DNA from: Methanosphaerula palustris E1-9c
GTDB lineage: Archaea; Halobacteriota; Methanomicrobia; Methanomicrobiales; Methanospirillaceae
Length of the DNA stretch: 64,000 bases
Direction: 5' to 3'
Assembly: GCF_000021965.1 (NCBI RefSeq)
Contig: NC_011832.1
Location: 1,612,001 to 1,676,000 of the forward strand
Positions within the stretch are counted from its first letter, which is position 1, and every line of letters starts with the position of its first letter. Made by a program: the position numbers and the translations under genes. The notes beneath the pieces are model-generated. The model worked only from the letters and a program-made list of their open reading frames with translations. It had not been told where the DNA came from and made no database searches. Of this stretch, positions 1-64,000 are shown one piece after another.

Positions 1-1
1 G

Positions 2-520
2 GCCGTCCAGGGGCAGGGCCTCTCCTATGCGACCGGTGTCCGGGGCGGGGACCATATCAATGGATATATGATCTCCCCCGAGATACTCGGGATCCCCAAG
101 CGGCTCGATCCCTTTGAGACAGAGGGGAAGGCCGCCTGGACCAGGACGTTCCAGGACATGACCGCTGCGATCGATGCAAGCGGGATCTGCCTCTTCACCT
201 CGCTGGCGCCGCTCGGGGCCGCGGATTATGCCGCGATGCTCTCCGGGGTGACCGGTATGACGGTCACCGCCGACCAGTTCATGGAGGTCGGCGAGCGGAT
301 CTGGAATCTGCAGAAACTCTTCAACATCAGGGCCGGCCTGACGAAGGCTGACGATACGCTCCCACCGCGGCTGCTGCATGAGCCCCTGCAGGAAGGGGCA
401 CCGAAGGGGAAGGTCTGGGAACGGGAGCCGATGCTCGATCAGTATTACGCAGTCCGGGGGTGGGACGCCGAAGGGCGACCGACCCCACAGACTCTACATC
501 GGCTCGGGCTCTCAGGATGA
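2..520 (+). CDS. Aldehyde ferredoxin oxidoreductase, C-terminal part (5' truncated by window)
   Basis: The reading frame is open from the window edge to a TGA at 518-520, so this is the last ~172 residues of a longer gene. Motifs such as GGDHINGY and the following helical stretch resemble the C-terminal domains of tungstopterin aldehyde:ferredoxin oxidoreductases, and the end fits their C-terminus (WDAEGRPTPQTLHRLGL). These are cytoplasmic enzymes that oxidise aldehydes to acids using ferredoxin. The stop overlaps the start of a MoaD-like gene, the usual AOR neighbour. Substrate cannot be told from this fragment. Confidence 0.85.
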   Translation, partial: AVQGQGLSYATGVRGGDHINGYMISPEILGIPKRLDPFETEGKAAWTRTFQDMTAAIDASGICLFTSLAPLGAADYAAMLSGVTGMTVTADQFMEVGERIWNLQKLFNIRAGLTKADDTLPPRLLHEPLQEGAPKGKVWEREPMLDQYYAVRGWDAEGRPTPQTLHRLGLSG

Positions 521-792
521 TCGTCACGGTCAGGGGGTATGCAGACCTCAGGCTGGTGATCGGAGATCAGGAGGTGGTGCTCCCCGAGGTGGCGACGGTA
601 CAGCACCTGCTCGACCTTCTGATCGTCGATCATCCCGTGATCAGCACGGCACTCTTCGACCAGGCTGGCGCCCTGCTCCCGGCCGTCAACATCTTAAAGA
701 ACGGACGAAACATCTTCTTTTTAAACGGTCTTTCGACCCTGCTCGAGGAGGGAGATCTAATATCTGTCTTCCCGCCGGTGGCCGGCGGGTAA
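517..792 (+). CDS. MoaD/ThiS-family sulfur carrier protein
   Basis: This is a 91-residue ubiquitin-like protein ending in Gly-Gly, the hallmark of MoaD/ThiS proteins that carry sulfur as a C-terminal thiocarboxylate. I chose the ATG at 517 because it overlaps the upstream AOR stop (ATGA), implying translational coupling, and gives the usual family length. It probably supports assembly of the pyranopterin cofactor of the adjacent tungsten oxidoreductase; that pairing is known for AOR loci, but the specific role here is inference. Confidence 0.85.
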   Translation: MIVTVRGYADLRLVIGDQEVVLPEVATVQHLLDLLIVDHPVISTALFDQAGALLPAVNILKNGRNIFFLNGLSTLLEEGDLISVFPPVAGG

Positions 793-804
793 ATCCTCCC
801 TGTT

Positions 805-1827
805 TCAGAGGGCGTACCTGAGCAGCGCAGCGATGCCGCCGAGCGCCCAGAGCCGTTCTCCGGGTTCAAAACAACTGCTGAGGACGGTCACAGTGGCGTT
901 CATCTGTTCGGCCTGCTCCATCAGCCGGGCCACTTCGGGATCCCGTATCAGGCGATCAGAGACGATCACCTGGTCCGCAGCCCCGAACGAGATCGCCTGG
1001 CCGACCTCTGCCCGGCCATAGGTGATCAAGCCTTCCATGGCGATCCGCTTCAGCACCTCGTCCATCACCTGCACCTCGCGACCGAGCTGCAGATCGCCGG
1101 CGATCTTGCCGATCACTCCCTGCCCGATCACCTCCTGAACGGCCCCCCGGCCGATCCGCCGGGTCTCAACAACCATCGAGTTGGCCGCGATCGCAGGGTA
1201 CCGGTTCTTTAAAAATCTGGCAAAATCGTCCTTGATGAACCCGGGGCCGGCGATGATGACCGGTCCGGTGATCTGGAGCAGGGGCGTGGCCGCCTCGATG
1301 AAGAATCCCTCCCGGGAATCGACCGGTGCTCCCTTGCCGCTCCCCATTGTGATCGTCAGTACCTGTTCGGGGCCGTACTGCCGGATCCGGAAGAGTTCGG
1401 CCTCGCCCTCCTCGATGGCGAGCACGTGGACCAGTCCGCTCCCGGATGAGTTCACCGCCCGGTCGACCCGTTCGCGGTCGCTCTTCGACCAGAATCGGAT
1501 CACCGAGACCTCGAAGTTCGGCTCAAGGTTCAGGGTGTGGTATGAACCGACGTCAGGCCCGGACTCGATCAAACCGGTGACCCTGAGTCTGGACGAGTAC
1601 TGGTGAAACTCCACTTTCTCGACCCGGATCCCGATCCGGACCGGCCGCTTCTCGGCCTTCTCCGGCCGGAGTTTGTCGGTGGCCGTCTCGACAGACCGGA
1701 AGGTCTGTGCAAAGACAAGATCCCCCGGTGCGATCAGGTGGGAGAGGTGCCAGATATCGTCGACCGATTCGGGGAAGAGGCGTATCTCCCCGTATCCCTG
1801 TCGTATCTCCTGGACGTCGGCCTTCAT
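805..1827 (-). CDS. pelA: mRNA surveillance protein pelota
   Basis: A 340-residue protein of the pelota (Dom34) family, the archaeal ribosome-rescue factor that enters the empty A site of stalled ribosomes with aEF1-alpha and prepares subunits for splitting by ABCE1. The N-terminal Sm-like domain (about residues 1-125, with GYGEIRLFPESVDDIWHL) is followed by the two eRF1-like domains. The start overlaps the stop of the upstream rqcH gene by four bases (ATGA), so the two are co-translated. The length is normal for archaea. ABCE1 lies about 2.3 kb away on the other strand. Confidence 0.95.
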   Translation of the reverse strand: MKADVQEIRQGYGEIRLFPESVDDIWHLSHLIAPGDLVFAQTFRSVETATDKLRPEKAEKRPVRIGIRVEKVEFHQYSSRLRVTGLIESGPDVGSYHTLNLEPNFEVSVIRFWSKSDRERVDRAVNSSGSGLVHVLAIEEGEAELFRIRQYGPEQVLTITMGSGKGAPVDSREGFFIEAATPLLQITGPVIIAGPGFIKDDFARFLKNRYPAIAANSMVVETRRIGRGAVQEVIGQGVIGKIAGDLQLGREVQVMDEVLKRIAMEGLITYGRAEVGQAISFGAADQVIVSDRLIRDPEVARLMEQAEQMNATVTVLSSCFEPGERLWALGGIAALLRYAL

Positions 1828-3713
1828 ACCCCGACGATCTCTGAACCGCCGGGCGGAACATAGCCGGCGACCTGCTCGGTGTTCAACACCGTCTTCAACC
1901 CTTTCCAGTCCTCTTCTGGGATCGTGTCACGAAGTTGCCGCAGCACCTTCTTTGCGATATCGTTCGGTTCGTACGGGCCCGGCTTCAGCAGCACCCGCTG
2001 CGTTGTCCAGGCTTCGACCGCATTCACCGGCCCCCCAATCACCGCCGCGTTCGGCTCGGTCTGGTAACCGATGGCCACCCCGAGCGGAACGCTCTTGAAG
2101 TACGTCCGTTCGCCTCTGACGATGAACGACCCGCGGGAGACGAACTCGCCGGCCTCCGGGGTCTTGCTGACCTGGTCGGGGCGGACCGCGTAGACGTCGG
2201 CAGAGAAGTGGCCGCTCCGCCATGCACCTGAGTACGAGGCGGCGAACTGGGCCACCTCGTCCATCTGTTCGGTCTTCCCCTTGACGATCACCACACTGGC
2301 CCCATGGACGTCGGCATGGACGAAGGTGTCGCCCCCTTCCATGTACCGCTTCACCAGTTCCTCGTTCTGGCCGGCGTCCCTGCCTCCGAGCACCAGACAG
2401 TTATCACTGGTGAAGAACCAGCGGAACCGGTGATACCACCGCTTCTTCAGCGGGGTCAGGTGGACCTTGCTCGTGGCTTTCTTTGCCACCGGCCGCTCCA
2501 TCGCGGACACAGCCCCGTCCCGCTTCTTCTTGAACTTCTTGACCTGCGCATAGTAGCGTTCGAGGTTCACCTCGATGCTCTCATGCACATGGATCAGTAC
2601 CTTCTTCCCATCGAGGAGGAGGTCCACCGCTGCCTCAGCTGGATGGACGCCGGCGATCTGTCGGGCCACATCGTTGTCGCTCTCCTTGAGCATCGATCCG
2701 ATCTCCTGCCAGGAGAGGGTTTTACTGGCCGCATCCAGAGTTTTGATCACATCGGTGACCAGCGTATAGTTCTCGTAGATCAGGTCGACGATCGCCTTGT
2801 TCAGAACGATCTTCTTATCGAACGATTTGAGCGCCGCCTCCTGCTGAAGCCGGATCCGTTCCTCCCGCGGGATCGGTGCCTTCTTCTGCGGCCCCTCGTG
2901 CCTGGTCACCAGGGGATAGATCGCTTCGAGCGCCTCGGAGAAGGTGGGGTGGTGGCTGATTGGAGTCATTCCAGTCAGCACGATCGGCCAGGCCCCGCCG
3001 CTGGTGACCACCGGGTCACGATCTTCGCTGACCCGGGTGAAGAGCCTCTCCAGCGCCGCCCCAATGGCGATCGGATTGGCTTCGGTGGCCGGGGTCTCCT
3101 TACTGATCCCGGCACCGGTGCAGACCTCCTCGGCGTACTGCCCGCCGAGCATACACCCGACGGCTACGGTCCTGACCACATCCCGATCGGATGTGGCGAG
3201 TAACGTCTTCAGTGCCTCCTGGTCCGGAGCCGTCTCACTGCTGCCCGAGTAGGTGTAGACGACCCCCGGAATCACCTCCCGGTCCTTGAACCGGTGATGC
3301 CAGAGCGGCTTGATGATCGTCATCTGATCGTCACAGAGGATGACGTTCCCTTCATCGAAGAGTTCGATCACCAGGTGCAGCGTCGTGTCCCGCTTGCCGA
3401 TCACAAAGGTCACGACCCGCTGGAGCCCCTGCTGTCGGATCTCAAGAACCCTCCCCCCTTCGAGGTACTTCCGGAGCAGCATTGCAAAGGACGGTGGGTT
3501 CTTGGGTGGATTCGGCAGGACCGTTGCGAGATGGATTCGCCGTCCTGACTCGATGAGCAGGTGATACTTTGCATGCTCCTCGCCATTGAGCCTGATGCTC
3601 AGCATCTTGTTGTCATACTGGTAGATCTTGTTGATCCAGAGCGGCAGATGCTCGCGCAGTTCCGCTGTTACTGCGAGCAGGTCGACGCCGCTCATCCCCT
3701 GTGTTGTCGCCAT
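1824..3713 (-). CDS. rqcH: Ribosome quality control factor RqcH (NFACT family)
   Basis: A 629-residue NFACT protein homologous to bacterial RqcH and eukaryotic Rqc2/NEMF, which bind split large subunits carrying peptidyl-tRNA and can add C-terminal tails. Visible parts are the NFACT-N domain (about residues 1-210), a long helical middle (about 280-410), and an NFACT-R domain from about 425 containing LVLGGRDA and DTFVHADVHGAS, the archaeal counterpart of the bacterial DIPGSH motif. The gene overlaps pelA downstream. Many databases name this family fibronectin-binding protein A, a misleading label. Tailing activity in this organism is inference. Confidence 0.93.
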   Translation of the reverse strand: MATTQGMSGVDLLAVTAELREHLPLWINKIYQYDNKMLSIRLNGEEHAKYHLLIESGRRIHLATVLPNPPKNPPSFAMLLRKYLEGGRVLEIRQQGLQRVVTFVIGKRDTTLHLVIELFDEGNVILCDDQMTIIKPLWHHRFKDREVIPGVVYTYSGSSETAPDQEALKTLLATSDRDVVRTVAVGCMLGGQYAEEVCTGAGISKETPATEANPIAIGAALERLFTRVSEDRDPVVTSGGAWPIVLTGMTPISHHPTFSEALEAIYPLVTRHEGPQKKAPIPREERIRLQQEAALKSFDKKIVLNKAIVDLIYENYTLVTDVIKTLDAASKTLSWQEIGSMLKESDNDVARQIAGVHPAEAAVDLLLDGKKVLIHVHESIEVNLERYYAQVKKFKKKRDGAVSAMERPVAKKATSKVHLTPLKKRWYHRFRWFFTSDNCLVLGGRDAGQNEELVKRYMEGGDTFVHADVHGASVVIVKGKTEQMDEVAQFAASYSGAWRSGHFSADVYAVRPDQVSKTPEAGEFVSRGSFIVRGERTYFKSVPLGVAIGYQTEPNAAVIGGPVNAVEAWTTQRVLLKPGPYEPNDIAKKVLRQLRDTIPEEDWKGLKTVLNTEQVAGYVPPGGSEIVGV

Positions 3714-3770
3714 CCGTATACCAAGTTAAATATGGTCTTACTACCTAAAAATAAGACTACTGGTGTCACT

Positions 3771-4133
3771 ATGAGCGGTCCACAGAGTTCACCTCCTGCA
3801 GAGGAGAAGGGAGAGCAACGTTCCTCCTCGGAAAAGCAGAAGGAACATATCAGGCGCATACTCAGAACGCTGATCGCCTGCTTTCTTGGGATGATCACAG
3901 GATACATCTCGTTTGTCGTCGGCGGAACCCCTGATGCCAACCTGATCCAGCCGAACCTGTTGCTGGAGATCCTGATCCTGATGGCCGGGGTCGTCGTCCA
4001 GAAGCATGTGATGGTACTCCTCCGGATCGATCCCTCCAAACTGGCCTCCAAAGACTGGTTCTACCAGTCATTCATGACCTTTGCCCTCTGGTTCATCACT
4101 CTGACGATCCTGCTCACGACTTCAGTCCAGTGA
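3771..4133 (+). CDS. EMC6-like small membrane protein
   Basis: A 120-residue protein with a charged, Ser/Glu/Lys-rich N-terminus (about 30 residues) and three predicted membrane helices (about 32-55, 62-82, 95-118). The layout and the glycine-rich first helix (LGMITGYISFVVGG) resemble the archaeal relatives of EMC6, a subunit of the eukaryotic membrane-protein insertase complex. The ATG at 3771 was chosen because the frame upstream runs into the divergent rqcH gene. It is followed almost directly by ABCE1, suggesting a link between translation termination and membrane insertion. Family assignment is by pattern only. Confidence 0.6.
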   Translation: MSGPQSSPPAEEKGEQRSSSEKQKEHIRRILRTLIACFLGMITGYISFVVGGTPDANLIQPNLLLEILILMAGVVVQKHVMVLLRIDPSKLASKDWFYQSFMTFALWFITLTILLTTSVQ

Positions 4134-4139
4134 TTGATC

Positions 4140-5909
4140 ATGCGAATAGCTATAGTACATCGAGAACGCTGCCACCCCCGAAAATGCGGGACAGAATGTA
4201 TCCATTACTGCCCCCGTGTCCGGACTGGCGACGAAACCATCATCATCGGAGAGAGTAAGAAGGCCGAGATCTCTGAGGAACTCTGTGTCGGATGCGGGAT
4301 CTGTGTGAAGAAATGCCCGTTCGATGCCCTCGATATCATCTCGTTACCTGAGGAACTCGAGGTGCCGACCCATCGGTATGGCAAGAACGGATTTGCCCTG
4401 TACGGGCTTCCCATTCCAGTTCCTGGGAAGGTGACCGGGATCCTCGGAGCCAATGGTATCGGAAAGAGTACCTCGGTGAAGATCCTGAGCGGTTCCCTGC
4501 AGCCCAACATGGGGGACCTGGAGAGCGGAGCCTCCTGGGACGAGGTGTTGAAGAAGTTTGCCGGCACCGAACTCTTCGACTATCTGAAGATGGTTTCGGA
4601 GAAGCAGATCAAAGTCTCCTTAAAACCGCAGTACATCGATTACATCCCGAAGGTCTTCACCGGCACAGCAGAGGAACTGCTGAGGACCACCGATGAACGC
4701 GGAAAACTGGACCAGTATGTCTCGGCTCTGAAGTTGGATGCGATCCTCGACCGGAAGATCGACGAACTCTCTGGCGGGGAACTGCAGCGGGTGGCGATCG
4801 CTGCCTGCCTCTCCCGGGTCGCCGACTTCTACTTCCTCGACGAGATCACCCCGTTCCTCGACATCTATCAGCGGATGGTGACGGCCAGGCTGATACGGGA
4901 TCTTGCGGTGGAGAAACCGATTGTGATCGTCGAGCACGACCTTGCGATCCTCGACATGCTGGCCGACACAGTCCATGTCGGTTACGGCCGGCCATCGGTC
5001 TTTGGTGTGATCACCAGGCCCAAGGGGGTCCGGATCGGGATCAACCAGTATCTTGACGGGTTCCTGCACGAGGAGAATGTCAGGTTCCGCGAGTATGCGG
5101 TGGTCTTTGACAAGCGGGCCCATTCGGTTGAAGCGATGCGGAACGTCCTCTTCACGTTCCCACCGATGACCAAGACCTATCCTGCCTTCTCGCTCGGTGT
5201 GCATGGCGGCGAGGTTCGACGGGGCGAGGTGCTCGGGGTAGTCGGAGCCAACGGTATCGGGAAGAGTACCTTTGCAAAACTGCTGGCCGGGGTCGAAGAG
5301 CCTGACGGAGGTCCAAACGATCTGAAGGTGAAGGTCTCGTTCAAACCGCAGTATGTGAAAGGGGACACCGATGCAACGGTCGAGTTACTGCTCAGGGGAA
5401 TTACGAAGAAGTTCGACAGTTCCTACTACCAGCATGAGATCGTCGAACCGCTCTCCCTGAATCCGATCCTCCAGTCTCCAGTAAACACTCTCTCTGGCGG
5501 AGAACTGCAACGGGTGGCGATCGCTGCCTGCCTCTCGAAGGATGCCGACCTCTACATCCTCGACGAGCCGAGCGCCCATCTCGATGTCGAGCAGCGGGTC
5601 AAGGTGACCCGGATGATCAAGCACCTGGCCGAAGGGCGGGATGCCGGGATCATGGTGATCGACCATGACATCTATATGATCGACATGATCAGTGAACGGA
5701 TCCTGGTCTTCGAGGGAGAACCTGGCCGGCATGGGGAGGCCGCAGGGCCGTTCGATATGCGGGAGGGGATGAACCGATTCCTGCAGAACCTCGGGGTCAC
5801 CTTCCGGCGGGACAAGACTGGCAGGCCCAGGATCAACAAACCTGACTCATTCCTCGATCGTGAGCAGAAGACGAACCGTGAGTATTACTATTATACCGCT
5901 GAAGAGTGA
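4140..5909 (+). CDS. abce1: Ribosome recycling ATPase ABCE1 (Rli1)
   Basis: A 589-residue soluble twin-ATPase that splits 70S ribosomes after termination or pelota-mediated rescue. The N-terminus carries eight cysteines for two [4Fe-4S] clusters (C11, C16, C20, C24; C49, C52, C55, C59). Each nucleotide-binding domain has GANGIGKST and LSGGELQR. Walker B of the first domain reads FLDEITPFLD, where many homologues have a DEPSS-type sequence. I prefer the ATG at 4140 (MRIAIVHRERC) over an in-frame TTG at 4134 because family members start this way. It lies seven bases after the EMC6-like gene. Confidence 0.96.
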   Translation: MRIAIVHRERCHPRKCGTECIHYCPRVRTGDETIIIGESKKAEISEELCVGCGICVKKCPFDALDIISLPEELEVPTHRYGKNGFALYGLPIPVPGKVTGILGANGIGKSTSVKILSGSLQPNMGDLESGASWDEVLKKFAGTELFDYLKMVSEKQIKVSLKPQYIDYIPKVFTGTAEELLRTTDERGKLDQYVSALKLDAILDRKIDELSGGELQRVAIAACLSRVADFYFLDEITPFLDIYQRMVTARLIRDLAVEKPIVIVEHDLAILDMLADTVHVGYGRPSVFGVITRPKGVRIGINQYLDGFLHEENVRFREYAVVFDKRAHSVEAMRNVLFTFPPMTKTYPAFSLGVHGGEVRRGEVLGVVGANGIGKSTFAKLLAGVEEPDGGPNDLKVKVSFKPQYVKGDTDATVELLLRGITKKFDSSYYQHEIVEPLSLNPILQSPVNTLSGGELQRVAIAACLSKDADLYILDEPSAHLDVEQRVKVTRMIKHLAEGRDAGIMVIDHDIYMIDMISERILVFEGEPGRHGEAAGPFDMREGMNRFLQNLGVTFRRDKTGRPRINKPDSFLDREQKTNREYYYYTAEE

Positions 5910-5999
5910 TACAGTCACCACGGGTTTTGCCCTATTGGTCACTCCTTCTTTATTTTGATTGTTATTTTCCCTCATTACCCGACATAAGGATCTACTCTG

Positions 6000-6007
6000 T
6001 TTAAATA
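6000..6007 (+). promoter_or_regulatory. TATA box for the 6033 gene
   Basis: TTTAAATA at 6000-6007 is centred about 30 bases upstream of the ATG at 6033. No convincing Shine-Dalgarno sequence precedes that ATG. This geometry is that of an archaeal promoter producing a leaderless mRNA. Confidence 0.6.
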
Positions 6008-6032
6008 GGTTGATACGTATCTTTTAGAGTAT

Positions 6033-7226
6033 ATGCGGGAAGAGCGGCTCTCTGATGCGATTCTTTATGAGAAACTGGATCTGATGAAGAACGACTTCTT
6101 CGGATACATCGAGCATCACTCAGCAAAAGTGGATGAAAACCTGCCGGTCTTTTACGGGCATGTGTTAGCAGCTCTTGAAAATTCGTTTCCCGATCTCGAT
6201 GATAGTGCCTTTGATATGTTCATCGATACGATCACGTTCAAGGTGCTCGACTGCTCGGTACACGGGGGAGAGGCCGAGTTCATCTCCAAGGTCCAGACCA
6301 ATGCCGGACGGGCAAAACGGAAGAGCCGGGGAACTGCCGGTATCGATATCATGGCAGGGTTAAACCTGCTTAAAAAGGGGGATTACCTGAATGCGGCGCC
6401 ATACCTGCGAAAGTATGCCACCCTGGACGCAATGATCGGGATTGCGGCAGCGTACTGTTCCTATATGCTTGCACGGCAGAACCAGGACCCGTCTCTGGAC
6501 GGAACGTTTAAGCCCGACGATATCCGTGAACTGGAGGCCCGTGAACAGATGATTGAACTGGCCCGATTGAAGGTGCCGATTCGTGGGATCTATCACCCTG
6601 ACACCATCGATACCACCTGGATGGACCGTGCTTTCTGGACGATGATCCAGATCTCGCTGGACTGGTTCCCGGACGAGCAGTGGTTCCTCAAACTTGGCAT
6701 CATGAAAGCAAAGGCAGACGGAAACACAGCGAAGCGGGCGATGCTTCTCTCCATCAGTGTTGAGCGGTTCTATGATAGCATGTTCTTCCTCCGTGAACTC
6801 TACTACTTCCGGCTCGAACAGCGGGATGCCGGCGGGGCTGCAGGGGTCGTCAAACAGATGATGCAGCAGCGGCCGCCAGATGACCTGGAACCTGTCTACT
6901 ATGGATTAAAACTCTCGCTGTTGACGACAAGAAGAATCACCTACTACAGTTTCCGACGACAGGCCAGGACGCACGCGATGCCGAATCAGGTGATCAGCAT
7001 GCTCGATTGTGTCTTTGAACTGATGAGCGGCAAACAGTACGAAGCGCTATTGAACCTCAAAGAGATCAAAAAAAGTTTTCCTGAATTGTTCTTCTTCACA
7101 ACCGCGATCGAATATATCGCCCACGACTTTACCGACTCTGATAATACCAGAGTGAAGCGGGCCAAGAAGGCCCTGACCGATGCAGTCGACCAGTACTGTC
7201 GTTCAGTCCTGAAGATCCCGCTCTAG
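6033..7226 (+). CDS. Hypothetical helical protein (397 aa)
   Basis: I do not recognise this family. The 397-residue product is soluble, almost entirely helical by appearance, rich in aromatic and charged residues, with no signal peptide, membrane segment or catalytic motif. Repeating helix pairs in the middle (about 110-360) suggest a TPR-like scaffold. A strong TATA box about 30 bases upstream suggests a leaderless transcript. Its 3' end overlaps the convergent nog1 gene by 24 bases. It is probably lineage-specific; its placement among ribosome-related genes hints at, but does not prove, a related role. Confidence 0.8.
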   Translation: MREERLSDAILYEKLDLMKNDFFGYIEHHSAKVDENLPVFYGHVLAALENSFPDLDDSAFDMFIDTITFKVLDCSVHGGEAEFISKVQTNAGRAKRKSRGTAGIDIMAGLNLLKKGDYLNAAPYLRKYATLDAMIGIAAAYCSYMLARQNQDPSLDGTFKPDDIRELEAREQMIELARLKVPIRGIYHPDTIDTTWMDRAFWTMIQISLDWFPDEQWFLKLGIMKAKADGNTAKRAMLLSISVERFYDSMFFLRELYYFRLEQRDAGGAAGVVKQMMQQRPPDDLEPVYYGLKLSLLTTRRITYYSFRRQARTHAMPNQVISMLDCVFELMSGKQYEALLNLKEIKKSFPELFFFTTAIEYIAHDFTDSDNTRVKRAKKALTDAVDQYCRSVLKIPL

Positions 7227-8282
7227 GCTCTCGTCGGTCTTATCAGAGTCCTTCTCTTCGACTTCCCAGTAGAACGGTTTCGAATACTCCAGAGTGGTCT
7301 CCTCCGGAGTGCTGCTCTCCAAAATCATGGCTGATCGTGCCAGGTGCTGCGCCGGGTAGCCGCTCTGGTATGCGAGCAGCGCTGTGAGTACCTCGTCGAC
7401 ACCCTCGCTGGACTTGGTCGACATCAGCATATATCCCTCTTTCTTGACCAGGTCGGACTTGTTGATCACTGTTACCATCGGAACCGAGACCATCTCTTCG
7501 ACCTCTGCTCTGAGCTGTTCCTGCTCTTCGAACTGGTACCCGCAGTGCTCACTGGCATCGATGATGAAGAGGATCGCATCGGCGATGTTCATCAGTGCAC
7601 AGAGGGCTTGCTTCTCGATGGGGTTCCGCTCATCAGCAGGACGATCCAGGATACCAGGGGTATCGACGAACTGGACCCTACCAGCCGGCTCATTCCGGTG
7701 ACCGAGGATCACCCCTTTGGTGGTGAACGGATAGGCCGCCACTTCAGGGGTCGCCGTCGAGACGAGCTGGATGAACGAGGACTTCCCTACATTTGGATAC
7801 CCAGCCACGACGACTGTATACTCGTCGCTGACATGAGGTAGTTTTCTGAGGACATTTCTGACCTGGTTTAAGAATCTGAGCTCGCCATCCACCTGATGGA
7901 CGATCGAGGCGATCCTGGCCACTCCCTGCTTCCGAACCGCGATCTTATCATCAGACCTGCGCATCTTTGCCGAGAGCTGGTAACCCTTCTCGCGCGTGTT
8001 CTTGGCTGCCCAGCCTACTGCACCAAGGGCCTTCTTCAGCCGCTCGACCCCGTACAGGATGTCGACCATCTGGAAATAGAACGGCGGTAATTCCTCCATT
8101 TCAGGGAATTTCTGGATGATGGAGACCAGTTTGTCATGGACTGAGGCCGTGACTGACATCAGAAATTCATTATTGGCGCGGTCTTTGTTCCGCTTCTCCT
8201 TCATCTTCGCTGCCGCTCGCCGAAACGACCGATCAAGGATCTCATCGGCGGTCGGTATCGTCGGCATCTTCTCAAATTCCAT
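7203..8282 (-). CDS. nog1: Nog1-family ribosome assembly GTPase
   Basis: A 359-residue GTPase of the Obg/Nog1 group. The first ~160 residues form the helical Nog1 N-terminal domain. The G domain follows, with GYPNVGKSS (G1), a threonine switch (PFTTKG), DTPGILDRP (G3) and NKSDLV (G4). In eukaryotes Nog1 acts in 60S subunit maturation; an equivalent role in archaeal 50S assembly is assumed. The C-terminal tail is acidic and lysine-containing. It is close to other ribosome-linked genes in the window. Confidence 0.92.
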   Translation of the reverse strand: MEFEKMPTIPTADEILDRSFRRAAAKMKEKRNKDRANNEFLMSVTASVHDKLVSIIQKFPEMEELPPFYFQMVDILYGVERLKKALGAVGWAAKNTREKGYQLSAKMRRSDDKIAVRKQGVARIASIVHQVDGELRFLNQVRNVLRKLPHVSDEYTVVVAGYPNVGKSSFIQLVSTATPEVAAYPFTTKGVILGHRNEPAGRVQFVDTPGILDRPADERNPIEKQALCALMNIADAILFIIDASEHCGYQFEEQEQLRAEVEEMVSVPMVTVINKSDLVKKEGYMLMSTKSSEGVDEVLTALLAYQSGYPAQHLARSAMILESSTPEETTLEYSKPFYWEVEEKDSDKTDESLERDLQD

Positions 8283-8339
8283 AGCAGTTCACCCCAGAGG
8301 ACACTCTGCTATCAATATGCTGTCTGAATATAAATGAAA

Positions 8340-8395
8340 GATGTACAGGGCACTCTTAACTACAAAATAAAAAAGAATAGTGCCTGAAAAAGCAG
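8340..8395 (-). terminator. Likely terminator of the FKBP gene
   Basis: Downstream of the stop on the minus strand a short hairpin (CCTGC-TTTTT-CAGG type) is followed by T-rich tracts, the usual archaeal termination signal. Confidence 0.5.
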
Positions 8396-8398
8396 GGT

Positions 8399-9133
8399 TT
8401 ATGCCTGCTCAGGGGCAGGTTCCTGCTCTATGGCAGGTGCTGCCTCTTCTGGAACTGCCTCTTCTGGTGTTGCTTCCGGACGCTTGACGGACTCGATGAG
8501 TTTGATCTCCTTGATATCAGCGACGATCTCGAAGATATCATGGACAATCGTTCCTCTCCAGAGGAGCCACCGGCGGTCGTAGGTGATCGCTGGTGGAAGC
8601 GATATAGTCAGGACACCATCCTCGAGGACGACATCCATGGACTTACCGGCGTACAGCTGGATCAACCCTCTGATCTTCTCGATCGGGTCCTCGACGAGCC
8701 CTTCGATGGTGTAGTGGTACTGCAGGGTCTGTCCTGCGAGGTTGTGGTTGTAGTCGATGACGGCACGGCCGCCGATGATGTCGCGGACGACACCTTCACG
8801 GTTCTCGATCTGGACCCGGGCACCGACCTGCGGTTTGTTCTTGAACTTCTTGACCGGGATCGCCTCGACCTGGTTTCTGTCGTAAGGGCCGAAACCCTTC
8901 TCCGGCGGAACTTCGACATCTCCTTCATCGCTGGCTTCCTTGCCGATCAGAGCCTCATCGAGCCCTGCGATCACATGGCCGCGACCGAGCTGGATCACGA
9001 TTGGTCCGTACTCTGCAGACGGGTTGTCGATCCCCGCCTCCTTCGCCTTCTCTTCTACGGTGGTGTCAAATACGATCCCGTCCACCGTGCCGGTATAGTT
9101 AAGTCTGATAAATTCCCCTGTGTTCAGTGCCAT
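8399..9133 (-). CDS. FKBP-type peptidyl-prolyl isomerase (long archaeal type)
   Basis: A 244-residue SlyD-like isomerase and chaperone. The FKBP fold begins with FIRLNYTGTVDG and contains LGRGHVIAGLDEAL and the inserted-flap segment with VPPEKGFGPYD. The C-terminal half is the extra domain of long archaeal FKBPs, and the last ~25 residues are a Pro/Ala/Glu-rich tail. I chose the ATG at 9133 (MALNTGEF) because AAGGTGA lies just upstream; an earlier in-frame start at 9163 lacks such a site. It is divergent from the CYTH gene. Confidence 0.92.
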   Translation of the reverse strand: MALNTGEFIRLNYTGTVDGIVFDTTVEEKAKEAGIDNPSAEYGPIVIQLGRGHVIAGLDEALIGKEASDEGDVEVPPEKGFGPYDRNQVEAIPVKKFKNKPQVGARVQIENREGVVRDIIGGRAVIDYNHNLAGQTLQYHYTIEGLVEDPIEKIRGLIQLYAGKSMDVVLEDGVLTISLPPAITYDRRWLLWRGTIVHDIFEIVADIKEIKLIESVKRPEATPEEAVPEEAAPAIEQEPAPEQA

Positions 9134-9190
9134 CTTATTCACCTTGACTATATTAAATCTCAACGAATATAGATAAAGTAGTGAGATCAG

Positions 9191-9718
9191 ATGATTGAAT
9201 TTGAATTGAAGGTGATGGTGCCTGCCCTTGGGCCGATCAGAGATCGGCTAGTCATTCTGAAGGCCACGGCGGACGGGGTTCGACATGAGCATGACATCTA
9301 CTACAACTCCCCAGTCCGGGACTTCGGTACGACCGATGAGGCGTTACGGGTCAGGTATGCAGAGGACGGCGCGATGGTCACGTATAAAGGGGCGAAGTTG
9401 GCCGGCCAGAAACTGAAGGCACGTGAGGAGTTGAACATGCGCGTCGCTTCTGGTGAGACCTGTGAGTCGATCTTTGAGCGGCTCGGGTTTACAAAGACCG
9501 CTGAGGTCGACAAGAGGCGCGAACTGTACACCTATAAGGAAGCCAGCATCGCACTGGACGAGGTTCAGCGGCTTGGAACATATATCGAGATCGAGATCAT
9601 GGCCGAGAAAGAAGGTGGGGACGCCGTCGCCCGGATCGATGCAATACAGCAAGAACTCGGGATCGTCGGTGATCCGATCACATCCTCATACCTGGAACTG
9701 TTGATGGCCCAGCAGTGA
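9191..9718 (+). CDS. CYTH-domain protein (class IV adenylate cyclase-like)
   Basis: A 175-residue CYTH (CyaB/thiamine triphosphatase) fold protein. The family's ExExK metal and phosphate-binding motif is present at residues 3-7 (EFELK), with further Arg/Lys/Glu strands (LRVRY, VTYKG, DKRREL, YIEIEI). Such proteins bind triphosphates with divalent metals; cyclase, triphosphatase or tRNA-related functions are all known. No neighbour settles which applies here. GTGAGATCAG just upstream may serve as ribosome-binding site. Confidence 0.88.
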   Translation: MIEFELKVMVPALGPIRDRLVILKATADGVRHEHDIYYNSPVRDFGTTDEALRVRYAEDGAMVTYKGAKLAGQKLKAREELNMRVASGETCESIFERLGFTKTAEVDKRRELYTYKEASIALDEVQRLGTYIEIEIMAEKEGGDAVARIDAIQQELGIVGDPITSSYLELLMAQQ

Positions 9719-10408
9719 CGTGGGATGAATATTTTTTTAGTGACGTTCGCGCGTCTGATGAAATTTTCATAGAGCAGGGCTTTTTCGTAAGAGGAGTCGA
9801 CATTTCTCTTCAAAACAGGTGAGTGAGGTGGCTGTGATCGCAGATTCGACCAGACGCAATCTCCACCAGAGCCAGTATCTTCGGGGCGGGCCCCTTTTCA
9901 GGTCAGGGAGTCCGGCCATTCCTCCTCTACTGAGATCTGATCATAGATACTAAAAAAGGAAGATATGTCAGAGAATTGAGCAGATATAATCAATACAGCC
10001 CGTATATTTTCTTTTTTTTTCAATCCAAACTGGGATCGATTAATAAATAACAAATAGTCTGTTATACAAACATAAAAGCAAGTTATTTATTATAAAATGT
10101 CATATGTAGATAACATAATGTCTGCAGTTGCACACTCAACCCCAAGGAGGGAGTCAGAGGAGATGGCCATGAAGGTCTCCAGGATGTATTTTGGAGCCCT
10201 GACTGAATCAGCCCCATGGCACTGTATCTGGGAGAGACAGGTGCAGGCACTAAAGTTGACCGGGACCAAGGGAGTGAACCATGGGTCTGGTTGACACAAG
10301 GATGGTGCTTCCCGGCTCATAGGAAAATGAGAGAATGTGAGAATACTTTGTTGAAGATCTGTGGTAAGGTCGGAGATGAACCAAGATGAAAATTCAGGAG
10401 AGGAGACT
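9719..10408. other. Gene-poor AT-rich intergenic region
   Basis: No convincing gene. A 65-codon frame at 10097-10294 lacks a ribosome-binding site or any recognisable family and is left uncalled. The section 9960-10100 is strongly AT-rich and holds an exact 11-base inverted repeat (TAATAAATAAC at 10041-10051, GTTATTTATTA at 10082-10092). Confidence 0.5.
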
Positions 10409-10816
10409 TTGAAAAATTATACCATGATCATACTGATATCTGCAGTATTAATTATAGGAATGTTGACTGCAGGATGTACCCAGCAAGCGAGTAGCAGTTC
10501 GTTGTCATCAGCGTCGAATGGAGATCAAAACACCGTTGTTCAGACAGGTTCACAGCCGTCCGGAACCGCTGACCAGGCCACGAACGGAACAGCACCGTCT
10601 GGTACACCACCTGCGGAAATGCAGGGGAATGGAACATGGCATGGTAATGGTACACCGCCTGCAGGAATACAGGGGAATGGAACATGGCATGGTAATGGTA
10701 CACCGCCTGCAGGAATGCAAGGGAACGGAACAAGGCATGGTAATGGTACATCGCCTGCAGGAATACAAGGGGATGGAACAGCCCCGTCTGGTACACCACC
10801 TGCAGCAGGTCAGTGA
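10409..10816 (+). CDS. Small repeat-containing lipoprotein
   Basis: A 135-residue secreted protein. I chose the TTG at 10409 because GGAGAGGAG lies four bases upstream and the product then starts with a compact signal peptide ending in a lipobox (LTAGC), followed by a Ser/Thr/Gln linker. An ATG further upstream would put charged residues before the signal. The rest is four copies of a 16-residue unit (core GTPPAGxQGNGTWHGN) rich in Gly, Asn, Thr and Pro, likely an extended and possibly glycosylated surface stalk. Function unknown. Confidence 0.65.
   Translation: MKNYTMIILISAVLIIGMLTAGCTQQASSSSLSSASNGDQNTVVQTGSQPSGTADQATNGTAPSGTPPAEMQGNGTWHGNGTPPAGIQGNGTWHGNGTPPAGMQGNGTRHGNGTSPAGIQGDGTAPSGTPPAAGQ
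10601..10792 (+). repeat. Four 48-bp tandem repeats within the lipoprotein gene
   Basis: Units begin at 10601, 10649, 10697 and 10745 and keep the reading frame (48 bp = 16 codons). The first three are nearly identical; the fourth diverges at its 3' half. Copy number in such arrays commonly varies between strains. Confidence 0.85.
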
Positions 10817-11049
10817 ACCACTTCACCTATCTGAACGTACACTCCCGGGTTCCGTGCGACGTCAGACACCTTCAACGTCGATGGAACCGATTCGGCTGGG
10901 ATAGCGGTTGGACTTGAATCCAATTGAGATCTCCCATTTTTCTATCGATCTTATCTTATGCTCCGGGCACCAAGTGGTGAACTCAATAGGTTTCTTGCGC
11001 TGGTGACCAGCCCAGTTCTGATAAACTATAGCGATAAGAACGATACTCG

Positions 11050-11790
11050 TCATGAAAGGGATTCATACAGGGCTGCGACACCCAGAAGCGTCTGGTATCC
11101 CCGATCGGTGATGATATAGTCGCCACGTTCATGCCGCTGAAGTATCATTCCACTATCGGTCAATTTCCTGATGTGGAAGAGGAGATTTCCGGCTTTGAGG
11201 CCGGTGAGGCGTGAGAGGTCTGAGAAGGATCTGGTGCCGGTGCCAAGCGACTTGAGCATCTGGAATCGCTGCACGTTTCCAATCGGCTCGAAGATCTCCC
11301 GGACGACAACTTCCTCGGGTATGTCGGTCACTGTTCTCGCATTCGTCTTCTCCTGCCGGAGGATCCCAAGGGAGCGCATCAGGTCGAGTTGTTTATCAAA
11401 GAGTGCAGCCATATCTCCGATACAGGTGGGACACCCGGTGAACTTTCCTCTGCTCTGCAGTTCGTCGATCTTCTGCCGATAAGAGATCACCATCTCCTGC
11501 GTGATCTCTCCAGTCCTGATGTGCTCTGCGGTGGTCGAGAGGAACTCGATGAAATGAGTGAAGCACTGGTCATGCATCGGACAATCGTGCACCATCCGTT
11601 CACACAGGTCGTGCCGCGCGTCATCGATCTGATGGTCGATGAAGAGGTCTGCATATCGGCTCTGCAAATCTCTGATGATCGTATCGAGATGCTGCTGATT
11701 GGAGCGCTCGGCAAAACGGTGAAACTCGCTTCTAAATATGGAGAGTTCCTCTTTCAGGTCCTGTAGTTCTGAATTGGATGACGTGCTCAA
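11050..11790 (-). CDS. ArsR-like winged-helix transcriptional regulator with Cys-rich sensor region
   Basis: A 246-residue protein. The C-terminal ~80 residues form a winged helix (RFQMLKSLGTGTRSFSDLSRLTGL, then a recognition helix and a wing near RGDYIITDRG). The N-terminal part is helical and contains spaced cysteines (DLCERMVHDCPMHDQC, then GCPTC), suggesting a metal, Fe-S or redox sensor. It precedes the divergent FMN-binding protein gene at 11928, a plausible target. Assignment of the DNA-binding domain is firm; the signal sensed is unknown. Confidence 0.75.
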   Translation of the reverse strand: MSTSSNSELQDLKEELSIFRSEFHRFAERSNQQHLDTIIRDLQSRYADLFIDHQIDDARHDLCERMVHDCPMHDQCFTHFIEFLSTTAEHIRTGEITQEMVISYRQKIDELQSRGKFTGCPTCIGDMAALFDKQLDLMRSLGILRQEKTNARTVTDIPEEVVVREIFEPIGNVQRFQMLKSLGTGTRSFSDLSRLTGLKAGNLLFHIRKLTDSGMILQRHERGDYIITDRGYQTLLGVAALYESLS

Positions 11791-11927
11791 GAGTATCGAT
11801 CGCTCCTTCTCGGTGTTGCGATTGTTCTGCTTTGGTCAGCAAACTGGAGCGCAGACCCGGATAGTATAGTTTACTGACACACAGGTATATAATAACTGAG
11901 TTCCATGATCTGGTGAGGTATTGAAGA

Positions 11928-12332
11928 ATGGTAAACCTGACACCTGAAATGAAGGACGCGCTATCGAAGATGAAGATCTCCCCGGTTGCAACAGCAGCAC
12001 TGGACGGGACTCCAAACGTGGTACCGATCGGCTTCTGTCAACTGGTCAGTGACGACACGATCTGGATCGTCGACAACTTCATGAACAAGACACTGGCCAA
12101 CCTCAAAGAGAATCCGAAGCTCGCTGTCTATGTATGGGGACCTGAGATCAAGGGGTGTTTCCAGATCAAGGGCACCGCAGAGATCATCACCAGCGGGAAA
12201 ACCTTTGAGGACATGAAGATGATGGTCAATGAGAAGAAGCCAGGGCTGCCCGCCCGTTCACTGATCGTGATGACGATCACGGATGTCTTTGAATGTATGC
12301 CCGGCCCTGCAGCCGGCCAGAAGCTGCTCTGA
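11928..12332 (+). CDS. Pyridoxamine 5'-phosphate oxidase-family FMN-binding protein
   Basis: A 134-residue split-barrel flavoprotein of the PNPOx-like group. Family features are ATAALDGTPNVVPIG near residue 25, the NKTLANLKENPKLAVYV stretch and the following FQIKGTAEI strand. Small stand-alone members bind FMN or F420 and act as reductases or FMN carriers; the substrate is not evident. It is divergent from the Cys-rich regulator. Confidence 0.85.
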   Translation: MVNLTPEMKDALSKMKISPVATAALDGTPNVVPIGFCQLVSDDTIWIVDNFMNKTLANLKENPKLAVYVWGPEIKGCFQIKGTAEIITSGKTFEDMKMMVNEKKPGLPARSLIVMTITDVFECMPGPAAGQKLL

Positions 12333-12457
12333 GAACATCTCCTTTTTTGTAATAGATCTTCGAGAATTGTAAAGATTAGCCAGGTCAATTCATCGTCCGT
12401 TGCCATGGGACCTGGAAGGTTATAAAAAAAAGGTGTTCGGGTGCAGTTATCCAGGGA

Positions 12458-13807
12458 TCATCTTCCCCAGTTCGGGTAACTCCGGCTGAAGGTGGAGATT
12501 CCCGTGAAACGGGTGCTACCGGAGTTCGATGCGGATTCGGTCGTAATCCCGGAGACCGTCGATGTCTGGTCCGAGAAGATCGAACTTCCCGCGGCCCCGA
12601 TCACATACTGCCTCCCCTGAACGAAGTCAGAGGCAGATGGGGTGACACCCGTGACGAACGGTGATGTCCCGACCGTAATCGTCGGGGTCGGGGTCTGGAC
12701 GATAGATGGTATCGGGGTGACTGAAGATGCAACACTGCCACTACCGGAGTTCTGCAGAGTGATCAGGTTGATAGCTCGGCCAACCCCCCCACTCCTCTCC
12801 AGTTCAGAGACGACATTATTTCCAGCGATGGCCGGGTTATGCTGTGCCGTGCCTGAAGAACTGATCCGGGACTCGGTCCCGTTGGTCAGGTCATACAGAT
12901 AAATTCCGGAGAGGGTGTCCCGATGATCCTCCCAGACGATCCGATTGCTGTCGACTGCCGGCAGAATCTGGTCGGCCGGGTCTTTGGTCACCTGGAACTC
13001 GGTCTTTGTGGCGAGATCATAACCGTAAATATCCCAGTTTCCGTTCCGGTTGTCCTGCCAGACGACGGTGTTCCCTGATATCGCCGGATACTGCTGGTCT
13101 TTACCTGCGATGCAGATTGGGAACTCGGTCTTTGTCGCGATGTCAAAGCCATAGATATCCCAGTTCCCATTTCTGTTATCCTGCCAGACGATGGTGTTCC
13201 CTGATATCGCCGGATACTGCTGGTCCCCATCAGCGGTGCAGACTGAGAACCCGCCGCCGGTTGCGAGATCGTAGCCGTAGATATCCCAGTTTCCATTCCG
13301 GCTGTCCTGCCAGACGACGATATCCCCCGATATAGCCGGATTGGTCTGGTCAAACTCGTTGGAGCAGACGACAGATTCCGTCCCGGTCTTCAGATCATAG
13401 AGACGAATATCCCCGAATTGCCCCGTCCGCTGATCCTCCCAGACGATCCGATCCCCATCGACCGCCGGATACTCCTGAAAGGAGGGATCGGTGCTGACTG
13501 CCGTCTCCTGCTTTTGACTGAGCGTGTACTGGTAGATATCCGGGTTATTCATCCAGACGCCGTTTCGAAAGTCCTCCCAGACGACATGATCCCCGGATAC
13601 GGCTGGATTACTCTGGTAACTGCTGATCTGAGGGCTGATCAGGGCTTCTGATGGTCCGGAACCGGAAGAATTTTCGGGGGCGATGGTTGCCACCCCGATC
13701 GCGGTTGTTCTCTGATTTGCCTCGAGGGTACTCCCTGCATCCACCATCAGCGGGAGACTGCAGAGGGCACAGAGGAGAATTATTATCGATATTCGCTTCA
13801 TCATCAT
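12458..13807 (-). CDS. Secreted TolB-like beta-propeller protein
   Basis: A 449-residue protein with an N-terminal signal peptide (residues 1-24), then a series of ~43-residue blades with the recurring motif PAISGNxVVWQDNRNGNWDIYGYDLAT. About seven blades can be counted, as in TolB-like propellers common on methanogen cell surfaces. The C-terminal ~110 residues are Ser/Thr/Pro-rich and look like a linker. Three consecutive ATGs begin the frame; the third (13801) has the best distance from the AGG upstream. Likely an extracellular binding or structural role. Confidence 0.85.
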   Translation of the reverse strand: MMMKRISIIILLCALCSLPLMVDAGSTLEANQRTTAIGVATIAPENSSGSGPSEALISPQISSYQSNPAVSGDHVVWEDFRNGVWMNNPDIYQYTLSQKQETAVSTDPSFQEYPAVDGDRIVWEDQRTGQFGDIRLYDLKTGTESVVCSNEFDQTNPAISGDIVVWQDSRNGNWDIYGYDLATGGGFSVCTADGDQQYPAISGNTIVWQDNRNGNWDIYGFDIATKTEFPICIAGKDQQYPAISGNTVVWQDNRNGNWDIYGYDLATKTEFQVTKDPADQILPAVDSNRIVWEDHRDTLSGIYLYDLTNGTESRISSSGTAQHNPAIAGNNVVSELERSGGVGRAINLITLQNSGSGSVASSVTPIPSIVQTPTPTITVGTSPFVTGVTPSASDFVQGRQYVIGAAGSSIFSDQTSTVSGITTESASNSGSTRFTGISTFSRSYPNWGR

Positions 13808-14234
13808 GACCTGTTCACTTCACTCGCCAGAGAAGAACCGATCCAGGGAAGGTTCCCCTAGAGCACTCCTCCGGAGAATCAGTATATGGTTCTACTCAGT
13901 CCCTCCCTGTTGAATAAGGTTCTGAACGCTGCAAAAAAAAGGGCTGAGAATAACTTAAAAACTCCCGGTAATTTTTTCAATCTCCCCTGAATACGTTTAA
14001 AACTGTCGCCGTCTCCTGTAACAAAGTGTCCCGGCGACCAGACAGACCCCGGTGCACCGGCCACAGAGATAGCACTCGCCTTCAGTTTGTCTTGTTCTGC
14101 TTCGTCGGGCTGGATGAAGCAAATGTTCACAGAATTCACGAGCTGAGCGGGGTCCCCTGCCCGTGGATGTAGTATGACGCACTCACCACACTGGCTGAGC
14201 AGGGTTCATTGAGACATGACAGGGGAGCCTGTCG
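13808..14234. other. No confident gene
   Basis: Several short minus-strand frames overlap here. One encodes a Cys-rich stretch (ECYLCGRCTGVC) that hints at a degenerate Fe-S protein, but no start, ribosome-binding site or continuous frame supports a gene. Confidence 0.4.
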
Positions 14235-14569
14235 ATGTACCGTGCTGTCGACCCGGAGGTCGAGATCTCCTATCTGAAGTGGGACCTCGAGACAAATCTT
14301 TGAATCGCCAACCATCTCAGCCGTGGTCATCTCCCTCCAGCCAGGGAAGTCGCTCAAAAAACATGTCGCCCCTATCGACGTGCTCTTCTAGGTACTCGAA
14401 GAAACCGGTGTGGTTCGGTGACGAACGACAGGCCGTCGGTAAGGATGTAGCGGTGGAGAGTCCTGCAGGGATCGCACACCGCTGGATCAATGAGAGCGAC
14501 GCCCTGTTCCGTGTTCTGGTCGTGAAGATGCTGACGATCGGGAAGGGAACAGACACGGGGCCGCTCTGA
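14235..14569 (+). pseudogene. Cupin-domain protein remnant
   Basis: A cupin can be read across three frames: MYRAVDPEVEISYLKW (14235, ending at TGA 14301), then SAVVISLQPGKSLKKH to DVLF followed by an in-frame TAG and VLEETGVV, then WFGDERQAVGKDV with the metal-site-like AGIAHRWINESDALFRVL to 14569. Intact small cupins have this order (PGKS.. H.., FYVLEGTG, ..PAGIPHRW). At least two frameshifts and one stop mean it is inactive. Original role unknown, possibly a dioxygenase-like or ligand-binding cupin. Confidence 0.6.
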
Positions 14570-14938
14570 CGTGGATTGAGATCGGTCGTTCCGACCTCCA
14601 ATATCCCCCAGGGGCTAACCCGGGACCATCTCTTAGAGGCTCATAAAATCCAATGAGTTCCACGGTCACCTGCCTTATGCATGAAGACCCTCAAGCTGAT
14701 TTCACTCTTTTTAAAATATGAGCAGGTGTCTTTCGCAGTAAAACCGATCCCACTCTGACAGTAGTTAGTCAACCATGCTCTGTTGCATAATCCTCCCATG
14801 ACATCCACGCACTCCTATCCAGGTCTTGCCCGTTTATTGAGCCATTGACAGGAGGATATGATATCCCCTGAATTATTTTCGTGATCACGATTCATCAAGA
14901 TCGTGGTGCTGGAAATCAGATGAGGCAAAAAAAGGGTT
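14570..14938. other. No gene seen
   Basis: Short overlapping frames only, none with a ribosome-binding site or recognisable protein. It separates the decayed cupin from the zinc-ribbon protein gene. Confidence 0.5.
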
Positions 14939-15349
14939 TTAAATCCACAGAGATGGGGGGAAGTCTTTGAGGTCCACCTCTCGATTATACGTTATTTTTT
15001 CATTGCATTCCAGGCAGGTCAGTGTTTTCTGGCCAAACGGGAAATGCATCTGAAAGAGGTCGCCCCCACAGATCGAGCAGCCCTTTGGGATGCACCGGTA
15101 CCCCCTCTTCTGTCGATGTGAGGATCCATCCTTGTGTGTCTGTGTTCTGCCCCATAACTCCTTCAGCATCGCGCTCTTCGGGACGTGTTTGAGCACCTTT
15201 TCCCAATCGACTGACAGATTCCCCTCGTCTCCTTCAACGTGGGCGTACTTGACACAGACGCCGGTCTTCGTTCCGATCAATTTCACCAACAGTCCTGGAT
15301 TATCCTGCTCTGTGCAGTCAGACTGTGCGATCACGATCTCGTCGTTCAT
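14939..15349 (-). CDS. Hypothetical protein with C-terminal zinc ribbon
   Basis: A 136-residue protein of unknown function. The ATG at 15349 (MNDEIVIAQ) follows GAGGGG at good distance, better than the upstream start at 15391. The N-terminal half includes GVCVKYAHVEGDEG. The C-terminal half holds two paired cysteines (CSICGG and CLEC) about 20 residues apart, a likely zinc ribbon. No homologous family was recognised. Confidence 0.7.
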   Translation of the reverse strand: MNDEIVIAQSDCTEQDNPGLLVKLIGTKTGVCVKYAHVEGDEGNLSVDWEKVLKHVPKSAMLKELWGRTQTHKDGSSHRQKRGYRCIPKGCSICGGDLFQMHFPFGQKTLTCLECNEKITYNREVDLKDFPPSLWI

Positions 15350-16183
15350 CTTAACCCCTCTTTTGGTATCCTGTGTATATCCATACTTCACATAAATAAA
15401 TTTGTTCGCGGGTTTGCCCAGGATATCACTGAAGAGGAGGACTGCAGCCGGCTCTCTGAGAGCCCTGCCACCGGGTCCGGCCCAGTGTAGGTGCTGGTCG
15501 GACCTGTCCCACCGTGTTGTATCGTGTCATCCAGGGAAAGTAACTGAGCCGTATCCAGAGGATTCCTCCGACATAGCCAGAACATATCTTCACATCTCTT
15601 CTGTTCATGGTGATGGAGAGGTGAATAGATATTGTAATAGCACGACTCCTTGAAAAAGGAGATGGGCTGGTTCTGGCCGGCCAACCATCCCAGACAAGGT
15701 GTTGAACAGGATGAAATCTCTGATGATTACGCGATTCAGATGCTAAGATTCAGGTGTTAATTTCAGTATGGCACTTGGTTCTCCAGTAACTCTAAAACCA
15801 GTCCCGGCTGCAGTGTCCTCAAAACACTGCAGTCGGAATCTGGACACTGTCCAGGTCCCCGTCAGGTCGGGCAGGACAGATCCCCCTCATCTTCCTGCAG
15901 ACCCGACCGGGTGTGGGTGTGATATGTACCTGCAAGAGGTCCGGTGGTTCTGTTTGAGAGACCTTCAGACAGGGTATCACACTTACCTGTAGACAGCAGT
16001 GCCATAAATAATTCAAAGATACTGGTGGGTATAATCTTCTGATCAGTGGTCCATTTCCATAACCTGCAGGTCAAGGAGGAGACAGACCTGGTGTACAGAT
16101 GAAGTGCCCGGGCCAGGTCAGAATGGCTGAAGGAGACGATCGCAGCGGAGGTGATCGGATGGCACAGGCGAGGACCTGCCCAC
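15350..16183. other. Gene-poor region with a hairpin
   Basis: No supported gene in 834 bases. Notable is an exact 9-base inverted repeat (CTGCAGTGT at 15808-15816, ACACTGCAG at 15824-15832) with a 7-base loop. The surrounding frames on both strands lack ribosome-binding sites and protein-like composition. Confidence 0.5.
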
Positions 16184-16399
16184 TCAGAGATCCTTCTCCT
16201 TCAGCCGTTTCAGGATCTCCAGCGCCCGCTCCTCGGCCTCACGGGTGGCCGGCTCGTTCCGCTCGATCGTGATCTCAAGGATATCCCCTTCATCAAGGGG
16301 GGGCAGCAGAGCCCGTGGGATCACCAACTGTACCCGCTCGTCATCCCGGAGAAGGAGCACCGCCTGATCCTCCTCGAACCGGTCGACCGTCGCTTTCAT
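16184..16399 (-). CDS. DUF3006 domain protein
   Basis: A 71-residue protein starting MKATVDRFEEDQAVLLL, matching the DUF3006 pattern (a small beta-rich domain followed by a charged helix, here EEDQAVLLLRDDER then REAEERALEILKRLKEKD). No biochemical function is established for the family. It sits just downstream of modC on the same strand. Confidence 0.8.
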   Translation of the reverse strand: MKATVDRFEEDQAVLLLRDDERVQLVIPRALLPPLDEGDILEITIERNEPATREAEERALEILKRLKEKDL

Positions 16400-16498
16400 A
16401 CACCCATCACCTGCACCTGTAACATATCAGCACCTGTACCAGGTTGAAGACGCCGACTCTGATAAGGTCATCGGCCGAGGGTATGAGATTGCATCAGA

Positions 16499-17584
16499 TC
16501 ATTCCGACGTGACCGGAATCACATGCACCGCTGCTGCCTTGAACGTCGCATAGACCCCACTCCCCGGTTCAAGCAGCAGGTCCCGACAGCTCTCGCAGGT
16601 GAGGAGGGCCGTGAGCGGGAACCCCACATCCAGAACGACCCGGACCGTGCTCCCACAGGGAATAATCTCAGTAACAATCCCATAAAGGCAGTTGCGGGCG
16701 CTGGAGGCGAACGGCGCCCGTGAGAGGATCACGTCCTCGGCATGCAGGGTGGCCACCACCTCCCCGACGATATCAGAAGCGGCAGAGAACCCCGGACCCC
16801 GGGATGGTGTGATTCGGGCGAGTGTGCCGGCTCTGTCAGAATTCCCCCTGATGATGTTTCCGATCCCGAGAAACTCAGCCACGAACGTGTCCGCGGGATG
16901 CAGGAATACGTCCGGGGTCTCCCCCACCTGAACGATCCGCCCCTCCCGCATGATCGCCACCCTGTCGGCGAGCGCAAAGACATCGTCGAAATGATGGGTG
17001 ATCTGGATGATGGTGGTCCCGGTGAGCCGCTGGATCCGGGAGAGTTCCCAGCGCATCCTCTCCCGTGTCCGGCCGTCGAGGGCGCTCAACGGTTCGTCGA
17101 GGAGGAGGAGCGCCGGCCTGAGCACCAGCGCCCGGGCCAGGGCGACCCGCTGCTGCTCTCCCCCGCTCAACGTGCCCGGGTACCGGCCGGCGAGGGGACG
17201 GATCTCCAGCAGGGAACACATATCTTCGACCCTCGTGTGCCGCTCGGCCGAAGGAATTTTTTTCTGGCGCAACCCGAACGCGATATTCTCCTCGACCGTC
17301 AGGTGGGGAAAGAGCATGTAGTCCTGGTAGACCATCCCGATATTCCTCAACCGCGGTTCTGTCCCGGTGATCTCCCGGCCGTCCAGGAAGATCCTCCCCG
17401 CATCCGGGGTGTGGATCCCGGCGATGGTCTCCAGGAGGACCGTCTTTCCTGCACCCGACGGACCGAGGATGACAAAATATTCGTCAGGCCGGATCTCAAA
17501 GGAGATCTCCTGTACCGAGAACTCGCCGAGCGTGACGGAGAGGGACTCGATGCGGAGGACCGGTCGTTCCCCGCTAATAGACAT
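16499..17584 (-). CDS. modC: Molybdate/tungstate ABC transporter ATPase
   Basis: A 361-residue ATPase that drives oxyanion import. Walker A GPSGAGKT is at residues 41-48, with signature LSGGEQQR, Walker B LLLLDEP and switch His (ITHHFDD). The C-terminal ~90 residues form a TOBE-type regulatory domain, as in ModC, which may sense bound oxyanion. The ATG at 17584 (MSISGERPV) gives a normal N-terminus and overlaps modB by 11 bases. Confidence 0.88.
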   Translation of the reverse strand: MSISGERPVLRIESLSVTLGEFSVQEISFEIRPDEYFVILGPSGAGKTVLLETIAGIHTPDAGRIFLDGREITGTEPRLRNIGMVYQDYMLFPHLTVEENIAFGLRQKKIPSAERHTRVEDMCSLLEIRPLAGRYPGTLSGGEQQRVALARALVLRPALLLLDEPLSALDGRTRERMRWELSRIQRLTGTTIIQITHHFDDVFALADRVAIMREGRIVQVGETPDVFLHPADTFVAEFLGIGNIIRGNSDRAGTLARITPSRGPGFSAASDIVGEVVATLHAEDVILSRAPFASSARNCLYGIVTEIIPCGSTVRVVLDVGFPLTALLTCESCRDLLLEPGSGVYATFKAAAVHVIPVTSE

Positions 17585-18347
17585 GCACCCCCCGGTCGAC
17601 GAACTCCACCACACAGAGCGTGACGATCGAGATCAGAATCAGGATCGTGGCGGCCGCCACCGCCAGGTTCAGGTCCCCGGTCGAGATGTTGAGGTACAGG
17701 GCGATCGGCAGGGTCTCGGTCCTCATCGGCGTCGCCCCGGCCACCATCAGCACGGCCCCGAACTCCCCCATGGACTTCGACCACGTGATGACCGTGCCGG
17801 CGAGAAGACCGGAGCGGACCATCGGCAGGGTGACCTGGAGAAAGGCGCCGGCGTCGGTGCAGCCGAGGGTCTTTGCCACATATTCATAGCGGGGGTTCAC
17901 GGCGGCGAAGGCTGACCGCAGGATCCGGATCATGTAGGGGATGTTCACGAAGACCTCGGCGACGATGATCCCGAGCGGAGTGAAGATCACCCCAAACCCG
18001 GCGTCCTCCAGCGCCCTGCCCCACGGGGTCGTGCCGAAAAAGAGGAGGAGGGCGATGCCGGCCACCAGCGGCGGGAGCGTCAGGGGAAGGGTCAGGGCCA
18101 GGGTCGCGATCCGTTTCCCCGGGAACTGATACCGGGCGAGTGCATACGCAGCCGGGATGGCGAACGCGGTGCAGATGACCGTCGAGATGACGCTGGTGCC
18201 GAGGCTGAGCAGGATCGCGAATCGGATCTCAGGACTCGCCAGGGATGCAGCGAGCGCCGGCAACGGGGAGTACAGAAAGAGGCCCAGGAGAATTGCGCTG
18301 ATACCGAAAAAAATGAGATACGTGAGGGAGAGGAAGAGCCTTCGCAT
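17574..18347 (-). CDS. modB: Molybdate/tungstate ABC transporter permease
   Basis: A 257-residue inner membrane protein with about six helices. It carries the EAA loop that contacts the ATPase (YVAKTLGCTDAGAFLQVTLP, about residues 165-185). The neighbours are modC (overlapping) and trmO. Whether molybdate or tungstate is preferred cannot be read from the sequence, though a tungsten-type AOR lies elsewhere in the window. Confidence 0.9.
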   Translation of the reverse strand: MRRLFLSLTYLIFFGISAILLGLFLYSPLPALAASLASPEIRFAILLSLGTSVISTVICTAFAIPAAYALARYQFPGKRIATLALTLPLTLPPLVAGIALLLFFGTTPWGRALEDAGFGVIFTPLGIIVAEVFVNIPYMIRILRSAFAAVNPRYEYVAKTLGCTDAGAFLQVTLPMVRSGLLAGTVITWSKSMGEFGAVLMVAGATPMRTETLPIALYLNISTGDLNLAVAAATILILISIVTLCVVEFVDRGVHVY

Positions 18348-18364
18348 CAGGGATCATCCAGAGA

Positions 18365-18865
18365 TTACCGGGACTGCTGACGGACCAGATCCTGCTGGGC
18401 GCGAATGCTCGTCTCGCGGATCCTCTCGATATGCTGCGCCGATACCCAGCCGGTGACGGCATCGGGGATACTGTCGAAGGCCGGCACATAGGGTTTGATG
18501 TCGAGGATCGGGGTGCCTTCGAGAAGGTCGAGACCCGTGACACGGAGGGTTCCGTCATCGACCCCGGTGAGGGCGACGTAGGAGATCCCGATCGGATTAG
18601 GGCGATTGAAATGGCGTGATGCGAAGATGCCGTGGTAGACCACCCCGTCCGATAAGGGCTTCTCAAGCAGGGCACATCGCTCTGCGCAGTTAAAATGGGA
18701 GAGGAGGATCAGGTGGGAGAACCCCTCGATACTGTTGAGCCCTTCCTGGAACTCAGGAAAGACCTCGATGGTCCCCTCTGCCTGTGAGAAGGTGCTCTGG
18801 AACGGGGGAGCTCCTGCGGTCTGAAACGGTGAATGGGCGATGCCGATGGGTGTGAACTCTGTCAT
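18365..18865 (-). CDS. trmO: TrmO/TsaA-family tRNA methyltransferase
   Basis: A 166-residue protein of the TrmO (YaeB, UPF0066) family, whose characterised members use S-adenosylmethionine to methylate t6A37 in tRNA. Family motifs include IGIAHSPF at the start, GFSHLILLSHF, ASRHFNRPNPIGIS and LDLLEGTPILDIKPYVP. It is embedded between modA and modB with short gaps, a placement that suggests a lineage-specific variant linked to oxyanion metabolism; that link is inference. Confidence 0.85.
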   Translation of the reverse strand: MTEFTPIGIAHSPFQTAGAPPFQSTFSQAEGTIEVFPEFQEGLNSIEGFSHLILLSHFNCAERCALLEKPLSDGVVYHGIFASRHFNRPNPIGISYVALTGVDDGTLRVTGLDLLEGTPILDIKPYVPAFDSIPDAVTGWVSAQHIERIRETSIRAQQDLVRQQSR

Positions 18866-18883
18866 GGTGAACCTCTTTTTTCC

Positions 18884-19726
18884 TTATGGCTTGACGTTTG
18901 CGTATACCGGGTCCGGGTAGGTGGGGAACCCGTCCTTCGCAAAGATGGCCTTTCCTTCATCCGACGCCACGAAGTCCACGAACTTCTGGGCACTCGCCTG
19001 GTTCTTCGTAAAGGTCGTCACCCCGATCGGCACGACCAGCACCTCGTTATCACTGACCGGGATCGAGATGGCATCCATCGTCTCAGGGTTGATCTGGTCG
19101 AGGGTGAGGAGGGCTGCATCCGCCTGGCCGGTGTTCATGATCACGGTCAGCTCGTTGATGGTCGGTGTGCGGGTGACGACATTCTTCTCGACGGCCTGGG
19201 TGATGTTGAACTTTGTGAACATTTTATCACCAGCCTTACCGATGGCCGTGGCATTGACATCACCGAGCGCGATCTTCAGGCCGGGCTTTGCGAAATCCTT
19301 GATGGTGGTGATGTTCTTCGGATTTCCCTTCTGCACAGCGATCACCGGGACATGATAGCCGATCAGCTGGGATGTATTGACCAGACTCTGGTTCTTTGCG
19401 GTGCTGAATTCGACCGTCGACCCGGGGATGAAGACGTCACCTATGTGTGTCAGGTTCATCTGGGAGACGAGTGTACCGCCACCGCCATAGGTGTACTGGA
19501 CGTCGATTCCGTACTTCTGGGTGAACACCGTTCCGATCTCGTCCATCGGGGTTTTGAGTCCCGCGCCGGCGTACACGAGGAGACTCCCCTGCGAAGCCCC
19601 GGTGGTATTGTTTATCGCCACGGTGCTGTTGGGCGTACTCCCCGACAGGGTGGATGTACACCCTGCAATGAGGAGGGATCCTGCAATGAGGAAGAGGATC
19701 ATAAAACCAAGAAGTTTATTTTTCAT
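18884..19726 (-). CDS. modA: Molybdate/tungstate ABC transporter substrate-binding lipoprotein
   Basis: A 280-residue extracytoplasmic binding protein. The signal peptide ends in a lipobox with Cys23 (LLIAGC), then a Thr/Asn/Ser-rich linker and a ModA-type fold (SLLVYAGAGLKTPMDE, YTYGGGGTLVSQM, IGDVFIPGST). It resembles ModA rather than the archaeal WtpA group. It heads the operon modA-trmO-modB-modC. Upstream is a 188-base region shared with the divergent molbindin gene. Confidence 0.9.
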   Translation of the reverse strand: MKNKLLGFMILFLIAGSLLIAGCTSTLSGSTPNSTVAINNTTGASQGSLLVYAGAGLKTPMDEIGTVFTQKYGIDVQYTYGGGGTLVSQMNLTHIGDVFIPGSTVEFSTAKNQSLVNTSQLIGYHVPVIAVQKGNPKNITTIKDFAKPGLKIALGDVNATAIGKAGDKMFTKFNITQAVEKNVVTRTPTINELTVIMNTGQADAALLTLDQINPETMDAISIPVSDNEVLVVPIGVTTFTKNQASAQKFVDFVASDEGKAIFAKDGFPTYPDPVYANVKP

Positions 19727-19772
19727 AGTTTATAATATGCAAATGTAAAATATATGTGTTGTTAAACTGATC

Positions 19773-19826
19773 GGGAAGAGGTGAGATGAAAGATCCGAAC
19801 AGGGATGAATTATGAACCCTCTTCCC
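19773..19826. promoter_or_regulatory. Inverted repeat between modA and molbindin genes
   Basis: GGGAAGAGG at 19773-19781 and CCTCTTCCC at 19818-19826 are exact inverted copies 36 bases apart in the divergent promoter region. They could be a paired operator or a structured leader; no regulator gene is adjacent. Confidence 0.4.
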
Positions 19827-19914
19827 TATATCTCTTCAATTAGCATGATATGGGATTCATTCCGCGTGAATACAATTAAATAGATCCAGCATCCATTGAC
19901 CCGTGGAGTGAATC

Positions 19915-20124
19915 ATGAAGATCAGCGCACGAAACCAGATTGCAGGAACAGTAAAGTCGATCAAGAAAGGTCCAGTGAGCACAGAGGTTGTGATCACCAT
20001 CGCCGGAGGGAATGAACTCGTCTCATCGATCACCACGACCTCTGCAGAGAACATGAATCTGAAGGAAGGATCGAAGGTTTTTGCGGTCATAAAAGCATCA
20101 GAAGTGATGGTTGGAACCGATTAA
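19915..20124 (+). CDS. Molbindin (Mop-domain oxyanion-binding protein)
   Basis: A 69-residue stand-alone Mop/TOBE domain (MKISARNQIAGTVKSIKKG, then VVITIAGGNELVSSITTTSAENMNLKEGSKVFAVIKASEVM). Such proteins form hexamers that bind molybdate or tungstate in the cytoplasm for storage or homeostasis. GGAGTGA precedes the start. It is divergent from modA, consistent with shared control by oxyanion supply. Confidence 0.92.
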   Translation: MKISARNQIAGTVKSIKKGPVSTEVVITIAGGNELVSSITTTSAENMNLKEGSKVFAVIKASEVMVGTD

Positions 20125-20157
20125 ACCCTCTCTTTTCATTATTCCGGACGTCGGATC

Positions 20158-20445
20158 CTAATCGAACCGGCTCGCAAGCAAAGCATCGAGATACTCCGAG
20201 GGATAGGCCCCCTTGTCCGGGTTGAACCAGACCTCGACCTGCTTCTCGCCGATGAGTGCATGAATCTCAAGAAGACCGTACTTCTGAATGATATTCACCG
20301 GGCCAGCTGCTGTCTCCCGCACATACAGGTCCTCGTTCCCTAAAAACGAGTCGATGTCCTCTCTGGTCACCGGGCGGGAGAGACGGTAGAGACGACGCTG
20401 CCAGCCGGGATTGGGTGGGATCGGGTTTTGAAAGGGGGATGTCAT
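20158..20445 (-). CDS. Hypothetical protein (95 aa)
   Basis: Unrecognised, 95 residues, soluble, with a segment VNIIQKYGLLEIHALIGEKQVEVWF that looks like a small alpha/beta fold. It lies downstream of the methyltransferase gene on the same strand (82-base gap) and may belong to the island's minus-strand operon. No catalytic motif is seen. Confidence 0.6.
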   Translation of the reverse strand: MTSPFQNPIPPNPGWQRRLYRLSRPVTREDIDSFLGNEDLYVRETAAGPVNIIQKYGLLEIHALIGEKQVEVWFNPDKGAYPSEYLDALLASRFD

Positions 20446-20527
20446 GGTTCACGCTCTTTTTTTGGAGGGGAGAATTGCGGATACAGAACTCTGTCCCTGT
20501 TCAGATATATCCTTGTGTTGATGGTAT

Positions 20528-21409
20528 CTACGCAGTTCCATCTCCACCATTCCACCAGATATGGGCACTGAACGATCGCCCCCCAAACGAAAAACCGTCA
20601 CCGGATCGATGGAGGTGTTCCCCGAAATAGGAGAGCAGCACCTGTTCCTGTTCCGGGGTCGAGCAGTTCAGGCGCTGGAAATAATCCTGTGCGGCCGCTT
20701 CAACAGAAGAGAAGAACGTCGGTCTCTTCGCCTCGACCGTGAGGTTCGCATGAATTCCCATTTCATATAACACCTGCCAGAGACAGTCCGCCAGCGGTTC
20801 TCCGGGATACACGCCCCCATGGAGAGCCGGCCAGAGGTCTATGCTTATTCGGTCCCAGGCTGGGGGCGTCAGAAACCAGAAGAGATGGACGGTGCCGGTG
20901 CAGGAGGCCTGCATCTTCTCCAGGGCTTCTCCGATATCCGGCATCGAGAGGGCATACCCGTCGATCACGGCGTCGAACGGACCATCCAGCTCCTGCAGGG
21001 ATACGTCCTCCCAGCGTTTTGGAATAACCCGGATGCCGGATACTCCTGCTTCACACTCATTCTCCGCCAATCCCTCCCGCATCATCGGAGATGGTTCGAC
21101 GACCGTGACCCGGCATCCCCGGGCGGCCAGCGGAACCGCGAGGGTTCCGGTCCCTCCCCCGATATCGAGCACCCGAGAGCCGGCAGATATCTTCATGAAG
21201 TCGAGGTGCGACCTGATCTTCTCCTGCCACGCCGCCGTCTTCCGGCTCTTCAGGTACAGTTCGAGAACATTCTGTTTGTTCTTCCAGTAGGAATGGGAGG
21301 TTCTGTACTTCGGTGCCGCCAACAGGGCGAGTTTCTTCTGCCGCCAGAGATCCCTCCAGTATCGGGAATGGGAGAACGGGGGAACGCAGCCGGGGATGAT
21401 GGGAGTCAT
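20528..21409 (-). CDS. Class I SAM-dependent methyltransferase A
   Basis: A 293-residue Rossmann-fold methyltransferase. Motif I is LDIGGGTGTL at 81-90, followed by an acidic strand end (VTVVEPSP). The ATG at 21409 was chosen because the frame upstream runs into the FmdE gene. It is a clear paralogue of the gene at 22017-22913: both share WRQ.KLA near the N-terminus, VIPKRWEDV, TVHLFWFL and a C-terminal ending with IWW or LWW. Substrate unknown; the flanking genes suggest a metal-binding ligand or cofactor. Confidence 0.82.
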   Translation of the reverse strand: MTPIIPGCVPPFSHSRYWRDLWRQKKLALLAAPKYRTSHSYWKNKQNVLELYLKSRKTAAWQEKIRSHLDFMKISAGSRVLDIGGGTGTLAVPLAARGCRVTVVEPSPMMREGLAENECEAGVSGIRVIPKRWEDVSLQELDGPFDAVIDGYALSMPDIGEALEKMQASCTGTVHLFWFLTPPAWDRISIDLWPALHGGVYPGEPLADCLWQVLYEMGIHANLTVEAKRPTFFSSVEAAAQDYFQRLNCSTPEQEQVLLSYFGEHLHRSGDGFSFGGRSFSAHIWWNGGDGTA

Positions 21410-21432
21410 TGGAGTTCGAATGGCGTTATCCT

Positions 21433-21996
21433 CTACGATTCCAGCACAGTATAATACGACGTGATCCCGCAGTTCTTGCAGAGAACCTTTCCGTCGACGA
21501 CGATATGCCGGTTGTCCATGACCTGTTCCCCGCAGACACTGCACGTCGCTTTCTCCCGGGGAAAGCCCGGGATATCGTCTTCGGGAACGGAGATCTGCAC
21601 CCTCTCGATCTTCAGGATCTCCGACTCGGGGATCTCTCCGAGGAGTTTGATCACGTCCTTTGGGTCCAGCTGGTCGTGCTGTGCACGGTTCTTCTCCTGG
21701 ACAGCAACACGGACTGCTTTGCCGGTTCCGATGTCGACGAAGGTCGCTGCAAATTTGCCGTAGTCGATGTGTTTGAGATTCCGATGGCCCAGCGAGCACC
21801 CGGTGATCGCCTGCACGGCATCAGCCCCGCATCGATCGATCTCCAGGTAGACGATCAGATTGCGGTTGTTTTCGTGGGGATCCATCCCCAGTTCCCGCAA
21901 CCCTGCAATGGCCAGCCGTGTTCCAAGAACGATACCCGGGCAGACATGCCCGTGAAATTCCTTTGCCTTGTTGAATAATTCTTCATACTCACTCAT
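21433..21996 (-). CDS. FmdE-family protein
   Basis: A 187-residue FmdE-like protein, named from a subunit that co-purifies with formylmethanofuran dehydrogenase. The N-terminal domain has the conserved FHGHVCPG (14-21) and a Cys/Asp cluster (DRCGADAVQAITGCSLG), a metal-binding core. The C-terminus is a zinc finger (CSVCG, CKNCG). The ATG at 21996 follows GGGTGA. Many FmdE proteins sit next to ABC metal transporters rather than fwd genes, as here, so a metal-handling role is likely. Confidence 0.88.
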   Translation of the reverse strand: MSEYEELFNKAKEFHGHVCPGIVLGTRLAIAGLRELGMDPHENNRNLIVYLEIDRCGADAVQAITGCSLGHRNLKHIDYGKFAATFVDIGTGKAVRVAVQEKNRAQHDQLDPKDVIKLLGEIPESEILKIERVQISVPEDDIPGFPREKATCSVCGEQVMDNRHIVVDGKVLCKNCGITSYYTVLES

Positions 21997-22016
21997 ATTT
22001 TCACCCTGTATCTTCG

Positions 22017-22913
22017 TTATACGGTGCTCCACCAGAGGTGTGCACCCAGTGTTCCGTCCCCGAGGACAAGGGCGTCCCCGTCCTGCCGAAGCATCGTCTG
22101 GAAATAGTTCCGAACCGTCTCCTCCTGGGCAGGTGTCGTGCAGTTCAGACGCTGCAGGAACTCTTCGACGGCTTCATCCACATTCGCATACCGTGACGGG
22201 GGAAAACGGGTGTCCACCTGCAGATTTGCATAGATCTCCATCTCATACAGGACCTGCCAGAGCCAGTCCGCAGTCGGTTCCCCGGGGAAGATGCCACCGT
22301 GCAGAAACGGCCACAGGTCCCTGTTGACCTGAACCCATGCCGGCGGTAGCAGGAACCAGAAGAGGTGCACCGTTCCCCGGCAGCAGGCATTCATCTTCTC
22401 GAGGGCCTCCCCGATATCCATCATCGTCAGGGAATAGGATGCGATGACGGCATCGAATGGCTCACCCAGTTCGCCGACCCGGACATCCTCCCAGCGTTTG
22501 GGGATGACGACAAGATTCTCGATCTTCTCTTCCTGTATCCGGGCCTCCAGCAGTTCCCGCATCACCGGCGAGGGTTCGACCACGGTCACCTTACAACCGC
22601 GGGCTGCGAGCGGGATGGCGTAGGTGCCCGGTCCGGCTCCGATATCCAGAACACGCGAACCGTCCGGAATGCTCATCGAATCCAACCGGGTCCGGGTGAT
22701 CTCGTCATGATTGGTATTCCCTTTCGTGTATACCGTATGAACCTTCTTTTTGTTCCCCCAGAACTGTCGGGAGTTGCCATAATTCGGTACTGCACAATGG
22801 GCAAGTTTCAGCTGGCGCCATTGCTCTCTCCAAAAAAACCGGTCGATGGGATGCGGGGAATCTCCCGGGTTGTCAGAAGAAGCCGGGGTACAATGCAATG
22901 GTGAATTGTTCAT
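22017..22913 (-). CDS. Class I SAM-dependent methyltransferase B
   Basis: A 298-residue paralogue of methyltransferase A with motif I VLDIGAGPGT at 88-97 and the shared VIPKRWEDV and TVHLFWFL segments. The two genes flank fmdE on the same strand, implying an operon in which two related methylations act on one substrate or its two halves. No signal peptide. First gene of the minus-strand set of the island. Confidence 0.82.
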   Translation of the reverse strand: MNNSPLHCTPASSDNPGDSPHPIDRFFWREQWRQLKLAHCAVPNYGNSRQFWGNKKKVHTVYTKGNTNHDEITRTRLDSMSIPDGSRVLDIGAGPGTYAIPLAARGCKVTVVEPSPVMRELLEARIQEEKIENLVVIPKRWEDVRVGELGEPFDAVIASYSLTMMDIGEALEKMNACCRGTVHLFWFLLPPAWVQVNRDLWPFLHGGIFPGEPTADWLWQVLYEMEIYANLQVDTRFPPSRYANVDEAVEEFLQRLNCTTPAQEETVRNYFQTMLRQDGDALVLGDGTLGAHLWWSTV

Positions 22914-23061
22914 GGAGAGAGATCTTTATTTCCTAGTTATTAAAGTAAAGTTTTAAACAGAATTCTGGCGAGAACTCAGATTGTGCTTCTTCTGGCAGGT
23001 CAGATCTCCCCTACCGTCCGGGCCGAACGGTCGACAGATGCCAGCGACACCGGATGCACGA

Positions 23062-23376
23062 TCACGCCAACGAACTGTTCAGACGGTCTTTCCCGAACCA
23101 GGCCTCCCCCTCATAGATCAGCGAACCGGTCGGGACCCCGTTCTTCTTGGTCATGACATTGGAAGAGACCATGTCGGACGGTGAATCCACAGGAAGCCCC
23201 ACATCGATCCCGGTAGACGGGGTGATATTCTGTGAGGGTGATGATGCCGAAGATTTTTCACCGGCGCAACCAGAAAAGGCACACAGAGTTATCAGGAGGG
23301 TAAGACTCAGGAACAATAACGAAATCCCCTATAACAAAATCCCCTGAATCTCTGGAAATAATCTGGATCTATTCAT
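23062..23376 (-). pseudogene. Small lipoprotein gene interrupted by in-frame TAG
   Basis: From an ATG at 23376 the frame reads MNRSRLFPEIQGILL, then TAG (23331-23329), then GISLLFLSLTLL and a lipobox (CAFSGC), ending at 23062. The stop results from a 15-base tandem duplication (GGGGATTTTGTTATA then GGGGATTTCGTTATT). A TTG at 23316 could rescue translation of 84 residues with an intact lipobox, so the gene may still work. The mature part is only ~65 residues with no known domain. Confidence 0.5.
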
Positions 23377-23608
23377 ACTATAGTCTCCACCATTCAGAGA
23401 TCAACATCACAGTTTTGTTGAGCATTTTTAGTAACAATTTACGCTTTTTTGGGATATTTAAACTATAATCTATTTACTCAATGCGCCATAAGGTCAATTT
23501 CAGATGCAAAAAAAAACGAGGTTTTTCCTGAACCAAGTTTCCGAGAGAGTACCAGAGTGGTTCATATTTGTTAATCTATTGAAGTTAATTTGAAAATAAA
23601 TCAATTAT

Positions 23609-23620
23609 AATTATAAATAG
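23609..23620 (+). promoter_or_regulatory. TATA box of the uptake operon
   Basis: The AT-rich element ending TTATAAATAG lies about 30-40 bases before the ATG at 23650. The preceding ~200 bases are unusually AT-rich and gene-free, a plausible site for a metal-responsive repressor. Confidence 0.5.
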
Positions 23621-23649
23621 TCCAACAACCAACCAGATGATGATACACC

Positions 23650-23850
23650 ATGGGTGCTATTCACGAAATCATGCAGCCATTTGCTGGACGGGACCTGCAT
23701 ACATCGGTCCCCGACCTTGATGGGTGGGAGACCGACATCCTGGATTCTTCTGGTAAACCCGGAGTCTCCACACCAGGCAGGGCTTCAGTGCTCCTGTTTA
23801 TCAGTTTTCTTATGATCGGGACATTTGCAACCCTGCTCATCGTCTGGTAA
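23650..23850 (+). CDS. Small single-span membrane protein
   Basis: A 66-residue product with a soluble N-terminus (MGAIHEIMQPFAGRDLH) and one C-terminal membrane helix (about 46-66, VLLFISFLMIGTFATLLIVW). It is the first frame after the operon promoter and ends 46 bases before the next gene. Unrecognised family; possibly an accessory to the transporter. Confidence 0.55.
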   Translation: MGAIHEIMQPFAGRDLHTSVPDLDGWETDILDSSGKPGVSTPGRASVLLFISFLMIGTFATLLIVW

Positions 23851-23896
23851 CGAGACGAGGATCAGTAATCAGTACATACTCCAGGAAAAAGAGATC

Positions 23897-24619
23897 ATGA
23901 TCACCCGTCACCATATCAGTCTCGCATGCGGGGGGATGCTCATCCTGTACCTGCCCCTGATCGCGGGAAACCCAATTCTGCTTCCAGTGGTCGGTTCCGG
24001 GGTCTGTGTCGGCGCCGTTCTGCCGGACATTCAGATGAAGCGGCCCCGGCGGTTCAACGCATTATCCCCAATCTGGCTTCTGATCCAGATCTTCAAGAAG
24101 ACCGTGCTGCGTCTCTACATCTCCCTCTGTGAACGGTTCCTGGGGGTGCAGACAGAGGCTGAAGACAAACGGCTGACCCACTCCCTTCCAGGCCTCTTCT
24201 TCCTGACCGGCTTTATCGCGTGCTGCGTCCTCCTGATCATGGGGCTGTTCCCACTCAGTCCGGAACTCCATTACCTGAGAGTATTCTCTGCCGGCATCAT
24301 CGTCGGCCTGCTCTTCCACTTCTTTGAGGATCTCTGCACCAAGAAGGGGTTGTGCCTCATGTACCCCTTCAACGAGACCTGCCGGATCTCCGGGAGTATC
24401 CGACCCTGCAACAAAGAGGATTTCCGTATCCGGCACTTCCATATCATGACCGGCGTCACGATTGTCGCAATATTCCTGCTCTACTGCACAGGACTCTGCC
24501 CGGACGACCTGAAGTGGCCGGTGAGTATCGGAGCCCTGGCCGCCTGTGCGGTTATGATGCTGCACGATGCAGAGGTCAGGATGACCGTAACGCCTAGAGG
24601 GGATCGGCATCACAACTAA
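23897..24619 (+). CDS. YdjM/DUF457-type integral membrane protein
   Basis: A 240-residue protein with about five membrane helices and the pattern of the membrane-bound metal-dependent hydrolase group: GAVLPDIQ early, a THS in the DKRLTHSLPG segment, and a helix with LLFHFFEDL followed by TKKG. These histidine/aspartate positions match the family's presumed metal site, but its activity is unproven. I chose the ATG at 23897 after an AGG. It lies 58 bases before the permease gene. Confidence 0.75.
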   Translation: MITRHHISLACGGMLILYLPLIAGNPILLPVVGSGVCVGAVLPDIQMKRPRRFNALSPIWLLIQIFKKTVLRLYISLCERFLGVQTEAEDKRLTHSLPGLFFLTGFIACCVLLIMGLFPLSPELHYLRVFSAGIIVGLLFHFFEDLCTKKGLCLMYPFNETCRISGSIRPCNKEDFRIRHFHIMTGVTIVAIFLLYCTGLCPDDLKWPVSIGALAACAVMMLHDAEVRMTVTPRGDRHHN

Positions 24620-24677
24620 GACCGGGAGATCCAGTGCGGTCGCCCATATTTCCTGCGGGACGGCAGGATTTCTCAGG

Positions 24678-25712
24678 ATGATCCTCACGCCATCTGTGGG
24701 GACGGTGCTGGTCTACTGTCTCCTGCCGGTGCTCTTCTTCGCCTCGCTCTTTATCGGGCAGTACCCGGTCTCACCCCTGCATGTGCTCCAGCTGCTGGCC
24801 GCACCCCTGGTCGACCTGATACCTGGACACCTCATCCATTTCGAACCGATCTGGACGGCCGCTGAAGAGAGTGTCATCTATCAGGTCAGGCTCCCCCGGG
24901 TCATTGCCGCGGTGATCGTGGGTGCCGGGCTCTCGGTGGCCGGCGCTGCCTACCAGGGACTCTTCAAGAACCCGCTGGTCTCGCCGGACATCCTCGGTGT
25001 CTCTTCGGGGGCGGGGTTCGGAGCGGCCCTAGCCATCCTCCTGTCATGGAACCTGGCGATGGTCCAGTTGTCAGCCTTCTGCTTTGGAGTCCTGGCCGTG
25101 ACCGTCACCTACCTGCTCAGCCGGATCTACCGGACGACACCGACCCTGATCCTCGTCCTCTCCGGTATCATTGTTGCGGCCTTCTTCTCTGCTCTGATCT
25201 CGCTCACCAAGTACGTCGCCGACCCGTACGAGAAGTTGCCGGCGATCACCTTCTGGCTGATGGGCAGTCTCTCGTCGGTCCGGTACTCGGATATCGTGAT
25301 GGTGATTCCTCCCTTCCTTATCGCCACGGGTATCCTGCTCCTCATCCGCTGGCGGATCAATCTCCTTGCCGTGGGCGATGACGAGGCCCGGACGCTGGGG
25401 ATCGACACCAGACGGATGGCACAGGTGATCATCCTCTGTTCGACGCTGATCACCGCATCGGCAGTCTGTATCGCCGGTATCATCGGCTGGGTCGGCCTGG
25501 TGGTCCCGCACCTCGGGCGGATGCTGGTCGGCCCGGATTATACCAAACTCTTGCCGGTCTGTCTGCTCTTAGGGGCCTGTTATATGCTCATCATCGACGA
25601 TCTCGCCCGGATGCTCACGAATGCGGAGATCCCGCTGGGGATCCTGACCGCCATCATCGGGGCGCCGTTCTTTGCCTACCTGCTCAGCCGGAAGTCGGTG
25701 GGATGGATATGA
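24678..25712 (+). CDS. FecCD-family ABC permease (metal chelate/corrinoid uptake)
   Basis: A 344-residue permease with about ten helices typical of BtuC/FhuB/FecD. Conserved marks are VRLPRVIAAVIVGAGLSVAG, FKNPLVSPDILGVSSGAGFGA and IGWVGLVVPHLGRMLVGPDY. This family imports iron siderophores, haem, cobalamin and other chelates. The stop overlaps the ATPase start by 10 bases. Its binding protein is encoded at 29023. Confidence 0.93.
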   Translation: MILTPSVGTVLVYCLLPVLFFASLFIGQYPVSPLHVLQLLAAPLVDLIPGHLIHFEPIWTAAEESVIYQVRLPRVIAAVIVGAGLSVAGAAYQGLFKNPLVSPDILGVSSGAGFGAALAILLSWNLAMVQLSAFCFGVLAVTVTYLLSRIYRTTPTLILVLSGIIVAAFFSALISLTKYVADPYEKLPAITFWLMGSLSSVRYSDIVMVIPPFLIATGILLLIRWRINLLAVGDDEARTLGIDTRRMAQVIILCSTLITASAVCIAGIIGWVGLVVPHLGRMLVGPDYTKLLPVCLLLGACYMLIIDDLARMLTNAEIPLGILTAIIGAPFFAYLLSRKSVGWI

Positions 25713-26566
25713 TCCTCGATGTTCAGGAGGCCGGCTTCCGGTACGACCAGCGGCGGAAGATCTTTTCGGATATCTCATTCAGCCTTGCAGAGCAGGAGGT
25801 GCTCTGTATCCTCGGCCCGAACGGGATCGGAAAGTCGACCCTGATCCGCTGCCTGGCGAACCTCAACCCGCTCTGTGACGGGTCGATCCGGCTGCATGAC
25901 CGGGATATCAGATCACTGAACCGCCGGGATGTGGCAAAGATTATCGGATACGTCCCCCAGGCCCACGAGATCGTCTTCCCCTTTCAGGTCCGGGACTTCG
26001 TCCTGATGGGCAGGGCGCCTCACCTCGATCTCTTCTCGTCCCCGGACAGAGAGGACCATGCGAAAACCGATGCAGCGATGGACCTCGTCGGCATCACCCG
26101 GATCGCCGACAAACCGGTGAACGAGATCAGCGGTGGAGAGTATCAACTGGCCATGATCGCCCGGGCCCTGGCCCAGGAGCCGGAGGTCCTGCTGCTGGAC
26201 GAACCGACCTCGCACCTCGACTTCGGCAACCAGATCCGGGTCCTAGAGATCATCGACCGGCTCGCCCGCGACGGGTTATCGGTGATCATGAGTTCCCATT
26301 TCCCGGACCATGCGTTCCTGTCTTCCAACAACGTGGCGATCATGCAGGACGGGACGTTCATGGCCTACGGGCCGGCTGAAGCGGTGGTCACCGAAGAGAA
26401 CCTGAGGCGGGCGTACGGGGTGGATGTCTCGATCATCTACAATCACGATGTCGCTCGCCAGGTCTGCGTGCCCCATATGTCCGGACAGTGCCGGTGCAGA
26501 GATACGCAGCATCCGGAGTCCATGAACGCGTTCAAACCTGTCTCAAAGAATGAGGTGAAATCATGA
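25703..26566 (+). CDS. ABC transporter ATPase (FecE/BtuD type)
   Basis: A 287-residue ATPase with Walker A GPNGIGKST (38-46), a Q loop, signature ISGGEYQLAMIARAL and Walker B VLLLDEPTSHLD. The C-terminus carries an extra Cys-rich tail (VCVPHMSGQCRCRDTQ) not normal for the family and possibly metal-binding. It overlaps the permease gene upstream and methyltransferase C downstream by four bases (ATGA). Confidence 0.92.
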   Translation: MDMILDVQEAGFRYDQRRKIFSDISFSLAEQEVLCILGPNGIGKSTLIRCLANLNPLCDGSIRLHDRDIRSLNRRDVAKIIGYVPQAHEIVFPFQVRDFVLMGRAPHLDLFSSPDREDHAKTDAAMDLVGITRIADKPVNEISGGEYQLAMIARALAQEPEVLLLDEPTSHLDFGNQIRVLEIIDRLARDGLSVIMSSHFPDHAFLSSNNVAIMQDGTFMAYGPAEAVVTEENLRRAYGVDVSIIYNHDVARQVCVPHMSGQCRCRDTQHPESMNAFKPVSKNEVKS

Positions 26567-27216
26567 ATCAGAAACAAGCATGCCCCAATTCCCTGACCAA
26601 TGAGAGAAAGGCCCGGGAGTTCAACGAGGTGGCGAAGCAGGTCTTCGCCCCCATCTATCCGGTGATTGCCGAACAGATCCTGGCAAAAACAAAAATAATG
26701 TCCGGCCAGGGCCTGGACATCGGCAGCGGGCCGGGACATCTCGCGCTCGCCGTCGCAGCCCGGTCGGATCTCACCATGTATGCCATGGACTGCTCCCCGA
26801 TCATGAAAGCGATCGCCCAGGAAAATATCGACGAACAGAACCGTTCAAAGACAGTGAAACCCGTTCTGGGCGATGTTCACACGATCCCGTTCGATGACGG
26901 GACCTTCGACCTCGTCGTCAGCCGCGGCTCCTGGTTCTTCTGGGAGGATCCCCTCGTTGCATTCCGGGAGATCCTGAGGGTCATGAAGGACGACGGGTGG
27001 GCGTATATCGGTGGCGGTTTTGGGAATAATTCCCTGAAACACGAGATCATTGAGACGATGAAGGTCCGGGATCCCGACTGGGAGCGAGGGTTCCGGAACC
27101 GGCAGGGGACCAGAAACCGGAAGAATGTCGACGGGATTCTGAACACCGCTGCCGGGGCCGGCCATTATGGATTCATCGATGACGAATCCGGGCTCTGGAT
27201 CTGGATGCGGCGCTGA
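26563..27216 (+). CDS. Class I SAM-dependent methyltransferase C
   Basis: A 217-residue methyltransferase of the UbiE/type 11 pattern with motif I LDIGSGPGHL at 51-60, YAMDCSP, and FDLVVSRGSWFFWEDP. It differs from methyltransferases A and B. Translational coupling to the ATPase gene (ATGA) places it firmly in the uptake operon, implying that the imported compound or its carrier is methylated or demetallated in the cytoplasm. No substrate can be named. Confidence 0.85.
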   Translation: MNQKQACPNSLTNERKAREFNEVAKQVFAPIYPVIAEQILAKTKIMSGQGLDIGSGPGHLALAVAARSDLTMYAMDCSPIMKAIAQENIDEQNRSKTVKPVLGDVHTIPFDDGTFDLVVSRGSWFFWEDPLVAFREILRVMKDDGWAYIGGGFGNNSLKHEIIETMKVRDPDWERGFRNRQGTRNRKNVDGILNTAAGAGHYGFIDDESGLWIWMRR

Positions 27217-27235
27217 CGTATCGGATGTGATCGCT

Positions 27236-29005
27236 ATGCGCTGTGAAATTTGTGAACATACCTGTGAGATTCCGGAGGGAAAGGCTGGCAGATGCAGGAT
27301 GTATATCACGAGTGACGGTACGATCACCGAACGGTTCGCCGGGTCGTATCTGGTGAGGTACCCGATCAGCATCGAGACGATGCCCCTCCTTCACTTCTAT
27401 CCCCGGGGAAAATTTCTCCAGGTGAGCACCATCAGGTGTAACTTTTCCTGCACCGGCTGTGTCTCCGAGGTATTGACCCGGGCGACGAAGAAATTCGGGC
27501 CGGCGCTGACGAAACTGACCCCCGACGAGATCGTCGACCGGGCAGAAGCAGAGCACTGTCTGGGCATCATGTTCTGTCTGAACGAACCCGCCGTCTCCTT
27601 CGGGACATTTCTCGACCTGGCCGAGACCGCCCACAGCCGGGGGCTGCTGGTCGGGTGTTCCACCAACGGCTACTTCACGGAGAGCGCCCTCCGCCGGCTT
27701 CTCCCCTTCATCGATGCCGTGAACATCGAGTTGAACGGACGGAGCGATGAGGAGGACCAGGCGTGCGGGGCCGAGCATGCAGAACCGGTATTCCGGAATA
27801 TCAGGACGCTGTTTATGAATGGGGTCCATGTCGAGGTCGCGGTGATGCATATGAACGGCAATGAGGAGGAGGTGCTCGCTGCCTGTCAGGAGATCGCCGG
27901 GATCTCTCCGGCCATTCCCATCCAGGTCATGCGGTTCATCCCGCTGGGATCCGCCGATCTCTCCCTCGAACCTTCTATCCACCAATCCGAACGGTTCTGC
28001 GATACGATCAGGAACTATTCATCGTTCGTGTACCTGTTCAACTCTCCCGGGAGTCCGTACCTCAACACCCTCTGTCCCCATTGTGGAGAACCGGTGATCA
28101 CCCGGGAGATGCTGGGGCCGATGGGGGCACGAATCATCGGTCTTCAACCGCTGGGGGTGTGCGCCTGCGGGTATCACCTGCCCGTGACCGGCTCGATTGC
28201 ATCGGGTTCGTTTCTGGAAGAGGGGATGATGGGGGGCTACCGCCCGACCCGGGCATTCGAGATCATCCAGGCGATCCTGACCTGCCTGGATGTCACCGAT
28301 GATACGGCCTGCGCCCGGGTCTGGCTCGATTTCATGCAGAGCAACTACATCAACGAGCTTCACAAGAAGATCCAGACGATCGATTCCTATTACGAGATCG
28401 TGACCTATCTGGCCGGACTGACCGGACGGGAGGCGAAGGGAGCCGAACTCATCGAACATATGCAGGCGAGGGCGGGGTTCATCCAGGATCACGTATCCGC
28501 CCTGCCCAAGCCCCGGGTGTATTACATGATGGGCACCCCGTTCTTTGCGCTCAACGAGGGACGGTTTGAGACCCGTCTGGTCGAGGCCGCCGGCGGGTTC
28601 TCGGTGAACCGGGACCTGCCGAGGATGGGAAAGCCCGGAATTACCGTGACGCCGGCTGACCTTGAGAGGATGGACCCGGATATCATCGTCATATCCGGGC
28701 TCTTCTCCAGTCCGCCGGAGGAGGTGATGGCCTTCTGCAGGGAGCACGGGGTGTGTACCCGGGCTGCTGACGCCGGAAAGATCGTCAGTATGCCCCCATC
28801 CTGGGATTTCGGGAATCCACGCTGGATCCTGGGGCTCATGGTGCTTGCAAATGCCCTTCACCCGGAGGTGTTCCAGTTCGATCTGGACGCCGAAGCGGAC
28901 ACTTTTTATCGAAAATTCTATGGCATGCCGTTTGTGGATGCACAACCCAACCGGTCGTTCTTCAGACCGGATCCCGGCGCAGCCGGCCCCAATGAACTGA
29001 TCTAA
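27236..29005 (+). CDS. Radical-SAM enzyme fused to a BtuF/FecB-like binding domain
   Basis: A 589-residue cytoplasmic protein with no signal peptide. Residues 1-20 hold CxxCxxxC plus C20 (MRCEICEHTCEIPEGKAGRC), and CNFSCTGC at 68-75 is the [4Fe-4S] radical-SAM motif; both resemble AmrS/PflA-like activases. Around 285-320 further cysteines (CPHCG, CACG) suggest another metal site. From about 415 to the end the sequence resembles the second lobe of metal-chelate binding proteins (PRVYYMMGTPFFALNEGRFETRLVEAAGG, then VTPADLERMDPDIIVISG), normally extracellular. The ATG at 27236 was preferred to 27167, which overlaps the previous gene. It may process an imported chelate. Confidence 0.85.
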   Translation: MRCEICEHTCEIPEGKAGRCRMYITSDGTITERFAGSYLVRYPISIETMPLLHFYPRGKFLQVSTIRCNFSCTGCVSEVLTRATKKFGPALTKLTPDEIVDRAEAEHCLGIMFCLNEPAVSFGTFLDLAETAHSRGLLVGCSTNGYFTESALRRLLPFIDAVNIELNGRSDEEDQACGAEHAEPVFRNIRTLFMNGVHVEVAVMHMNGNEEEVLAACQEIAGISPAIPIQVMRFIPLGSADLSLEPSIHQSERFCDTIRNYSSFVYLFNSPGSPYLNTLCPHCGEPVITREMLGPMGARIIGLQPLGVCACGYHLPVTGSIASGSFLEEGMMGGYRPTRAFEIIQAILTCLDVTDDTACARVWLDFMQSNYINELHKKIQTIDSYYEIVTYLAGLTGREAKGAELIEHMQARAGFIQDHVSALPKPRVYYMMGTPFFALNEGRFETRLVEAAGGFSVNRDLPRMGKPGITVTPADLERMDPDIIVISGLFSSPPEEVMAFCREHGVCTRAADAGKIVSMPPSWDFGNPRWILGLMVLANALHPEVFQFDLDAEADTFYRKFYGMPFVDAQPNRSFFRPDPGAAGPNELI

Positions 29006-29022
29006 AAACCTGGAGTATTCGT

Positions 29023-30132
29023 ATGAAAAAGAATTACCAGATAATCCTGATTATCGCAGCGGTCCTCGTCATCGCAGGAATCGCTGCTGTTGTAATGAGC
29101 GGTGCCGCCTCGGCGAATACACCGTCATCGGTATCACATGGAAACAGTACAAAGACCATCTCCGATATGCTGGGCCGGACGCTGGTTGTCCCCCAGACGA
29201 TCACTCGAGTGCTCAGCACGGAACCGCCGACCACGATCCTCACCTATGTGCTGGCACCGGACAAACTGATCGGGGTCAACTTCGATCTGAACCAGATCAA
29301 CGGTTCCGTCTACCTGCCTGAAAAATATCGTTCCCTCCCCAATGTCGGCGGCTGGTACGGCAAAACGACCGGGAATTATGAGACGTTCATATCAATGAAC
29401 CCCGAGGTCATTCTCTATGGCGGTATGAACGAGGGAAACTTTTCAGGCACGCTGGATGAGCGCCAGCAGAAGTTCGGCGTAATACCGGTTGCCGGGGTGC
29501 TGGATTCCATGAATGCCACAGATTACAATCCATCGATCCGCTTCCTTGGCACACTGCTTGGCGCTGATCAGCAGGCAGCATCGCTCTCCGAGTTCTATAA
29601 CCGGGTGCTCTCAAATGTCACCTCACGGGTTTCAGGTATTCCAAAGAATGAGCGTGTCGGGGTTTATTACGCAGAAGGCCCCAAGGGACTCCAGACCGAT
29701 CCCTCGGGTTCTACGCATGCGGATCTGATCGAGCTGGCCGGCGGGGTCAATGTGGCTGATTGTCAGATCACACCAGGGAATGGTATGACAGCGGTCTCGA
29801 TGGAGCAGGTGACGAAGTGGAACCCAGATGTGATCATCGTGGGCGACCCGGACTTTTACAGCACGGTCTATAACGACACCCTCTGGCAGTCGATTCCAGC
29901 GGTGAAGAACCACCGGGTCTATCTCGTTCCGCAGTCACCATTCACCTGGTTCGACCGGCCACCGGGCGTCAACCGGATCCTCGGTATCCCGTGGACGGCG
30001 AAGATCCTGTACCCCGAGAAGTTCACCGATACGAACATGCCGGCGCTCACCCGGGAGTTCTATTCGAAGTTCTACCACTACAACCTGACGGATGACGAGG
30101 TGAACAGTCTGCTGGATCCTCTGCTCCGGTAA
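29023..30132 (+). CDS. ABC transporter substrate-binding protein (FecB/BtuF type)
   Basis: A 369-residue extracytoplasmic protein with an N-terminal hydrophobic segment (5-27) that lacks a lipobox, so it is membrane-anchored or cleaved. The helical-backbone metal-receptor fold is shown by ISDMLGRTLVVPQTITRVLS, VTKWNPDVIIVG and the C-terminal VNRILGIPWTAKILYPE. It completes the FecCD/ATPase transporter. GGAG precedes the start, and a clear terminator follows. Confidence 0.93.
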   Translation: MKKNYQIILIIAAVLVIAGIAAVVMSGAASANTPSSVSHGNSTKTISDMLGRTLVVPQTITRVLSTEPPTTILTYVLAPDKLIGVNFDLNQINGSVYLPEKYRSLPNVGGWYGKTTGNYETFISMNPEVILYGGMNEGNFSGTLDERQQKFGVIPVAGVLDSMNATDYNPSIRFLGTLLGADQQAASLSEFYNRVLSNVTSRVSGIPKNERVGVYYAEGPKGLQTDPSGSTHADLIELAGGVNVADCQITPGNGMTAVSMEQVTKWNPDVIIVGDPDFYSTVYNDTLWQSIPAVKNHRVYLVPQSPFTWFDRPPGVNRILGIPWTAKILYPEKFTDTNMPALTREFYSKFYHYNLTDDEVNSLLDPLLR

Positions 30133-30148
30133 CGGTCTGCACTGAATG

Positions 30149-30177
30149 ATGGGGAGTTTTCCCCATACTTTTTTTTA
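30149..30177 (+). terminator. Terminator after the uptake operon
   Basis: The hairpin ATGGGG-AGTTTT-CCCCAT is followed two bases later by eight T, directly after the substrate-binding protein gene. Confidence 0.75.
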
Positions 30178-30416
30178 GGTTTTTTTTCCCTTGTCACATC
30201 ACCCGCGGATCGCATCCGGTTCCCCGGGCGGGCCACGGTGATTTCGAGGAGAAGGACGACGGTGTGAAGGGGCCGGCTTCGTCGTGATCCCGTTCGGGCG
30301 CCGGCGGGGGTTCGGGTGGTGGTGTGTTTTTTGTGGCGAGCGGGACGGTGCTTGGTTATGGCATAAATCAGGAGTATATACGTGGTTTTCCGAATTGAAG
30401 GAATGATTTATTGCGG

Positions 30417-30871
30417 GATTATATCCCCACAAATGTGGGGAACAAAATAATAATATCAAAACATTCGAATGGTATATCGGTTCATCCCTTCACTTGTGAG
30501 GAACCCATAATAAATTTTTATGTTCAGAAACATCAATCGGTTCATCCCCACGCTTGTGGGGAACTCTGACATTCTTTTTCACTCCTTGTATACTAATACG
30601 GTTCATCCCCACGCTTGTGGGGAACAGGATACTAATATCAAAACATTCGAATGGTGTATCGGTTTATCCCCACAAGCGTGGGGAACTCTTAGGATTTGGT
30701 GATCACATCGGTTCGCTAATGGTTCACCCCCCCTCATATGTGAGGTAATATTAGTTAATCAATTCATCTTCTATACTTTACTCAGTTCATTCCCAGATGT
30801 GTGGAACTTGCCATCCATGAGTATCACAATGACCCGGAATCTTAGTTCATCCTCACGCTTGTGGGGAACTC
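30417..30871 (-). repeat. Degenerate trailer end of the array
   Basis: Eight repeats (30417, 30478, 30538, 30599, 30660, 30720, 30783, 30843), most of them with substitutions (for example TTCACTTGTGAGG at 30478), while spacing stays near 61. The repeat at 30660 carries its central hairpin in reversed order (CCCCACAAGCGTGGGG instead of CCCCACGCTTGTGGGG). Confidence 0.85.
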
Positions 30872-33800
30872 TTCCGCCAATCTGCAGACACCGACGGGTT
30901 GAACGGTTCATCCCCACGCTTGTGGGGAACTCATCATACTGTGCCGTTCGTCGAGGCGCAGCTCCGGTTCATCCCCACGCTTGTGGGGAACTCCTCCCTC
31001 CAGATCCTCGTATCCTGAGCGTACTCGGTTCATCCCCACGCTTGTGGGGAACTCCACATAAATCTGGTGGAGCGGATGCAATTAAACGGTTCATCCCCAC
31101 GCTTGTGGGGAACTCTCATCCTGGGTGAGGAGGAACTATGAGCACTCCGGTTCATCCCCACGCTTGTGGGGAACTCTTCGCGATCTCCCGTTGTGCAAAC
31201 GCCCGAGCCGGTTCATCCCCACGCTTGTGGGGAACTCTACAGCGTCCATCTGATTAATGATGCAGTTTTCGGTTCATCCCCACGCTTGTGGGGAACTCCT
31301 CCGAACTCCTCACTGAGCGCAGCCGTGATCCGGTTCATCCCCACGCTTGTGGGGAACTCCTGAGTGTTTCACACATCTCGCGGTTCGACCTCGGTTCATC
31401 CCCACGCTTGTGGGGAACTCGAACCCCCTTCTGATTGCTTTGGGGAGGATATAGGTTCATCCCCACGCTTGTGGGGAACTCGATTTGAGCATTTCGATAA
31501 ACTGTTCTGCGATCGGTTCATCCCCACGCTTGTGGGGAACTCAATTGTCGATGTTCGCGTTGATCGTCAAGAAGCGGTTCATCCCCACGCTTGTGGGGAA
31601 CTCTGTCTGGTATTTCACTGACCTCGAGCCTGGGACGGTTCATCCCCACGCTTGTGGGGAACTCGTGGTGTGATTGGAGGGTTCCTCTGTGTGCTCCGGT
31701 TCATCCCCACGCTTGTGGGGAACTCAAATGGATCGATTGGGGCGCTCCCTCATAGACCGGTTCATCCCCACGCTTGTGGGGAACTCCTCTTGTGGCTGAT
31801 GCCTGTAGAGAAGTAAATCGGTTCATCCCCACGCTTGTGGGGAACTCAAACAATTCAAAGTGAATCATTACCAGAACTGCGGTTCATCCCCACGCTTGTG
31901 GGGAACTCTATCTGATAGGTTTCTGTATCGATCAAGTACCCGGTTCATCCCCACGCTTGTGGGGAACTCCGTATTTGTGTTAAATACCGAAATATACCCG
32001 TCGGTTCATCCCCACGCTTGTGGGGAACTCATCATGGCTCTGGGATTTTGGAGATGGAAATACGGTTCATCCCCACGCTTGTGGGGAACTCGCATTGTAT
32101 TGGGAAATTCACTCCAAATGGAACGGTTCATCCCCACGCTTGTGGGGAACTCATCTGCTCAATCAAGCCCTTCGTCAGCGGAGACGGTTCATCCCCACGC
32201 TTGTGGGGAACTCTGCGAAGTACACCGCTGCCAAGGCTGACGGCACGGTTCATCCCCACGCTTGTGGGGAACTCGGGCTCTCGTTCGGGCAGAAGGATCA
32301 GAAAGCCGGTTCATCCCCACGCTTGTGGGGAACTCCCGGTCGGGGTCGGTGCGAGGTTCTCAACGATCGGTTCATCCCCACGCTTGTGGGGAACTCTCGG
32401 CGGAGTTGGCCCCGACCAGGGCGAGGTTCGGTTCATCCCCACGCTTGTGGGGAACTCAGACCCTTCTGATGGTCTTGAGCCATCCGTTTCGGTTCATCCC
32501 CACGCTTGTGGGGAACTCCCATCCCGGTATTTCGTCGGCTTCCCGACCAACGGTTCATCCCCACGCTTGTGGGGAACTCCGAAAAAGTATAAAATGTTCT
32601 ACCCATTGTATCGGTTCATCCCCACGCTTGTGGGGAACTCTCTGACCGATCCGGAGAGGAATGCTGAATGATCGGTTCATCCCCACGCTTGTGGGGAACT
32701 CGGCGTCACTGTCAAAGGGGCGAACCCGATCGCCGGTTCATCCCCACGCTTGTGGGGAACTCGATTTTTTTAACTGTGTTGTAATCTGACGACACGGTTC
32801 ATCCCCACGCTTGTGGGGAACTCCCAATCCAAACATGGATCGGCTGCTCCTGTGACGGTTCATCCCCACGCTTGTGGGGAACTCCTGAAGACGATGCTCG
32901 CGGGGCTGATTGGGCTCGGTTCATCCCCACGCTTGTGGGGAACTCGAGATTGTCGGTTGGGATCGCACCGGTGCCGGCGGTTCATCCCCACGCTTGTGGG
33001 GAACTCTGATGCTCGGTCTCGTCGATTGCAGTCGTCGACGGTTCATCCCCACGCTTGTGGGGAACTCATGGACTTTGGAAACGAGCATCGGCGTAATCTC
33101 GGTTCATCCCCACGCTTGTGGGGAACTCTGCGCGACCGCTCGGAAAAATTAGGGAGCGGGCGGTTCATCCCCACGCTTGTGGGGAACTCCCGGACTGCCG
33201 GAAGCCCTCTACGACCACTGCCGGTTCATCCCCACGCTTGTGGGGAACTCCAACAGAACCTCGCAGAGTTCGGAACGGCAACCGGTTCATCCCCACGCTT
33301 GTGGGGAACTCGGGGATCACCAACGTCAGGGAGGCTCTGCTGACGGTTCATCCCCACGCTTGTGGGGAACTCTGCCGGCCGGGGTGCCGCAGTTGTGCCG
33401 GCTGTGGTTCATCCCCACGCTTGTGGGGAACTCGAAATTTGAGCAGGGATTCATGGTTTCGCTCCCGGTTCATCCCCACGCTTGTGGGGAACTCATAAGT
33501 TCATAGTAACGCTTTGTATTTAGTGCCGGTTCATCCCCACGCTTGTGGGGAACTCGCGTAGTCAATGACGAACCCGCCGCCCCGGATCGGTTCATCCCCA
33601 CGCTTGTGGGGAACTCGATAATGTCCCGGGTATCCTGTGTGGTTGACTCGGTTCATCCCCACGCTTGTGGGGAACTCGCCATCACTAAATGTATGCCGGT
33701 GAGTTTTTTCGGTTCATCCCCACGCTTGTGGGGAACTCGGACAAAAAAACCGACACCTCGATCACGGATCCGGTTCATCCCCACGCTTGTGGGGAACTCC

Positions 33801-36800
33801 CGTCGTTCCGGGTCCGTCACGACACCTCCGACGGTTCATCCCCACGCTTGTGGGGAACTCGCGCCCAGTTCGTCGTCGACTGTGTTGACCACCGGTTCAT
33901 CCCCACGCTTGTGGGGAACTCCTTCATGCCCGCATTTCGAACACCTGGTCATACGGTTCATCCCCACGCTTGTGGGGAACTCGTGGTTGGGAGTATGTAC
34001 GCTCCGCCAGAGATCGGTTCATCCCCACGCTTGTGGGGAACTCCCAGTTGTACGCATCGGCTGTGATGTAGTTGTCGGTTCATCCCCACGCTTGTGGGGA
34101 ACTCTCGTCGATATCATCGTCGCGCATTCTGTCTACCGGTTCATCCCCACGCTTGTGGGGAACTCCAGTCCGTTGTGATATATCCTCTCAGATCCAACGG
34201 TTCATCCCCACGCTTGTGGGGAACTCTCCGGTTCCGACCATCCTGAGACCGGAGGGTTCGGTTCATCCCCACGCTTGTGGGGAACTCAAAAGCACAACAA
34301 GCCAAAAGAACAGGTTATCCGGTTCATCCCCACGCTTGTGGGGAACTCTACTAGCATCCTCGAAAAATTCCGCAGCGATTCGGTTCATCCCCACGCTTGT
34401 GGGGAACTCGCCAGAAACAACCGTTTCGTTTACAGTAGATCCGGTTCATCCCCACGCTTGTGGGGAACTCTTTCACGCAACATAGATATACTATTAAAAC
34501 TACGGTTCATCCCCACGCTTGTGGGGAACTCTTTATCATCTAAAATTTCTGCTTCAAGAGGAATCGGTTCATCCCCACGCTTGTGGGGAACTCATACAGA
34601 ACCAGAAGAAACTGGTCGATGGGAACGGTTCATCCCCACGCTTGTGGGGAACTCGATAGATGAAGCAATTGAAACTACAATCTCATAGGTTCATCCCCAC
34701 GCTTGTGGGGAACTCTCTAATGGTGGGGTTGATTAATTTATATGTTCCGGTTCATCCCCACGCTTGTGGGGAACTCATCAATATCAACGCTGTCTAATAG
34801 TTCGGCAACGGTTCATCCCCACGCTTGTGGGGAACTCATATTAATGATCCAAAATTTAATAGTGTTTATCGGTTCATCCCCACGCTTGTGGGGAACTCTC
34901 ACTAAGGAAATTAATTACATATTTGTTTTCCGGTTCATCCCCACGCTTGTGGGGAACTCGTCAATATCAACGCTGTCTAATAGTTCGACAACGGTTCATC
35001 CCCACGCTTGTGGGGAACTCATCATATTATGGTAGAGAATATATTATAGATCCGGTTCATCCCCACGCTTGTGGGGAACTCTAAATCCCCATTGTTCAAG
35101 TTCATCTTCCCAATCGGTTCATCCCCACGCTTGTGGGGAACTCTTTTTTGGATATTGAAGTCGATGATGCAGAATCGGTTCATCCCCACGCTTGTGGGGA
35201 ACTCATTATAAGATTTTGTATTGGGAATAAAAATTTCGGTTCATCCCCACGCTTGTGGGGAACTCATGATCGGCGTCGAAATCGGAATGGCGCGCTGCGG
35301 TTCATCCCCACGCTTGTGGGGAACTCCTCTATTCGCGCAAAAACCATCTTCCCCGGGTGCGGTTCATCCCCACGCTTGTGGGGAACTCTCCAGTGTCATT
35401 CAGGATAAATGACCTAATGTCGGTTCATCCCCACGCTTGTGGGGAACTCTACTCATCCCTCAGATCCCTGATTAGTCTCCCCGGTTCATCCCCACGCTTG
35501 TGGGGAACTCAATATCTGAAATGTATAAATCTGGTATCCATTCGGTTCATCCCCACGCTTGTGGGGAACTCGTTAGGTTGTTCTGTAGTTTTTCTACAAG
35601 ATCCGGTTCATCCCCACGCTTGTGGGGAACTCTATATTATGAAGGGTCGGTGATGTATTGTGATCGGTTCATCCCCACGCTTGTGGGGAACTCTCCGAAC
35701 TCGCCGGCGGGGACATCGTAGAAAACGGTTCATCCCCACGCTTGTGGGGAACTCATTGGAGCCCATTCCCCACACCAATGAGTCTCCGGTTCATCCCCAC
35801 GCTTGTGGGGAACTCTCGGTGAACCGGAGATCGGAAAAATCCGCATTCGGTTCATCCCCACGCTTGTGGGGAACTCCTAACGCGGTTGCATCCCCCGAGA
35901 TGCATCTCCGGTTCATCCCCACGCTTGTGGGGAACTCGTTCTCCGCAGAGGAGATGGATCGATTAAGAGCGGTTCATCCCCACGCTTGTGGGGAACTCCA
36001 GACTGCGCCACCCGTCGGGCAGGACTGGACCGGTTCATCCCCACGCTTGTGGGGAACTCCGCCGAGCCTACAACAACCCTCGATCGCCGCTCGGTTCATC
36101 CCCACGCTTGTGGGGAACTCGTTATCTGCAATGAATCGGAACAGATCGACACAGGTTCATCCCCACGCTTGTGGGGAACTCTTGATCCCGCTTCTCCAGA
36201 GCAGCCAGGTCCTCGGTTCATCCCCACGCTTGTGGGGAACTCATCTTTCGCTTGGCCTTGATCTCCTTATCACCTGGTTCATCCCCACGCTTGTGGGGAA
36301 CTCGGGCCCGGGTAAAACACGATGTTGAGTTTAATCGGTTCATCCCCACGCTTGTGGGGAACTCAGTCTCCGATTATCAGGTTCAGGTCCCTGTGACGGT
36401 TCATCCCCACGCTTGTGGGGAACTCGTTAAAACTGCATTTTGGTACAATAATGATGCCGGTTCATCCCCACGCTTGTGGGGAACTCCTTTGGTGTTGAGA
36501 GGATCACTGTGGGTCCTACGGTTCATCCCCACGCTTGTGGGGAACTCGACAGTTAACCTCCGCAGAACTAACTCGGATCCGGTTCATCCCCACGCTTGTG
36601 GGGAACTCGAGTTCTTTGTTCTCATCCCAAACCAGCAGTTCGGTTCATCCCCACGCTTGTGGGGAACTCCCTTTCAGTTGGGAACAGTTCAACGTCTACT
36701 CCGGTTCATCCCCACGCTTGTGGGGAACTCAGCAAAGGGTTCCCCATTCACGGAGGCAGCACCGGTTCATCCCCACGCTTGTGGGGAACTCACTTGCTGC

Positions 36801-37035
36801 TTTACTCCCGGCCCGGTCGAAGACGGTTCATCCCCACGCTTGTGGGGAACTCCAGGTATCGGACTGTGTTGCACATTCGAGGGCCGGTTCATCCCCACGC
36901 TTGTGGGGAACTCGTGTAGATCTCGATCTTCGCGTCGGCGGATTCCGGTTCATCCCCACGCTTGTGGGGAACTCCGTGTAAATCGCGCCAACTGCTGCGA
37001 GTATCGCGGTTCATCCCCACGCTTGTGGGGAACTC
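30417..37035 (-). CRISPR. Type I-E CRISPR array, ~109 repeats
   Basis: A 29-base repeat recurs about every 61 bases; on the plus strand it reads CGGTTCATCCCC ACGC TTGTGGGGAACTC in short segments. From 30904 to 37007 the spacing gives 101 repeat units, and eight older, partly degenerate repeats lie at about 30417, 30478, 30538, 30599, 30660, 30720, 30783 and 30843. Spacers are mostly 32 bases, a few 33. Read on the minus strand, the repeat begins GAGTTCCCC and ends ATGAACCG, matching the I-E consensus, so transcription runs from 37035 down. The cas genes lie upstream of the leader. Sequences of the form SSPRLWG and HPHACG are translations of the repeat, not proteins. Confidence 0.99.
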
Positions 37036-37202
37036 TCTTCTCATTATATACTGAAAAGGGGAAACTCAGTTCCTTCCTACCGGTGCCGGCTGCGATCGAC
37101 TGCCAATAGAATTTGAGATACCATGGTTCTTTGTCATGATCAGGTTCTGATCAGATCTCATCTGATCATATTCTATCAGGATATGCATCCAGATAAACCT
37201 CC
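37036..37202 (-). promoter_or_regulatory. CRISPR leader
   Basis: This 167-base non-coding stretch lies between cas2 and the newest repeat, the usual leader position in I-E loci. It includes three TGATCA words (37137, 37148, 37163), the middle one inside the palindrome TCTGATCAGA. It should hold the array promoter and the integration signals. No IHF protein is expected in an archaeon, so integration must be guided differently. Confidence 0.7.
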
Positions 37203-38391
<1,189 letters not shown>

Positions 38392-38403
38392 ATCGATCCC
38401 CTC

Positions 38404-39081
38404 TTACGCAGGCCGAACCATCATCAATCCGCACCCGAACCCCTTGGCCGGACCGATACCGTTGAACAGCGCAGTGGTGAACCGTTCGGGATCAGTCACC
38501 GTCAATAGTCCCGTGAAGTCGAGGGTGCTGATCTGTACCATCTGCTTTTTCTTCGGCTTGACAAATCGGTGCTGAGTATATCCGTCCACTCTGACTGCCC
38601 CATCCTGCAGGGAAAAACCTTTTGCATTCCCCTGGTTCGCCAGCCAGACCAGGCCGGCTTCCTGAATGATCTGGTCTTCAGCAGGCCACTGATCTCCAGG
38701 TTTAGAATCCTTTAACGCGGTCTTCATATCCATCACAACGTCGTGTCGGTGTTGTTTTCCCAGATCGTCCCGTCGTGACCGGATCGGATTCGCCCTGAGC
38801 ACGAACGACAGGTGCATCCCCTGGCGCAGAATTGGAGCATATGGCTTGGACTTGATATTCCAGGTTTCATTCCGATCAGATGGCACCCGTTCTGACACCG
38901 TCCAGAAGACCGGCATCCCCTGGTGTACCTCCTGTCTGAAGAGAAAATCCCGTTCACGTTCAGGCCCGTCTGAAAAGAGATCCCAGATCAGTGAATGTGC
39001 CTGGTATGCACCACCGACATGCTCCCAGAACGCAGGATGATCTGAAGCATCCGCATTAAGTTGGATTTTGCTTATCTGCAT
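38404..39081 (-). CDS. cas6e: Cas6e crRNA endoribonuclease (CasE)
   Basis: A 225-residue Cas6e that cuts pre-crRNA at the repeat hairpin and stays in Cascade. The C-terminal glycine-rich element (GIGPAKGFGCGLMMV) is the family signature. The start at 39081 follows AGGAGGTGA. Its 5' end overlaps cas5 by 26 bases. The repeat it must cut has a 6-base-pair GC-rich stem. Confidence 0.93.
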   Translation of the reverse strand: MQISKIQLNADASDHPAFWEHVGGAYQAHSLIWDLFSDGPERERDFLFRQEVHQGMPVFWTVSERVPSDRNETWNIKSKPYAPILRQGMHLSFVLRANPIRSRRDDLGKQHRHDVVMDMKTALKDSKPGDQWPAEDQIIQEAGLVWLANQGNAKGFSLQDGAVRVDGYTQHRFVKPKKKQMVQISTLDFTGLLTVTDPERFTTALFNGIGPAKGFGCGLMMVRPA

Positions 39082-39829
39082 GCTGCTCACCTCCTGTAAC
39101 AATACGTATCATCGCATACTCTTCATCTCTCCTTCCAAACTGCCATCGTCTTCTGTTCAGGCTTTCGTCATTTCGGACGGAAGTACCTTCTGCCTGTATC
39201 CCCTCAGTGCAGTCCCAGTATGCTCGGACGTTTGAATCCCGGTTCCCCGGTACTCGTCCCAAAAATCGCAGTTCAATTTCCCGTTCTTCAGAGAGGGCCG
39301 TGAGGAGATCCGGAGCAGTCTTCACCTCCGGATTGACCGGCAGCGCAAGGGGACACGACTTTCTTCCAAGGTAGAGGGTGAAGACTGGATGCTGGAGATG
39401 CTCGGCCAGGGTCTTGAGGGAGTAGGGTGGTGCGGTATCCCGGCACCAAATATACACTCGGTAAACAGCATCACACCGGTAGTCCCGGGTGGAGAGGATT
39501 GTATTCAATACCTCTCGCGGTGCTGCCAGTTCATCCTTTCTGGTCAGATATTGCCTTCCCTTCTTGGCAGCAGATGGAACCTGGGTGGTATGATAATCCC
39601 GAAGGAGCATTCCCGGAGCGTCCACGCGGATTGCAACCTTGTAAGCTCTGGTCAGAGCAGCCAATCGTTCCTCCTCATCGCGTCTGATCCCAAGAGCCGC
39701 AGCCAGAAGCCCCAGCACTGCCGACCGGGTCGGGTGATCCGCGGTCGGTCGATACTCTCCGACTGCGATATCTCCCCATGAGGCCATCATCCCATAAAGG
39801 GAGAAGGTCAGGTACTCAGGTTCAGGCAT
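39056..39829 (-). CDS. cas5e: Cas5e (CasD)
   Basis: A 257-residue RAMP protein that binds the 5' handle of the crRNA in Cascade. It starts MPEPEYLTFSLYGMMASWGDIAVGE, matching CasD, with RPTADHPTRSAVLGLLAAALGI. The ATG at 39829 overlaps the end of cas7 by eight bases. Confidence 0.93.
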   Translation of the reverse strand: MPEPEYLTFSLYGMMASWGDIAVGEYRPTADHPTRSAVLGLLAAALGIRRDEEERLAALTRAYKVAIRVDAPGMLLRDYHTTQVPSAAKKGRQYLTRKDELAAPREVLNTILSTRDYRCDAVYRVYIWCRDTAPPYSLKTLAEHLQHPVFTLYLGRKSCPLALPVNPEVKTAPDLLTALSEEREIELRFLGRVPGNRDSNVRAYWDCTEGIQAEGTSVRNDESLNRRRWQFGRRDEEYAMIRIVTGGEQHADKQNPT

Positions 39830-40928
39830 GGGTACCAGCCACAAAGTCGAGGATCTCTGCGAGGGTCCCCTCACCGGTATGGAGATTCATCTCGGCAGAT
39901 CCCTCACTGCAGGGTCCATAGGCGTTGTCCATCCTACTTTTTGTCACCTGCAGGGACTCAATTGCTGCTCCAAGAAGATCCTTCTCCTCTCTCTTTGGAG
40001 AGAGAAACGCGACCGAGAGGGAGCGAGGCTGCTGTGATCCCTTCTCTGCAAGAAGGTATGAAGCATAGGCTCGTGATCCGAATGAGTTCTGCTTCCCCGA
40101 GGGGGAGACCGTGGTCGCGGCCGTTATAAGGGATCTGAGTGCCAGGCTGGTCAGTTTCGGATCATCCATGAGATTCTCCCGAAGCAGGTCGGTATTGATA
40201 CAAATATACAGGTAGAAGAGACCTGCTCCAAATTCGAGATCTCCGATATGTCCAGCCCCGACATCCTCTTCACCACGATTCAGATCGTCCACTGCTGTGA
40301 AGTAATCATCCTCGACGGCGACAGGATGGACGGTTATAGCATGGGCGACCTGGACCGCAGCTTCGGTATTATAGGCCGGCGAAGAGGCAAGCATCCGCCC
40401 GAACATTGCAATATCAGCAGCTGTATGTCTTTTTTTAAGGAGATCCATCTCGTTCGCAGCAGGCTCTTTCCCCTTCTCAGCGACGATTTTAATAAAGTTT
40501 TCAATCTGTAGAATTTCCTCTGGACTGAAATGGGCCAGTTGTTCAATCTCCAGACTGTCATCTCCCTTCTTCATTTTACCAAAGACGCCTGCAATTATAT
40601 GGGCATATTTCACCGCTTCTTTCTCCTGGATTGGGGTGAACACAGCTGACTGATCCTTCTCGCCTGCAATCAGAGACCTGAGTGGGATTCCGGTCTGGAA
40701 CGACTCGGCGATCAATTTTCCCATCTCTTTCGTTCGAATTCCCTGATGACCGGCCAGTTCAGTAGAAAAGACCTCAGACTCGCGCCATGCTCGCTTCAGA
40801 CTCTGTGAAGAGATCCGTAGCCGCTGCTGACCACCCATCACCGCAGTCTTTGGTCTTCCGAGGTCGTCACGGTTCAGGTTCGACGGCGGGTACGATACAA
40901 GCATATGTAATTGAACAAATTCTGTCAT
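39822..40928 (-). CDS. cas7e: Cas7e backbone protein (CasC)
   Basis: A 368-residue Cas7 (I-E), six copies of which form the Cascade backbone along the spacer RNA. Marks are MTEFVQLHMLVSYPPSNLNRDDLGRPK and QRLRISSQSLKRAWR. Of three possible starts (40937 GTG, 40934, 40928), I prefer 40928 because GGAG lies eight bases upstream. Confidence 0.95.
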   Translation of the reverse strand: MTEFVQLHMLVSYPPSNLNRDDLGRPKTAVMGGQQRLRISSQSLKRAWRESEVFSTELAGHQGIRTKEMGKLIAESFQTGIPLRSLIAGEKDQSAVFTPIQEKEAVKYAHIIAGVFGKMKKGDDSLEIEQLAHFSPEEILQIENFIKIVAEKGKEPAANEMDLLKKRHTAADIAMFGRMLASSPAYNTEAAVQVAHAITVHPVAVEDDYFTAVDDLNRGEEDVGAGHIGDLEFGAGLFYLYICINTDLLRENLMDDPKLTSLALRSLITAATTVSPSGKQNSFGSRAYASYLLAEKGSQQPRSLSVAFLSPKREEKDLLGAAIESLQVTKSRMDNAYGPCSEGSAEMNLHTGEGTLAEILDFVAGTHA

Positions 40929-40949
40929 ATTCATCACTCCATAATGTTT

Positions 40950-41486
40950 TCAGTCTTCATTCGGGGCCTTCTCATAATACTCAAAAGCCCAGTTCTTCTT
41001 CGTCATTTCATTCCACCAGTAGACTCCATTGGCCAGGGTGTCAATATCAGCAGCGCCACCGAGCAGCCGTACTGCCCGTATCATCGCCTGATACAGATCA
41101 TCGGGATGCTCGACCTGCAGCAGCCGGCGAAACCGGAGACCACTCATAGCAGCATGGTCTCCATCCTTCTTCGGTGTCGCCAGTTGCTGAGCAAATGTGA
41201 TGGTACTCTTCGTTCGGGTGTTCTCTTTCAGATGGGAGAGCACCCCGGCGACAAGGGCAAGTCGATCCGGATCGACATGACCGATACGCTCCAGACTCAG
41301 CCGCAACCGATGATAGGTCGGCATGAATGCCACTTCAGTAGTGGAATGGCACCGTCTCAGCATCGCCCGGTCTCCCCGTGCCTCGTCCAGCCCTTCCCAC
41401 CAGGTGGAGAGCGCCGCCTTCACCTTCGGATCTTTAAAATCTAGGTAACTCTGTGTGTTTGTCATAATTCTCGAATCTCCATTCAT
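40950..41486 (-). CDS. cse2: Cse2 (CasB), Cascade small subunit
   Basis: A 178-residue helical protein with STWWEGLDEARGDRAMLRRCHS and FMPTYHRL, typical of Cse2 dimers that stabilise the R-loop. The ATG at 41486 overlaps the cse1 stop (ATGA); a second ATG at 41465 is also possible. Confidence 0.92.
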   Translation of the reverse strand: MNGDSRIMTNTQSYLDFKDPKVKAALSTWWEGLDEARGDRAMLRRCHSTTEVAFMPTYHRLRLSLERIGHVDPDRLALVAGVLSHLKENTRTKSTITFAQQLATPKKDGDHAAMSGLRFRRLLQVEHPDDLYQAMIRAVRLLGGAADIDTLANGVYWWNEMTKKNWAFEYYEKAPNED

Positions 41487-43087
41487 ACGCCAGCATCAGG
41501 GATATCCGCCTCATCCGGTTTTGCCTCAATAGGAAGGTCGAGCGTTTCGCGGACCTTTTTATTGAATCTTGAAGTAAACCGTTGGAGATCCCGCCAGGCC
41601 AGGGCAACCCTCTTGGGATCGGTCTGATCAATCAGATCAGCCTGGGAATAGTCATCGAAGAGCCGCTTCCCTTCATCTCTGAGAGACTTCAGCCAGTTCA
41701 ACTTCAATGTAGTTCTATCGCCCCCATCCTTCAGCAGGGTGGCGAGTTCATCGAGCGTTTTATGAAATGCCGGCTCGGTGTCCTGCCAGAACCGGGCATC
41801 GATGAACGAGAGATCCCCGGTAGCATCCTCTGGCCGGGAGAAGAGTGCCTTTTTGATGGACGTCCGGACACTGAATCCGATCAGGCCGGCAGTTCTGACC
41901 AGGCGTGCGATCTCTTCTTCATACCCGGGCAAGAGTCCCTCGTCGATATGATGGAGCGGCATCTTCCCTTCGTACCAGCAGCGTGCTTTCATGTTATCCA
42001 TGTCATATCCGAAGGCCCAGAGGTGTGGTTGAAACCCATTGAGTCCCAGCTGACGCTGTTCCCGGAAGAGTGAGACCACTGCGGCCGGCTGGCTGTTGTT
42101 CTGTGAATCGTTCTGGACCAGTCCCAGCCAGTTCCGATAGGTGACTCCACCGGGCTGGGCATGCTTGGCCAGCAGTTCTCCCTTGGGGTTGGTCGAATAT
42201 GGAGAGAGCACATGGCACCATCCACCCTTGTAATTGACACCGCTATCCTTCGCAGAAAACGTACTGACCTGTCTTTCGGTGGTTTTTCCACAGAGATCAC
42301 ATTCACCGGGTTCTGGTTTTCCATCGAGGTCGAGTCGGATCCTCCGCGGCATTCCCCAGAACATCTGGGCAGGATTCACATCCTGGGGTGTCGTGATCTC
42401 ATTGTTGTTGCTGGTCCTGGTCTCCCCCATCCAGGGAAAGATATCGGCTGCACTGGTCAGGGCACTGTTGCCGTAACGTTCCAGTTCCTGAGGTGAGATC
42501 ACATTCAGCCAGACAGTCTCCCAGAGTGTTCTTCCGGTGACAAGAGTGGTCAGGGGTCCTCCCCCCCGCAATGAGGTCCGATGCCCCCTTCCTCCAGATG
42601 GGGCATTGGTCTGCAAGGTGAAGAGTGCCATTGCGGCACAGGTCATACAGAGGTGATCGATCCCTCCTCGTTTAAGGAAATGATCGGTGTTTTTCTTGAC
42701 GGTCTGCTCTCCCGGCCTTTCGATCAGCAGTTTATCGATCGCGAGTGCTTCCCCCTTCGCAAGGGTCAGATCCTGCATGAACCGTGGCCCGTCCCCGTCA
42801 AGGTTGAACGCCTCTATATGTGTACTGAACGACGCTTTCAGATCTGCAGGTTCAGGAGGTCTCCGGAACATCCGCTTCCATGTCACGGGATTCGTTGGAG
42901 GGAGCTCTGTCTGGACGATACCGATCAGAAACTGGACCAATGCGCCATTGAAATCCGGCCGCGGTGCATCCAGTTCGACGATAGGATTCTCCTGATAGTC
43001 GCTAGTCAGTTCCCAGGGGGCGATCGTTGATCGCTCTCCATCTTTTCGGATCACTGGAATCCATGCCTGTTCGATCAGGTTTAACAT
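41483..43087 (-). CDS. cse1: Cse1 (CasA), Cascade large subunit
   Basis: A 534-residue Cse1, which reads the PAM and recruits Cas3. Recognisable parts are LIEQAWIPVIRKDGERSTIAPWEL, a Cys-rich zinc-like site (CDLCGK), and the C-terminal four-helix bundle. It is the first gene of the Cascade operon; a promoter and a 5' hairpin lie in the 137-base gap to cas3. Confidence 0.95.
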   Translation of the reverse strand: MLNLIEQAWIPVIRKDGERSTIAPWELTSDYQENPIVELDAPRPDFNGALVQFLIGIVQTELPPTNPVTWKRMFRRPPEPADLKASFSTHIEAFNLDGDGPRFMQDLTLAKGEALAIDKLLIERPGEQTVKKNTDHFLKRGGIDHLCMTCAAMALFTLQTNAPSGGRGHRTSLRGGGPLTTLVTGRTLWETVWLNVISPQELERYGNSALTSAADIFPWMGETRTSNNNEITTPQDVNPAQMFWGMPRRIRLDLDGKPEPGECDLCGKTTERQVSTFSAKDSGVNYKGGWCHVLSPYSTNPKGELLAKHAQPGGVTYRNWLGLVQNDSQNNSQPAAVVSLFREQRQLGLNGFQPHLWAFGYDMDNMKARCWYEGKMPLHHIDEGLLPGYEEEIARLVRTAGLIGFSVRTSIKKALFSRPEDATGDLSFIDARFWQDTEPAFHKTLDELATLLKDGGDRTTLKLNWLKSLRDEGKRLFDDYSQADLIDQTDPKRVALAWRDLQRFTSRFNKKVRETLDLPIEAKPDEADIPDAGV

Positions 43088-43102
43088 CAGTGACCGCCTC
43101 CA

Positions 43103-43121
43103 CCGGGAGGATCTCTCCCGG
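43103..43121 (-). promoter_or_regulatory. Hairpin in the cse1 5' leader
   Basis: CCGGGAG and CTCCCGG form a 7-base-pair stem with a 5-base loop, placed just upstream of the GGTGGAGG ribosome-binding site of cse1. It could modulate Cascade translation. Confidence 0.45.
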
Positions 43122-43156
43122 AGATAGGATCAGGAGGTGTAATTGACCGTCCGATC

Positions 43157-43167
43157 AAAAATATATG
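43157..43167 (-). promoter_or_regulatory. Probable Cascade promoter (TATA box)
   Basis: On the minus strand CATATATTTTT lies about 70 bases before the cse1 start, in the only sizeable gap within the cas set, leaving room for the hairpin-bearing leader. Confidence 0.5.
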
Positions 43168-43224
43168 ATACAACATTCAAATAACCACATAACCTTATGA
43201 GATTTCTAAAGATTATAAAACTTT

Positions 43225-45963
43225 CTAATTTTTCATCATGAAACCCAAAACAGGATCATAGATCACCGTAACATTCTCGTCCGCATCGTTTCTGGCAGGC
43301 CCTTCCCATGTACCAGCACTGGTACAACTGAGTGGAACGAGAATCAACCATTTACCAAGACCCGGAATCTGGTCTTCTAATCGTTTCACCGCCGCACCGA
43401 GTTCACCTTCAAACACTGCTGCGCTGGCAACCTTCTTCTCTGCAATATGGACCTGACTCAGGTCCCATGCGTTCTGGTTGGAGGAATACCATGGCGTCAG
43501 CGTGGTGCCGTCCCATCTGGCCAGTACGAGGGTGCTGGTGAGCTGACCGAGTCGGGTGGAGACGTGGGCCTCCTCCACCCACTGCGTGGGGGTTCTCCGG
43601 TATCCATCGGACACTTCAAGGGTATTCAGGCGTGCGATTGAAATGTCTCCCCGCTTTTTTCCGTCCACCAGGACCTCGCGCGGTAGGAGTGACAATGGAA
43701 TCCTGATCTGTGCACCATCTCCAAATACCCCTTCGATGAGATCTCTGGCCCCATCAGGCATCACAATCTTTCCCTTTGTATCGAGCAGTTGAGCCGTCAG
43801 CCAGAGCTGCCCATGGTTGGGGTAGACATATCCACCCTTTGGAAAGACCCGCTTATACCAGTCAGGATCTGGTGTACGGGTCAGAGGGGGAGCCAGCACT
43901 ACCATTACGGCCTCCCCCCGATCTCCTCGCGGATGACGGTGAAGCCTGCCGGCCCGCTGAATGATCAGGTCCATTGGAGCGAGATCGGTTATCATCAGAT
44001 CGAAGTCGAGATCAAGTGACTGTTCCACCACCTGGGTGGCGACCAGGACCATCCCCCGTCTGATTGGATCCAGACTCTCTTTTCCAAAAGTGTCCAGTAC
44101 CTTTTTCTCGATATCCAGACGATCACCCAGGGCAAACCTGGCATGAAAGAGCAGCACCTGTCTGCTCTCCAGCCTCGTGTTGAGTTCATTGAAGGCGTTG
44201 ATCGCATCGTCGATGGTGTTTCTGACCCAGCAGACACATCGGCCATCACCAGCAGCTCTGACGATCTGTTCTAGGACATCAGCAGAATCATCGACCATCT
44301 GCACCCTGACCGTTCGAACCCTGGCAGCAGATGAATCGATTGGAGTCTCCGTTACATCCTGGGCCGTAGCCATGGTGATCAGGGGATACGTCTCATCGGT
44401 CAGAGTTTTTGCTCTCCGTCCGAGTCCTGCACAGAAGGCACTGGTCAGATCCTGTCTCTGTGCCATGGTCAGGGTTGCTGATAGGAGGATCGCGCTGCCT
44501 CCAAATGCTGCTTGAAACTTGAGCAATCCGCAGAGGACTGTGTGCATGTACGGATCATACGCATGTACCTCATCGACGATCAGAATATTTCGGGCCAATC
44601 CGAGCAGCCGCAGAGACTGGTGACGAAATGGAAGTACAGCCATTAATGCCTGGTCGATGGTTCCGACACCCACCTGAGCGAGCAGCGCTTTCTTTCGGTT
44701 CTGGGCAAGCCAGATTGTACAGGTAGCAGATGCAGTCTCCTCTCCGGGCTTGTACTGTTCATGGCTCCACTGTCCTGGTGGCAGCACCGATTTTTTAAAG
44801 AGATCTGATAGATCTCTCGCACTGGTGGCCAGTACAACAGATGCCCGCTGATCGCCCGTATACATCCGCTGGTAGGTCTGTGCAATTCTGCCATACAGGG
44901 AATCCGCAGTCGCCATGGTGGGCAGACCCATAAAGATCCCCTCTCCGCATCCATAGTTCATCAGTCGGTGAGCGAGGACCAGAGCTGCTTCAGTCTTTCC
45001 ACCCCCGGTCGTCTCTTCGATGATAGTGAGGCGTGGTTCCGGGGTAAGTGAACAGGATGAGAGGTACGTCTGAATGGGGGAAGGACTGGTAATTTTGGGA
45101 GGCAGATCTGGTGGAAAGAGGCCGGCCATCCCACAGTTCGATGAGACCGTGGCCGGCAGCACCCCGGCATCCCTAACAGCATCCTCTGCACCCTTCTGGG
45201 CGAAATTCTTCCAGTACACAGCCAGGTCCATGGCTTCTGTCTGGAATGGAAAGAATGTCCGGTTCGATCCAAGCCAGTCACTCAAAGTCACCAGGCCGGC
45301 GAGGAGCCATGATGCGGTGGAGAACTGTTCGAACCAGCCCTCAGAATATTCGATTGGCGGATAGGAGCCGGAGCCCAAAAGAAGCGTGGCAGCCTGAACA
45401 GCAAAGTCCCGGGCTGCAGCCCGGTCTCCGTCCAGAAACAGGGAATCCACGCTCACAGTTTCGTCATGCTGGGGGGGTTCTCCATGATGACCGCTGACCG
45501 CTCGGAACAGGGGAGCAAAGATTTCAAACCATTCATCTTCAGCGTAGGGAAGATCATGATCCATCCAGAACCAGTTTTTCTTCCATGCCAGATCCCGGAT
45601 ATCCTGTTCAAAGAGATAGAGAGCCATTGAGTCATGGCGTATGGGGTAGCGTCGTGAGCCTCTATTCCCCTGCAGCAGTTCCATCAGATCGGGCTTCAGG
45701 TTCTGGAAGCGGTCTGAAAATTTCCCGAGATCGTGGAGTGCGAGGAGAAATGGAATGAGGTGAAGGACCTGATCGTCGTTGAATCCGGTCAGGGCTGTGA
45801 ACCTGTGCATCAGCAAAGGATCTTGTTCTAATAATTTCTGTCCCACCGCTGCAACATCGAGGCAGTGGTACACGAGAAGGTGATAACCGGCCCCCTTCTC
45901 TGGTTCACCCTCCCTCTGTGCCTTTCCCCAGTAGGAATAATAATTGTCAGATCCGGTCTTCAT
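43225..45963 (-). CDS. cas3: Cas3 nuclease-helicase (type I-E)
   Basis: A 912-residue Cas3. The N-terminal HD nuclease includes VYHCLDVAAVG and LHDLGKFSDRFQ with a downstream HHGEPP; the helicase has Walker A ETTGGGKTEAAL, DEVHAYDPYM (DExH), SATLTMAQR and the motif VI region QRAGRLHRH. It degrades DNA marked by Cascade. Full length for the family; no disruption seen. Confidence 0.96.
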   Translation of the reverse strand: MKTGSDNYYSYWGKAQREGEPEKGAGYHLLVYHCLDVAAVGQKLLEQDPLLMHRFTALTGFNDDQVLHLIPFLLALHDLGKFSDRFQNLKPDLMELLQGNRGSRRYPIRHDSMALYLFEQDIRDLAWKKNWFWMDHDLPYAEDEWFEIFAPLFRAVSGHHGEPPQHDETVSVDSLFLDGDRAAARDFAVQAATLLLGSGSYPPIEYSEGWFEQFSTASWLLAGLVTLSDWLGSNRTFFPFQTEAMDLAVYWKNFAQKGAEDAVRDAGVLPATVSSNCGMAGLFPPDLPPKITSPSPIQTYLSSCSLTPEPRLTIIEETTGGGKTEAALVLAHRLMNYGCGEGIFMGLPTMATADSLYGRIAQTYQRMYTGDQRASVVLATSARDLSDLFKKSVLPPGQWSHEQYKPGEETASATCTIWLAQNRKKALLAQVGVGTIDQALMAVLPFRHQSLRLLGLARNILIVDEVHAYDPYMHTVLCGLLKFQAAFGGSAILLSATLTMAQRQDLTSAFCAGLGRRAKTLTDETYPLITMATAQDVTETPIDSSAARVRTVRVQMVDDSADVLEQIVRAAGDGRCVCWVRNTIDDAINAFNELNTRLESRQVLLFHARFALGDRLDIEKKVLDTFGKESLDPIRRGMVLVATQVVEQSLDLDFDLMITDLAPMDLIIQRAGRLHRHPRGDRGEAVMVVLAPPLTRTPDPDWYKRVFPKGGYVYPNHGQLWLTAQLLDTKGKIVMPDGARDLIEGVFGDGAQIRIPLSLLPREVLVDGKKRGDISIARLNTLEVSDGYRRTPTQWVEEAHVSTRLGQLTSTLVLARWDGTTLTPWYSSNQNAWDLSQVHIAEKKVASAAVFEGELGAAVKRLEDQIPGLGKWLILVPLSCTSAGTWEGPARNDADENVTVIYDPVLGFMMKN

Positions 45964-46250
45964 CGCACGCCTTCATAACAGGACTGAGAACGGCGGGACA
46001 TGAAGGTCTTTCGATCTGGATCGCTGCAACTAGGATGATCCATTTAAATTGGAAAAATGAGATCTGTTGAAACCATTCAGACTTTTAGCGCATATTGCTG
46101 ATATCGATAAAAAGGACAATATTTTACAGATCTGACTGAGGGAGATAATAAAACCAAAATATGAAAACCATTAAGGTATGTTGCTATTTCCAGTTCACCA
46201 CGTTTTTTCTCCCAGATGAACATAGAGAAAGATAAAGTTGAAAGAATTGA
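45964..46250. other. Intergenic region, cas3 promoter side
   Basis: No gene. AT-rich between cas3 and the Mrr gene; it should include the cas3 promoter near 46000 and the 3' signal of the restriction gene. Confidence 0.5.
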
Positions 46251-47144
46251 CTATTCCTCTATAAAATAATCAGAGTCAATTCGTTTAATTATGTACGTGT
46301 TAAGATCTGTTACGCCAACACCATAATCTATCATGAATTGGGACAACTGGATGCCATCAATCAGAATCACCTTTTTTTCTATCGATTTAACATATTCTAT
46401 TGACGTCTTGGTAAATTGAGAAGTTGTAATAAAAATTCCTTTGCGTGCTTTTTTACCCTCAAGACTACCCACAAATCCTTGAATCTCCTGGCGACCAACA
46501 GGATTCTTCCATCTCTTTGCTTGGATGTAAATTACATCCAAACCCAGTTTATCTTCCTTAATGATTCCATCAACACCTTCGTCATTACTTCGACCAATAG
46601 CTTCTCCTGCATCCTTTCTTGACCCCCCATAGCCCATTGCTAATAAAAGATCGATAACCATCTTTTCAAAAAAAACGGGAGAACTAGCGAATACTTGTTC
46701 TAAGAGATCATTAGCCAGTTGATCCCTAATTATCTGATAACTTTTTTCGAGTAATTCATATGGGGTTAATTCTATTTTTGGATCTCCTTCTTCAGGTCCT
46801 GAAGATATCCTCCCTTTATTGAATATTACAAAACCAGGAAATTTGGACAGAAAATCGTTATCAATCTGGATTGGATGTTGATTCAAGACCTCCAATCCAT
46901 TTTGGGTGATTTTCATGATGCCACTAGTGGAGTTATCAACCAACCCTGCATTTTTAAGAGATGAATTTGCCCAACTCACTCGTTTGTTAAAAAGGGTATT
47001 TTGAGACTGGAGTGATCTTTCTTCAAGAGTAAGTCCAAAATGATCTGCTAACAGGTTGCGTATATCTCTAATTTTATGTTCCTGAGTATCACCAAGTGTT
47101 TCTAATAACGGAAGCATAAGCGATTGATAATCAGGAATTGCCAT
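46251..47144 (-). CDS. mrr: Mrr-type restriction endonuclease
   Basis: A 297-residue protein. The N-terminal winged-helix domain (about 1-95) corresponds to Mrr_N, and the C-terminal nuclease (about 160-290) has the PD-(D/E)XK pattern DEGVDGII ... IYIQAKRW and GRQEIQGF. Mrr enzymes cut DNA with foreign methylation. Its base composition is clearly more AT-rich than the cas and heat-shock genes, implying recent transfer. It extends the cas locus into a small defence island. Confidence 0.9.
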   Translation of the reverse strand: MAIPDYQSLMLPLLETLGDTQEHKIRDIRNLLADHFGLTLEERSLQSQNTLFNKRVSWANSSLKNAGLVDNSTSGIMKITQNGLEVLNQHPIQIDNDFLSKFPGFVIFNKGRISSGPEEGDPKIELTPYELLEKSYQIIRDQLANDLLEQVFASSPVFFEKMVIDLLLAMGYGGSRKDAGEAIGRSNDEGVDGIIKEDKLGLDVIYIQAKRWKNPVGRQEIQGFVGSLEGKKARKGIFITTSQFTKTSIEYVKSIEKKVILIDGIQLSQFMIDYGVGVTDLNTYIIKRIDSDYFIEE

Positions 47145-47628
47145 AATAGAGAAGAATATGAGTTAGGCGATATAAAATTTTCCGTTATTCTTGTTTTTTT
47201 GGTTTTTTCCGTTGTAAAAATATAATTATTGATCTGATGAAACCCATTATAATATTTGTCAATTTTGCTTTGTAATGTAAAATAAAAGTTAAAGGGGATA
47301 AACTGAGGGTTTCATCAAAGCCAAAAAATGCTATGAATGGACAACACCTGACATCCAACAACTGTCGTCGGCATTTGTTGTCTGAGGCCGAGCCTCTCAA
47401 GAATAAAATAATGGAAACCTCCCTGTGAAGAGGATGACACCAGCCTCGTCGAGCCGGCTCTTCTAGAACTGCAGGTTCCTTTCCACCCGGATAGAGAAAA
47501 AAAACTGTTCAAGGTAGTGCACCACCCGATCACGACAGCGCCCGGGATCCGAGAAGAGTCCCCCGGCAAGGGCCGGCGCCACCTTCTTGATGAGAGATGC
47601 TTCCGGAGCTGCGGCCGGCTCCAGGTTG

Positions 47629-47960
47629 TTTACAGCAGGGTGGTTATTTTGCAGCACGGTTACAGCAGATTTACAGCAGGTGCTGTAATCAATCGGGCCA
47701 GCCTCCTCATCCGGTTCGACGAATAGGGCGCCATATTCAATTTCGGGATCTCATTTACAGCAGATCGGAAATAACGTATACCCGGACCAACTGGATCTTC
47801 TCCAGATAAGGAGTCGCATATACTTTCTAGATCTGCTGTAATGAGAGGTACACTCTTATGTGTACTGAGTAGTATGGAATTGCTGTTACAATCAGAAACC
47901 GGATTCGCGGCCGACTCATTGACAGCAGGTGTTGTAAGATTGCTGTAAAACTGCTGTAAA
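47629..47960. repeat. TTTACAGCAG direct and inverted repeats
   Basis: TTACAGCAG occurs at 47630, 47660, 47671 and 47755, and its complement CTGCTGTAA at 47833 and 47951, with close variants at 47682, 47881 and 47941. The pair 47749-47766 and 47830-47846 forms a 17-18 base inverted repeat around a smaller hairpin. Confidence 0.75.
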
Positions 47961-48340
47961 TGCAGCAATTAACATGAGTCATCATCGCAGCCATCGGGTT
48001 AAGTCAGGCCAGTCTCTCTACCCAGCCGGCACCGACCGCCCGAGGCCGAGAAGATCCAAAAAAACATCGGTAACGTCCCGGCGGAGAGGATGACGCCGGC
48101 CCTGCACCGCGAACTGCATGATCAGGTCCCACAGCCGGCCGATGCCATCCAATGCGGTGGCGAGCATGGCGAACTACTCGAAGAGAAGGGTATCAACCCT
48201 TGTTTGGATTCATAAATGTAGGAGTGCTCATTGTCTAAAGTACCTTCAATTATTCAATATTCGCATAATGTCTTGATCTCTCTATCTTCCTATCTCGCTC
48301 CATTTCAAAATTTGAGCGATTTATCGTGGAGAAATAGATA

Positions 48341-48364
48341 CAATGTTAGACAATGTTAGACAAT
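48341..48364. repeat. Tandem CAATGTTAGA element
   Basis: Two exact 10-base units plus a partial third (CAATGTTAGACAATGTTAGA then CAAT), with the inverted form ATTGTCTAA at 48230-48238. Resembles small iterons. Confidence 0.6.
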
Positions 48365-48474
48365 CACTTTATAATTATCGAAATCATTTCACAACTTTCG
48401 TTTATTCCAATGTCACCGAGTTGTCGCCTGGGCGAGGGGCAGCGCCGGCGTGGCGATCGGCTGCGGCTGGACAT

Positions 48475-48513
48475 TTTCAGCAACTGCTGAAAACGTGCTG
48501 AAAATGCTGAAAG
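48475..48513. repeat. TGCTGAAAA repeats
   Basis: TTTTCAGCA is followed at once by CTGCTGAAAA, GTGCTGAAAA and TGCTGAAAG in 39 bases: one inverted and three direct copies. Confidence 0.65.
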
Positions 48514-48783
48514 TCACCGGCACCCGGATCAGGGCTGGTGCCATCATCAAGCCGGAGCCGGACCAGACCGCCTTTCGTCCAGGATGAATAAATCTCCCGG
48601 TTCAACATGAACGCCATCATCCACCGGCGAACCGATCCCCATCATCAATCTGTCCGGTTCACGGACCCGTCCCCCTCACAGGTCCACCGACACGATCATC
48701 ACCATCAACCGGTCCGTTCCCCAAATCCCCCGAACCCCGCCGACCAATCTGGTTCAACCCCTGCCGGGCTGGAGTCAGCCGTA

Positions 48784-49090
48784 TCAGCAGTTGTCAGCAG
48801 CCTGTACGCAGTTTTTGCTGCTGACTATCGGAGGGGAATGCCGGCCGGATTCCCGAATCAGGGAATTTTTACTGGTATTAAAATTTTGTCAGCAGTTTTT
48901 TCCAGAACACACACACCTGCACCAGCACTCCCCACCGGTGAGGATGCAGGGTGCATGCTCTTCATATCTGCTGCGTACAACGATACTTCTCTCTGTACAC
49001 AGAATGATACATCATCCGTTTCCGCAGACAGGGCCGGTTTATCGTTTTCTATGGTCGCAGCACATGCTGCGTACATGCTGCTGACGCTGC
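48784..49090. repeat. GTCAGCAG/CTGCTGAC repeats with a 19-base inverted pair
   Basis: GTCAGCAG variants and the word TGCTGCGTAC recur. Positions 48793-48811 and 49067-49085 are inverted copies of 19 bases with one mismatch. Confidence 0.65.
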
Positions 49091-49093
49091 TGA

Positions 49094-49396
49094 CTAAGCG
49101 ACCATTGACCCGGGCTCGTCACCCCGGCCAGATAGACCACCACAACGATCGCCGGCTCTTCTGAAATTCAGGATCGTCTCCACCGGGATCGGGCCGGGGA
49201 GCGTGTACCCAAGCGGCCCGATCTGCTTCACTAAAATCTTCTGCACGAACCCCTCCCGGCTCAGGACCCTGAAGGTCTCCCCCTGTGATCGTATGCCCTG
49301 GAGGAGAGAAGACCACCGCCCCTCGTCGATTCCGATGACCGTCGGTACGCCGTCGATGGTTTTGAACTGCACGACCGGGTACTGGTGGATAAACAC
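49094..49396 (-). pseudogene. Probable Cas6 (Cas6b-like) N-terminal fragment
   Basis: The 100-codon frame begins FIHQYPVVQFKTIDGVPTV and continues IGIDEGRWSSLL, which resembles the N-terminal segment of Cas6b-type CRISPR ribonucleases (typically YPLVQYK.I.GK..I.GI.EG). The N-terminus before this and the C-terminal RNA-binding domain with its glycine-rich loop are missing; the frame ends in a low-complexity stretch. The identification is by memory of the family pattern and is tentative. Confidence 0.4.
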
Positions 49397-49591
49397 GCCG
49401 GCCCCCCCTGAATAAAAATAAAACCTTCACGCCTTCTTCTCATTCAACGGTCGACGGCATCCGTCCAGGATCGACAGTCAGAGAAGAGGCGAACACAGTG
49501 ACAGCAATCCTCTGGAATAGCGAGACGTTCGAGGTATACACCACAGCAGCTGAGAAAAACCTCTTAAACTCTGAGGACTATACCCCGTCAA

Positions 49592-50119
49592 ATGACCGGT
49601 GATGCCATCGAGTTCACAAATCAGCAATTGACAGAGCAGATTGAAGATCTGAAGAAGGAACTTGGAGAACAGAAGCACCTGGCAGAAGAACGTCTCAACC
49701 AGATCCACTACCTTCAGGCGGACTTCGACAACTTCCGAAGATGGTCTGAAAAAGAGAGAGGGTCGATCGTCACCCTGGCCAACGAGCACCTGATCGGCGA
49801 TCTCCTCGTCATCCTGGATGACTTCGATCGTGCCCTGCCAGCCCTTGAACAGGAGGAGAACCGGCAGGGGATCCAGATGATCCAGAAGAAACTGGTGAAG
49901 ATCCTGAACGAGTACGGACTGCAGCCCATCGAATGCATGGGGAAGCGGTTCGACCCGAACCTCCACGAGGTACTCTGCAAGGAGCGATGCGACAAAGAAC
50001 CCGACACCATCATCGAAGAGATCGGAAAGGGCTATCATCTGAAGTCGAAGGTGATCCGGCCATCAAAAGTAAAGATTTCAGAAAAAAATTCAGGAACCGT
50101 AGGTGAGCAGAATGAGTAA
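49592..50119 (+). CDS. grpE: GrpE nucleotide exchange factor
   Basis: A 175-residue GrpE. Long N-terminal helices (about 8-60) are followed by the beta domain with FDPNLHEVL. It releases ADP from DnaK. No ribosome-binding site precedes the ATG, while a CTTAAAC element lies about 27 bases upstream, suggesting a leaderless transcript. No bacterial CIRCE operator was found. It overlaps dnaK by eight bases. Confidence 0.95.
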
Positions 50120-52013
50120 AGAAAAAATTATTGGAATCGATCTTGGAACATCCAACAGCGAGGCCGCGGTGATGCTCGGCGGAAAGCCGACGATCATCCC
50201 CTCGGCAGAGGGCGCCACCGTCGCCGGCAAGATGTTCCCCTCGTATGTCGCGTTCTCAACGGACGGCCAGCTCCTCGTCGGAGAGCCGGCCCGGAGGCAG
50301 GCCGTCAGCAACCCCGAAGGGACGGTGACGGCAGCCAAGCGGAAGATGGGCTCGGACCACATCTACAAAATCTTCGACAAGGAGTATACCCCCCAGCAGA
50401 TCTCGTCATTCCTCCTGCAGAAGATCAAGCGGGATGCGGAGGCGTTCCTGGGCGAGACCATCACAAAGGCGGTGATCACCGTTCCCGCCTACTTCAACGA
50501 CAACCAGAGGACCGCAACGAAGGATGCCGGGAAGATCGCCGGCCTCGACGTGGTGAGGCTCGTCAACGAGCCCACGGCCGCCTCGATGGCATACGGCCTC
50601 GACCGGGGCGGAGAGTATAAGATCCTGGTCTTCGACCTGGGGGGCGGCACGCTCGACGTGACGATCATGGAGTTCGGCGGCGGGACGTTCACGGTGCTCG
50701 CGACCTCAGGGGACACCCAGCTCGGCGGCACCGACATGGACAATGTGATCTACGAGTGGATCGCAGCCGAGTTCCAGAAGCTCGAGGGGATAGATATCCG
50801 GAACGATAAGATGGCGATCAACCGGGTGAAGGAGGCGGCCGAGAAGGCGAAGATCGAACTGTCGACCGTCCTTGAGACCGAGATCAACCTCCCGTACCTC
50901 TCCGCCACCCAGGCCGGCCCCAAACACCTCTCCCTGAAGCTCAGCCGTTCGAAGCTCGAGCAGCTCGTCGAACCGATCATCAAACGCTGCATCCAGCCGT
51001 TCGAACAGGCATTGAAGGACGCCAAGCTGAAGAAGGATGACATCCAGAAGGTGATCCTCGTCGGCGGACCCACGAGGATGCCCGTGGTCCAGAAGTTCAT
51101 CGAGGACCACGTCGGAAAGAAGATGGAACGGGGGATCGACCCGATGGAGTGCGTGGCCATGGGTGCGGCCATCCAGGGAGCGATCCTCGGCGGCGAGATC
51201 ACGGACATGGTCCTCCTCGACGTGACGCCCCTGACCCTCGGTATCGAGACCCTCGGCGGCGTGAGAACCGCGTTGATCGAACGGAATACGACGATCCCCA
51301 CCAGAAAGAGCGAAGTATTCTCGACCGCCGCCGACCTCCAGACCTCGGTCACCATCCACGTGCTTCAGGGGGAACGCCCCCTGGCGGCCGACAACGTCAG
51401 CCTCGGGCAGTTCAACCTCGTCGGGATTCCGCCGGCACCGCGGGGGGTCCCCCAGGTCGATGTCACCTTCGACATCGATGCCTCGGGCATCCTCAATGTC
51501 TCGGCGAAGGACCGCGGCACCGGCAAGGAGCAGAAGATGACCATCACCGCCTCGACAAAGCTGGCAGAGAACGATGTCAGGAAGATGGTCGACGAGGCCA
51601 AGCAGTATGAAGCGCAGGACAGGGAGCGGAAAGAGGAGATCGAAGCCCGCAACGCCGCCGATTCCCTGATCTATACGGCCGACAAGACAAAAGCCGATCT
51701 CGCCGGCAAGGTGAGCGCTGAGCTGATCGAAAAGATGAATGCGGCGATCGTAACATTGAAAGCAGCACTGGAAGGGAAGGATACCCCCAGAATCAAATCG
51801 GAGACCGAGAAACTCCAGACCGTGCTGGGAGAGGTCGGATCTGCCGTCTACCAGGAGGAAGCCGCCCGGCAACAGGCGCAGGAACAGGCGGGGACGCAGA
51901 CTGGTTCGGCCGGCTGGGAGAGCAACGGCAGCGGACAGGCACAGGGGGAAGAGAGCAAAAACCCCGATGAAAACGTTGTGGACGCCGATTTCAAGGTCCA
52001 TGACGAGAAGTAA
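50112..52013 (+). CDS. dnaK: Chaperone DnaK (Hsp70)
   Basis: A 633-residue Hsp70. The ATPase domain has [10 protein letters not shown], the phosphate loop [17 protein letters not shown] and VGGPTRMP; the substrate domain follows the [13 protein letters not shown]-type linker (here [14 protein letters not shown]), and the C-terminus ends [13 protein letters not shown]. The ATG at 50112 follows AGGTGA. Archaeal DnaK genes derive from bacteria. Confidence 0.98.
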
Positions 52014-52030
52014 CATTTTTTCTGACGTCG

Positions 52031-53089
52031 ATGGAGAAGAAGGATTATTATGAAGTTCTGGGCGTCAAAAAAGACGTCTCCCAGGACGATCTGAAGAAGG
52101 CGTTCCGGCAGCTGGCGAGAAAATTTCACCCTGACCTCAACAAGGGGAGCAAGGACGCAGAGGAGAAGTTCAAGGAGATCAACGAAGCCTACCAGGTGCT
52201 GAGCGACCCGCAGAAGAAGGCCGAGTACGATCAGGTGGGACGGACAGAGTTTAAACCGGGGGATTCCGCCACCTATAAGCCGCCAAGCTACGACGATCTC
52301 TTCCGGGACTTCGGGTTAGGGGACATCTTCAATGCCTTCTCCGGGGGGTCGGGGAGGGCAAGAAGCCGGGCAGGCGCAGACCTCCGGTTTGATCTCGAGA
52401 TCTCTCTCTCCGACGCCTTCTATGGGATGAAAAAGATCGTCGAGGTTCCCCACAGTTATGAGTGCAGCACCTGCAAGGGAACGGGTGCACAGCCCGGTTT
52501 CATCCGCGACTGCCCCACCTGCAAGGGAACCGGCGAGATCAGAGCGATTCAGCGGTCCGGCCGTCAGCAGGTGGTGAATATCGCCCCCTGCCCCGACTGC
52601 GGCGGGCGTGGTAAGATCATTGGAAAGCCCTGCGAGGCCTGCCAGGGAAAAGGGTCGACACGCAGGACGAGAAGGATCGAGGTATCGATCCCACGGGGAG
52701 TCGAGGACGGCCAGTTCCTGCGAGTCGCCGGCGAGGGAGAGCCGGGTGAAAACCAGGGTGCCCCGGGCGACCTGTACATCGTCGTCCATATCAAACGTCA
52801 TGATACGTTCGAGAGGCACGGCGTCGACCTCCAGAGTACCGCAACCATCGGGCTCGGCCCGGCTCTCCTCGGCGGGGAGGTCCAGGTGCCCACTCTCACC
52901 GGAACGGCGATGCTGACGATCCCCCCCGGCACCCAGAGCCATACCCGCTTCCGTCTTCGGGAACAGGGGATGCACTATCTGAACTCTGACAACCGGGGAG
53001 ACCTGCTGGTCCGGGTCGTCGTCAAGATACCTGAAACGCTGACCCCGGAGCAGAAGAGACTGGTGAAGGAGGCCTTTTCGGTCAAATAG
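52031..53089 (+). CDS. dnaJ: Co-chaperone DnaJ (Hsp40)
   Basis: A 352-residue type I DnaJ. J domain 1-70 with HPD (FHPDLN), a Gly-poor linker, four zinc-finger repeats ([32 protein letters not shown]) and the C-terminal substrate domains. Third gene of the grpE-dnaK-dnaJ operon, 17 bases after dnaK. Confidence 0.97.
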
Positions 53090-53114
53090 TGAGCATCAGA
53101 TATCCAGCGGCCGG

Positions 53115-53468
53115 TTATTCCTCACACTTGAACTCGATGTCGTCATTCATGTGTTCATATCCCCAGTCACAGAGCTGGTCAAGGATCGGGATGAGGGATT
53201 GTGCGGTCTCGGTGAGTGAATACTCCACCTTCGGCGGGACCTGGGCGTACACCGTTCTGGTGACCAGGCCATCTTTTTCAAGTTCGCGGAGCTCTTTTGT
53301 CAGCATCCTCTGAGTGATCCTGGGCGTTACCTTGCTCACGATCTGGTTAAAACGCAACGTCCCGTCCTTGAGTTGATAGATGACCAGCGGTTTCCATTTG
53401 CCCCCGATCACATCCAGGGTTGCCTCGATTCCCCAGTTGTACTTGTATTTTTTCTGCGTGGTATCCAT
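53115..53468 (-). CDS. HxlR-family transcriptional regulator
   Basis: A 117-residue winged-helix protein of the HxlR type (IEATLDVIGGKWKPLVIYQL, RFNQIVSKVTPRITQRMLTKELRELEKDGLV, VEYSLTETAQSL). Family members often sense reactive electrophiles or disulfide stress. The ATG at 53468 is preferred to 53510. It is divergent from the cupin gene and probably controls both this promoter and the related one near 56640. Confidence 0.9.
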   Translation of the reverse strand: MDTTQKKYKYNWGIEATLDVIGGKWKPLVIYQLKDGTLRFNQIVSKVTPRITQRMLTKELRELEKDGLVTRTVYAQVPPKVEYSLTETAQSLIPILDQLCDWGYEHMNDDIEFKCEE

Positions 53469-53487
53469 CAGTATCAAACCTGTCAGT

Positions 53488-53544
53488 ATGGTACATAGTT
53501 GTTTGTACATCCTATAAACGCTATACCTTCATTATATGTACCAT
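53488..53544. promoter_or_regulatory. GTAC-N10-GTAC operator/promoter (cupin side)
   Basis: GTAC at 53491-53494 and 53505-53508 are ten bases apart. ATGGTACATA (53488-53497) also has an exact inverted partner TATGTACCAT (53535-53544). The same arrangement precedes the flavodoxin gene at 56758. Confidence 0.65.
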
Positions 53545-53590
53545 AACCATCCCAGGAGATCTCTGTGCCAGAGTAACGGGTGAATGTCAT

Positions 53591-54004
53591 ATGGATACAT
53601 CAAATGATTTACAGGAACGGGAAATCTTCCCGAAAGGAGAAGAGATTACGAACGAATATTTCCGTGGGACGGCATGGCTTCAGGTACTGGTTCCCAATGA
53701 CAGCACATTGCATTGCCCGACCTATAACGTTACGTTTGAACCGGGCGCACGGAACAACTGGCATAAACATCCCGGCGGCCAGATCCTGCTCGTTACCGGC
53801 GGCAGAGGATTCTACCAGGAAGAGGGTAGGCCGGCACGGGTGCTTCATCCAGGGGACGTGGTAACGATCCGTCCGGACGTGAAACACTGGCATGGTGCCG
53901 CACCGGACAGTGGGCTCACCCATATCGCCATCAGTACGAATGCAGAACTGGGAGAGGCCGAGTGGCTGGAACCCGTCACCGATGAGGAATATTCAAATTT
54001 ATAA
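53591..54004 (+). CDS. Cupin-domain protein
   Basis: A 137-residue single-domain cupin with both metal motifs (GARNNWHKHPGGQILLVTGGRGFYQEEG and PGDVVTIRPDVKHWHGAAPDS). The His residues would hold Fe, Mn or Ni. The ATG at 53591 starts MDTSNDLQ. Similar cupins accompany aldo/keto reductases and flavodoxins in stress clusters; the substrate is unknown. Confidence 0.9.
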   Translation: MDTSNDLQEREIFPKGEEITNEYFRGTAWLQVLVPNDSTLHCPTYNVTFEPGARNNWHKHPGGQILLVTGGRGFYQEEGRPARVLHPGDVVTIRPDVKHWHGAAPDSGLTHIAISTNAELGEAEWLEPVTDEEYSNL

Positions 54005-54023
54005 CAGTAATAAGGGGAGAATC

Positions 54024-54563
54024 ATGAGTCGAAACGTTGTAATTATATCAGCCAGTCCGAGAAAACACGGAAATTCCGATCTGCTGTGTGACCGGTTCAT
54101 GGCTGGTGCACAGGATGCCGGTCACCAGGTTGAGAAAATATTCCTGAGAGATTGGAAGATAAATTACTGTCTTGCATGCGACGATTGCAAAAGGAACGGA
54201 GGAATCTGTGTTCAGGAGGATGATATGGCTGAAATTCTGGAAAAAATTCTGGCGGCCGATGTCATGGTCATGGCAACCCCGGTGTATTATTACACCATGG
54301 ATGCGCAGATGAAGACCCTGATCGACAGGACGTATGCAAAGTTTACCGAAATCAGCAATAAGGACATGTATTTCATCGTTACTGCGGCTGACACCCGAAA
54401 AGAATCACTGGAAAGGACGATAGAGGGATTCAGAGGGTTTACTTCCTGTTTCAGCGGCTTGAACGAGAAGGGAATTATCTATGGAACCGGTGCATGGAAG
54501 ATCGGGGACATCACAGGAAGCCAGGCGATGGATCAGGCATATGCGATGGGAAAGACGGTCTGA
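54024..54563 (+). CDS. NADPH-dependent FMN reductase-like iron-sulfur flavoprotein
   Basis: A 179-residue flavodoxin-like protein. The phosphate loop SASPRKHGNS binds FMN; the cysteines in CLACDDCKRNGGIC (about 49-62) suggest the [4Fe-4S] site of iron-sulfur flavoproteins. The ATG at 54024 follows AAGGGGAG. It lies in the operon after the cupin. Confidence 0.88.
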   Translation: MSRNVVIISASPRKHGNSDLLCDRFMAGAQDAGHQVEKIFLRDWKINYCLACDDCKRNGGICVQEDDMAEILEKILAADVMVMATPVYYYTMDAQMKTLIDRTYAKFTEISNKDMYFIVTAADTRKESLERTIEGFRGFTSCFSGLNEKGIIYGTGAWKIGDITGSQAMDQAYAMGKTV

Positions 54564-54588
54564 CCGATAATCATCAGGAGGAAGAGAA

Positions 54589-55224
54589 ATGAAGGTATTA
54601 CTGGTAAACGGCAGCCCTCACAGGAAGGGCTGCACCTGGACGGCTCTCAACGAAGCAGCAAAAACCCTGAACGAAGAAGGGATCGAGACGGAAATTTTCT
54701 GGATCGGTATCAAACCGCTTGCCGGCTGTATCGCCTGCAAGACGTGTGCCAAAAAGGGCCGCTGCGTGTTTGACGACACAGTCAATGAGTTCCTGGACAT
54801 CGCAAAGGATGCGGATGGATTCATCTTCGGATCGCCGGTACACTACGCTTCGGCAACCGGTGCGATGACCTCCTTCATGGACCGCGTCTTCTATACCAAC
54901 ATGCAGGCAGGAAGACAGGTGTTCTCCCTGAAACCGGCGGCCGCAGTCGTTTCCGCACGAAGGGCAGGGACGACGGCCACCTTCGACCAGCTCAACAAGT
55001 ATTTCACCATCTCGGAGATGCCGGTCATATCTTCCCGTTACTGGAACATGGTTCACGGGGCAGCGCCGGAGGATGTGGAGAAAGACCTCGAAGGCCTGCA
55101 GACCGTGCGGATACTCGCCCGGAACATGGCGTTCTTCCTGAAGTGCAAGGAAGCGGGTCTCAGGGCGGGTGTGAAACTTCCGATGCAGGAAAAAACAGTT
55201 TTCACGAACTTTATCCGGGACTGA
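54589..55224 (+). CDS. NAD(P)H-dependent flavoprotein oxidoreductase
   Basis: A 211-residue flavodoxin-fold protein with VNGSPHRKGCTWTAL and a CIACKTCAKKGRC cluster (about 47-59), plus PVHYASATGAMTSFMDR. Related to the preceding gene, likely with different redox partners. Spaced 25 bases after it, following AGGAGG. Confidence 0.88.
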   Translation: MKVLLVNGSPHRKGCTWTALNEAAKTLNEEGIETEIFWIGIKPLAGCIACKTCAKKGRCVFDDTVNEFLDIAKDADGFIFGSPVHYASATGAMTSFMDRVFYTNMQAGRQVFSLKPAAAVVSARRAGTTATFDQLNKYFTISEMPVISSRYWNMVHGAAPEDVEKDLEGLQTVRILARNMAFFLKCKEAGLRAGVKLPMQEKTVFTNFIRD

Positions 55225-55339
55225 TTATCGTGCACCACGACAGGAGAGGATCGTTGTTGAAGACAGGGCTGCAGGTTTCTGGAATTCTTCGGAAGAACCA
55301 CAGATGAAGAGTACAGCAACCAAAAGAGGGGTTGTCAGC

Positions 55340-56482
55340 ATGGACCAAAAATTTGGTTTCGGATGTATGAGACTGCCGCTTCTGGACAAGAACGATCAGA
55401 CATCCTTCGATTATAAGACGTTCAACCAGATGGTGGATACCTTTCTGGAGAAAGGCTTCACGTACTTCGACACCGCGTATACCTACCATGGTTTCCGGGC
55501 AGAGGAAGCGGTCCGGGAAGCCCTCGTCAAGAGACACAGGAGGGACGAGTACACCCTGGCCTCCAAGTTTCCCATGAGGGATTTCCAGTCCGCAGCGGAT
55601 ATGGAACGGATCTTTACCGAGCAGCTCACAAACTGCGGCGTTGAATATTTCGACTATTACCTGCTTCATAACGTCGGCGTGAACGCCTATAAGAAGGCCT
55701 GCCAGTTCGATACCTTTGGGTTTGTCCAAGGGAAAAAGCGGGAGGGGAGGATCAGACACGTCGGCATATCCTTCCACGATACGCCGGAGTTGCTAGACGA
55801 GATTCTAACCGCTCACCCCGAATTGGACTTTGTCCAGCTGCAGATCAATTATATCGACTGGGAAAATCCCGGCATTCAATCCCGGAGATGCCACGAGGTG
55901 GCAAGAAAGCATGGAAAGCCGATCGTGGTTATGGAGCCCTGCAAGGGTGGGAACCTTGCCCTTGTCCCGGAAAGAGCAGACCGTCTGATGAAGGAATACA
56001 ACCCGACGGCGTCTGTCCCGTCCTGGGCCATACGGTTTGCCGCCAGCCAGGAGGGCGTGATGATGGTGCTCAGCGGTATGAGTACCCTTGCGCAGGTGCT
56101 CGACAATACATCCTCTATGGCGGACTTTGAGCCCCTGAACCCGGAAGAGTACGAGATCATCGGGCAGGTCGTCGACATCATCAATGAAACCACGGCCATT
56201 CCCTGCACGAACTGCAGATACTGTGAGGGAGACTGTCCCCAGACGATCGCGATCCCGGATTATTTCGCACTCTATAACAGTTCAAAACGTGCGGTGACCG
56301 GCAATATTTCCAGCCAGTTCGTGTACTACATCAATCTCACCGCCCTTCACGGCAGGGCCGGCGACTGTATCGAATGCAGGCAGTGTGAAAGCGCCTGCCC
56401 GCAGCATCTGAAGATCACAGAACTGCTCAGAGATGTCTCTGCGGCCTTCGATGTGACACCCGCGTTCCCGACCCGGAAGTAA
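55340..56482 (+). CDS. Aldo/keto reductase with C-terminal ferredoxin domain
   Basis: A 380-residue protein. The N-terminal ~270 residues form the aldo/keto reductase barrel (FGFGCMRLPLLD, DTAYTYHG), then two Cys clusters of 4Fe-4S type (CTNCRYCEGDCPQ and CIECRQCESACPQH). Such fusions occur in anaerobes and may use ferredoxin. The ATG at 55340 has GAGGGG upstream, better than 55304. Confidence 0.88.
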   Translation: MDQKFGFGCMRLPLLDKNDQTSFDYKTFNQMVDTFLEKGFTYFDTAYTYHGFRAEEAVREALVKRHRRDEYTLASKFPMRDFQSAADMERIFTEQLTNCGVEYFDYYLLHNVGVNAYKKACQFDTFGFVQGKKREGRIRHVGISFHDTPELLDEILTAHPELDFVQLQINYIDWENPGIQSRRCHEVARKHGKPIVVMEPCKGGNLALVPERADRLMKEYNPTASVPSWAIRFAASQEGVMMVLSGMSTLAQVLDNTSSMADFEPLNPEEYEIIGQVVDIINETTAIPCTNCRYCEGDCPQTIAIPDYFALYNSSKRAVTGNISSQFVYYINLTALHGRAGDCIECRQCESACPQHLKITELLRDVSAAFDVTPAFPTRK

Positions 56483-56641
56483 GAGGTGCAGTAGAGGAAT
56501 CAAAAAACTGCAGAGAGGAACCACGGGGAATAGCACTTCGATGTTTCGGGAATCTCTCAATGATGATAGGGGTGCCGCATCGAGTCCCTGGGTGTCCTTG
56601 AATTATCAGGAGCCTATCTCATTAGTATCAGATATGTCAGT

Positions 56642-56700
56642 ATGGTACATGTTTGTTCGTACACCATATTTATGCCATACCGGTTTTACCTATACCATAA
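56642..56700 (+). promoter_or_regulatory. GTAC-N10-GTAC operator/promoter (flavodoxin side)
   Basis: GTAC at 56645-56648 and 56659-56662 are ten bases apart within GTCAGTATGGTACAT, repeated almost exactly from the 53.49 kb promoter. A TATA-like ATATTTATG follows. Confidence 0.65.
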
Positions 56701-56757
56701 TCGATCAGGGAATTGAGACCTCTCAAGAGAAGAAAGCAGACGTGAACGTGAGGAACA

Positions 56758-57300
56758 ATGAACGTATCTGATTCAAACTGTCTGATCGCCTATTTTTCGC
56801 GCCCAGGCAACAACTATGTCGACGGAGGGATCGTGAACCTGCCGGCCGGCAACACTGAAGTCGTAGCAACGATGATCCGGGAAATAACCGGGGGTGATCT
56901 GTTTCATATCGAATCGGTGACTGCGTATCCCGAGGATTATACAGAGACCACCGAGGTAGCCCAGCAGGAGCTTCGCGCCAATGCTAGACCGAAGCTCACC
57001 CATCACCTGGAAATTCCGGACTCCTATGATCTGATCTTCCTCGGCTACCCCAACTGGTGGGGAACGATGCCGATGCCGGTCTTCACCTTCCTGGAGGAAT
57101 ACAATCTCGCCGGAAAGACCATCGCCCCGTTCTGCACGCACGAGGGAAGTGGCATTGGGCGGAGTGTCGCAGATATTAAAAAAACCTGCCCGCAGTCAAC
57201 CGTCCTGCATAGTCTTGCCATCCGTGGCGGCAGGGTAAAAAAAGCACAGGATGAGATAGCCGGGTGGCTGCAGGAGATCGGATTGACTGCGAACACGTAA
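56758..57300 (+). CDS. Flavodoxin
   Basis: A 180-residue flavodoxin (IAYFSRPGNNY, then YDLIFLGYPNWWGTMPMPVFTFLEEY, and FCTHEGSGIGRSVADIK). It carries electrons at low potential for the nearby reductases. First gene of a two-gene set with the next aldo/keto reductase, under the second operator copy. Confidence 0.92.
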   Translation: MNVSDSNCLIAYFSRPGNNYVDGGIVNLPAGNTEVVATMIREITGGDLFHIESVTAYPEDYTETTEVAQQELRANARPKLTHHLEIPDSYDLIFLGYPNWWGTMPMPVFTFLEEYNLAGKTIAPFCTHEGSGIGRSVADIKKTCPQSTVLHSLAIRGGRVKKAQDEIAGWLQEIGLTANT

Positions 57301-57353
57301 CCACTTTTTCTGTCAGGAATAGAGCATGGATCATCAAAAAAAGGTGAATGAAA

Positions 57354-58553
57354 ATGTTATATCGGAAAATTCCCAAAAACGGGGATGAACTGTCCATCCT
57401 AGGATTCGGATGTATGCGTCTTCCCGTGAGAGCGGACGGATCGATCGATGAAGAACGGGCAACGAAACAGGTACGCGACGCGATCGACCACGGGGTGAAC
57501 TATGTCGATACGGCCTGGCCCTATCATATGGGACAGAGCGAGCCTTTCGTGGGTCGTGCCCTGGCCAACGGGTACCGCGAGAAGGTGAACCTCGCAACAA
57601 AACTCCCATCCTGGCTCATCGAAAAGCGGGAGGATATGGATACGTTCCTGAATGCCCAGCTGGAGAGACTCAGGACTGACCATATCGACTATTATCTCAT
57701 CCATGCACTCGTAGGTGATCTGTGGGATGCGGTTGAGAAACTGGGTGTGGCCGATTTCCTTGACAAAGCCAGGGCTGACGGCAGAATCAGAAACGCGGGG
57801 TTCTCCTTCCATGGTGCAGGAGATGATTTCAACCGGATCGTCGACGCCTATGACTGGGATTTCTGTCAGATCCAGTACAACTTCCTGGACGAGAAGAACC
57901 AGGCAGGCACAGCAGGTCTGGAGTACGCGGCCTCGAAGGGCCTTGGCATCATCATCATGGAACCCCTCAGGGGAGGGAACCTCACCAAAACTGTGCCTTC
58001 TGTCGTGAGAGAGATCTGGGACGAGGCCCTAGTGAAACGGACCCCAGCAGAGTGGGCTCTTCGCTGGATCTGGAACCATCCGGAGGTCACGGTCGTCCTC
58101 TCCGGAATGAACGATGAGACGCACATCCAGGAAAACCTCAGCGTTGCAGACCAGGCATACCCGAACTCTCTGACAGAAGCGGAACTGCAGCTGGTAAAAA
58201 AAGTTGAGAGTACATATCGTGAACTGATGAAAGTGAGCTGCACCGGCTGCAGGTACTGCATGCCCTGTTCTTCAGGAGTGAACATCCCGCTCTGTTTCGA
58301 AGAGTACAACAACCTGTACCTGGTCGACAACCCTGAAGAGGAGAAGTTCATGTATGCTGCACGGCTGGGCGGCGCTGTCGCTCTCGGGGAATCTGAATTT
58401 GCATCCATGTGCGTCCAATGCGGACAGTGCGTTGAAAAATGCCCCCAGCATATCGATATCCCGGCAGTTCTCGAATCTGTTGTGGCAGAACTCGAAGGAC
58501 CTGACTTCGAGCAGCGAGTGGCCATGGCACGACAGATGTTCAAACAGACGTAA
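57354..58553 (+). CDS. Aldo/keto reductase with C-terminal ferredoxin domain (second copy)
   Basis: A 399-residue paralogue of the 55340 gene: barrel start LSILGFGCMRLPVR, DTAWPYHMGQSEPFVG, and Fe-S clusters CTGCRYCMPCSSG and CVQCGQCVEKCPQH. I chose the ATG at 57354 because AAGGTGA lies six bases upstream. The pair suggests divided substrate ranges. Confidence 0.88.
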   Translation: MLYRKIPKNGDELSILGFGCMRLPVRADGSIDEERATKQVRDAIDHGVNYVDTAWPYHMGQSEPFVGRALANGYREKVNLATKLPSWLIEKREDMDTFLNAQLERLRTDHIDYYLIHALVGDLWDAVEKLGVADFLDKARADGRIRNAGFSFHGAGDDFNRIVDAYDWDFCQIQYNFLDEKNQAGTAGLEYAASKGLGIIIMEPLRGGNLTKTVPSVVREIWDEALVKRTPAEWALRWIWNHPEVTVVLSGMNDETHIQENLSVADQAYPNSLTEAELQLVKKVESTYRELMKVSCTGCRYCMPCSSGVNIPLCFEEYNNLYLVDNPEEEKFMYAARLGGAVALGESEFASMCVQCGQCVEKCPQHIDIPAVLESVVAELEGPDFEQRVAMARQMFKQT

Positions 58554-58783
58554 ACAGCAAGAACGGTTCAGAAAAGGTATCGGTTGATCTGTCATCAATC
58601 AAAAAAGAGAAGATGGTGGGCAACCGTCACCCACCAGTATCGTTCAAGGCATCACCGATCGGTCATCAATCCTTCACGACATCATCTGTGCTGAGAAGAT
58701 GCATTGATTACTGAACTGAGCAGGAGATCTGCAGTCAGGGTCATGGCCTGCCAGATATCACCTCTCCTTTTACCAGGTACCCG

Positions 58784-60358
58784 TCAATAGACCGCCCCAT
58801 GGTTCCTGCCCCTGGTGACGATCACCTCTCCACCCTGCTCGCCGAAGGTCTCTGTTGCTGCATGAGTGATGCCGGCGAGGTCGCCATAGGTGATCGCGTA
58901 GACGGTGGGGCCGAAGGAACTGAGGCCGGCACACGCCGCCCCTGCCTGCCTGAGTTCGCGGATCAGGGCCGGCACCACCGGATCCTGCAGGCTCGTCTCC
59001 ACCTTCTTGAACCCGAGGGTCTGGATCGCGTTCACTGAATCGGCGAAGAGGCCCAGGTCCTCCTCAGCGATGCCGGGGAGCATGCGGGTCATGATCTCGT
59101 GGCAGATCTGCCGGACGTCCTCGATCGGGACCGGGCAGTAGTCCCGGAAGATGTTCACCTCCTGTGCACCCTCGACATTCGTCCCCTTATTGGGGATCGC
59201 GAGGACGATCTTCCAGGCTTCCGGGAAGGAGAGCCGGGCGCAGACCGTTGCAGGGGTCACCGCCGTCGACGCAGACGATGGTTGAAACCCGTGCTTTTCA
59301 CCATGCGGGCCGAAGCTGTGCCCGCCATCCAGGATGAATCCCCCATGCCCGAAGGCCGCCGTCCCGATCCCCGAGGTCCCGCCCCGTCCCACGATCGCCG
59401 CGATCCTCCTGACAGAGAGGTTCAGGTTATAGAGCCTGGAGACGGCCGCCCCGGTGGCCAGAGCGAGCTGGGTCCCGCTCCCGAGGCCGGTGTGCTGCGG
59501 CATCGATCGCTTCACCGTGATCGCGGCGCCACCCCGGATACCAGCCGCATTCAGCACCTTCCTGGCTGCCTCGAGCACCCGCCGGTGGACCTCGGGGGTA
59601 CCGCCCGTGACGGTGAGGTCCTCCCCCCTCTTCACCTCGATGCCGGTGCAGGGGTTCATCAGAGTGATCCCGATCCCGCCGTCGACCCGCCCGAGCCCGC
59701 CGTGCATATCGATCAGCCCCAGGTGGAGCCGCGACGGAGCCTCGACCCGGATGCTCTGCTCCTCCGCTGGGGTCGGTAACGCGGCGCCGACCTGGCCGGA
59801 GATCCAGACCCCTTCCCAGAGCGCCGGCGAGAAGATCTCCTCGATGAAGATCAGCGGCTGCTGCTCGTGAACGATACAGTACCGCCGGGAGAAGAGGACG
59901 GACTCAGCCGGGGCATCGAAGGTGCGGGAGAGGTTTCTGTCGGCACGGATCGAGCGGATATCCCGGATCTCCCGCCTGGTCTCCATATGGTACCGCTGGA
60001 GTATCCTGCCGATCGGGATATCGGCGGCCATCAGGTCGTCCCGAAACTCGGGTCCGAGGCGATCGAGCGGGGTGTGAGAGATGGCGTGGACATAGGTCCG
60101 TGTACTCTCCGAACCGACCAGGTCCACAACCCGGAAGTTGATCAGGTCGCCGGCCTCGATCCCCAGGTCCGCCGCCTCGTCGCGGTCTGCTCGCACCACC
60201 TGCTGGGCGAGGGTATGCACCTCGATTGGCTCGCCGGCCACCACCTCGAGGAGATTGGTGACCGATCCGTCCGTGAGGAGAAGGATCTTCTGGAGGGGGG
60301 AGACCGGGCTGGACTGTTCCAGTTCCTTGAGCATCGATAGGAGATTTGAGGCTGACAT
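58784..60358 (-). CDS. mptG: Fused chorismate lyase-like / beta-RFAP synthase (methanopterin biosynthesis)
   Basis: A 524-residue protein joining two enzymes. Residues ~1-195 resemble archaeal chorismate pyruvate-lyase (LLLTDGSVTNLLEVVAGE, NFRVVDLVGSESTRTYVHAISHTPLDRL, MAADIPIGRILQ), which makes 4-hydroxybenzoate. From ~200 on it is a GHMP-fold beta-ribofuranosylaminobenzene 5'-phosphate synthase (VEAPSRLHLGLIDMHGGLGRVDGGIGI, QHTGLGSGTQLALATG). The two act one after the other in making the methanopterin side arm. The start MSASNLL at 60358 is the first in frame. Confidence 0.85.
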   Translation of the reverse strand: MSASNLLSMLKELEQSSPVSPLQKILLLTDGSVTNLLEVVAGEPIEVHTLAQQVVRADRDEAADLGIEAGDLINFRVVDLVGSESTRTYVHAISHTPLDRLGPEFRDDLMAADIPIGRILQRYHMETRREIRDIRSIRADRNLSRTFDAPAESVLFSRRYCIVHEQQPLIFIEEIFSPALWEGVWISGQVGAALPTPAEEQSIRVEAPSRLHLGLIDMHGGLGRVDGGIGITLMNPCTGIEVKRGEDLTVTGGTPEVHRRVLEAARKVLNAAGIRGGAAITVKRSMPQHTGLGSGTQLALATGAAVSRLYNLNLSVRRIAAIVGRGGTSGIGTAAFGHGGFILDGGHSFGPHGEKHGFQPSSASTAVTPATVCARLSFPEAWKIVLAIPNKGTNVEGAQEVNIFRDYCPVPIEDVRQICHEIMTRMLPGIAEEDLGLFADSVNAIQTLGFKKVETSLQDPVVPALIRELRQAGAACAGLSSFGPTVYAITYGDLAGITHAATETFGEQGGEVIVTRGRNHGAVY

Positions 60359-60480
60359 CTGCTTTTTTCCCGTAGGACCGGGGAGTATTTAAGAAGAGCG
60401 AAATGGGATCGGAGATTCCCAAACTGATTTACCGGAACCGGGACGACTGAAGAGGACCCAAAGATGAGGAGGGGAGACCC

Positions 60481-60717
60481 TCACATCTTCTCCATCGATG
60501 CCCTGAGTATCTTCATCGTCTCGACCTTGTACTGGAGTTGTTTGATACAGTTCTCCTTGTGCATGATCTTCTCGTCGAACATCCGAAGCTTGATCTTCTT
60601 CTTCGTCGGATCGTCGAGTTTCTCCCAGATCATCTTCATGCAGGGGTTCCCCTCCATGCCAGGGTGTACCATACCGTGGTGCTCCATATCCATTCCATGA
60701 TGTTCCATATCCATCAT
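60481..60717 (-). CDS. Small Met/His-rich protein
   Basis: A 78-residue protein starting MMDMEHHGMDMEHHGMVHPGM, then a charged coiled-coil (about 35-78, KKKIKLRMFDEKIMHKENC). GGATGGAG lies upstream of the chosen start. The Met/His-rich head suggests copper or other soft-metal binding. No known family recognised. Confidence 0.7.
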   Translation of the reverse strand: MMDMEHHGMDMEHHGMVHPGMEGNPCMKMIWEKLDDPTKKKIKLRMFDEKIMHKENCIKQLQYKVETMKILRASMEKM

Positions 60718-60817
60718 ACCATCTCCATCCGGTGCAGTTTCCCGGCACACACCGAATGATCGCCCCCTTCGCCCCCGGGTCACTTATAGATTGTGGAGAA
60801 ACGGGGACGTGAAGGGA

Positions 60818-62152
60818 TCAATCATCGGCCGGAGTGACCCGGCGACCGTCGAAGGTCTCCCGGGTCTGCCGGATCCTCGACTCCAGCCACTGATGATCGA
60901 ACGCTGACGGAAAGACGAACTTCACCTGGTTGGAGAACTCCCAGTCCTCCCAGTCCCGGGGATCGGCCACCCGCTCGAAGAGCGGGGTCCCGGGGAGCGG
61001 GAGTGGAACGGTGAACCAGGCCTCGTCGAGCGGAAGGGAGAGGGAGAGGGCGAAGGTCTTCTCGATCGATTCGACTGTCTCGCCGGGGTACCCGACCATG
61101 AAGAACCCGGCCGTTCCCACCCCTGCCTGGGAGAAGAGGTGGACGGCCCTGACCCCCTGCTCGACGGTCACCTTCTTCTTCATCAGGCGGAGGGTCTCGT
61201 CGCTTCCGGACTCGAGCCCCAGATACACCCTGATGCACCCGGCCCGCTTCATCAGGTCCACCAGGTCCGGGGTGAGCCGGTCCACCCGTGAGAGGCAGGT
61301 CCAGGCGATCGGGCTGCCGCGACGGATCATCTCTTCGCAGAACCGGGCCAGGTATCCGGTGTCGAGGGTGAAGCAGTCGTCGGCGATCCAGAGACCGTCG
61401 TACCCGAGGGCCATGATCTCCTCGATCTCCTGAAAGACCCGCTCGAGCGGGGGCTTGCGGAAGACGTCTCCCCAGACCGGCTTGGAACAGAAGTCACAGG
61501 CGAACGGGCACCCGCGGGTGATGATCAGGCTGGTCTGCTTCATACCTCCGGACGCCTCCATCGCCTGCTGGTAGCGCCGGTGGTCGAACTGACTCCGGTC
61601 TGGGAGCGGCAGGCGATCCAGAATCGCCGAGGGGTTATGCACCGGCGGGGAAGACCTGACCTCTCCGTCCAGTACCAGGTACATCCCCGGGTAGTCAGTG
61701 ACGTCGACCCCTGAGACCCACCCCTGTTTCGCCCCTGCGGTGATGTAGTCCCGGCAGAACCGCGGAAATACCAGGTCCCCCTCCCCAAGAGAGAGCAGGT
61801 CGAACTCCCCGGCGAAGATCGCCGGATTGACCGTGGGCAAGGGGCCGCCGGCGGTGAAGAGGGTCGCCGGGAGGCGGGCACGGAGAGACCGGAGGAGCAT
61901 CAACGCATTGGCGCTCATCGTCACCATGATCGAGATCCCGACGATGGCCGGCTTGAGGGCGATGATCCGGTTCAGGGCGTCCGGTACCGTCATAAACGTG
62001 CAGTCGACGATACTCACCGGGAGGCCGAGGTCCCGGATCTGGCTGGCCAGGCCGGCGATCCCGAGGGGCGGAAAGAGTTTGTCGACCGGGTCCAGATCCC
62101 GGAAGTAGGGATAGACCAGAACGACTCCGCTTGGTTGTGATGCATCGATCAT
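60818..62152 (-). CDS. B12-binding radical-SAM protein
   Basis: A 444-residue protein with an N-terminal cobalamin-binding-like domain (VLVYPYFRDLDPVDKLFPPLGIAGLAS) and a radical-SAM core with CPFACDFC. Related enzymes catalyse C-methylations, cyclisations or methylthiolations. Its start overlaps the stop of the upstream gene (ATGA). Substrate unknown. Confidence 0.9.
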   Translation of the reverse strand: MIDASQPSGVVLVYPYFRDLDPVDKLFPPLGIAGLASQIRDLGLPVSIVDCTFMTVPDALNRIIALKPAIVGISIMVTMSANALMLLRSLRARLPATLFTAGGPLPTVNPAIFAGEFDLLSLGEGDLVFPRFCRDYITAGAKQGWVSGVDVTDYPGMYLVLDGEVRSSPPVHNPSAILDRLPLPDRSQFDHRRYQQAMEASGGMKQTSLIITRGCPFACDFCSKPVWGDVFRKPPLERVFQEIEEIMALGYDGLWIADDCFTLDTGYLARFCEEMIRRGSPIAWTCLSRVDRLTPDLVDLMKRAGCIRVYLGLESGSDETLRLMKKKVTVEQGVRAVHLFSQAGVGTAGFFMVGYPGETVESIEKTFALSLSLPLDEAWFTVPLPLPGTPLFERVADPRDWEDWEFSNQVKFVFPSAFDHQWLESRIRQTRETFDGRRVTPADD

Positions 62153-62961
62153 GTCAAACCCCCGACGGTGAACTCGATGCGGTAACGCACCTCGTTCGGA
62201 ACCACCATGCCATCCGGACTCTCCACCTCGACAGCGAACCCGGCCCAGCCGAGGTCCTCCCCCATCTCCCTGCCCCAGAAGATCTTCGATTGTAGTGGCG
62301 GGGAGGTCGAGATCGCTGCGATGCTGAACCGGATCTGATGCACCGGGTCATACAGCGATTTGGCACCCCTCTCCCTGGACAGCTCCTCCCACCCGGGTGG
62401 AGGGGGGACGATCCCCCCGATCCATCCCGTCACGAAACAGTCGGCACTCAACTCGTTCAACAGACAGACGGTTCCGACCGGACCAGCGAGGCGACGGACC
62501 CGTGCCGAGATATCGACCGCCGTACCGGTGATCTGGTAGGTGAACGTGACCTCGGCAGTGGGGGGAATGGACTCGAAGACCGGGTGAATCCCAAACAGAG
62601 AGCGGAGCGGCATCACCGGGACCATCAGCAGACGCTGAAGCCCGGGGTGGCGCATGTAGGCTCCGATCCCTGACTCGATCGACCGGGTGAGACTGGGAGA
62701 GACAAAACCGAGGATACTCCAGCTCATTCTGGTGTCGACCAGGAACGTCCGGATGACGATTCCTTCCCCGCCAGGGCTATCCTTGCTGGTTCGGGAGAAG
62801 CAGGTGAACCCGGGGCACCTGATAGCCACGCTGCCGATCCCCATCCCCTCGCCGGTCAGGTTCTCTCCGCCGAAGCAGACGAGCAGCCCCCTGGCGAGTC
62901 CTTCAGATATTCCTTCACCGAGGTATCCCAAGTCAGGGACGATGCTGATACCAGCCATCAT
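62149..62961 (-). CDS. Hypothetical protein coupled to the B12 radical-SAM gene
   Basis: A 270-residue unknown. Features are a Gly-rich N-terminus (GISIVPDLGYLGEGISEGLARGLLVCFGGENLTGEG), then beta-rich stretches and VRRLAGPVGTVCLLNELSADC. No signal peptide or known motif. Coupled translation with the radical-SAM gene suggests it is the substrate-binding partner or product-processing subunit. Confidence 0.75.
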   Translation of the reverse strand: MMAGISIVPDLGYLGEGISEGLARGLLVCFGGENLTGEGMGIGSVAIRCPGFTCFSRTSKDSPGGEGIVIRTFLVDTRMSWSILGFVSPSLTRSIESGIGAYMRHPGLQRLLMVPVMPLRSLFGIHPVFESIPPTAEVTFTYQITGTAVDISARVRRLAGPVGTVCLLNELSADCFVTGWIGGIVPPPPGWEELSRERGAKSLYDPVHQIRFSIAAISTSPPLQSKIFWGREMGEDLGWAGFAVEVESPDGMVVPNEVRYRIEFTVGGLT

Positions 62962-63081
62962 GTCCGCTCCATACGGTCAATCTGGCGCTCCGACTATATA
63001 GTCATGGTGTGGAATGGGCCGGCCATCCACCTCTGCAAACCTCCAGATCAAAAAAATAAGCATTCATCGGCCCCACCTGAT

Positions 63082-63639
63082 TCAGAACCCGAGATACCCG
63101 AGCACCAGCAGGAACCCGATCATCCCAACCTCCATTACGGCGATCACGATCCAGACGTTCAGATGCAGGAACTCGGGCACCGTCCTGGCCGGGAAGGGGA
63201 GATAGATGAGCACCCGGGTCTTCAACCTGGGGTAGAGGCGTGCGAAGATCCCAGACCCGATCAAGAGCCCGACCATTCCGCCAGCGAGGGCATCGAGGGC
63301 CCCGGTTCCGACCGCACCGGCCACCGTCCCCGGGCAGTACCCGAGCAGGGCAAACCCGGCCCCGAAGATCAGCCCGCCGATCACGTTCGAACCGACTGTC
63401 CCTTCGGCGGCATGAAGTTCCACAAGCCCGAACTGTTTGAGCAGGTGAAACCCGACCATCCCGACGATCACCGCCGAGAGCATCACCTTCAGCACCGTGA
63501 AGTCGGTGAGCAGGAGCTGCCCGATGATCACGTCGTACCTGGTAACCCCGCCTTTCTGGAGCAGAAACCCGAAGACGATCCCGAAGAGGAGGCCGAGCAC
63601 GATCTGGGCTCTCTTATTGGCATGGAGAGAGGTCAGCAT
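63082..63639 (-). CDS. YeeE/YedE-family sulfur transporter, second half
   Basis: A 185-residue membrane protein (LLQKGGVTRYDVIIGQLLLTDFTVLKVML, GLIFGAGFALLGYCPGTVAGAVG). In thiosulfate or sulfide uptake proteins of this family, Cys in GYCPGT lines the pathway. The ATG at 63639 overlaps its partner's stop closely. Together the two genes make one full-length family protein. Confidence 0.85.
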   Translation of the reverse strand: MLTSLHANKRAQIVLGLLFGIVFGFLLQKGGVTRYDVIIGQLLLTDFTVLKVMLSAVIVGMVGFHLLKQFGLVELHAAEGTVGSNVIGGLIFGAGFALLGYCPGTVAGAVGTGALDALAGGMVGLLIGSGIFARLYPRLKTRVLIYLPFPARTVPEFLHLNVWIVIAVMEVGMIGFLLVLGYLGF

Positions 63640-63643
63640 CGTT

Positions 63644-64000
63644 TCACACCCCCGCAACCACCCGGAAGATCAACACCGCGACGCCGATCCCGCCGGCAAA
63701 GAAGCAGCCGGCAGCGATCATCGAAGCGAGGGAGAGCTGGATGGACCCGCTGATCCCGTGACCGCAGGTGCATCCGCCAGCCCAGCGTGCACCGAGGCCG
63801 AGCAGGATCCCGCCGGCCAGGGCGATGACGATCCGGATCACCGGGCTGTACCCGAACGTTCTTCCCCAGAGATCCGGTACCCAGAAGAGATGGAACTTGC
63901 CCGAGAGAATGGCCGATATGAACGCCCCGATGATCACCCCCGGTATGATCATCAACGACCAGTCCACTGCAGGGACGATCTCCTGATAATACTCCATCGC
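63644..64000 (-). CDS. YeeE/YedE-family sulfur transporter, first half (runs off window)
   Basis: From the window edge (frame open; ATG at 63997) to 63644, the product has membrane helices and the GGCTCGHGISG motif of the first half of YeeE/YedE (ARWAGGCTCGHGISGSIQLS). The N-terminus probably lies outside the window. Confidence 0.8.
   Translation of the reverse strand, partial: AMEYYQEIVPAVDWSLMIIPGVIIGAFISAILSGKFHLFWVPDLWGRTFGYSPVIRIVIALAGGILLGLGARWAGGCTCGHGISGSIQLSLASMIAAGCFFAGGIGVAVLIFRVVAGV

Follow-up and report, generated by a model that had tools for sequence, protein, structure and literature searches.

An AmrS-like radical-SAM enzyme fused to half of a type III substrate-binding protein and its probable place in a molybdenum regulon

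We analysed a stretch of 64,000 nucleotides from Methanosphaerula palustris E1-9c (NC_011832.1, forward-strand positions 1,612,001 to 1,676,000), referred to below as the window and numbered from its first letter. At 27236-29005 on the forward strand the window carries an intact open reading frame of 589 residues, in which a radical-SAM enzyme is joined to half of a substrate-binding protein. The ATG at 27236 is backed as the start by 24 of 24 aligned relatives. FecCD, FecE, methyltransferase, fusion and FecB genes are packed in an operon-like manner (24678-30132), with 19 nt between the end of the methyltransferase gene and the start of the fusion and 17 nt between the end of the fusion and the FecB gene. 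The following features were annotated:

24678-25712, forward strand: ABC permease of the FecCD/BtuC type (FecCD 7e-90)
25703-26566, forward strand: ABC ATPase of the FecE/BtuD type (Pfam and NCBIfam-type profile matches)
26563-27216, forward strand: small class-I SAM methyltransferase, the gene most regularly found with the fusion (Methyltransf_11 7e-21)
27236-29005, forward strand: radical-SAM/half-receptor fusion protein, 589 aa (Pfam, profile comparison, AlphaFold2, Foldseek, alignment)
27242-27295, forward strand: N-terminal module of four cysteines (C3, C6, C10, C20), possibly an additional metal or cluster site (conserved without exception in the 24 relatives)
27371-28015, forward strand: radical-SAM core, AmrS/PFL-AE-like, residues 46-260 (Pfam 9e-11; TIGR04337 7e-27; Foldseek PFL-AE)
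27437-27460, forward strand: CX3CX2C motif CNFSCTGC, residues 68-75 (invariant cysteines)
28061-28183, forward strand: Cys-rich ribbon CPHCG...CACG, residues 276-316, putative auxiliary cluster or zinc site (C280, C283 and C311 invariant)
28238-28495, forward strand: segment helical throughout, residues 335-420, with the receptor spine helix at its end (AlphaFold2 secondary structure)
28376-28975, forward strand: half of a type III substrate-binding protein, spine helix and C-lobe, residues 381-580 (hhalign, Foldseek)
28790-28834, forward strand: best-conserved of the lobe's cleft loops, MPPSWDFGNPRWILG, residues 519-533 (alignment and loop conservation)
29023-30132, forward strand: exported FecB-type substrate-binding protein (Peripla_BP_2 3e-18; PDB 4pag 1e-57, 3psa (MolA) 4e-23)
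21433-22032, reverse strand: FmdE-family protein, accessory, molybdenum/tungsten context (PF02663 2e-33)
17574-18347, reverse strand: Mod/Wtp molybdate/tungstate ABC permease (TIGR01581 239 bits, cut-off 210)
16499-17614, reverse strand: Mod/Wtp ABC ATPase (best match WtpC at 413 bits, just below its cut-off of 440)

The Mod/Wtp permease and ATPase genes (16499-18347) lie 9 kb from the fusion. The FmdE gene is flanked by two related methyltransferase genes (20528-22913, reverse strand, opposite to the fusion), homologues of which adjoin divergent fusion copies at two other loci (L052 and L055). At about 30400-46000 the window holds a large CRISPR-like repeat array followed by reverse-strand open reading frames that resemble cas genes, as judged by their sequence and size only.

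The N-terminal part of the fusion has the sequence and fold hallmark of the radical-SAM superfamily, a CX3CX2C motif in a partial TIM barrel, and its fold matches that of PFL-AE. Pfam Radical_SAM covers residues 65-211 (9e-11). The motif, C68-N-F-S-C72-T-G-C75, is complete and invariant in all 24 aligned relatives, as are cysteines 3, 6, 10 and 20 (the four within residues 1-45), 108, 141, 177, 280, 283, 311 and 501. These results bear out the preliminary description of this DNA, which had read an AmrS/PflA-like core with a complete CNFSCTGC motif and extra cysteines. Profile searches placed the core nearest to the activases AmrS, YjjW and PFL-AE; the tungsten oxidoreductase maturase matched it weakly (5e-8). 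Membership in the AmmeMemoRadiSam AmrS family (TIGR04337) was rejected at 94.2 bits against a curated cut-off of 220, and membership in the MoaA or tungsten maturase (W_rSAM_matur) families was rejected at scores far under the respective cut-offs. A quick tree resolved the radical-SAM cores of the fusion, of an unfused sister protein discussed below and of AmrS as three separate groups, the AmrS split being supported at 100 SH-aLRT. No AMMECR1 or MEMO gene was recognised in the operon, where the partners are FecBCDE and the methyltransferase. Searching a viral fold library with the fusion returned generic radical-SAM matches only.

The C-terminal part contains a Rossmann-like lobe (residues 427-565) followed by a conserved NRSFxRP tail, as indicated by alignment and an AlphaFold2 model of the fusion (pLDDT 88.6, pTM 0.88). 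Comparison with the FecB family by hhalign gave 99.6% (E 2.3e-24) and aligned fusion residues 381-580 to FecB 164-368. Since the profile alignment spans FecB 164-368 only, the N-lobe is missing and the lobe amounts to half a receptor. Peripla_BP_2 matched residues 338-492 over profile positions 71-202 of 235 (7.6e-6) at 25.9 bits, just below the cut-off of 27.5, and a PDB sequence search retrieved the type III receptors 4ovk, 3psa and 4pag at 2e-5 to 5e-4. Foldseek with the AlphaFold2 model returned 4hn9 (7e-12), 4ovk (8e-12) and 3psa (MolA, 8e-10), then PFL-AE (3c8f) and NifB (7jma). Pfam, PDB sequence search, profile-profile comparison and Foldseek are concordant in identifying an AmrS/PFL-AE-like radical-SAM domain and a type III receptor. 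A FecB/BtuF-like lobe had earlier been proposed for about 175 C-terminal residues, with structure prediction as the check; the fold stands, type III metal receptors having been retrieved with the predicted structure, and the size is corrected to about 200 residues (381-580). Of the receptor elements the fusion retains the spine helix and the C-lobe, and the profile alignment finds no counterpart in it of the N-lobe that would complete two lobes around a ligand.

No N-terminal hydrophobic stretch of the kind expected for export was found in the fusion, whose maximum Kyte-Doolittle value is 0.2 as opposed to 3.3 in the FecB protein at 29023. This agrees with the earlier proposal of a cytoplasmic protein lacking a signal peptide next to a gene for a truly exported version. 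Within the lobe, conservation is higher in the four strand-to-helix loops at the C-terminal strand ends, the ligand cleft of type III receptors, than in the remainder (0.68 vs 0.47, p=1.9e-5), and in the main family no other part of the lobe is as well conserved as these loops, the sequence PSWDFGNPRW among them. The conserved cleft comprises residues 432-445, 453-470, 487-493 and 519-533. Because the cleft loops are so conserved, presentation of a ligand to the radical enzyme, as previously suggested, appears plausible, although the cleft residues differ between the neighbouring FecB protein and the lobe (E218/H232 against M432/E445). Cys501 is specific to the fused lobe family.

We located 30 fusion loci in public genomes. 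A strong match is present in 51 of 393 Halobacteriota genomes, most of the 51 encoding the full-length protein; the carriers belong to the Methanomicrobiales, the Methanosarcinaceae and two further families. Among Bacillota, 9 of 56 genomes of the Syntrophomonas class are carriers. Aligned relatives are 37-59% identical to the window protein. In a divergent subfamily (e.g. L051, L052, L055, L063 and L098) both the cleft motif and the NRSF tail have been lost; L017:3333-5060 (reverse strand) and L097:11434-13140 also belong to it, and several members adjoin methyltransferases other than the usual one. At five loci (L011, L032, L041, L054 and L100), in some Methanoculleus-type genomes, the fusion is split into two open reading frames by a frameshift or assembly error.

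When 45 fused lobes were put into a tree together with 45 FecB lobes, one branch (100/100) set all of the former apart, while the 24 orthologues of the adjacent FecB formed their own clade (100/99). As the fused lobes form one clade apart from the FecB lobes, a recent capture of the domain from the neighbouring gene, as the preliminary description had envisaged, is unsupported. Descent of the two clades as sisters was not rejected (AU p=0.077). From the tree, the fusion looks old and of single origin.

The methyltransferase gene lies directly upstream of the fusion in most loci and is present in 17 of 18 fusion genomes searched; FecB, FecCD and FecE usually accompany the fusion as well. Some fusion genomes (such as G009, G022, G072 and G096) encode distant FecB proteins only. 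Since a close orthologue of the adjacent FecB is absent from some fusion genomes, that importer is not obligatory. By sequence, the methanogen FecB protein at 29023 is related to the molybdate-binding protein MolA. Recurrent extra neighbours comprise DUF364/DUF4213, an O-methyltransferase, FmdE and further methyltransferases. DUF364 has been linked to the transport of Mo, W, V and Fe (PMC2954201). Several other assignments were considered and rejected. The similarity of the partner methyltransferase to ArsM-type models is only generic, and the window enzyme, read from its sequence, has two cysteines only and no ArsM-like cysteine set. Matches pointing to corrinoid, heme or F420 transport were all below cut-off and had no supporting neighbours.

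The main clue to function, absent from the preliminary description, is the molybdenum/tungsten-cofactor regulon. The RF01055 riboswitch was found in the leaders of 6 of about 12 Bacillota fused-system operons (L023, L024/25, L106, L136, L137 and L138), 94-261 nt upstream of the operon. The genomes of these Bacillota relatives mostly contain 1-17 copies of RF01055 each. If a genome has about 10 copies, a hit on the correct strand and no more than 300 nt away has a chance of ~6e-4 per locus, and the probability of 6 of 12 leaders carrying the element is about 4e-17. All RF01055 leaders of the fused system contain the stem P3 (Moco type). Roughly half of the fused operons in Bacillota lack a leader riboswitch, and one of these is in a genome without any RF01055. 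As regards side observations, two tandem P3-lacking Moco/Tuco switches at L104:5898-6276 lie 3' of a fused operon and 5' of formate-dehydrogenase-like genes. At L138, a MOSC-domain gene recognised by Pfam (12978-13412) and an apparently MOSC-like one (9552-9863) are located upstream of the riboswitch-controlled methyltransferase/fusion pair.

A sister operon combines FecBCDE with an unfused radical-SAM protein of 320-345 aa and a protein of 380-415 aa, here termed c28. It was examined at ten Bacillota loci (L127, L129-L133, L135 and L142-L144) and also occurs at L045-L048. In all 10 Bacillota loci RF01055 was found upstream, always lacking P3 (tungsten type), so that P3 separates fused from unfused systems (Fisher p 1e-4). 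The two systems and the two switch types occur together in one genome (G451), P3-containing at L025 and P3-lacking at L135, where the riboswitch extends into the 5' end of the first open reading frame if that frame is taken at its longest. Regulski et al. (PMC2408646) found RNAs with P3 associated with Moco genes and RNAs without it associated with tungsten-cofactor metabolism, the biochemical meaning of P3 being itself an inference of that study. The distribution of P3 thus points to the fused system serving molybdenum and the unfused one serving tungsten.

The c28 protein had no Pfam or NCBIfam match, and its model weakly resembles phosphonoacetate hydrolase of the alkaline-phosphatase superfamily; the idea that c28 is a stand-alone receptor lobe was rejected, with 0.4% probability in profile comparison. 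The unfused system at L046 lies near a homologue of the molybdenum storage protein (4e-60) and, by reading, a Wtp-like ATPase. AA_kinase-family proteins occur beside the unfused system of methanogens at L046:2141-2929, L046:3269-4078 and L047:14990-15853, the first of which is the match to the molybdenum storage protein subunit beta. At L045:7962-10172 (reverse strand) and L047:11280-13604 we saw FecB proteins that are 736-774 aa long and contain Peripla_BP_2 twice in tandem.

No RF01055 riboswitch was found in the 64-kb archaeal window, and for the archaea it is therefore orthology and gene neighbourhood that link the fusion to molybdenum. In 5 of 30 archaeal genomes, from four genera, a ModB-like permease is encoded no more than about 10 kb from the fusion, compared with 0.8 expected (p 0.0015, less strong if two genomes of one genus are counted once). 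The fusion is near MoeA and FwdA at L050 and near NifE/N at L051, and FmdE also adjoins some archaeal copies.

Taken together, the fusion very probably belongs to a molybdenum regulon. Because molybdenum-cofactor sensors control the operons of its relatives, its task within the cell is probably the handling of imported molybdenum, and the lobe has a slightly better than even prospect of binding a molybdenum ligand. We tentatively favour, at a little under even chances, a cytosolic enzyme of a molybdenum-acquisition system whose receptor half docks the ligand for radical and methyl-transfer chemistry. A Fec/Mol-type ABC importer would bring in molybdenum as a chelate or oxyanion, and the spine helix and C-lobe would dock the same kind of ligand in the cytosol. 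The AmrS-like domain would stand where the receptor N-lobe would be, so arranged around the ligand that its radical-SAM site and the co-encoded methyltransferase could rework the organic part. The most likely outcome would be molybdenum freed or re-ligated for cofactor synthesis. The importer and molybdenum steps are probable from regulon, neighbours and kinship; the docking and chemistry are what we infer. Release of a chelator by the system, as opposed to its synthesis, is a possibility that we regard as doubtful.

The main rivals are chelator synthesis and the maturation of a cofactor or enzyme. Fec-type importers commonly carry metallophores, and two SAM-using enzymes are here encoded with such a transporter, with DUF364 and an O-methyltransferase as recurrent extras. 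The fusion and the methyltransferase could accordingly build a molybdenum-binding molecule that is exported and re-imported, the lobe acting as product site or sensor. We consider this unlikely: two enzymes are few for making a chelator from primary metabolites, and no recurrent exporter, synthetase or carrier protein was found in the loci. A role in maturation, in which the fusion would modify a pyranopterin, molybdopterin or molybdenum enzyme, as PFL-AE activates its partner, and the lobe would recognise the cofactor, would suit the proximity of the core to activases and its weak resemblance to the tungsten maturase. FwdA, FDH and NifE/N are found near some fusion copies, and Moco enzymes are also under Moco riboswitches (PMC2408646). 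However, no single molybdenum enzyme recurs beside the fusion, whose constant company is the importer and the methyltransferase, and the MoaA and W_rSAM_matur scores speak against it as well, leaving this role distinctly unlikely.

It may also be asked whether the lobe binds a ligand at all. It could be a structural relic or a protein-docking module, for example for the importer, with the radical enzyme acting on an unrelated target; the missing N-lobe and the loss of the cleft motif in the divergent subfamily would fit. The conservation of the cleft loops in the main family argues against such a lobe, which we regard as improbable.

Extending the processing of an imported molybdenum ligand to both metals, anaerobes may possess twin Fec-type uptake-and-processing systems, each with its cognate riboswitch and a radical-SAM enzyme that processes the imported ligand in the cytosol: one for molybdenum with a methyltransferase and a fused radical-SAM protein, the other for tungsten with an unfused radical-SAM protein and an alkaline-phosphatase-like protein. 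We put this forward as a possibility somewhat short of even. If true, it would constitute a new biochemical route of molybdenum and tungsten acquisition and would hint at what a clade of AmrS-like radical enzymes does. How strict anaerobes in sulfidic water obtain these metals and tell them apart is poorly known, and a radical enzyme on half a metal receptor, with Moco-type switches and a tungsten-type sister, offers a concrete and testable entry to this question.

We found no paper on a radical-SAM/half-receptor fusion, and literature searches on AmrS, DUF364, methanogen iron/sulfur proteomics and molybdenum-linked transcriptomes turned up no identifiable member. Among known systems, AmrS (TIGR04337) shares with the fusion the radical-SAM core, the N-terminal CxxCxxxC...C module and the C-terminal Cys ribbon at 27-31% identity but has no receptor lobe. 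PFL-activating enzyme and NifB share the partial TIM-barrel radical-SAM fold (3c8f, 7jma). In contrast to the former, the fusion has no glycyl-radical partner gene in view beside it, and in contrast to the latter, a role with the nitrogenase cofactor would be hypothetical. The Moco/Tuco regulon as described comprises genes for Mod transport, for the synthesis of Moco and for Moco enzymes, together with function-unknown genes in Syntrophomonas wolfei; the portion of PMC2408646 consulted does not name the radical-SAM/methyltransferase pair, although the operons of Bacillota relatives carry the same aptamer in their leaders. DUF364 (Dhaf4260) likewise joins a Rossmann-like domain to another fold in metal-transport neighbourhoods, including those of Mo and W (PMC2954201), but contains no radical-SAM enzyme and is a separate gene that adjoins the fusion in several loci. 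MolBCA, which imports molybdate in Haemophilus influenzae, resembles the importer encoded here in being of the Fec type and through MolA, and a radical-SAM or methyltransferase partner like those in the fusion operon goes unmentioned in the title and abstract of PMC4031551. With FecB/BtuF/MolA-type receptors the fusion shares the spine helix, the C-lobe, the cleft loop positions and a C-terminal FYxxFY segment, while it differs from them in having neither signal peptide nor N-lobe, in its fused radical enzyme, in other cleft residues and in Cys501.
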